Below are positions 1-22,142 of a DNA stretch of 22,142 nucleotides, piece by piece. Both the position numbers and the translations under genes were made by a program. The stretch covers positions 1 through 22,142 of the IMG/VR virus record IMGVR_UViG_3300011114_000547; one strand, written 5' to 3'. The DNA is from a virus. Numbering within the stretch: position 1 is the first letter of the stretch; each line of letters begins with the position of its first letter. Below the pieces are notes generated by a model. The model saw nothing but the letters and a program-made list of their open reading frames with translations. It was not told the origin of the DNA and did not search any database.

Positions 1-3000
1 CGACCGCCGCACTCACGGCTATTACCAATACGCAACTTCTGACTTGCCAGAGCAATCGTTTCCGCGATGCCAGCACAAACAACTTCACGATCACGGCCAA
101 CGGCGATGTCTCCGTCCAGCCCTTCTCTCCCTTCAACCCGACCACGGCGTACTCAGCCAGCAGCATCGGTGGCAGCGGGTACTTTGATGGGAGTGGGGAT
201 TATTTGAGCGCTGGAGTGCAGTCAGCATTTAATCTTGGTACTAGTGACTTTTCGTTTGAAGGTTGGGTTTATCCGTTTGCTGTAGATAAGGCTTGGGTTA
301 GTTGTCATCAAGCTGGTAATGCTGATGGTTGGTATTCATACCTTAATCCTCCGCGTTTAGAAGTATATTCAAATGGTGGTGGTGGCGGTGGAGTGTCCTC
401 TAATGTTACGCCGCCAGTTAATGCTTGGTGTCATATTCTATTTACAAGACAATCAGGCAGATTAAGAGTTTTTGTTAATGGCGTTTTAACAGGAACAACA
501 ACAAATTCGTACACCATAAACCAAGACGGTCGAAATTTTATTATTGGTGCCATTACTAACGGATTAGCGGCAATAAATGCTTACATTAGCAATTTTCGAC
601 TTGTAAACGGTTCTGTTCCTACAGATTATCAAACCAGCGCAACATCTCTCGGAACTCTTGTATTTACACCATCAACATCTCCTTTTACTACGACATCACA
701 AGGCGCAACATCTGGTGACGTAAAATTACTCCTTAATTACACCAACGGAGCCATCTTCGACAACGCTGCTGTGGCCGACTACGAGACTGTGGGCAATGCC
801 CAGATCAGCACCAGCGTGAAGAAGTACGGCACAGGGTCGATGTCGTTTGACGGGACGGGGGATTACTTGGTGACGGACGCGCCGTCTACGGATTTGTTTG
901 CGTTCGGTACTGGCGATTTTACGATTGAGTTCTGGCTGTACTTAAACTCTACATCGGGAACCCCGATAATTTATGACGGTCGCCCGTCCGCGACAAATGG
1001 GGCGCAGCCAACCATTTATATGAATGGGGCCGTGATTACTTATTACACAAATGCCGGAAACAGAATTACTGGTAGTTCGTTGAGCGCATCAACGTGGTAT
1101 CACGTTGCTTTGTGTCGAGTCGCTTCGCAAACCAAAATGTTTGTCAACGGTACGCAAGTTGGAGCGACTTACGCCGACACGACAGCCTACACAAATACGG
1201 CAGGGCGTCCGGTTTACGGCGTGGATGGTAATTCTGGAAACACTAACTATTTCAACGGCTACATCGACGACCTTCGTATCTCCAAGGGCGTAGGCCGCTA
1301 CGCCTACAACTTCACGCCCCCCACGGCTGCGCTGCCTGACATCGGCGGCACAATCACGCTGACTGCCGATCCGTACTACGAGTACACCACGCTGCTGCTG
1401 CCGGGTAACGGGACGAACGGCGCACAGAACAACACGTTCCTCGATAGCAGCACCAACGCCTTCACGATCACCCGCAACGGCAACACGACGCAGGGTACGT
1501 TCTCGCCCTTCTCGCAGACGGGGTGGGGGAACTATTTTGATGGTACGGGCGATTATCTTGAAACGCCAAGCAATGCTGCTTTTACGTTAGGTTCTTCTGG
1601 CGATTTTACTATTGAATGCTGGGTTTACCTTACGGCAACTTCAGGAAATTACGCGGCGTTTTTAACTACTTGGGCAGATGCATTAAGTAACTACACTAAC
1701 AGGTGGTGGGTTGGTACGAACGCGGACGGAATTCTTCGTTGGTATGATAGTTCTGGAAACACCGGAATAGTTGATTCCGTTGTATTAACGCTAAATACGT
1801 GGTTTCACGTTGCTGTTGTAAGAAGTGGATCAACCATCACACTCTACAAGAACGGCACTGCAGTCGGAACTCAAACTACAAACCAAGCGTATACAACGCA
1901 AGGTTCTGTAAAAATGGGGTATTCTGGAACAAATAGCGGTTATTATTTTGGATATATTTCTAATGCCCGAGTAGTCAAAGGCACCGCCGTCTACACGGCT
2001 AACTTCACGCCTCCAACCACTCCGCTCACAGCCATCACCAACACCTCGTTGCTGACCTGTCAGAGCAACCGCTTCATCGACAATAGCACCAACAACTTCA
2101 CAATCACCCGCAACGGTGACGTATCGGTGCAAGCCTTCTCCCCGTTCAACCCCACGGCTTCGTGGAGCGCGGCGACGTATGGCGGCAGCGGGTATTTTGA
2201 TGGGAGTGGGGATTATTTGGTTGGCCCCAACAACGCTGCGTTCAATTTTGGAACAGGCGATTTCTGTGTTGAGTTTTGGATTTATCCAAGCGATTTAACT
2301 TTTAGAATTTATTTATCTTCCGCGGATAACGCCGGTACTCAAATTGGTTATGACCCCGGAAATGGCCCTCGGTATTTGTATTTTTACAATGGATCAAATA
2401 TTTTCAGCGGGCAAACCGCAGGGTTCCTTGCAAATCAATGGAACCATATTGCACTTTGCCGCTCGGGAACAACGCTGTCGATGTATTGCAACGGCACTCG
2501 CGCTTATACAAACGCTGCATATTCTTCTAACATAAGTTTTACAACACCGTATGTTGGTGAATACAACGCGCTTGGATATCCCACACTTGGATACATCAGC
2601 AATTTGAGGTTGGTAAAAGGAGCGTCTGTTTACACGCCGTCATCCTCAACGCTTACTGTTCCGACCGCGCCGCTTACTGCGATTGCTAATACCAGTCTTT
2701 TGTTAAACATGACCAACGCAGGCATCTACGACGCTACGTCCAAGAACGATTTGGAGACGGTCGGCAACGCGCAGATCAGCACGACGCAGAGCAAGTTCGG
2801 CGGCTCATCGATGTACTTCGATGGGACGGGGGATTATTTATATGCTCGAAATAATCAAGACTTAAATCTTGGAACTGGCGATTTTACTTGTGAATGTTGG
2901 GTTTATGTAACATCTTGGTCAAATGCTAATCCGCATTTGTTTGCAAAATGGAATGATGGTGGAAATGGTTATGCATATAAAGGTCGTATTTTAAGTAGTG

Positions 3001-3332
3001 GAGCCTCTTTAAGATTTGGAACCGGAAACAACGGTACTCTAAGTACGGAGTTTGATTTTTCTGGCGCGAATTTAAGTTTGAATACTTGGTATCACATAGC
3101 GTTTACTCGCTACGGCTCATCATTAAAAGCGTTTGTAAACGGTGTGCAAATCGGCAGTACACAAACTACGTCAAACTCTTTAAGTTCAAATAGTGCGTTT
3201 TTGGTTGGCGCAGCATCTGATGGTGGCTTAGATTACATTTTTGGCTACATCGACGACCTCCGCATCACCAAAGGCATCGCCCGTTACACCAGCAACTTCA
3301 CCCCGCCGACCACGGCGTTCCTGACCCTGTAA
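1..3332 (+). CDS. Multi-LamG tail fibre / receptor-binding protein (5' end outside window)
   Basis: The reading frame is open from base 3 with no stop, so the gene continues past the left edge; 1109 codons are visible. A TTG at 204 is not a credible start because the upstream translation is a clear repeat copy. Five concanavalin A/LamG-like jelly-roll modules are visible. Each opens with a FDG(T/S)GDYL strand, followed by a GDF...E.W.Y strand, a W.H(I/V)A..R strand, a NG strand and a closing Y(I)(D/S)(D/N).R(L/I/V).KG strand. They begin near bases 180, 846, 1539, 2190 and 2817. LamG-like modules of this kind bind carbohydrate or surface ligands in other proteins. I infer a tail fibre or virion appendage that contacts host glycans. 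Linkers between modules are GC-rich, while several cores are strongly AT-rich. The product ends at TAA 3330-3332, 8 bases before the next gene. The LamG calls are firm; the fibre role is inferred from phage context. Confidence 0.8.
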   Translation, partial: TAALTAITNTQLLTCQSNRFRDASTNNFTITANGDVSVQPFSPFNPTTAYSASSIGGSGYFDGSGDYLSAGVQSAFNLGTSDFSFEGWVYPFAVDKAWVSCHQAGNADGWYSYLNPPRLEVYSNGGGGGGVSSNVTPPVNAWCHILFTRQSGRLRVFVNGVLTGTTTNSYTINQDGRNFIIGAITNGLAAINAYISNFRLVNGSVPTDYQTSATSLGTLVFTPSTSPFTTTSQGATSGDVKLLLNYTNGAIFDNAAVADYETVGNAQISTSVKKYGTGSMSFDGTGDYLVTDAPSTDLFAFGTGDFTIEFWLYLNSTSGTPIIYDGRPSATNGAQPTIYMNGAVITYYTNAGNRITGSSLSASTWYHVALCRVASQTKMFVNGTQVGATYADTTAYTNTAGRPVYGVDGNSGNTNYFNGYIDDLRISKGVGRYAYNFTPPTAALPDIGGTITLTADPYYEYTTLLLPGNGTNGAQNNTFLDSSTNAFTITRNGNTTQGTFSPFSQTGWGNYFDGTGDYLETPSNAAFTLGSSGDFTIECWVYLTATSGNYAAFLTTWADALSNYTNRWWVGTNADGILRWYDSSGNTGIVDSVVLTLNTWFHVAVVRSGSTITLYKNGTAVGTQTTNQAYTTQGSVKMGYSGTNSGYYFGYISNARVVKGTAVYTANFTPPTTPLTAITNTSLLTCQSNRFIDNSTNNFTITRNGDVSVQAFSPFNPTASWSAATYGGSGYFDGSGDYLVGPNNAAFNFGTGDFCVEFWIYPSDLTFRIYLSSADNAGTQIGYDPGNGPRYLYFYNGSNIFSGQTAGFLANQWNHIALCRSGTTLSMYCNGTRAYTNAAYSSNISFTTPYVGEYNALGYPTLGYISNLRLVKGASVYTPSSSTLTVPTAPLTAIANTSLLLNMTNAGIYDATSKNDLETVGNAQISTTQSKFGGSSMYFDGTGDYLYARNNQDLNLGTGDFTCECWVYVTSWSNANPHLFAKWNDGGNGYAYKGRILSSGASLRFGTGNNGTLSTEFDFSGANLSLNTWYHIAFTRYGSSLKAFVNGVQIGSTQTTSNSLSSNSAFLVGAASDGGLDYIFGYIDDLRITKGIARYTSNFTPPTTAFLTL
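18..206 (+). repeat. LamG linker repeat type 2, copy 1
   Basis: This 63-codon block precedes the first visible LamG core and aligns without gaps to bases 2031-2219; 52 of 63 residues are identical by eye. It includes the shared residues LLTCQSNRF, STNNFTIT, NGDVSVQ and GGSGYFDGSGDYL. A more divergent relative lies before the third module (about 1390-1560). Confidence 0.85.
726..869 (+). repeat. LamG linker repeat type 1, copy 1
   Basis: A 48-codon block before the second LamG core. It aligns without gaps to bases 2697-2840, sharing LLLN, ETVGNAQIST and FDGTGDYL. It is GC-rich (35 of 60 bases in 781-840 are G or C), unlike the flanking core. Confidence 0.8.
2031..2219 (+). repeat. LamG linker repeat type 2, copy 2
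   Basis: Gapless partner of bases 18-206 at 63 codons. It immediately precedes the fourth LamG core. The final 30 or so bases, encoding GGSGYFDGSGDYL, are nearly identical between copies at DNA level, while the cores that follow are clearly different. Confidence 0.85.
2697..2840 (+). repeat. LamG linker repeat type 1, copy 2
   Basis: Gapless 48-codon partner of bases 726-869, preceding the fifth LamG core. The core that follows is AT-rich (20 of 60 bases in 2941-3000 are G or C). Confidence 0.8.
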
Positions 3333-3340
3333 GGTGACAC

Positions 3341-3706
3341 ATGACTTTGTACAGCTTTAAAGGCCACTACCCCGTCGAGCAGATCGACAACAATAAGGGT
3401 TGGTACGAGGTTCCGGCAAAGCCCGAGGCACCGGAAGGCAAGGAAGTCAGGTGGGAGAACGCCGAGTGGGTGGTGCGTGATCCGAAGCCCGAGGATCGTC
3501 CCGGCTACCAATGGAACTGGAACCACGGTGAGATGGCGTGGGTAGAATGCGAGTACCCGCAGACGGCGGAGGTGGTGGAGTCTTCTGAATCTTTAGTCAT
3601 CACGCTGCCCATCGTTGATTCATTTACACTTTCTTCTGGATCTGAACCCATTACGTGGGTGGTTTCAGACTCTGAATCTATTAGCTCTGTAATTTCTGGT
3701 GTTTAA
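3341..3706 (+). CDS. Small tail-fibre-associated protein, function unknown
   Basis: A 121-aa protein starting at ATG 3341, with an AAGGTG ribosome site that overlaps the end of the fibre gene. The first ~80 residues are rich in Trp, Pro and charge (WENAEWV, GYQWNWN), a pattern seen in small proteins encoded beside phage tail fibres, some of which are fibre chaperones. I do not recognise a named family. The last ~40 residues are Ser/Val/Ile-rich, look like short beta strands, and have lower GC than the first part. Position directly after the fibre suggests a fibre tip, accessory or assembly protein. The stop TAA at 3704-3706 overlaps the next ATG by one base. Confidence 0.65.
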   Translation: MTLYSFKGHYPVEQIDNNKGWYEVPAKPEAPEGKEVRWENAEWVVRDPKPEDRPGYQWNWNHGEMAWVECEYPQTAEVVESSESLVITLPIVDSFTLSSGSEPITWVVSDSESISSVISGV

Positions 3707-3930
3707 TGATGGATTTCCAAGTTCTATTTAATATTGCCATTGGAATTGCTGGCGTTTGTGGCGGCTGGATTCTGAATAACATTTCTCGTTCAATCGAAAA
3801 GCTGGACGAGGATGTTCGCAACATGCCGCTGACTTACGTTACGCAAAATCACTTCCAGCGCGATATTGACGAGATCAAATCCATGCTGCGACTCATCTTT
3901 GACCGACTTGAGAACAAGCAAGACAAATGA
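3706..3930 (+). CDS. Small membrane-anchored coiled-coil protein of the lysis cassette
   Basis: A 74-aa protein with one hydrophobic segment at about residues 6-24, then a charged helical region with heptad-like spacing (residues 28-74). The start could be ATG 3706 or the adjacent ATG 3709; both fit the TAATGATG junction. Small proteins with this plan commonly sit beside holin genes in phages and gene transfer agents, and their exact role is unknown. It is translationally linked at both ends: a 1-base overlap with the upstream gene and a 4-base ATGA overlap with the holin candidate. It might be an accessory lysis or inner-membrane protein. It is short for a classical Rz i-spanin, and I see no embedded lipoprotein partner. 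Confidence 0.7.
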   Translation: MMDFQVLFNIAIGIAGVCGGWILNNISRSIEKLDEDVRNMPLTYVTQNHFQRDIDEIKSMLRLIFDRLENKQDK

Positions 3931-4340
3931 GCGAACCAATAGATATTGAACTGTTCAAAGCGCAGGCTCAGGCTGAATTAAATCGGCTTGAAGCTGAGTC
4001 GTCTGCTAAAGACGTTGCCGGTAAAGCCATTGGCAAGGATGGCCTGAAGTACATTACTGCCATCGTTCTCATCGGCGTAGTTGCAAGCCTCTTTCTTGAC
4101 GGCGAAAAAATTGCTGCTGTCATGGGCCTGCTCGGTGCTTCGCTAACCGCCTTGATCTCGATGCTAAACGGCATTGCCGGAACGGTGGAGAAGGAAGACA
4201 AGCCTGAGTTCAAGGTCATTGAAGACCTTATTGCCAAGCTTGACCGGCTTGATCGCAAAGAGATGCCGATGCGCGTAGACGTTGAGGGCGATCATGTGAC
4301 CGTCACCAAGGGCGACGATGTGGTGAGGGCTTCCAAATGA
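3927..4340 (+). CDS. Putative holin (two membrane segments)
   Basis: A 137-aa protein. The N-terminus (residues 1-38) is charged and helical. It is followed by two hydrophobic segments at about residues 42-57 and 61-85 with a short DGEK turn between them, then a charged C-terminal helix and a short beta-like tail (VDVEGDHVTV). Two closely spaced membrane hairpins next to an endolysin gene fit a holin, which would form inner-membrane lesions that release the lysozyme. ATG 3927 overlaps the upstream TGA (ATGA), implying coupled translation. The call rests on topology and position only; the next gene is a second holin candidate, so which one forms the pore is unclear. Confidence 0.6.
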   Translation: MSEPIDIELFKAQAQAELNRLEAESSAKDVAGKAIGKDGLKYITAIVLIGVVASLFLDGEKIAAVMGLLGASLTALISMLNGIAGTVEKEDKPEFKVIEDLIAKLDRLDRKEMPMRVDVEGDHVTVTKGDDVVRASK

Positions 4341-4825
4341 TGACAATGGTTAGCACTTTCTTGTCGTTTCTCGCAGGCGGTCTCCCAAAGATCTTGACGT
4401 TGTTCCAAGACCGGCAAGACAAGAAGCACGAGATTGCAATCCTTCAAATGCAGAAGGAGCGTGAGCTGGAAATGCTGGCCAAGGGCTATCAGGCTCAAGC
4501 GCAGATTGAAGAGATTAAGACCGAGCAGATCCAGATTCAGGCGCAGGCCGAAGAGCGCGTGGCCCTCTATCAGCACGACATGAAGATTGGTGAAGGCGCG
4601 AGCCAGTGGGTCATTAACCTTCGGGCATCGGTGCGTCCGGTTGTGACTTACATTTTTGTGCTGGAGCTGGTGGCGCTAAATGTCGCAGGGCTTTGGTACG
4701 CATGGAACCAAGGTACGCCTTTTGCGCTCGCTATGGAAAACGTCTTTAGCGATGATGAAATGCTTATTCTGAGCAGCATCGTGGCATTTTGGTTTGGGAC
4801 GCAGGCGTTTGGCCGCAAGTCGTGA
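4337..4825 (+). CDS. Holin-like coiled-coil membrane protein (GTA 3TM holin-like)
   Basis: A 162-aa protein. Residues 5-23 are hydrophobic or amphipathic. Residues 24-85 form a long Gln/Glu/Lys-rich coiled coil. Two further hydrophobic segments follow at about 101-123 and 142-156. The pattern RASVRP followed by a membrane segment and a final ML..S...F.FG..A helix resembles the 'holin of 3TMs, for gene-transfer release' family as I recall it. It probably acts in the inner membrane at lysis. The start ATG overlaps the upstream TGA (ATGA), and its own TGA overlaps the GTG start of the lysozyme (GTGA), so the cassette reads as one coupled unit. Family assignment is moderate; the membrane topology is clear. 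Confidence 0.6.
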   Translation: MMTMVSTFLSFLAGGLPKILTLFQDRQDKKHEIAILQMQKERELEMLAKGYQAQAQIEEIKTEQIQIQAQAEERVALYQHDMKIGEGASQWVINLRASVRPVVTYIFVLELVALNVAGLWYAWNQGTPFALAMENVFSDDEMLILSSIVAFWFGTQAFGRKS

Positions 4826-5301
4826 AGACGAGTCCTGAAGCCATCAAACTCATAAAACACCATGAAGGCGTCCGGCTCAAGCCTTACCGTTGTCCGGCGC
4901 TTTTGTGGACGGTTGGCGTGGGCCATGTCATAGACCCAGCGCATGCAAAGGTGCCCTTTGAAGAAAGGCGCAATTTACCGATACCCGATGGCTGGAACCG
5001 TGTCCTCGGCATGGACGAGGTGGACGCTATTCTGGCTAAAGACCTTGGCCGGTTTGAGCGCGGCGTGGCCCGATATTGCCCTTCTGCTCTTGATAGCCAA
5101 GGCCGCTTCGATGCTCTGGTTTCCTTCAGTTTCAACGTCGGCCTCGGCAATTTGCAACGCTCTGGGCTGCGGATGAAGACCAACCGGGGTGAGTTTGAAG
5201 AGGCGGCTGAGGAGTTTATGAAATGGACCAAGGCCGGGGGGCGGGTGCTTCCGGGGCTGGTCAAGCGGCGTTTGGATGAGCAGAGACTATACTTGTCGTA
5301 A
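4822..5301 (+). CDS. Endolysin, GH24 (T4-type) lysozyme
   Basis: A 159-aa muramidase that would cut the MurNAc-GlcNAc bond of peptidoglycan at lysis. The start is GTG 4822, overlapping the upstream stop as GTGA; a longer reading from TTG 4789 is less likely. The N-terminal motif HHEGVRLKPY..P..LWTVGVGH gives the GH24 triad E15, C24 and T30 with E-8-C-5-T spacing. This is the Cys version of the E-8-D-5-T triad of T4 lysozyme. Further family marks are the RFDALVSFSFNVGLGNL helix and the LPGLVKRR segment near the C-terminus, where T4-like enzymes have G..RR..E. Length is typical. There is no signal peptide or SAR segment, so release should depend on the holin candidates upstream. Confidence 0.92.
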   Translation: MKTSPEAIKLIKHHEGVRLKPYRCPALLWTVGVGHVIDPAHAKVPFEERRNLPIPDGWNRVLGMDEVDAILAKDLGRFERGVARYCPSALDSQGRFDALVSFSFNVGLGNLQRSGLRMKTNRGEFEEAAEEFMKWTKAGGRVLPGLVKRRLDEQRLYLS

Positions 5302-5303
5302 GT

Positions 5304-5312
5304 TGTTATAAT
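5304..5312 (+). promoter_or_regulatory. Candidate extended -10 promoter for the structural operon
   Basis: TGTTATAAT (TGn plus a perfect TATAAT at 5307-5312) begins three bases after the lysozyme stop, in the longest gap of the plus-strand operon. No good -35 hexamer is visible at 16-18 bases upstream, which extended -10 promoters can tolerate. Transcription would start near 5319, just ahead of a hairpin and the adaptor ribosome site. Seen by eye only. Confidence 0.4.
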
Positions 5313-5324
5313 CGCGCCCAAATA

Positions 5325-5346
5325 GTCTTGCCCCGACTGGTAAGAC
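5325..5346 (+). other. RNA hairpin in the adaptor-gene leader
   Basis: GTCTTGCC pairs with GGTAAGAC (8 bp including one G-T wobble) around the 6-base loop CCGACT. No T-run follows, so it is not a standard terminator. It would sit close to the 5' end of a transcript from the candidate promoter and about 8 bases before the AGGAG ribosome site. It could be a stability or processing element. Confidence 0.5.
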
Positions 5347-5366
5347 GCGGGACTTAGGAGATTGAT

Positions 5367-6014
5367 ATGCCTGCGTCAATGACATTTACCAGTTTGCAGT
5401 CGGACATCCGCAACTACCTTGAGCGCGGCGGGGCGACCGACCCTATTGTCTATGAGCAGATTCCCCGGCTGATTACGCTGGCGGAACGCCGGATTGCGCG
5501 TGAGCTGAAGATTCAGGGCTTCCAGCGGGTGGTCAATACGACCATGCAGTCTGGGGTGGCGGTGTACCCGAAGCCCGACCGGTGGCGCGACACAATCAGC
5601 ATCAACATTGGCACCGGGGCTAACAACAACACCCACACGCCAGTCTTTGCTCGGTCCTACGAGTACATCCGGCAGTACTGGCCGAATGAGACCCAGACTG
5701 ATCAGCCGGAGTTTTACGCGGATTACAACTACAACTTCTGGATCTTCGGGCCGACTCCGGATGCCGACTATCCGATGGAAGTGCTCTATTACGAACTGCC
5801 GCCGCTTTTGGACGAAGTGACGCAGACTAACTGGCTGTCTGAGTACGCGCCCAATCTGCTCCTATACGGGTCGCTGGTTGAGGCTACGCCTTTTGTAAAA
5901 GATGACCAGCGGGTGCAGTTGTGGCAGTCCTACTATGACCGCTCATTGGCCGCGCTCAATGGCGAGGATCTTCAGAAGATCGTTGACCGGTCTGTGAATC
6001 GCCGGGAGGCTTAA
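5367..6014 (+). CDS. Head-to-tail adaptor protein (SU10/P22 gp4-like)
   Basis: A 215-aa protein starting at ATG 5367 behind a good AGGAG site. The opening pattern (TF.SL..DIRNYLERG, then V.EQIPRLI.LAERRIARELK) is the helical start of the phage adaptor family that sits under the portal ring in podoviruses such as SU10. The middle is beta-rich (WRDTISINI, RSYEYIRQYWP, NFWIFGPTPD, MEVLYYELPP), and a C-terminal helical bundle follows (LLLYGSLVEATPFVKDD..VQLWQSYYDRSLAALNGED). The product would connect the portal to the tail nozzle in the virion. The adjacent tail and nozzle-like genes fit. I recognise the family pattern with fair confidence; the portal gene itself is not in the window. Confidence 0.8.
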   Translation: MPASMTFTSLQSDIRNYLERGGATDPIVYEQIPRLITLAERRIARELKIQGFQRVVNTTMQSGVAVYPKPDRWRDTISINIGTGANNNTHTPVFARSYEYIRQYWPNETQTDQPEFYADYNYNFWIFGPTPDADYPMEVLYYELPPLLDEVTQTNWLSEYAPNLLLYGSLVEATPFVKDDQRVQLWQSYYDRSLAALNGEDLQKIVDRSVNRREA

Positions 6015-6017
6015 ACC

Positions 6018-7211
6018 GTGACTACTTATACGAATACTTTCGGCGGGACGAACATTTACCCCAGCGATGTATCTTATCGCTATGTCTCGCTGACCATTGA
6101 TCAGGCGCTGGACTGGCCGCTTGAGACGGCTCCGACGAATGATGTGGTCGCGTCCATCATGGACGTTAATGCCACGACGACGAGCCTTGTCATCACGATG
6201 CCGGATGCGACCGAAGCCGGTACTGGGCAGACGGTATTGTTTAACAACGTCGGCTCCAACACGTTTACCGTTAAGACCAGTACTGGCACTCAAATCTGTG
6301 CACCGACTTCGGGCAGCACTTTTCAGATCTACCTGACTGACAACAGCACGGCTTCGGGCACTTGGCGTTCGTTTCAGTACGGTGCGTCTGCCTCTGCAAG
6401 CAATGCTGCCAGTTTGGCAGGCCTTGGTCTTAAAGCTATTGCAACGACGCTTAACCAGTCGATTGAAGTTTCTTCCTTTAGCAGCAACTACACGGCGGGG
6501 GTCAGCGACCGATCCAAGGCATTTATCTGGACGGGTGGTGCGGGGACTCTTTCTCTGACCGCAGCGCCTACGCTTGGCAACGATTGGTTTGTGCAGATTC
6601 GCAATGGCGGTACGGGCGATCTGACGATTGATCCGAGTAGCTCGGAAAACATCAACGGCGCGACTACGCTTACGCTTTCGCCCGGAGACTCCTGCATCAT
6701 CGTAACGGATGGCGTGCAGTTCTGGACGATTGGCTTTGGTCAGTCTGCGGTATACGCCTTCAGCGTGCTTCAGATTGATATTGCAGGCAGCGGTAACTAC
6801 ACGCTCACGGTATCGGAACTTAACAAAACCGCTTACATCTTTACTGGGCTTTTGACTGGTAATCGCGACATCATTGTTCCGACGACTGCCCAGCAGTACT
6901 GGATTAGCAATCAGACAACCGGTTCTTACACGCTGGGCATCAAGACGGCTGCGCAGTCTCCGGCAGTCACCGTTGCTCAAGGCGCACGGGCTATTCTGTA
7001 CTGCGATGGCACTAACGTGGTGGACGCAGATACGGCAACGATTGCCATCCCGGTAACCGTGGCTCAGGGTGGTACAGGAGCAACCACGGCATCGGGCGCT
7101 AGAACAAACCTTGGCGCTACGACAGTAGGCGATGCGGTATTCACTGCGGCTAGCACTACGGCTGCGCAAATTGCGCTTGGACTTGATCCGATTCAGGGCG
7201 GCACGTACTGA
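6018..7211 (+). CDS. Beta-repeat tail protein / short tail fibre
   Basis: A 397-aa protein starting at GTG 6018 with GGGAGG 8 bases before it. It contains three loosely repeated beta units of about 80-120 residues, each a run of short strands ending in a hydrophobic '(F/C)xIxxTDG' or 'AILYCDGT' turn (about residues 80-120, 175-240 and 295-340). Near the C-terminus is VAQGGTGATTASGARTNLG, a motif very common in phage tail fibres and collars just before a terminal domain. Here only about 30 residues follow it. No signal peptide or membrane segment is seen. The stop TGA overlaps the next ATG by one base (TGATG). A tail fibre or tail-tip spike component is most likely; the receptor is unknown. 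Confidence 0.7.
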   Translation: MTTYTNTFGGTNIYPSDVSYRYVSLTIDQALDWPLETAPTNDVVASIMDVNATTTSLVITMPDATEAGTGQTVLFNNVGSNTFTVKTSTGTQICAPTSGSTFQIYLTDNSTASGTWRSFQYGASASASNAASLAGLGLKAIATTLNQSIEVSSFSSNYTAGVSDRSKAFIWTGGAGTLSLTAAPTLGNDWFVQIRNGGTGDLTIDPSSSENINGATTLTLSPGDSCIIVTDGVQFWTIGFGQSAVYAFSVLQIDIAGSGNYTLTVSELNKTAYIFTGLLTGNRDIIVPTTAQQYWISNQTTGSYTLGIKTAAQSPAVTVAQGARAILYCDGTNVVDADTATIAIPVTVAQGGTGATTASGARTNLGATTVGDAVFTAASTTAAQIALGLDPIQGGTY

Positions 7212-8821
7212 TGCCTTTGCAGCCGATCATCATTCGTCCGCAACCCGGTATCAAACGGGACGGTACGAAGTTTGAGGGCAACTTTTACGTTGACGGACAA
7301 TGGGTCCGTTTTCAGCGCGGGCTTCCTCGAAAGATAGGCGGTTTTCGTGCACTTCAAGATCGGTTGGACGGCATTGCGCGTGGCATGCACGTTCACAATC
7401 ATAATGGATATACCTATGTCCATATTGGGACGCAGGACGGTGTATTTCGATTTCGCCTGAGTCAAAACGGACTGAGCAGCATTGTGACCAACCGCACCAA
7501 CGGCGGGTACGTCAGCAATAGCAATGCCAACTGGATGTTTGATGTGGCGTTTAACACCACAACAAGCCAGAACGAAATCTTGGCGCATGTGGCTGGCGAC
7601 ATTGAAGACATTTCTTCAGATGCTAACGGCGCGTTGTATCGCGGATACGACAACGGCACGGCTCCGCTTGATCTAGTGTCAGCCGTCACGGTCTCTGGCG
7701 GTATCGTTGCCTTAGCGCCGTATGTCTTTGCGTATGGCTCTGATGGTTTTGTGCAGTGGAGTCGCGCGGGATATACGGATGACTGGTCTGGCGGCGATGC
7801 CGGATCTGCGCGAGTTACAAGCCAGAAGATCGTCAAAGGACTACCGCTTCGCGCGGGCGCGGGCAATGCACCGTCTGGTCTTTTCTGGTCGCTGGATTCC
7901 GTAGTTCGCGCTACGTATGTGGGCGGCGCTGCCGTCTTTAATTTCGACACCATTACCTCGCAGTCAAGCATTCTCCCTGGGAAGAGTGTGATTGAGTACG
8001 ATGGTTTGTACTTCTGGTGCGGCGTTGACCGCTTCTTGATGTTCAACGGTGTTGTACGCGAAGTGCCCAACCAGCTTAATCTGAACTGGTTCTACGACAA
8101 TCTAAACTACGCACAGCGGCAGAAAGTCTTTGCGTTTAAGGTGCCGCGTTGGGGCGAAATCTGGTGGTGTTACCCGCGTGGCAGCGCGACCGAATGCACG
8201 CATGCGGTGATTTACAACGTGCGCGAAGAAACGTGGTACGACACTGAACTTCCGAACGGCGGTCGCTCTGCGGGCATGTATGCGCAGGTCTTTAACTCGC
8301 CGCTCGTGATTGGTGTCATTGATACCGAAACCACGCAATATCGTGGCGTACAAAACACCGAACTGCGCATTACGGAAGATGGCAATCCGCGCATCATCAA
8401 CGACCCCAAGGGCTACGTGGTGTGGCAGCACGAGTACGGTACTGATGAGATTAACGGTGATCAGATTCGCCCGGTGCAGTCGTACTTTGAGACGGCAGAC
8501 ATGTCGCTGATTGCTTCCGAAAACCCGCAGAACATGGCGATCCGAGTGGAGTATCTGGAGCCGGACTTTGTGCAGGCAGGCAACATGACCGTACAGGTTA
8601 CCGGTCGCGCCAACGCCAAGTCAGCCGAAGTCACGAGCGATCCGCAGACCATTTACGCTACGCCCACCGAGAAGCAGCAGCAGTTGGTGTACTTCCGCGA
8701 GATTCGTCGCGAGTTGCGCTTCCGGTTTGAGAGCAACACCCTGAATGGTAACTACCAGATGGGTCAGGTCATTGCGCACATTGAACCAGCGACCGGTACG
8801 ATCTTGGGAGAGAACCCATGA
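7211..8821 (+). CDS. Tail nozzle / hub protein, beta-propeller-like (P22 gp10-like)
   Basis: A 536-aa, beta-rich protein. It begins with a segment (GNFYVDGQWVRFQRGLPRKIGG) of the kind that starts many podovirus tail hub proteins. Repeated blade-like strands rich in aromatic residues and Gly follow, for example YTYVHIGTQDGVFRF, VFAYGSDGFVQWS, LYFWCGVDRFLMFNGV, and WGEIWWCYPRG. The C-terminal part (about residues 400-530) is a second beta domain with FREIRRELRFRFES. P22 gp10 and the nozzles of T7 and SU10 are beta-propellers that extend the tail below the adaptor. Gene order directly after the adaptor and a tail protein supports the same job. The homology is judged from pattern and position. 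Confidence 0.65.
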   Translation: MPLQPIIIRPQPGIKRDGTKFEGNFYVDGQWVRFQRGLPRKIGGFRALQDRLDGIARGMHVHNHNGYTYVHIGTQDGVFRFRLSQNGLSSIVTNRTNGGYVSNSNANWMFDVAFNTTTSQNEILAHVAGDIEDISSDANGALYRGYDNGTAPLDLVSAVTVSGGIVALAPYVFAYGSDGFVQWSRAGYTDDWSGGDAGSARVTSQKIVKGLPLRAGAGNAPSGLFWSLDSVVRATYVGGAAVFNFDTITSQSSILPGKSVIEYDGLYFWCGVDRFLMFNGVVREVPNQLNLNWFYDNLNYAQRQKVFAFKVPRWGEIWWCYPRGSATECTHAVIYNVREETWYDTELPNGGRSAGMYAQVFNSPLVIGVIDTETTQYRGVQNTELRITEDGNPRIINDPKGYVVWQHEYGTDEINGDQIRPVQSYFETADMSLIASENPQNMAIRVEYLEPDFVQAGNMTVQVTGRANAKSAEVTSDPQTIYATPTEKQQQLVYFREIRRELRFRFESNTLNGNYQMGQVIAHIEPATGTILGENP

Positions 8822-9054
8822 CGCACCGTATCGTAGACCCGCGTGGCATAGACTTGCAGTACTGGGCAGATACGCTTTGCTTGGACTTGGATGACTATGC
8901 TGTCATTCCGCAGCTCTATGACCCGGATCGCTGGCAAGACTGGGCTGCGGGACTTGTCGGTATCAACGGTATTTCGCAACTCAATCCGCCGTCGCCTTAC
9001 CAGTTCAATGACTGGCGCGAGTGGGCACTTCGCTTTTATCAAATGTTGGACTAG
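8818..9054 (+). CDS. Conserved small phage protein, function unknown
   Basis: A 78-aa acidic protein (about 12 Asp residues) with paired Trp motifs, DRWQDWAAGLVG and FNDWREWALRFYQML, around a Pro-rich middle (NPPSPYQF). No Cys pair, membrane segment or signal peptide. ATG 8818 overlaps the upstream TGA as ATGA, so translation is probably coupled to the nozzle-like protein. Small acidic proteins with this W..W pattern are familiar from the tail region of short-tailed phages, but I know no assigned role. A structural accessory or assembly factor is the simplest guess. Confidence 0.7.
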   Translation: MTHRIVDPRGIDLQYWADTLCLDLDDYAVIPQLYDPDRWQDWAAGLVGINGISQLNPPSPYQFNDWREWALRFYQMLD

Positions 9055-9061
9055 GTGAACC

Positions 9062-11434
9062 ATGGCCAATTACTACACCTACGGTGAAACGCCGGACCCC
9101 AAAGAGGCTGTCTACGGACCTCTTTCGCAAGGCTTCGCTGATGGCGGCGAGGTGGACGAAGATCGCTTTTATGTGCCGCGAGAAGACTTTGTTCCAATCA
9201 TTCCGGAAGAGAGTTATCCAGAAGACATTCCGTATGAGGAGTCGGCTCCGATACCTCCGGCTCTTAGCAGCTTTGATGCTGGCCAGAAAGCGATGGCATT
9301 GGCTTCGCTGATTGATCCGACATTGCTTAAAGGCTTTGGCGTTGGCGATGCCGCATTTGGTGGCGCTGGGACTAGTGGCGCTGCTGTTCCTGATTATTTC
9401 CGAGCCGTGGCTCCGGGTACAGTAGGCGGTCAAGGCGCTTTGTACGAAGAAGGCGCTTTGGAGGCGGCTAAGAAAGCCGCAGTTGATCCCACTCAAGGGC
9501 TATTCAAATCTGGCTTTGAAGCGTTGGCCGGTCAGCCGGGAATTGAAGAAGCCATCAAGGCAAAGTCTGAACGCGATCTTGGCGCGCTTGCCAAGGTGGA
9601 ATCTGACTATGATGTGATGAAGCCGATTAGCGATCTGCTAAAGGCAAACAATTTTGAGCAAGCATTTGACGTTGCCAAAGAGAAGGGCGTCGTAGACAAG
9701 ATGATGAGCCCCGGTTGGCTTCAGCAGTTGCGTCAGCCGTTTACTCCGGAAGAAATGAAAGCTTTCTACAAAGCTATTCCGCCGGACTATCGTGGTTCAG
9801 ATTTTAAATTTGATCCAAATCGCGGGCAAATTTCTGAAAACGGGTATCCTGAGCCGCTGTCGGCATTTAAGTACGAACAGCCACTCACCGCTATTGACGC
9901 CATCATTCGTCTTGGTGGAGCGGCGGTCTTAGGTGCAGGCGCATTGTCCGCATTGGGCGGCGCTGGTGCTGCGGGTGGGGCTGGCGCTGCTGGCGGGGCT
10001 GGGGCTGGCGGAGCAGGGGCGGCTGGCGCAGGTGCCGCCGGAGCAGGGGCTGCTGGTGCCGCTGGCGCTGCGGGAGCGGCTGGTGCTGGCGGAGCATTAG
10101 CAGCAAGTGCTCTTCCTGAAATTGTTATTACTGCAACAAAACTTGGGTTAACAATTCCACAAGCTGCTGCTTTGATTGGAGCGACTGGAGCAACGATTGG
10201 TGGATTAAGTGGAGCGGGAGCTGCGCCTGTTAGTGCGCCCCCAACGCCGTCAGCACCAACAACTCCAGAGCCTCCCATTGAGGAAATTGTTGTTAGAGGA
10301 ACAGCACCAACTACTCCTCCTCTTGGTGGCGTTGTTGCGCCTGTTGCTGGAGCACTTCCGGGCACTCAGCCCGCTGCTCCTCAAGAGCCTACGGTGCCTG
10401 AAGAGCCAACTGCTCCGGAAGAACCAACAACCCCAGAAGAACCGCCTACCGAGGAGGTAGTAGTTACAGGAACAAAACCTGTTACGCCTCCTCTTGGTGG
10501 CGTTGTTGCTGGAACTGTTGGAGCTGGAGCAGTCGCTGGCGGTGCGCCTACAGAGCCTCCAATGGAGGAAGTGGTTGTTGAAGGAACTAGACCTACTAAG
10601 CCAGATGTTGTCGTTCCTCCAGTAGTTCCGCCGACTACGGGACCTGTTGATGCTGGTGTTCCAGAAGAACCTCCAATGGAGGAAGTGGTTGTTGAAGGAA
10701 CTAGACCAACCAAACCTGATGTAACAGTTCCGCCAGTTATTGTTCCTCCGGGTACGGTGACGCCTCCTGAACCTACAAAGCCAGAAGAGCCTCCCTCAGA
10801 TAAAAAACCGGATGAAAAGAAGCCGGAAGAAAAGAATCCGCTTCAGGCTTTGATCGACAAGTACGGCACGCTTGAAAACTTCCTAAAGATTTTGGGAGCT
10901 TTGGGCGCGGCAGGATCAAAAACTCCTACGGCTCCGGTAACCACTCCAACGGTGCCGAGCATGGGCGGCGCGTTGCCGAAGTACACCTACACCCGGCAGC
11001 AGTTGCGCCCGGACATTGACTACTACACCTACGGCACCCGACCGGAGGCCAAGTTTTTTGAGCAGGGCTTGCAGTTGGAAAAGCCGGTTCAACCGCCTCC
11101 GCCAGCAGACGTTAACCCGCCGGATGAGAACAAACCTATGGCCTATGGCGGCTTGACCGGCTACTCCCATGGCGGTAGTCACAGTTCGCGGTACGTGGAC
11201 GGCCCCGGCTCCGGTCGAGATGACAAGATCCCGGCATTGCTCAGCGATGGGGAGTACGTAATTGACGCTGAGACCTTGGCGCTGTTGGGAGACGGCTCGA
11301 CCAAGGAGGGGGCGAAGAGACTTGACGAGTTCCGTGCTAATATCCGCAGGCACAAGGGTCAGGCCCTCTCGCGTGGCCAAATTAGTCCGAACGCTAAGTC
11401 GCCCGAAAAGTACATGGGCGGAGGGTTGACCTAA
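9062..11434 (+). CDS. Large low-complexity virion protein with Ala/Gly tract and TonB-box-like repeats
   Basis: A 790-aa protein starting at ATG 9062 after an AGGTGA site. Order of regions: an acidic N-terminal segment with YYTYG (4-8) and FADGGEVDEDRF; a helical region (about 70-280); an Ala/Gly-only tract (about 285-349); a Pro/Glu-rich stretch carrying five copies of a (E/P)E(I/V)V(V/I)xxT motif (residues 353, 407, 464, 502 and 540); a Lys/Pro linker; a second YYTYG (654-658); and a C-terminal domain with YVDGPGSGRDDKIPALLSDG followed by EYVIDAETLALLGDGS. That last domain recurs in large proteins of many uncultured phages. Position at the head of the ejection-protein block suggests an internal or injected virion protein. 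Its TAA overlaps the next ATG (TAATG). Function is not established. Confidence 0.75.
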   Translation: MANYYTYGETPDPKEAVYGPLSQGFADGGEVDEDRFYVPREDFVPIIPEESYPEDIPYEESAPIPPALSSFDAGQKAMALASLIDPTLLKGFGVGDAAFGGAGTSGAAVPDYFRAVAPGTVGGQGALYEEGALEAAKKAAVDPTQGLFKSGFEALAGQPGIEEAIKAKSERDLGALAKVESDYDVMKPISDLLKANNFEQAFDVAKEKGVVDKMMSPGWLQQLRQPFTPEEMKAFYKAIPPDYRGSDFKFDPNRGQISENGYPEPLSAFKYEQPLTAIDAIIRLGGAAVLGAGALSALGGAGAAGGAGAAGGAGAGGAGAAGAGAAGAGAAGAAGAAGAAGAGGALAASALPEIVITATKLGLTIPQAAALIGATGATIGGLSGAGAAPVSAPPTPSAPTTPEPPIEEIVVRGTAPTTPPLGGVVAPVAGALPGTQPAAPQEPTVPEEPTAPEEPTTPEEPPTEEVVVTGTKPVTPPLGGVVAGTVGAGAVAGGAPTEPPMEEVVVEGTRPTKPDVVVPPVVPPTTGPVDAGVPEEPPMEEVVVEGTRPTKPDVTVPPVIVPPGTVTPPEPTKPEEPPSDKKPDEKKPEEKNPLQALIDKYGTLENFLKILGALGAAGSKTPTAPVTTPTVPSMGGALPKYTYTRQQLRPDIDYYTYGTRPEAKFFEQGLQLEKPVQPPPPADVNPPDENKPMAYGGLTGYSHGGSHSSRYVDGPGSGRDDKIPALLSDGEYVIDAETLALLGDGSTKEGAKRLDEFRANIRRHKGQALSRGQISPNAKSPEKYMGGGLT
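9914..10108 (+). repeat. Ala/Gly codon tract
   Basis: About 65 codons almost all Ala or Gly, with small tandem units such as GAGAAG and GAAGAAGAA. It is GC-rich and imperfectly repetitive at DNA level, so probably prone to slippage. It encodes a small-residue hydrophobic segment that could insert in or pack against a membrane. Confidence 0.85.
10118..10705 (+). repeat. Five TonB-box-like motif repeats in a Pro/Glu-rich linker
   Basis: Motifs read EIVITATK (10118), EEIVVRGT (10280), EEVVVTGTK (10451), EEVVVEGTR (10565) and EEVVVEGTR (10679). Spacing is 54, 57, 38 and 38 residues. They are separated by PTTPEEPP-type linkers, and two copies are followed shortly by PPLGGVVA. Confidence 0.8.
10556..10593 (+). 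repeat. 38-bp exact direct repeat, copy 1
   Basis: A 38-base stretch encoding PPMEEVVVEGTRP that recurs without mismatch at 10670-10707. The copies start 114 bases (38 codons) apart, in frame. Confidence 0.85.
10670..10707 (+). repeat. 38-bp exact direct repeat, copy 2
   Basis: Second copy of the 38-base repeat. Codons diverge right after it (CCT ACT AAG versus CCA ACC AAA) while the residues PTKPDV stay the same, so the duplication is not brand new or is under selection. Confidence 0.85.
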
Positions 11435-12501
11435 TGAGCGCAGTTGACTTTCTGTTTGAAGGAAGCGCCCCGACACCGGGCACTACAGCCAGCACCTCTC
11501 AGGTGCAGTTGCCCGAGTGGTATACCCAGTACACGACCGACATGCTGGGCCGCGCTCAGGCAGCGGCTAACCTTCCGTATGCGCAGTACACCGGACCGCG
11601 TATCGCCGGGTTCACTCCGACCGAGCAAGCTGGCTTTGAAGCCACCAAGCAGGCTGCAACCGCTTATCAGCCGTTTTTAGGGCAGGCGGGAGCCACCCTT
11701 GGCCAAGCAGGCGGGGTGAGTGCACTCGGGGTTGCGCAGCCTTTCTTATCTGCTGCCAGCCAGACATTCCCCGGAGCCGTTGGGGCATACATGAGCCCCT
11801 ACACCCAGAACGTGGTCAATCAGATCGCGGAGCAGGGTGTCCGGCAGTTGCAGGAAAAGTATCTCCCGGCGGTGGGCGAAGAGTTCATCAAGGCTGGCCA
11901 GTTTGGACCCGGCCCCGGTTCGACTCGCATGGGCGAGTTTGGTGCGCGGGCGCTGCGTGATGTTCAAGAGGCGGTGCTTTCAGAACAGGCTAAGGCTCTT
12001 GAGTCTGGCTACAAAACGGCTGCGGACATCTACGGAACCGATGTGGGCCGGATGGCAACGCTTGCAGGCACGGCGGGTCAGTTGGGGCTTGGCGAAGCCA
12101 AAACGCTTCAGGATCTTGCGTCTCGTTATGGCGAGATGGCGGGCGAGGCTCAGCGGTTGGGCTTGACCGGTGCCGGTGCGATTGGCGGCGTAGGCGAGAA
12201 AGAGCGCGCTATGCAACAAGCCAATCTTGAGCTGGCGTACAAGGACTTCTTGCGTCAGGAAGCGTATCCGAAAGAACAAGTTCAGTTCTTGGGTAATGTG
12301 CTTCAGGGAGTTCGTTTGCCGCAAACGACGATTACTCAAACAACTGCGACACCTGCACAGCCGGGAGGTCCTTCGGCAATTGAGAAGGCTATTACTGGCG
12401 CGACTGGGGTTGCCAACATTATTGATCTTATTAAGAAGTACCTCCCTAGTGGGTCAAGCGGGGCTGGCGGCACTAATACGTCAAAAATGACAGACGGTTA
12501 A
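11434..12501 (+). CDS. Putative internal virion (ejection) protein, 355 aa
   Basis: ATG 11434 overlaps the upstream TAA. The protein begins with a short linker, then LPEWYTQYTTDMLGRAQAAA and PYAQYTGPRIAGFTPTEQAGF. After that it is helical, Ala/Gly/Gln-rich and includes AYMSPYTQNVVNQIAEQG. This set of motifs recurs in a widespread uncharacterised protein of short-tailed phages. A weakly hydrophobic C-terminal stretch (ITGATGVANIIDLIKKYL, about residues 318-335) precedes a Ser/Gly tail. There is no signal peptide. Its place between the 790-aa protein and two large helical proteins suggests a member of the internal complex ejected with DNA, comparable in position to T7 gp14 or P22 gp7. That comparison is positional, not a homology claim. 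Confidence 0.65.
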   Translation: MSAVDFLFEGSAPTPGTTASTSQVQLPEWYTQYTTDMLGRAQAAANLPYAQYTGPRIAGFTPTEQAGFEATKQAATAYQPFLGQAGATLGQAGGVSALGVAQPFLSAASQTFPGAVGAYMSPYTQNVVNQIAEQGVRQLQEKYLPAVGEEFIKAGQFGPGPGSTRMGEFGARALRDVQEAVLSEQAKALESGYKTAADIYGTDVGRMATLAGTAGQLGLGEAKTLQDLASRYGEMAGEAQRLGLTGAGAIGGVGEKERAMQQANLELAYKDFLRQEAYPKEQVQFLGNVLQGVRLPQTTITQTTATPAQPGGPSAIEKAITGATGVANIIDLIKKYLPSGSSGAGGTNTSKMTDG

Positions 12502-12533
12502 CAAGCTCAGAATATTTTTCGGAGATTTGAACC

Positions 12534-13895
12534 ATGGATGACGAAAATCAAGAGCTTGATTCTGGCCTTAGCGGGTTAGGTCCTGAAGAGGAAGAAGGCG
12601 AGGAGACTGCCAGCATTACGGCTGCGGCTCAGCAAAACGCTCTTTCTTCATTGCCTGAAGTTTCCAAGTACGCGCTTGAAGAATACAAAGCCGCTCAGCA
12701 GGCTTACAACAAAGCTTACGCCGGAGAGGCCGGCGTTCTTGCTCAAATTCAAAAAGCAAGAAAAATTTTAGAGTCTCAGCCAACTCAAAAGACCCGAGGC
12801 GAATATGTGCAGGGTCTAGCTCAGGCTTTGACGAAGCCTAAAGAAAGTACTGATCCGCGTTTCTATGAGCGACGGAATCTGTACACCTTCCTGCGTGACG
12901 TAGGCGAGTATGGCTCTGCCGAAGAAAAAGCCCGTAAAGAAGCCGAGCTTAAACAAAAGCTGGATCTTCTGAAGCTTGATGAGCTTGCGGCCAAGTATGG
13001 TCAGGAAGAAGCGGGTAAGCGATTTACTCTGGCTTCGCAGTTGCTGCGCGCCCAGAGAGCGGGCGCCGGTGCTGCGGCTAAAGAGGATGAAATCACTAGG
13101 CTGCAAAGAGTTAGAGGCAATCTTGATATTAGTGATCCTGCTCAAGCAAAGCAGTATAACGAAATTACCGCGCGCATTGCTTATCTAGGCGGAAAGCGGG
13201 AAGAGAAAGCTCCTGAAGCAGGTCCGGGTGAAAAAGAAGTTGACAAGAAGATTGGCGCTGAATACGCCGATTGGGTTGTTGGTGGTAAAGGTGCGCAGGC
13301 TGCTTCGCGCATTTCAAAAATCAACGATGTTGTTTCTCAGCTTGGGAAAAGAAAAGATCTCAGCGGAGCAATTGTTGGATATACTCTTGAGAATCTTCCG
13401 ACTGTTTCTTCTGTTCTTTTCCCTGAAGCTCAGGATGTTAAAGATGTTGTGGAGTCTGTTGTTCAGACAGACCTTCGCGCCATCCTTGGCGGTCAATTTG
13501 CTCAGCAAGAAGGACTTGCTCTTATCAAGAGAGCTTATAATCCGCGTCTTGAAGAGTGGCAAAACGCAAATCGTTTAAAGCTTTTGTCTCGTCAAATGCA
13601 AATCGTTGCAGACGAAAAGAATCGCGCGATGAGTTATTTTGGTGAAAAAGGCACTATAAAGGGATATACCTTTAGACCTTATACGGCCAATGACTTTTTG
13701 ACTGCGGATCAGCTTAGAAGGATTGATGCTGGCGAAAGCGTAGAGTCCATTCTTGGGGAGGCTCCGCCTGAAAAACCAAAAGGCGAACAAAAGCCGAAGC
13801 CTGCTGGTGGGGGAGCGCCTGCTGGTGCTGCCAAGACGCCTGCGCAAAAAGCCGCAGAGGAACTTGCCCGTCGCCGCGCTGCCAAAGGGGGCTGA
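12534..13895 (+). CDS. Putative internal virion (ejection) protein, 453 aa
   Basis: Starts at ATG 12534, nine bases after GGAG. It is highly charged and mostly helical: an acidic N-terminus (DEEEGEE-like), long heptad-like Lys/Glu/Ala helices (about residues 45-230), then a more conserved-looking block. That block contains DLRAILGGQFAQQEGLALI, a NPRLEEWQNANRLKLL helix and YFGEKGTIKGYTFRPYT. A Pro/Lys/Ala-rich tail rich in small residues follows (about residues 405-453). I have seen the GGQFAQ.EG...I.RAYNP block in phage DNA-transfer-type proteins, but cannot name a family. It sits between two other large virion proteins, so a soluble member of the ejection assembly (position like T7 gp15) is the best guess. 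Confidence 0.65.
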   Translation: MDDENQELDSGLSGLGPEEEEGEETASITAAAQQNALSSLPEVSKYALEEYKAAQQAYNKAYAGEAGVLAQIQKARKILESQPTQKTRGEYVQGLAQALTKPKESTDPRFYERRNLYTFLRDVGEYGSAEEKARKEAELKQKLDLLKLDELAAKYGQEEAGKRFTLASQLLRAQRAGAGAAAKEDEITRLQRVRGNLDISDPAQAKQYNEITARIAYLGGKREEKAPEAGPGEKEVDKKIGAEYADWVVGGKGAQAASRISKINDVVSQLGKRKDLSGAIVGYTLENLPTVSSVLFPEAQDVKDVVESVVQTDLRAILGGQFAQQEGLALIKRAYNPRLEEWQNANRLKLLSRQMQIVADEKNRAMSYFGEKGTIKGYTFRPYTANDFLTADQLRRIDAGESVESILGEAPPEKPKGEQKPKPAGGGAPAGAAKTPAQKAAEELARRRAAKGG

Positions 13896-13898
13896 TAC

Positions 13899-16800
13899 AT
13901 GGCTGACATTGACTACAGCAAGCTTTCAGATGAAGAGCTGGAAGCTTTGTCGCGTGGCGATTACTCCAAGCTTTCTGATGCCACGTTACAGATGCTGGCT
14001 GGGGAGAAGCCTGCGGCTAAACCTGCTGCACCTGCGCCTACACCTGCTGCGCCCGCTGATCGGCGAAGATTTCCGATGCTTCCGCGTGATGTGCGCACTC
14101 CAACCGACGTTAGCCCCGGACGCGGCGTCAGCGGTTTAATGAGCATCCCCGGTGGCTTTCTCGACATTGCAACTGGCCTCACCGGTCTTTTTGGAGAAAC
14201 TGAAACCTCTCGGGAGCTGCGCGCATTAGAACAAAAGCTGGCTGAAAAGGCTCCGGTAAAAGAAACATACGAAGCTGGCAAGATTGTTCCGCAGCTCGTT
14301 CCGGCGCTGACCACTGCTAAACTTGTCTCTAAGATCCCAGTGGCATCCAAAGCGGCTCAGGCGATTTTACAAGCTGCGGGGCAAGCTGGTCAGGCTTATG
14401 CTGTGACTCCTTCCGCTCCGGAACCGAAGTTAAGCGATCTTGTTCTTGAGAAGCCCCGCGAAGAGGGGATCTTTGGCTTAGGGCCTCGCGGCGAGGCTGC
14501 TTTGATTGAAGGCGGTCTTGGCTTAGCTGGCGAAGCCATAGGGCCTATAGTAAGAGGCGGCACGGACTTTGCGCGTTCTGTTCGCGCGGGGCTTACTGGT
14601 CGAATCCGTGGCGTCCCTACAACACCTGTTACGGAAGAAGAAAAGGCTGCGCTAGAGATTGCTCGGAAGCGTGGCGCTCCTGAAACAGCAGAACTTTCTG
14701 AAGCAGAAAAAGCCGCTGCCGAAGCTAGAGCTGAAAGGAATCGTATTAAAGCTGCTGAAGCTGAGCAGAAGCTTGCGCTTGAACAGCAGCGTCAGGCTTT
14801 GCTTGCGCGAAAGAAAGCGGCTGAAGAAGCTGAGGCAAAAGCTCTTGAAACAGTTGAGCTGACTCCGACTCGCGGCAAGCAGGAGCTCGGGCAGCGACTG
14901 CGTGATGTGGTCATGTCTGCGCGCAAAAAATACTTGGATGCTCGCAATCAAGCCATTGGCAAGTTTGAGTCTGGCGATGAAATTCCCGTTTTCACCGCTG
15001 CTAAAGAACGAGAGTCTGTTGGCGATTTCATTACTTCCACTAAGTCTTTTGAGGATTTGGTTACGTATTTGAAGGACAGAAGTTCTACTGGCGATTTCGG
15101 CTTGAGAAATCTTACTCAGCCTCAAATGGACGCCATTGATAAGGTTTTGGAGCAGATCACTCCTAAAAAGAGAGTGATTGAGCGAGTTATTGACAAAGCT
15201 GGAAACGTCACTGAAAAAGAAGTCTTTAAAGAAGTTCCTATCTCTTTTGAAAAGCTTGAGGCCATTAGAAGGCTTGTTTCTGGTCAAGCGCCCGGAACGC
15301 CTGAGCTTGGTTTTGACGCCCTGAAAGGCAAAACAAGAGACGGAATCCTTTCTAAAATAGAAAGCACTCTTGAAAACTTTTCAAAGGGATTTGAAGATTA
15401 CAAGGCAGCTTACGCTGAGACTTCGGAGCCTCTCGACTTCTTGAAGGTCAACTCGGTTGGAAAGAAAGCCGCGACGTTCCAGAAGTTTAGCCAAGAGCAG
15501 TTTCAGGCTAATCCTGAGTCTGTACTTGATGCGCTGCTCAACAACCCCAGCAAGACCAACGCAGACAATCTGCTGAAGTTCGTCGGCAACGAGAACAAGG
15601 ATGAGATTGAGCAAGTTGTTCTTGAGGCTTTGGTTAATAAGGCTGGCGGCAAAGCCTCTGGCTACACCAAAGTGCTTGATAAGTATGATGACTTCTTAGA
15701 AGCATTCCCGACTGCAAAAGCTCGGTTGCAAGAGGAGGCTGGTGTATTTGAGAAGGCTACGGCACCTTCTCGTGCCGCCTTTGAAGAAGCAACCGCTGGC
15801 CTTGAGGGAATCAAGCTCGCGAGAGAAAGCGCGAAGAATCGCTCTCGCATTGCCAGTGCCGCGTTTGAAAGAGCTGAAAGTATCCGAGTGGCCGCGAAGG
15901 ATCGCGTTCAGGCTTTGAATGAGCTTGACGAAGATACGCTCATTGCTGTTAGCGAAGCGGCTAACAAAATACCGCTTAATACTTCGCTCGGTCTCGCTCA
16001 AGCGGCGGCTTTGGCGGCAATTGCTGGCGGTGTTGGAGCCGTAGCCAATGACTCTCCTGTTGCCGGTATCCTTGCTATTACTGGCGGCGCTTTGGGGCGT
16101 AAGCAAGTAAAAAATGCGTTTGCCAGAAAGCGTAAAGAAGTCGCAGATCGTATAGAGACTGAACTTCGTAAGATCATCACAGATCGTTCTGGCGGTCGCG
16201 CGGCATCGATTCAGACCCGCATTGACAACGAAACCGGAATCATGGATGCCCAACGCATTGCCAATGAGGCTTTGCGCAACCTTGGCATCAAGCCGGGAAC
16301 GGGCGCTGTAACTGCAAATATGATCTACAAAGCCTTTGCCACTGATAAGGGAGCCGATGCTGCCAGTGAAGGCGCATCAGAGCCTGCTGGTGAAGAAGGG
16401 CTTGTTCCGGGTGAGGAAGGCGAAGCCGAGTCGGCAGCGGATGGTCAGTCTTACGACATCGATGCCATCATTTCTAGTCGTGGCGCAGAGGATCTTTCTC
16501 CGGTTATCAAATCAATCTACGAGCAGGAGTCTTCGTCCGGTAAGGCAGAAAATCTCGACAAGGAGAACTATGCCGGTGCCAAGGGGCCGATGCAGATTAC
16601 TCGTGACACGTTTGATGCCATGCGTAACAAGGGCATGATCCCTGAAGATTACAGCTTCGATAATCTCTCTCATTTGGCTGAGGCTGGCGTGGTTCTGATT
16701 CAGGACCTTGCCAAGCGTTACGACAATGATCCTGAGAAGATTGCAGCGGCCTATTACGGTGGTCCGAAAGCGGTTACTGCACAAGGCATCAACCGGAATC

Positions 16801-17303
16801 AAGTAGATAAAAGAAACCCTAAAGCCCCGACCGTTGGCCAATACGCCGATCAAGTTTTGGCGCGATTGATTCCCACTGCGGAAGCTAAGGGGATGGCCGA
16901 TGGTGGCAGCGTAGATGCTGAGCGTCAGCGTGTTGAAAACGAAATACGCAAACTGCCTTGGTTCAGAAATTATGTTCGTAAGTTTGGTGAGGAGCCAAAT
17001 CTTTCAGCGACGGCTGACTATGATTACTTCACCGCATTTAAGTCCGGAGCGTTGCCGGACGAATCAGATCACTGGCCTTCATATACTCCGGACGGAAAAA
17101 TCCGTTTAAAAAAAGAAGGGCATCCGACGCTGTGGAAGACAAATTTCATGGATGCAACCGGTATCGACCCGGACACCATTGGCATAAAGAATGAGCAGGA
17201 AGCTCAGGCTTACATCAACGCTAGACGGGTCAAAAGATCCCAAGGTGGCGCTGCATACACCCCAGCAGAAGAGGTCTTGCTAAGACGCTACTCAAGCAGG
17301 TAG
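13899..17303 (+). CDS. Large internal virion protein with C-terminal lytic transglycosylase (SLT) domain
   Basis: An 1134-aa protein. The N-terminus has a tandem DYSKLSD motif (residues 5-11, 21-27) and an Ala/Pro linker. It continues as long charged helices (about 240-345), a helical middle and a hydrophobic pair of segments (about 693-735), possibly membrane-inserting. The domain at about 850-990 has the transglycosylase signature: catalytic-Glu motif YEQESSSGK (E877), AKGPMQIT (894-901) and AAYYGGP (950-956). The C-terminal ~135 residues begin GMADGGSVD and are of unknown function. It would cleave peptidoglycan locally so DNA can cross the envelope, like T7 gp16. In T7 gp16 the SLT domain is N-terminal; here it is near the C-terminus. 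The start ATG 13899 is 3 bases after the upstream stop. Confidence 0.85.
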   Translation: MADIDYSKLSDEELEALSRGDYSKLSDATLQMLAGEKPAAKPAAPAPTPAAPADRRRFPMLPRDVRTPTDVSPGRGVSGLMSIPGGFLDIATGLTGLFGETETSRELRALEQKLAEKAPVKETYEAGKIVPQLVPALTTAKLVSKIPVASKAAQAILQAAGQAGQAYAVTPSAPEPKLSDLVLEKPREEGIFGLGPRGEAALIEGGLGLAGEAIGPIVRGGTDFARSVRAGLTGRIRGVPTTPVTEEEKAALEIARKRGAPETAELSEAEKAAAEARAERNRIKAAEAEQKLALEQQRQALLARKKAAEEAEAKALETVELTPTRGKQELGQRLRDVVMSARKKYLDARNQAIGKFESGDEIPVFTAAKERESVGDFITSTKSFEDLVTYLKDRSSTGDFGLRNLTQPQMDAIDKVLEQITPKKRVIERVIDKAGNVTEKEVFKEVPISFEKLEAIRRLVSGQAPGTPELGFDALKGKTRDGILSKIESTLENFSKGFEDYKAAYAETSEPLDFLKVNSVGKKAATFQKFSQEQFQANPESVLDALLNNPSKTNADNLLKFVGNENKDEIEQVVLEALVNKAGGKASGYTKVLDKYDDFLEAFPTAKARLQEEAGVFEKATAPSRAAFEEATAGLEGIKLARESAKNRSRIASAAFERAESIRVAAKDRVQALNELDEDTLIAVSEAANKIPLNTSLGLAQAAALAAIAGGVGAVANDSPVAGILAITGGALGRKQVKNAFARKRKEVADRIETELRKIITDRSGGRAASIQTRIDNETGIMDAQRIANEALRNLGIKPGTGAVTANMIYKAFATDKGADAASEGASEPAGEEGLVPGEEGEAESAADGQSYDIDAIISSRGAEDLSPVIKSIYEQESSSGKAENLDKENYAGAKGPMQITRDTFDAMRNKGMIPEDYSFDNLSHLAEAGVVLIQDLAKRYDNDPEKIAAAYYGGPKAVTAQGINRNQVDKRNPKAPTVGQYADQVLARLIPTAEAKGMADGGSVDAERQRVENEIRKLPWFRNYVRKFGEEPNLSATADYDYFTAFKSGALPDESDHWPSYTPDGKIRLKKEGHPTLWKTNFMDATGIDPDTIGIKNEQEAQAYINARRVKRSQGGAAYTPAEEVLLRRYSSR

Positions 17304-17313
17304 AGTCAACCCT

Positions 17314-17544
17314 ATGAATAAGAAGGACAAGTACACGCCGGTCCAGATTGAGGACGGGAAGTGGTACAGGGTCCGGGGTTATACGCACACGGAATGCTGC
17401 GACTGCGCTTTGGTACACAAGGAAGAGTACCGATTAAACGACGGCCATTTGGAGTGGAGGGCTACCCGTGATGATCGGGCCACTCGGAAGCGCCGCAAAG
17501 AACTGGGGATAAAGGTGCAAAGTGCCTCAAATACTGACGGATGA
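17314..17544 (+). CDS. Conserved small phage Cys protein, function unknown
   Basis: A 76-aa basic protein. The central segment reads ECCDCALVHKEEYRLNDG, followed by HLEWRATRDDRATRKRR. This 'CCDCxLxH...DG...R.xRxDRATxxxRR' pattern is familiar from small proteins near the replication or packaging genes of many proteobacterial phages; I know no assigned function. The C-C-x-C-x3-H cluster could bind a metal, and the Arg-rich tail could touch nucleic acid. Its 3' end overlaps the next gene by 23 bases in another frame, so the two are likely co-translated. Confidence 0.7.
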   Translation: MNKKDKYTPVQIEDGKWYRVRGYTHTECCDCALVHKEEYRLNDGHLEWRATRDDRATRKRRKELGIKVQSASNTDG

Positions 17545-18529
17545 AGAATTCAAGTTTGTATGGGAATCTTGTAGGGGAGACGCCAAAAAGGTAGCAGAGC
17601 GATCAGGGATTACTCTCAGACAGGTTTACAACCGGCGGCGATACCTTGAGGGCAAGTATTCGATTAGCTTGAAGGCTAAGACTAGACCCGCTGGCAATTA
17701 CGACAACAGCGAAAAAATAAAAACAGCAGAGCGTTTGGATAAGCTGGCTGAAACGCGACAAAATCGTTATGAAAAAGAAATGGGCATCAACGTCAAGAAC
17801 GGCGTGGTGCTCGTGGGCTCAGATGCACACTACTGGCCCTTAATCGTCTCTAAGGCGCACGAAGCTTTTTGCAAGTTAGCTAAAGAGCTTAGTCCATCTA
17901 TTGTCGTTCTGAATGGCGACATTTTGGACGGCGCTCGGATCAGCCGTCACCCGCGAAACCTATGGGAAAAGCAGCCGTCGCTTAAAGACGAGTTGGCAGC
18001 GGTTCAGGACCGTTGTGCTGAGATTGAGCGTGCTGCTCCAAAGGCTGCGTTGATACGAACGATTGGTAACCACGACGCTCGTTTTGAGCGGTATCTGTGC
18101 GAGAACGCGCCAGAGCTGGAAGAGATGAGCGGGTCTACTTTGCTTGACTATCTTCCACGCTGGCGGGCTGGATGGACCGTTCACATCAATGCGCAGACAG
18201 AGGGGTGGACCGTTATACGGCATCGGCCTGTATCGGGTGGCATTCATTCAGCCTATAACAGCGTATTGAAGTCCGGCGTGAACTACGTGCATGGTCACCT
18301 TCATAAGCTGGAACACAAGCCATGGGGCGATTACCGTGGCCGTCACTGGGGCATTGACTGTGGGACGCTGGCTGATCCCAAAGGACCACAGTTCAACTAC
18401 ACCGAAGCAGGGCCGCTCAATTGGGGCAGCGGGTTCTACGTGCTGACTTACAGAGACGGGCTGATGCTGCCACCAGAGCCGTGCATTATTGAGCACGAAC
18501 GAGCGTGGTTCCGGGGCAAAGAAGTCTAG
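17522..18529 (+). CDS. Helix-turn-helix plus metallophosphoesterase protein
   Basis: A 335-aa protein starting at GTG 17522 behind AAAGGTG, inside the end of the preceding gene. Residues 20-45 (DAKKVAERSGITLRQVYNRR) form a likely DNA-binding helix-turn-helix, followed by a charged linker. Residues ~94-290 are a calcineurin-like phosphoesterase with every core metal motif: D101-A-H103, GD133, GNHD 182-185, H234 (possible) and GHLH 258-261. Family members hydrolyse phosphomonoesters or diesters, including nucleic acids (SbcD/Mre11) and phosphoproteins. The HTH suggests the substrate or site is DNA, but this is inference. It is the last gene of the plus-strand operon. Its TAG stop shares the CTAG with the stop of the opposing gene. 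The phosphoesterase call is firm; the substrate is unknown. Confidence 0.85.
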   Translation: MPQILTDEEFKFVWESCRGDAKKVAERSGITLRQVYNRRRYLEGKYSISLKAKTRPAGNYDNSEKIKTAERLDKLAETRQNRYEKEMGINVKNGVVLVGSDAHYWPLIVSKAHEAFCKLAKELSPSIVVLNGDILDGARISRHPRNLWEKQPSLKDELAAVQDRCAEIERAAPKAALIRTIGNHDARFERYLCENAPELEEMSGSTLLDYLPRWRAGWTVHINAQTEGWTVIRHRPVSGGIHSAYNSVLKSGVNYVHGHLHKLEHKPWGDYRGRHWGIDCGTLADPKGPQFNYTEAGPLNWGSGFYVLTYRDGLMLPPEPCIIEHERAWFRGKEV

Positions 18530-18870
18530 GGAAACCGGACCCCTTCAGTATCCACGCGCTGGTTCTGGAGTGAGTCTACGTAAGCCGTAACGATGGCTTC
18601 GATGAATTGATCAAACTGATCTGGCCTGAACTCCAGAAAGTTATAAGTCCCGCTGGCTTCGATGAACATCCCGGCAGCGGCAGAGGCTTCGTTGAGAGCG
18701 ATCTTCTCGTTGGGTGACTTGTCGATCATGTAGTTATCCATGCACTTGATGGAACAAAACTCGGCTTTTGCACGCTTATGTCCCCGTTCGGGAATGTACA
18801 AAAAGCCCCTCGCCTGCCTCCGGCATATCGCGCAGGAACCGAAAGCCGACAATCTCCGTATACTTGCCAT
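18526..18870 (-). CDS. Small zinc-binding phage protein (possibly DUF6511-type)
   Basis: A 114-aa protein. C13-x2-C16 and C39-x3-C43 form a likely zinc site in the first 45 residues; the rest is helical (NEASAAAGMFIEASGTYNFL, FDQFIEAIVTAYVDSLQNQ). ATG 18870 lies 95 bases inside the helicase gene in another frame, with AAGG about 9 bases before it. A later start at M44 would delete all four cysteines, so the long overlap is favoured. It ends the minus-strand replication operon. I associate this architecture with a phage domain of unknown function (DUF6511), but am not certain. Role unknown; it may bind nucleic acid or assist the helicase. Confidence 0.7.
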   Translation of the reverse strand: MASIRRLSAFGSCAICRRQARGFLYIPERGHKRAKAEFCSIKCMDNYMIDKSPNEKIALNEASAAAGMFIEASGTYNFLEFRPDQFDQFIEAIVTAYVDSLQNQRVDTEGVRFP

Positions 18871-20413
18871 TCTTTTGAACCTTAATCTCGACGGGCTTCA
18901 GTAGCGTATTACTTGTTTTGATCGCCTCTTCGGTGGACTTCGGAATGCTTCCGGGGCCAATCATGCGCTGCGCCCACCACTTGACCGCCTTGTCACGCGG
19001 ATATCCCTTGTGCTCGAAACACACCCACTCCCGAAAGACTGCTAGCCCGGAGCGGTACTCGACCCGCATGCTGACCGGGCTTCCGGGCTTAACGTGTTGC
19101 CTGTACGCAACAGCATTGACCGGCACCCACTGCGAGGGGATAGCCGCGCTCATTACCGGCAGCGTGGTCGCCGTAGACTCAATCTCAGGCTCTCTCGGTG
19201 GCCAGACGTAGCCACAGTCGGGGCATTCGGACGACCCCGCAAAGACGATGCTCTGACACTCCGGGCAGGTTTTAGTCGGCGCTACGCCTTCTCCGTCGCT
19301 CTGGCGGGGCTTCTTGGGGTTAACCCGGTCCACGGGGCCGTGACGCGCAATGTTGCCCGCAAAGTCGAGCACCAGACAGTCATCCTTGCCCGGATGGTTG
19401 CGCATGCCTCGACCCATGATCTGTATATACAAACCGGTTGACTGGGTCGGGCGTAGGATGGCCAACAGGTCTACCGCTGGGGCGTTGAACCCGGTGGTCA
19501 GTACGCCCATGGAGGCAATCGCTCGGATCTTGCCAGCCTTGAAGTCACCGATAATCTTGTCGCGCTCGGTACGAGCCGTGTCGCCAAAGATGGTCGCGCA
19601 GTCGATGCCGTGGGCTTTGATCAGGTCAGCTATGTGGGTTGCGTGGGCAACGCCAGAGCAGAAGATTAGCCACGAGCGGCGATCCTTCCCGTACTCCAAA
19701 ATCTCTTTGACCGCAGCTTCGTTAATGTCGTCGCGATCTACTGCGCGTTCCAGCTCACCCTGAATGTACTCGCCACCTCGGGTGCCGACGCCTTCCACCT
19801 TGAGTCGCGTCTTTGGCTGTTTGGACACCAGCTTCGTCAAATACCCGTCGCGCACCATGTCCGAAAGCGGGGCCTCGTAAGAGACGGCATCGAACAGCGC
19901 GTCCTTACCGCTATAGAGCACCCCAGAGTCGAGTCGATACGGCGTGGCCGTAAGCCCTATGACGCGCAAGTGAGGGTTCATCACCTTAAGGTTGCTCAGA
20001 AACTTTTGATACATCGTGTTCGTCTTGCGCGGAATTAGGTGGGCCTCGTCCACGAGCACAAGGTCTACCTTCACAAACTTCGACGCTTTGCGGTGCACGG
20101 ACTGTATCCCGCAGAACACAATCGACGGGTCGTAGTCGCGCTTATTTAAGCCAGCCGAATTGATGCCAGCCGGGGCTTCGGGCCAGATTGTTTTGAGCTC
20201 ATCGTAGTTTTGCTTAATAAGTTCACGAACGTGCGTGACGATTAAGATTTTCGTATCAGGCCACTGCTGCAAAATCTGACGGCAAAACTCCGCAATGACA
20301 ATGCTTTTGCCGGTGCCTGTAGGGAGCACGATCAGCGGGTTCCCGTCATTCTCGCCTAAGTAACGCAGCGTAGCTTCGATGGATTCGTTTTGATATGGGC
20401 GTAGTGTAATCAC
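18776..20413 (-). CDS. Superfamily II DEAH helicase with zinc ribbon (RadD/SSL2-like)
   Basis: A 545-aa protein. The start is GTG 20413, overlapping the upstream TGA (GTGA). Motifs in order: Q-like RPYQNE (5-10), Walker A PTGTGKS (31-37), IVTHVRELI (Ia), DEAH (122-125), TAT (155-157), a second RecA-like fold with VLTTGFNAP (304-312) and QIMGRGMR (331-338, motif VI). After it comes a zinc ribbon C383-x2-C386-x10-C397-x2-C400 and a C-terminal domain with repeated W residues. E. coli RadD has the same helicase-then-zinc-finger plan and acts in recombination repair. This protein probably unwinds or remodels DNA during phage replication or recombination with the SSB-like and nuclease neighbours. 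Its last 31 codons are shared with the next gene in another frame. Confidence 0.88.
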   Translation of the reverse strand: MITLRPYQNESIEATLRYLGENDGNPLIVLPTGTGKSIVIAEFCRQILQQWPDTKILIVTHVRELIKQNYDELKTIWPEAPAGINSAGLNKRDYDPSIVFCGIQSVHRKASKFVKVDLVLVDEAHLIPRKTNTMYQKFLSNLKVMNPHLRVIGLTATPYRLDSGVLYSGKDALFDAVSYEAPLSDMVRDGYLTKLVSKQPKTRLKVEGVGTRGGEYIQGELERAVDRDDINEAAVKEILEYGKDRRSWLIFCSGVAHATHIADLIKAHGIDCATIFGDTARTERDKIIGDFKAGKIRAIASMGVLTTGFNAPAVDLLAILRPTQSTGLYIQIMGRGMRNHPGKDDCLVLDFAGNIARHGPVDRVNPKKPRQSDGEGVAPTKTCPECQSIVFAGSSECPDCGYVWPPREPEIESTATTLPVMSAAIPSQWVPVNAVAYRQHVKPGSPVSMRVEYRSGLAVFREWVCFEHKGYPRDKAVKWWAQRMIGPGSIPKSTEEAIKTSNTLLKPVEIKVQKNGKYTEIVGFRFLRDMPEAGEGLFVHSRTGT

Positions 20414-20610
20414 GAGTTAAGTTCTGGTTTGGGTAAGTGTGAAAGGATTTTCATTGCAATGGCTTTGACTCTTATGAGCTCAACCATGTTTTCAGACATC
20501 ACCATGGCGTAACCATACAGATCAAGGCTCTTTAGAATTATCAGCATGTCTTCGTCTGTCAGAGTGAACTCTGCAATCGCTTCCTCTTCTATTTCGCCGT
20601 GTTGATCCAT
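20410..20610 (-). CDS. Small acidic protein between nuclease and helicase, function unknown
   Basis: A 66-aa protein. I choose ATG 20610 (MDQHGEIEEEA), which has GGGGGA about 9 bases upstream, over a TTG at 20643 with no good site. The N-terminus is acidic (EIEEEAIAEFTLTDED); the rest is a likely helical hairpin with many Met and Leu (MLIILKSLDLYGYAMVMSEN, then MVELIRVKAIAMKILSHL). It overlaps the nuclease gene by 22 bases and the helicase by 4 bases, so all three are probably translated together. There is no Cys or DNA-binding motif. It may be an adaptor or regulator of the nuclease or helicase, which is inference from position only. Confidence 0.65.
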   Translation of the reverse strand: MDQHGEIEEEAIAEFTLTDEDMLIILKSLDLYGYAMVMSENMVELIRVKAIAMKILSHLPKPELNS

Positions 20611-21539
20611 ATAGACCCGTCCCCCATTTTGTACTCGACCCAATTAGGACCCGAGTTTACCTGTTCACCGGGGATCAAGTCGGGGACGAAAAGATGACTG
20701 TCACATCCGCGTTCTTGGGACTGAGCATCCAAGTCTTTGTTATGTAATTCGCACTTCCAGCCGCCTGTTTCGAGCGGTGTGCTATGCAGGCAAGTACGGC
20801 AGGATTTATTGCGTGGCATATCTTGCTCGTGACACATACTGTGAAACGTGCAGTACTTGCATTCGTGCCATGCTGGGTCACGAGAAATCTTCATCGGCGG
20901 GTGCGGCGAGAAAATAATCCGCCTAGCCTTTTCGATAAACTTCTCGGCTTCGCCCGGATCGTACTCCGTTATAACACTTGTTAAATCCCGCACCCCCGGC
21001 GACCCTGCCGTTAAGTAATGCTTCTTAGCCCCGAAGAAGTGCATGTAAATCTGAGCCTGTGCGTAGTACACCGGGTCCCAGTTACGAAGTGCCGTAGCCT
21101 GATCGGCGCTAACAAGTTTTTGCAGCTTCTTAAACTTCTGCTCGTTGATGATCTTGCATTCCCATACGTACAATGTGTGTACATCTTGCAGAAGCCCAGT
21201 TATCAAACCGTCGCAATTGCCGCGAAAATGCCCGCCTAGGGCTTCAAACGAGTGCTGGACACCGGGTTCCTTTTCCGTGGAAAGATCGATTCCGGGTACG
21301 GCCCGCAACAGCGCTGCAACTACCTGTTCGCCCCGGTGTCCATCGTTAATTCTGCGCAGGCCAGCGGCTTCGATGAAGCCACGCTTGACCCAGCGAAAGC
21401 TCAACCACAATTTGCGGTCGCAAACGTCGCCAATAGCCGAAGCCCCAAGGTAAGGACGAATCCTTACTTCTTGAGAGTTCTCCAGCACGTTATCGATGGC
21501 GCGTAATGTTAAATCTTCAAACTCTGGAATCTTAACCAT
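20589..21539 (-). CDS. PD-(D/E)XK exonuclease with Cas4/AddB-like Fe-S cysteines
   Basis: A 316-aa protein; ATG 21539 follows a strong GGAGG. Nuclease marks: GHRGE (67-71), D110 in GNCDGL, E127-C-K129 (the ExK of the core) and Q161-xxx-Y165 (motif IV). Four cysteines sit as in Cas4 and AddB, one before the nuclease core (C40 in GDVCDRKLW) and three after it (C227-x2-C230-x5-C236), and would hold a 4Fe-4S cluster. A second Cys/His group follows (C247-x2-C250, C263, H266, C279, H282), perhaps a zinc site. These enzymes degrade DNA ends to produce single strands for recombination. The flanking ssDNA-binding and helicase genes fit phage replication/recombination. No Cas1 or Cas2 is present, so a CRISPR role is not indicated. 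Confidence 0.85.
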   Translation of the reverse strand: MVKIPEFEDLTLRAIDNVLENSQEVRIRPYLGASAIGDVCDRKLWLSFRWVKRGFIEAAGLRRINDGHRGEQVVAALLRAVPGIDLSTEKEPGVQHSFEALGGHFRGNCDGLITGLLQDVHTLYVWECKIINEQKFKKLQKLVSADQATALRNWDPVYYAQAQIYMHFFGAKKHYLTAGSPGVRDLTSVITEYDPGEAEKFIEKARRIIFSPHPPMKISRDPAWHECKYCTFHSMCHEQDMPRNKSCRTCLHSTPLETGGWKCELHNKDLDAQSQERGCDSHLFVPDLIPGEQVNSGPNWVEYKMGDGSIWINTAK

Positions 21540-21623
21540 AACCCCTCCAAAGAAGGGCGCGACATACGTAAGAGCGAGTGGTGGGGGTTGGTGGTCTGCT
21601 CTCCCGAATGCCGCGCCCCGCTG
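21540..21623 (-). other. 84-base spacer between SSB-like and nuclease genes
   Basis: The longest non-coding gap in the window. It holds the nuclease ribosome site (GGAGG) and a 7-bp inverted repeat, GGGCGCG at 21555-21561 and CGCGCCC at 21612-21618, with a 50-base loop. The middle is purine-poor on the minus strand. I see no convincing promoter or terminator. Confidence 0.5.
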
Positions 21624-22118
21624 TTACTTCTTATGACGCTCCCAAGGCTTCGGTGCACCGGCCTGAGACGGCGCTGCGGCTTGAGGGGTTACAGCCGCGA
21701 CCTTTTGCGACACGGAGCCTTCAGCAGGTAAATACTTGGGCTGCGCCTCAAGAGTGCCCTGCTTGTTCTCCTTGTGTTTGATCACCACGCGGATCGGCTT
21801 GAAGTGCAGCTCATCGGACTCTGAAGGCGGAAGCGCCATTCCGAGTGCCGTGTAGATCGCGTGGAACTGCCGCTGAGCAATGCTCTGGGCCTGCTCGTTG
21901 GTGTTCTTGAGATTGAGTCGATCCCAAAACTTGCGACCCGGCGCGCAGGGACCGCTCAGCACATCAAACTCCAACTGCAAATACCAGCCGCTGCCGGACT
22001 TGGTGTCGCGGCGCTCGGACTTGATGATCTGCATGACGTACTCGCCAGCCGGGAGAATCTCCGGAGCAGCGGGTTGAATGTTTTGGAAATCGTTAATGTT
22101 CAGGTCAAGCTTAGCCAT
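21624..22118 (-). CDS. DUF669-type single-stranded DNA-binding/recombination protein
   Basis: A 164-aa protein. I choose ATG 22118 (MAKLDLNINDF), nine bases after TTGGAGAG; a TTG at 22133 would add five residues but lacks its own site. The body matches the DUF669 pattern: LPAGEYVMQII, SERRDTKSGSGWYLQLEFDV, GRKFWDRLNLKNTNEQA and a later LHFKPIRVVIKHK strand. This is an OB-like beta-rich protein. The tail is Ala/Gln/Pro-rich and ends KPWERHKK. DUF669 proteins are encoded in phage replication/recombination clusters and are thought to act with nucleases or annealing proteins on ssDNA. It is the most upstream gene of the minus-strand operon within the window; more upstream genes probably lie beyond the right edge. 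Confidence 0.85.
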   Translation of the reverse strand: MAKLDLNINDFQNIQPAAPEILPAGEYVMQIIKSERRDTKSGSGWYLQLEFDVLSGPCAPGRKFWDRLNLKNTNEQAQSIAQRQFHAIYTALGMALPPSESDELHFKPIRVVIKHKENKQGTLEAQPKYLPAEGSVSQKVAAVTPQAAAPSQAGAPKPWERHKK

Positions 22119-22142
22119 TTTATTACTCTCCAACGATGTTGT

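Follow-up and report, generated by a model that had tools for sequence, protein, structure and literature searches.

The window, that is, the whole stretch of 22,142 nucleotides taken from IMG/VR record IMGVR_UViG_3300011114_000547, belongs to a virus of bacteria and opens within a fibre-like gene of lectin type built of six LamG modules. The start of the window truncates this gene, leaving five of the six modules inside; the full-length gene (L002:379-4401, 1340 aa) lies at a locus that agrees with the window at 99.99%. The GC-rich stretches originally described as linkers comprise three block types, which follow one another in the order gamma-alpha-beta and run through this order twice per gene. 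Linker is a loose name for them, as the conserved blocks take in not just the connector between domains but also the first strand or strands of the lectin fold. The features of the window, compared by blastn with the related locus L003 where indicated, are as follows.

3..3332, plus strand: LamG fibre-like gene, 3' part (five of six modules); Laminin_G_3 in five stretches, E=3e-90
24..206, plus strand: alpha block, slot 2 (TNTQLLTCQSNRF...YFDGSGDYL); blastn 84% to L003 across the surrounding 240 nt, position set by eye
207..725, plus strand: cassette 2, AT-rich core 2 (GC 0.40, GC3 0.23) and connector; no blastn match in L003, nearest relative 36% aa
726..869, plus strand: beta block, slot 3 (LLLNYTNG...ETVGNAQIST...FDGTGDYL); blastn 88% to L003
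870..1367, plus strand: cassette 3, core 3 (GC 0.50, GC3 0.52) and connector; L003 81% over 90 nt, nearest relative L044 74% aa
1368..1559, plus strand: gamma block, slot 4 (DPYYEYTTLLLPGNGTNGAQNNTF...YFDGTGDYL); blastn 91% to L003 across the surrounding 305 nt
1560..2039, plus strand: cassette 4, core 4 (GC3 0.34) and connector; no L003 match, nearest relative L012 66% aa, locus GC 0.42
2040..2219, plus strand: alpha block, slot 5 (TNTSLLTCQSNRFIDNSTN...YFDGSGDYL); blastn 88% to L003 across the surrounding 261 nt
2220..2696, plus strand: cassette 5, core 5 (GC3 0.39) and connector; no L003 match, nearest relative L375 75% aa, locus GC 0.45
2697..2840, plus strand: beta block, slot 6 (LLLNMTNAGIYDATSKNDLETVGNAQIST...YFDGTGDYL); blastn L003 92%, L005 95%, L010 96%
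2841..3242, plus strand: core 6 (GC 0.38, GC3 0.26); no L003 match, nearest relative 47% aa
3243..3332, plus strand: closing block of the LamG gene; L003 98%, DSL-LC04 89.5% over 76 bp (3259-3334)
3341..3706, plus strand: 121-aa gene, function unknown, 5' part kept with the scaffold; L003 DNA match reaches 3577, 89%
18776..20413, minus strand: DNA helicase (phrog_16, ResIII/Helicase_C)
20589..21539, minus strand: Cas4-domain exonuclease (phrog_1990)
21624..22133, minus strand: DUF669 protein

Laminin_G_3 matches the LamG protein with 300.6 bits against a Pfam cut-off of 27.6 (E=3e-90), placing it among the LamG/Con A-like lectins. Modelled with AlphaFold2, a single module (mean pLDDT 71.5, pTM 0.66) has the jelly-roll fold; Foldseek aligned it with Con A-like jelly rolls, for instance laminin LG modules and an arabinanase domain (5hon), at query-normalised TM-scores of 0.33-0.45. 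Foldseek also matched jelly-roll domains of clostridial neurotoxin-complex proteins, a likeness of fold class only. Modules were delimited with a profile built on units picked by an earlier profile, one of whose seeds spanned two modules. PHROG matches of the protein are to 'baseplate wedge subunit' and 'virion structural protein', and genes for an adaptor and a tail fibre adjoin; the protein is a putative receptor-binding fibre. A search of 1-3500 against Rfam, at E up to 0.1, found no known RNA element.

The original prediction held the gene to be a mosaic of GC-rich linkers and AT-rich cores, and its six hand counts (35, 37, 19, 20, 22, and 20 GC per 60 nt) were exact on recount. Third-position GC (GC3) is 0.05-0.5 in core windows and 0.6-0.95 in linker windows. 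In 5000 synonymous shuffles that preserved the protein and the gene's own codons, the observed 60-nt GC variance of 27.4 was never reached (shuffle maximum 17.0), and the GC3 variance was 0.060, with no shuffle above 0.022. Amino-acid content, which had been named at the outset as a competing source of the swing, accounts for r2=0.06 of 60-nt GC and is ruled out by this value together with the shuffles (0/5000). A raw GC swing is not in itself unique to the LamG gene, since the repetitive gene at 9062-11434, one of six other long genes examined, has a 60-nt GC variance of 30.0, but its GC3 variance is 0.038. The six cores have GC3 values of 0.45, 0.23, 0.52, 0.34, 0.39, and 0.26, and the expectation that cores differ among themselves was borne out (heterogeneity p=4e-7 for cores vs p=0.95 for linkers in L002). 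In total GC the linkers resemble the rest of the phage, as proposed, but their GC3 is higher (0.75 vs 0.55 in L002; of the 71 non-redundant loci in this comparison, 68 were kept).

The proposal that cores came from AT-rich sources stands only in part. For two of the six cores (4 and 5) the nearest relative lies in an AT-richer contig, and GC3 differs among cores; against this, the search turned up no near-identical donor of any window core, and cores are AT-shifted in most phages, their GC3 lying below that expected of their own phage by a mean of 0.13 across 204 loci (305 loci with units, 229 non-redundant, 25 of these dropped for too few codons). Searching core by core placed relatives but no recent donor: in scans with four of the six cores the best relative reached 74-75% aa (core 5), for cores 1 and 3, which had no scan of their own, the comparison covered the collected loci only, and a nucleotide search of a phage collection yielded a single 76-bp match. 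The AT-rich cores may nonetheless record a core pool of different source from the scaffold. A credible, if not the favored, alternative is that the swing is intrinsic, with weak codon selection or AT-biased mutation pulling cores toward AT whatever their origin. This would account for the mean shift across the 204 loci and for the shift of -0.11 where typed motifs are absent (n=51), but less readily for GC3 differing between cores of one gene, as in L002; such heterogeneity reaches p<0.05 for cores in 36% and for linkers in 9% of 179 gene sets, and core GC3 tracks that of the phage with a slope of only 0.45. The intrinsic explanation is compatible with swapping of cores and competes only with the step that invokes AT-rich donors.

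The linkers are the most conserved DNA here. Between L002 and L003, blastn aligns them at 84-98%, whereas five of six cores are without a match (core 3 alone matches in part) and six neighboring genes are 68-81% identical; values at four-fold sites are 0.74 for blocks and 0.36-0.51 for those neighboring genes. Cores and linkers diverge at different rates, contrary to one of the refuting conditions set at the outset, and alignment against related phages agreed with the original prediction in finding linkers conserved and cores swapped at the same boundaries. Block DNA is specific to the slot: among seven six-module genes, same-slot blocks share 85% of nucleotides, other-triplet blocks 69%, and cores 51-52%, while other-type blocks inside one gene share 52% (11 genes). 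The slot-4 gamma block is common to some 110-120 loci per bin at 75% or above. Linkers recur, moreover, in phages that share only 22-32% identity in their adaptor or stabilization proteins (L006, adaptor 30%; L167, adaptor 27%, stabilization protein 23%; L170, 32% over 79 residues and 24%; DSL-LC04, 22%). L005, L010, and L180 gave no match to the adaptor or stabilization genes, though the stretch compared may merely end early; in L165, L167, and L170 two lysis-region genes are 75-79% aa identical to those of the window. The first 76-81 aa of the 121-aa gene are 90-91% identical in L006, L166, L167, and L170; the gene is replaced in L082, a locus with 93% DNA identity to the window over 3703-9099, other genes to the left of 3703, and no LamG gene in the stretch compared.

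Exchange of individual cores is indicated by single cores that are 93-100% identical between genes yet flanked by unrelated ones, as with core 5 only in L165/L170, core 2 only in L006/L170, and core 3 only in L023/DSL-LC04. Just three of 44 ends of near-identical segments fall at least 30 nt inside a core, where 43% were expected (p=1e-7). Single shared cores, conserved blocks, and segment ends that avoid cores together imply that cores move between genes as cassettes, with exchange at the linker boundaries, which upholds the prediction of cores spliced between resident linkers; variable modules exchanged between conserved flanks are also what defines modular fibre exchange. Among loci L002-L239, 16 of 21 shared cores have both linkers motif-typed (the five untyped were excluded), and all 16 lie between linkers of the same type, a result weaker than its p value implies, since a core that stays where it was inherited would retain its type anyway. 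Sharing across slots has one trusted case, L005 core 2 with L006 core 5; a second, L174/L237, is typed by a loose motif only.

It is improbable that a scaffold gene was instead passed whole between phages, its cores then diverging rapidly by point mutation under diversifying selection. Movement of the whole locus does occur, as the absence of the LamG gene from the compared stretch of L082 and its presence in one of seven backbone-relative records indicate, but cores are close to saturation at four-fold sites (0.35, against 0.72 in same-slot blocks), and single cores with 97-100% identity that lie next to cores without a match contradict this explanation. Equally doubtful, and if anything more so, is that the mosaics arose as chimeras of metagenome assembly, with joins at conserved blocks. 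Nearly all of the data are metagenome assemblies, and exact matches of 100-260 nt at some boundaries (up to 236-261 nt in some pairs) could mislead an assembler; only 11-60 nt are exact, however, at the boundaries of L005/L006, L006/L170 (upstream), L022/L051, L073/L179, and L023/DSL-LC04. L170 and L195, from different metagenomes, carry the same cores 1-4, L050/L051 and L071/L072 are likewise concordant across metagenomes, the window agrees with L002 at 99.99%, and the deposited genome of DSL-LC04 is given as complete. For L003, L004, and L015 the number of independent assemblies is overstated, since several of the loci counted lie on one contig. Chimeric joining would also leave the slot-specific divergence of blocks unexplained.

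The gene is thus best read as a six-slot scaffold whose cores are probably swapped between phages by homologous recombination in matching blocks. Each slot consists of a conserved GC-rich opening block, a variable core, and a connector to the next block; when two scaffold-bearing phages meet in one cell, recombination in two matching blocks would replace the core or cores between them, in frame and in register. The longest exact match between same-slot blocks has a median of 36 nt and is at least 23 nt in 87% of 126 comparisons. Such lengths suffice for homologous pairing, the published minima being 31-34 bp with RecA and 23-27 bp with Red-beta (De Paepe et al., 2014; PMC3945230). Corresponding values are 15 nt and 19% within a gene (slot i vs i+3) and 9 nt and 2% for cores, a pattern that would suit recombination between phages and seldom inside one gene. 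The agent of exchange is presumably homologous recombination by phage or host enzymes, in which the helicase, Cas4-domain exonuclease, and DUF669 protein might have a role; ERF was found in none of 8 records and RecT in none of 10. Shuffling by a dedicated site-specific recombinase, invertase, or diversity-generating retroelement is highly implausible, since, although repeated modules with near-constant boundaries look like shuffled cassettes, segment ends are scattered along blocks and connectors rather than at a single site, and RVT_1, Resolvase, and Phage_integrase were each found in none of eight related records, some maybe incomplete, while control genomes gave matches. The predicted lack of a reverse-transcriptase diversity element accords with this, the window phage itself being a 22-kb fragment, and neither that enzyme nor the serine or tyrosine recombinase of invertible tail fibres was seen in those records.

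Cores appear to be swapped one at a time among related and nearly unrelated viruses. We suggest tentatively that the blocks are slot addresses held at the DNA level by selection for recombination, in one exchange community drawing on a common pool of lectin cores. Blocks within a gene would then have drifted to mutual synonymous saturation, limiting internal deletion, phages with nearly unrelated backbones would retain the same six addresses, and the GC-rich third positions of blocks could be a by-product of repeated conversion. Core swaps would change what the phage binds (its receptor specificity) and are a possible way to alter host recognition. Recombination in slot-specific blocks would offer a sequence-level reason why a fibre can exchange single binding modules while length, reading frame, and module order are kept; exchange communities of uncultured phages can be recognized from block DNA, and selection on the recombination addresses themselves becomes a testable question.

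Modular fibre exchange is already known, and it is the slot-specific scaffold that looks novel. T4-type adhesins carry conserved, mutually similar glycine-rich motifs around variable binding segments, unlike the blocks of different slots here, which are synonymously saturated relative to each other. The Concanavalin A-like lectin gene of DSL-LC04 (OR003939) resembles that of the window in its six LamG modules, its block types, the small gene that follows, and the 76-bp closing block (89.5%), but its phage differs in the stabilization protein (22% identical), and the window's LamG fragment is matched at 45% aa. The accessible text of the literature searched held no description of slot-specific fibre blocks, and that of Smug et al. 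(2023; PMC10684548) contains no occurrence of lectin, laminin, linkers, or breakpoints. It does report fragments of tail fibres and spikes common to otherwise unlike proteins, a mosaicism similar to ours but at the level of domains, whereas here the boundary DNA is slot-specific and repeated six times per gene. Rad52-like phage recombinases are described, in the portion consulted, as performing relaxed homologous recombination, with mosaics flanked by partly identical DNA, including in lambda side tail fibre genes (De Paepe et al., 2014; PMC3945230); our mosaics are flanked in the same way but show several exchange points per gene and no ERF or RecT match in related records. Distantly related Alteromonas phages are reported to share fibre modules, fibre and chaperone moving as a unit (PMC10579305); as there, a module for host recognition crosses between phage families, but here single cores inside the fibre change too.

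Bases 1-3332 of the 22,142-base viral record are the 3' portion of a LamG gene whose start is absent from the window. The complete gene, recovered from a contig of the same phage (L002; 99.99% identity to the window across 12.2 kb), encodes 1340 aa in six modules. The six 60-base GC counts on which the original prediction of a GC mosaic was founded were all exact on recount. Amino-acid composition alone, the explanation that would have refuted the prediction, is ruled out, since amino-acid content explained 6% of the variation in 60-nt GC and shuffling codons within the gene, with the same amino acids, reproduced the observed swing in 0 of 5000 trials; the GC swing is therefore synonymous. Local GC variance is also strong at window 9062-11434, whose 790-aa product has Gly/Ala-rich stretches, contains E-E-V-V-V-x-G-T-x-P segments in repeated form and lacks a Pfam match.

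The conserved stretches, or blocks, are of three types, arranged along the gene as gamma-alpha-beta-gamma-alpha-beta. In genes with at least three units (loci L002-L239), 'gab' was the most frequent motif string (64), followed by '?ab' (18) and 'gabgab' (14). A single module with its flanks was modeled from a 79-sequence alignment (mean pLDDT 71.5; below 50 at residues 259-291). The strand YFDGSG lies at the end of the block, other short strands fall inside it with low confidence, the jelly roll encloses the variable core, and the connector begins with a GYISNLR strand. Because this model places strands within blocks, the so-called linkers are in part the beginning of each lectin domain. On one related contig (L180:7155-11132) two overlapping ORFs in different frames together constitute the fibre gene, an arrangement suggestive of either a frameshift or a fault in assembly, and a single 172-kb contig (L037) carries adjacent ORFs with 14 and 13 matches to the first domain model.

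In 60-nt bins, the number of loci sharing DNA at ≥75% peaked at about 120 in blocks and fell close to zero across most bins of the cores (247 loci matched somewhere in the gene, some of them from the same phage), and bin GC correlated with the number of sharing loci (rho 0.59). The related phage L003, whose fibre (1355 aa) is nearly equal in length, has blocks 84-98% identical to those of the window phage, while five of the six cores found no match there; as predicted, linkers are conserved and cores are not, nor do the two diverge at one rate. Six neighboring genes share 68-81% nucleotide identity between the same two phages, and because the blocks are more alike than these backbone genes, they have a history of their own. 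The window's blocks also turn up in phages that share 22-32% identity with it in adaptor or stabilization proteins; the complete phage genome DSL-LC04 (OR003939) has 76 bp in common with the window at 89.5%.

Among seven six-module genes, blocks in the same slot were 85% identical between phages, and blocks of the same type in the other triplet 69%, between and within genes alike. Four-fold sites agreed at 0.72 for the same slot and at 0.41 for the other triplet, where codon use alone predicts 0.38; the six blocks are thus long-diverged paralogues without synonymous resemblance to one another, yet each slot is still common to phages. Median exact-match length was 36 nt between phages (same slot) and 15 nt within a gene, sufficient for recombination between phages and seldom so within one gene.

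When loci L002-L239 were compared all against all, 119 gene pairs from different loci, some of them repeat records of a single contig, had at least one core in common at ≥80%; 60 were collinear and the other 59 mosaic or too short to judge. Clear cases of single-core sharing were L165/L170 (core 5 only), L006/L170 (core 2 only) and L023/DSL-LC04 (core 3 only), and core 5 of L006 was matched by core 2 of L005, a move between same-type slots. Across 293 LamG reading frames, segments sharing ≥93% identity had 44 non-redundant ends, which lay in blocks (31), connectors (7), cores (4) and elsewhere (2). Only 3 of the 44 were located ≥30 nt within a core, against 43% expected (p=1e-7), in agreement with the proposal that cores are swapped at linker boundaries. 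The chief weakness is reliance on metagenome assemblies, a concern that repeat assemblies and short matches at the boundaries answer only in part.

The fibre locus also moves as a whole. The closest backbone relative, L082, is 93% identical in DNA to window 3703-9099, and at the place of the window's LamG and 121-aa genes it carries a partial gene resembling 2OG-Fe(II) oxygenases and an unrelated gene of 136 aa (L082:1-715; the contig begins at this replaced stretch). LamG was found in one of seven backbone-relative records.

The proposed derivation of cores from AT-rich sources held in part. Third-position GC (GC3) was higher in blocks than in cores in 189 of 204 non-redundant loci. Cores in this set lay below their own phage's expected GC3, by a margin that grew with the phage's GC (-0.005 where backbone GC3 is <0.25; -0.28 where it is >0.6); blocks lay above expectation in loci with all three typed motifs (+0.085; n=57) but not in those with none (+0.005; n=51). 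These data are compatible with a shared, AT-leaning core pool, and a general AT bias of cores would account for most of them too. For AT-rich sources speak the heterogeneous core composition inside one gene and the nearest relatives of window cores 4 and 5, which lie in AT-richer contigs; against them, no recent donor was present among the nearest relatives found. Those for cores 3, 4 and 5 belong to different phages (L044, 74% aa identity; L012, 66%; L375, 75%). Two AT-rich contigs, L056 and L027 (backbone GC3 0.17 and 0.20), have LamG genes with block GC3 of 0.61 and 0.67 and raised core GC3 (0.43 and 0.37), as if of GC-rich phage origin.

Exchange was predicted to proceed without a reverse-transcriptase diversity element and, consistent with this, no reverse transcriptase was found in eight related records; resolvase, integrase and ERF were likewise not found in these eight, nor RecT in ten. 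An AAA_24 ATPase, presumably akin to Sak4-type recombinases, exceeded the cut-off in six of seven backbone-relative records. The window itself carries a gene cluster that may play a part:

18526-22133, minus strand: helicase, Cas4-domain exonuclease and DUF669 genes

The literature searched gave no description of a scaffold with several slots and DNA specific to each; that conserved stretches serve for the exchange of fibre modules is already known.

Follow-up and report, generated by a model that had tools for sequence, protein, structure and literature searches.

The window, that is, the whole stretch of DNA analysed (22,142 nucleotides of a 22.1-kb IMG/VR virus record), carries on its plus strand an open reading frame of 790 amino acids (9062-11434) whose product, a candidate ejection (internal virion) protein, bears an array of short motifs and has homologues in IMG/VR and in the Caulobacter phages RW and GB2A. 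Upstream lies the gene of a virion structural protein (7211..8821; PHROG 3287, E 1.6e-31, with E 3.7e-35 for the GB2A copy). Downstream, on the same strand, follow gene 2 (11434..12501), gene 3 (12534..13895), which has no Pfam or PHROG match, and gene 4 (13899..17303), whose very large product contains an SLT transglycosylase domain as in an ejection-type lysin (PF01464, E 1.5e-8; PHROG 35577). The gene 2 product is homologous to gp064 of GB2A (44% identity over 336 aa, E 5e-81), which itself matches PHROG 4287, “DNA ejection protein”. The order of tail fibre, PHROG 3287 protein, small ORF, array protein, genes 2 and 3 and transglycosylase protein is identical in GB2A, and no similarity between the transglycosylase proteins of the window and of GB2A was detected by BLASTP. 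A preliminary description of this DNA had placed the array gene at the head of an ejection-protein block, and both the homology of gene 2 and the SLT domain of gene 4 bear this out. Block synteny, gene 2 homology and the transglycosylase neighbor together make ejection (internal virion) protein the most likely identity of the array protein and our best label for it, with a place in the virion predicted on the same grounds. At the contig end, a large open ORF (3-3332) encodes five consecutive Laminin_G_3/concanavalin-like domains (PF13385, E 3e-90), and its product is likely to be a tail fibre or a decoration protein. Host assignment through genome contigs returned just metagenome bins or matches to the C-terminal domain of the array protein.

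Parts of the array protein

The AlphaFold2 model of the array protein was built from 18 sequences and is of low confidence throughout, its sole confidently modelled region being an N-terminal helical part at about residues 159-248 (9536..9805, plus strand; pLDDT 66-87). In a second look at the PDB, every match to the model had a Z below 4 and none rose above the helical-bundle background; BFVD gave zero matches at E 0.001, and no relevant solved structures were found. Immediately 5' of the first motif lies a Gly/Ala-rich hydrophobic segment (9908..10111, plus strand), conserved in position among homologues and possibly membrane-active. The linker that carries the motifs is rich in Pro, Glu, Thr and Val in the translation of 9062-11431, and its low AlphaFold2 confidence and lack of modelled secondary structure agree with disorder, although they do not prove it. 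Further on, the YTYGTRPEAKFF element (11021..11059, plus strand; signature YGxGPEAxFF) consists of invariant alignment columns and is common even to very distant family members, including L149 and L153, as well as to GB2A gp065.

The C-terminal domain (GPGSGRDDKIPALLSDGEYVIDAETL..., 11195..11425, plus strand) is 66% identical to that of GB2A gp065. Its pattern, GPG[ST]GxxDxIPAxLSDGEYVIDAE, ends many unrelated tape measure and virion proteins, those of Gram-positive phages included. All PHROG matches of the array protein fall within residues 697-742 and are to tape measure proteins; we rejected this label because the matches cover about 45 residues near the C-terminus and the rest is mostly low-confidence linker. 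A Pfam search returned nothing above cut-off, with no Plug domain (PF07715), no barrel and no toxin domain, so the protein lacks the Plug and beta barrel of a TonB-dependent receptor. Nor does it fit a TonB-dependent bacteriocin, given the missing toxin domain, boxes that are internal and multiple, and a gene set in a phage structural block.

Likeness of the motifs to receptor TonB boxes

Receptors were gathered by a Plug-domain search of six bacterial genomes, and a ten-column matrix was built from 20 box regions upstream of the plug, trimmed by eye. Scored with this matrix, the array protein contains five TonB-box-like segments, all on the plus strand, and every one of the motifs first noted is present in the translated 9062-11434 frame. 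Site 1, LPEIVITATK (10112..10141, with PEIVITATK at 10115-10141), scores 20.0 bits; site 2, IEEIVVRGTA (10277..10306, with EEIVVRGT at 10280-10303), 16.6 bits; site 3, TEEVVVTGTK (10448..10477, with EEVVVTGTK at 10451-10477), 21.1 bits. Sites 4 (10562..10591, with EEVVVEGTR at 10565-10591) and 5 (10676..10705, with EEVVVEGTR at 10679-10705) both read MEEVVVEGTR and score 23.7 bits each. The range of 16.6-23.7 bits falls inside that of real receptor boxes scored by leave-one-out (3.3-25.8 bits). Site 5 duplicates site 4 as part of a 38-residue duplication with a period of 114 nt and identical core DNA; the two share a recent duplication, and the array therefore holds at most four independent copies. 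Tandem Repeats Finder also reported repeats in the Pro/Glu linker, and sites 1-3 encode the same residues by different codons. Because site 1 lies within a semi-conserved strand-plus-helix unit, where some homologues have FTVTAGGGLTAAQ instead, it may be structural.

Over 71 homologues, the matrix found about 160 sites that scored 11 bits or more, spread over 50 proteins. At the same threshold, composition-preserving shuffles of the family proteins gave 2.1 sites, the column-reversed matrix 7 sites in family proteins, and 500 column permutations of the matrix a mean of 5 and a maximum of 84, while the other ORFs on family contigs (n=427) held 16. At each of the ten positions, the phage consensus, L-E-E-V-V-V-T-G-[T/S]-[K/R], matches that of the receptors, in a comparison whose phage sites were chosen with the matrix itself; the alignment consensus PLEEVVVTG, derived without the matrix, agrees with the receptor box as well. 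The resemblance to the opening of the receptor plug that had been noted by eye is thus specific, and the motifs are neither chance nor generic beta-prone linker. Among 49 related pairs, which overlap and are non-independent, pN was 0.215 in motif codons vs 0.293 in the remaining linker at equal pS, with variable copy number blurring the linker alignments, and the lower non-synonymous change is only suggestive of selection on the motif.

The same likeness to receptors is seen from the bacterial side. In 142 alphaproteobacterial genomes, the pattern [DE]EIVVTGx had 15 matches, 14 of them in TonB-dependent receptors, where it occupies the N-terminal TonB-box position directly after the signal peptide; Pfam found a Plug domain in all six of the receptor matches that were searched, and a permuted control pattern had 0 matches in these genomes. 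Within bacterial proteomes, [DE]EIVVTGx is close to a receptor signature.

Persistence in homologues and occurrence elsewhere

A profile search of IMG/VR recovered at least 539 relatives (loci) of the array protein. Of the 61 nonredundant members with more than 500 residues, 49 have at least one site of 11 bits or more and 12 have none. Copy number ranges from 0 to 7, with the maximum of seven in L071; sites are mostly spaced 35-60 aa apart on linkers that diverge, and about half of them are bounded by prolines. The motif is retained even in members so distant that they have little in common apart from YGxGPEAxFF, as PDEIVVTGTRPQEPN in L149 and as EEIVVTGTRPTEVD, which is repeated in L153 and L184. 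The likeness to the TonB box, multivalent as proposed for the window's five sites, is kept across very divergent homologues. In some distant homologues the mimicry runs further, with GTRIPN and GSRIPA. The preliminary description had named two outcomes that would speak against it: no enrichment over other beta-prone linkers, and homologues that keep the linker but not the core. Enrichment stood, since the motif beats shuffles, permuted matrices and other proteins, but the second outcome does occur in some members: in L009 and L020, the linker is kept with a weaker E[VI]KVE[TA] strand in place of the motif. Such strands are also found in L025, and the core is not universal in the family because some members carry them beside it or instead of it. 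In the distant relative L138, residues 984-1090 contain a variant, SDIVVNAPETTY, four times in place of the EVVVTG form, perhaps reflecting a different target specificity.

The GB2A homologue, gp065 of a cultured Caulobacter vibrioides phage, has only one strong site, VDEIVVTPSQ (19.7 bits). Two proteins that share its C-terminal domain, one from Streptomyces and the other an Arthrobacter tape measure protein, contain no site that exceeds 5 bits. A box in GB2A and none in these two Gram-positive cases is the expected direction, as judged from two proteins. DSL-LC04, a gammaproteobacterial-phage relative with the same C-terminus, had no strong site.

Elsewhere in the block, gene 4 of the window contains LETVELTPTR (14844-14873; 14.8 bits), also present in the homologous protein of the relatives L014, L022, L025 and L080; it may be a coincidence, its context being charged and probably helical. 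The gene 2 product ends in TonB-box-like strings in L009 (...KSETITVTPSEGG, 14.7 bits) and L023 (...KNETITVTPTEGD, 13.8 bits), and the window's gene 2 lacks this C-terminal string.

Outside the family, the search for such arrays in other phage proteins that had been suggested gave results near chance. A strict DNA pattern for EEVVVTG[TS]K matched 22 stretches in IMG/VR, mostly of this family, vs 0 for a composition-matched permutation, and [DE]EIVVTGx matched 78 stretches vs 22 for its permuted control. We make no claim of a general phage motif, because one non-receptor match per 142 genomes implies many chance matches in IMG/VR. Used as a short-peptide query on annotated phages, the array returned chance matches or none. 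De novo motif discovery with an expectation-maximisation method was dominated by low-complexity sequence, rich in Gly/Ala or Ala/Glu, or else by a conserved helix. Individual occurrences of [DE]EIVVTGx include the tape measure proteins L051 and L192, the Mu-like baseplate hub L180 and the tail tube L199, and those of the strict pattern a tail tube cap (L043) and a head morphogenesis protein (L035). These single TonB-box-like strings lie in the N-terminal tail of hub, tail tube cap and tail tube, and inside tape-measure-like proteins (L198 and L213 among the loci).

Possible capture of TonB and comparison with known systems

With these results, the initial resemblance has sharpened into a specific, enriched and recurrent mimicry, and the function that it suggests is a strong testable hypothesis. 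The explanation that we favor, at somewhat better than even confidence, is that a phage of Gram-negative hosts displays several TonB boxes on a virion ejection protein, which would capture host TonB in the periplasm, with an energetic role for that capture. Once ejected, the Gly/Ala-rich and helical parts would pass through the outer membrane or lodge in it, with the linker extending to the periplasm and capturing TonB; since TonB is scarce, multivalency would help the linker to compete for it with dozens of receptors. The ExbB-ExbD-TonB motor could then help draw the ejection proteins or a conduit inward, much like the import of TonB-dependent colicins. TonB capture could also block superinfection, and either a motor pull or mere sequestration would be possible. 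A broader version, in which a widespread lineage of environmental phages has TonB-box arrays in an injected protein that harnesses TonB-ExbB-ExbD directly and not via a receptor, uses this motor to bring ejection proteins or the genome through the outer membrane and perhaps deprives rival phages of TonB, is plausible but falls somewhat short of an even chance.

The motifs might instead be tags for internal assembly, each of them a short beta strand docking on a virion component (the portal, the gene 2 product or the protein itself) and resemble TonB boxes in that both are exposed acidic-valine strands. The strand-plus-helix setting of site 1 with its FTVTAGGGLTAAQ replacement, the E[VI]KVE[TA] strands of many members and the prolines around about half of the sites would suit such tags, but we regard them as rather unlikely: the agreement with receptor boxes spans ten columns, the [GA][TS][KR] tail included, a copy number of 0-7 would be unusual for a stoichiometric docking site, and the pattern is almost exclusive to receptors in bacterial proteomes. 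That the mimicry passes the TonB-box core to the [TS][KR] plug start, and reaches GTRIPN and GSRIPA in distant homologues, could also point to a linker that targets the receptor instead of TonB, mimicking the first plug segment, occupying the barrel and keeping it open for ejected proteins. Many copies on a linker, however, are better suited to catching a soluble partner than to filling one barrel, and no similarity to a folded plug domain was found in the array protein by Pfam, which leaves receptor opening improbable. Slightly less credible still is a low-complexity linker whose beta-prone stretches were spread by slippage duplication and have no specific partner. The recent duplicate formed by sites 4 and 5 and the repeats reported in the linker are of this kind, but shuffled, reversed and permuted controls lie below the observed count, the codons of sites 1-3 differ, and the motif persists in homologues whose linkers can no longer be aligned. 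TonB capture itself also has points against it: 12 of the 61 long members have no strong site and some carry the weaker strand, GB2A has one strong site and DSL-LC04 none, and TonB boxes vary in sequence (PMC11658791), which means that a decamer conserved over its full length could mark a partner other than TonB.

Podovirus ejection proteins (P22 gp7, gp16 and gp20; T7 gp14, gp15 and gp16) are encoded at a like genome position, with a lytic transglycosylase in the block; family searches found no sequence similarity between them and the array protein, and we know of no TonB-box array among them. To our knowledge, the route and energy source of phage ejection proteins across the outer membrane are largely an open question. 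If TonB capture is correct, a virion protein would be tied directly to the proton-motive-force motor, and the variable copy number would be explained as competition for scarce TonB. No earlier description of a TonB box in a phage virion protein was found among openly licensed PMC papers, which is weak evidence of novelty.

In phage T1, TonB and the proton motive force are required for irreversible adsorption via the receptor (PMC11658791). In both T1 and phi80, TonB acts through the receptor FhuA, unlike the direct capture proposed for the array protein. We know of no TonB box described in any virion protein. In TonB-dependent receptors of Proteobacteria, the segment before the Plug (LEEVVVTGTR/EIVVTGSRI) matches the array column by column; the array protein differs in having no signal peptide, Plug or barrel and in repeating the segment on a linker. 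Among cultured phages, a counterpart is gp065 of RW and GB2A (Riverwalkvirus), annotated as a tail length tape measure protein, with a homologous C-terminus and the same gene order; the GB2A protein is shorter than the array protein and has weaker strands beside its one strong box. These phages and C. vibrioides CB15 provide a laboratory model that is already at hand.

Receptor boxes are bound by TonB via strand addition, and a box of their own lets some colicins be pulled in; that of colicin M, ETLTV, lies in an unstructured N-terminus, and a TonB suppressor rescues its box mutants (PMC8469651). The predicted disorder of the phage linker would resemble this setting. Colicins M and B and related bacteriocins are foreign proteins whose TonB box, placed where the chain has no fixed structure, recruits periplasmic TonB-ExbB-ExbD. 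Colicins have one box near the N-terminus of a secreted toxin, whereas the phage protein has up to seven internal boxes, and TonB dependence, proven for colicins, is predicted from sequence for the phage array. The array would, on this reading, extend the colicin trick to phage entry.
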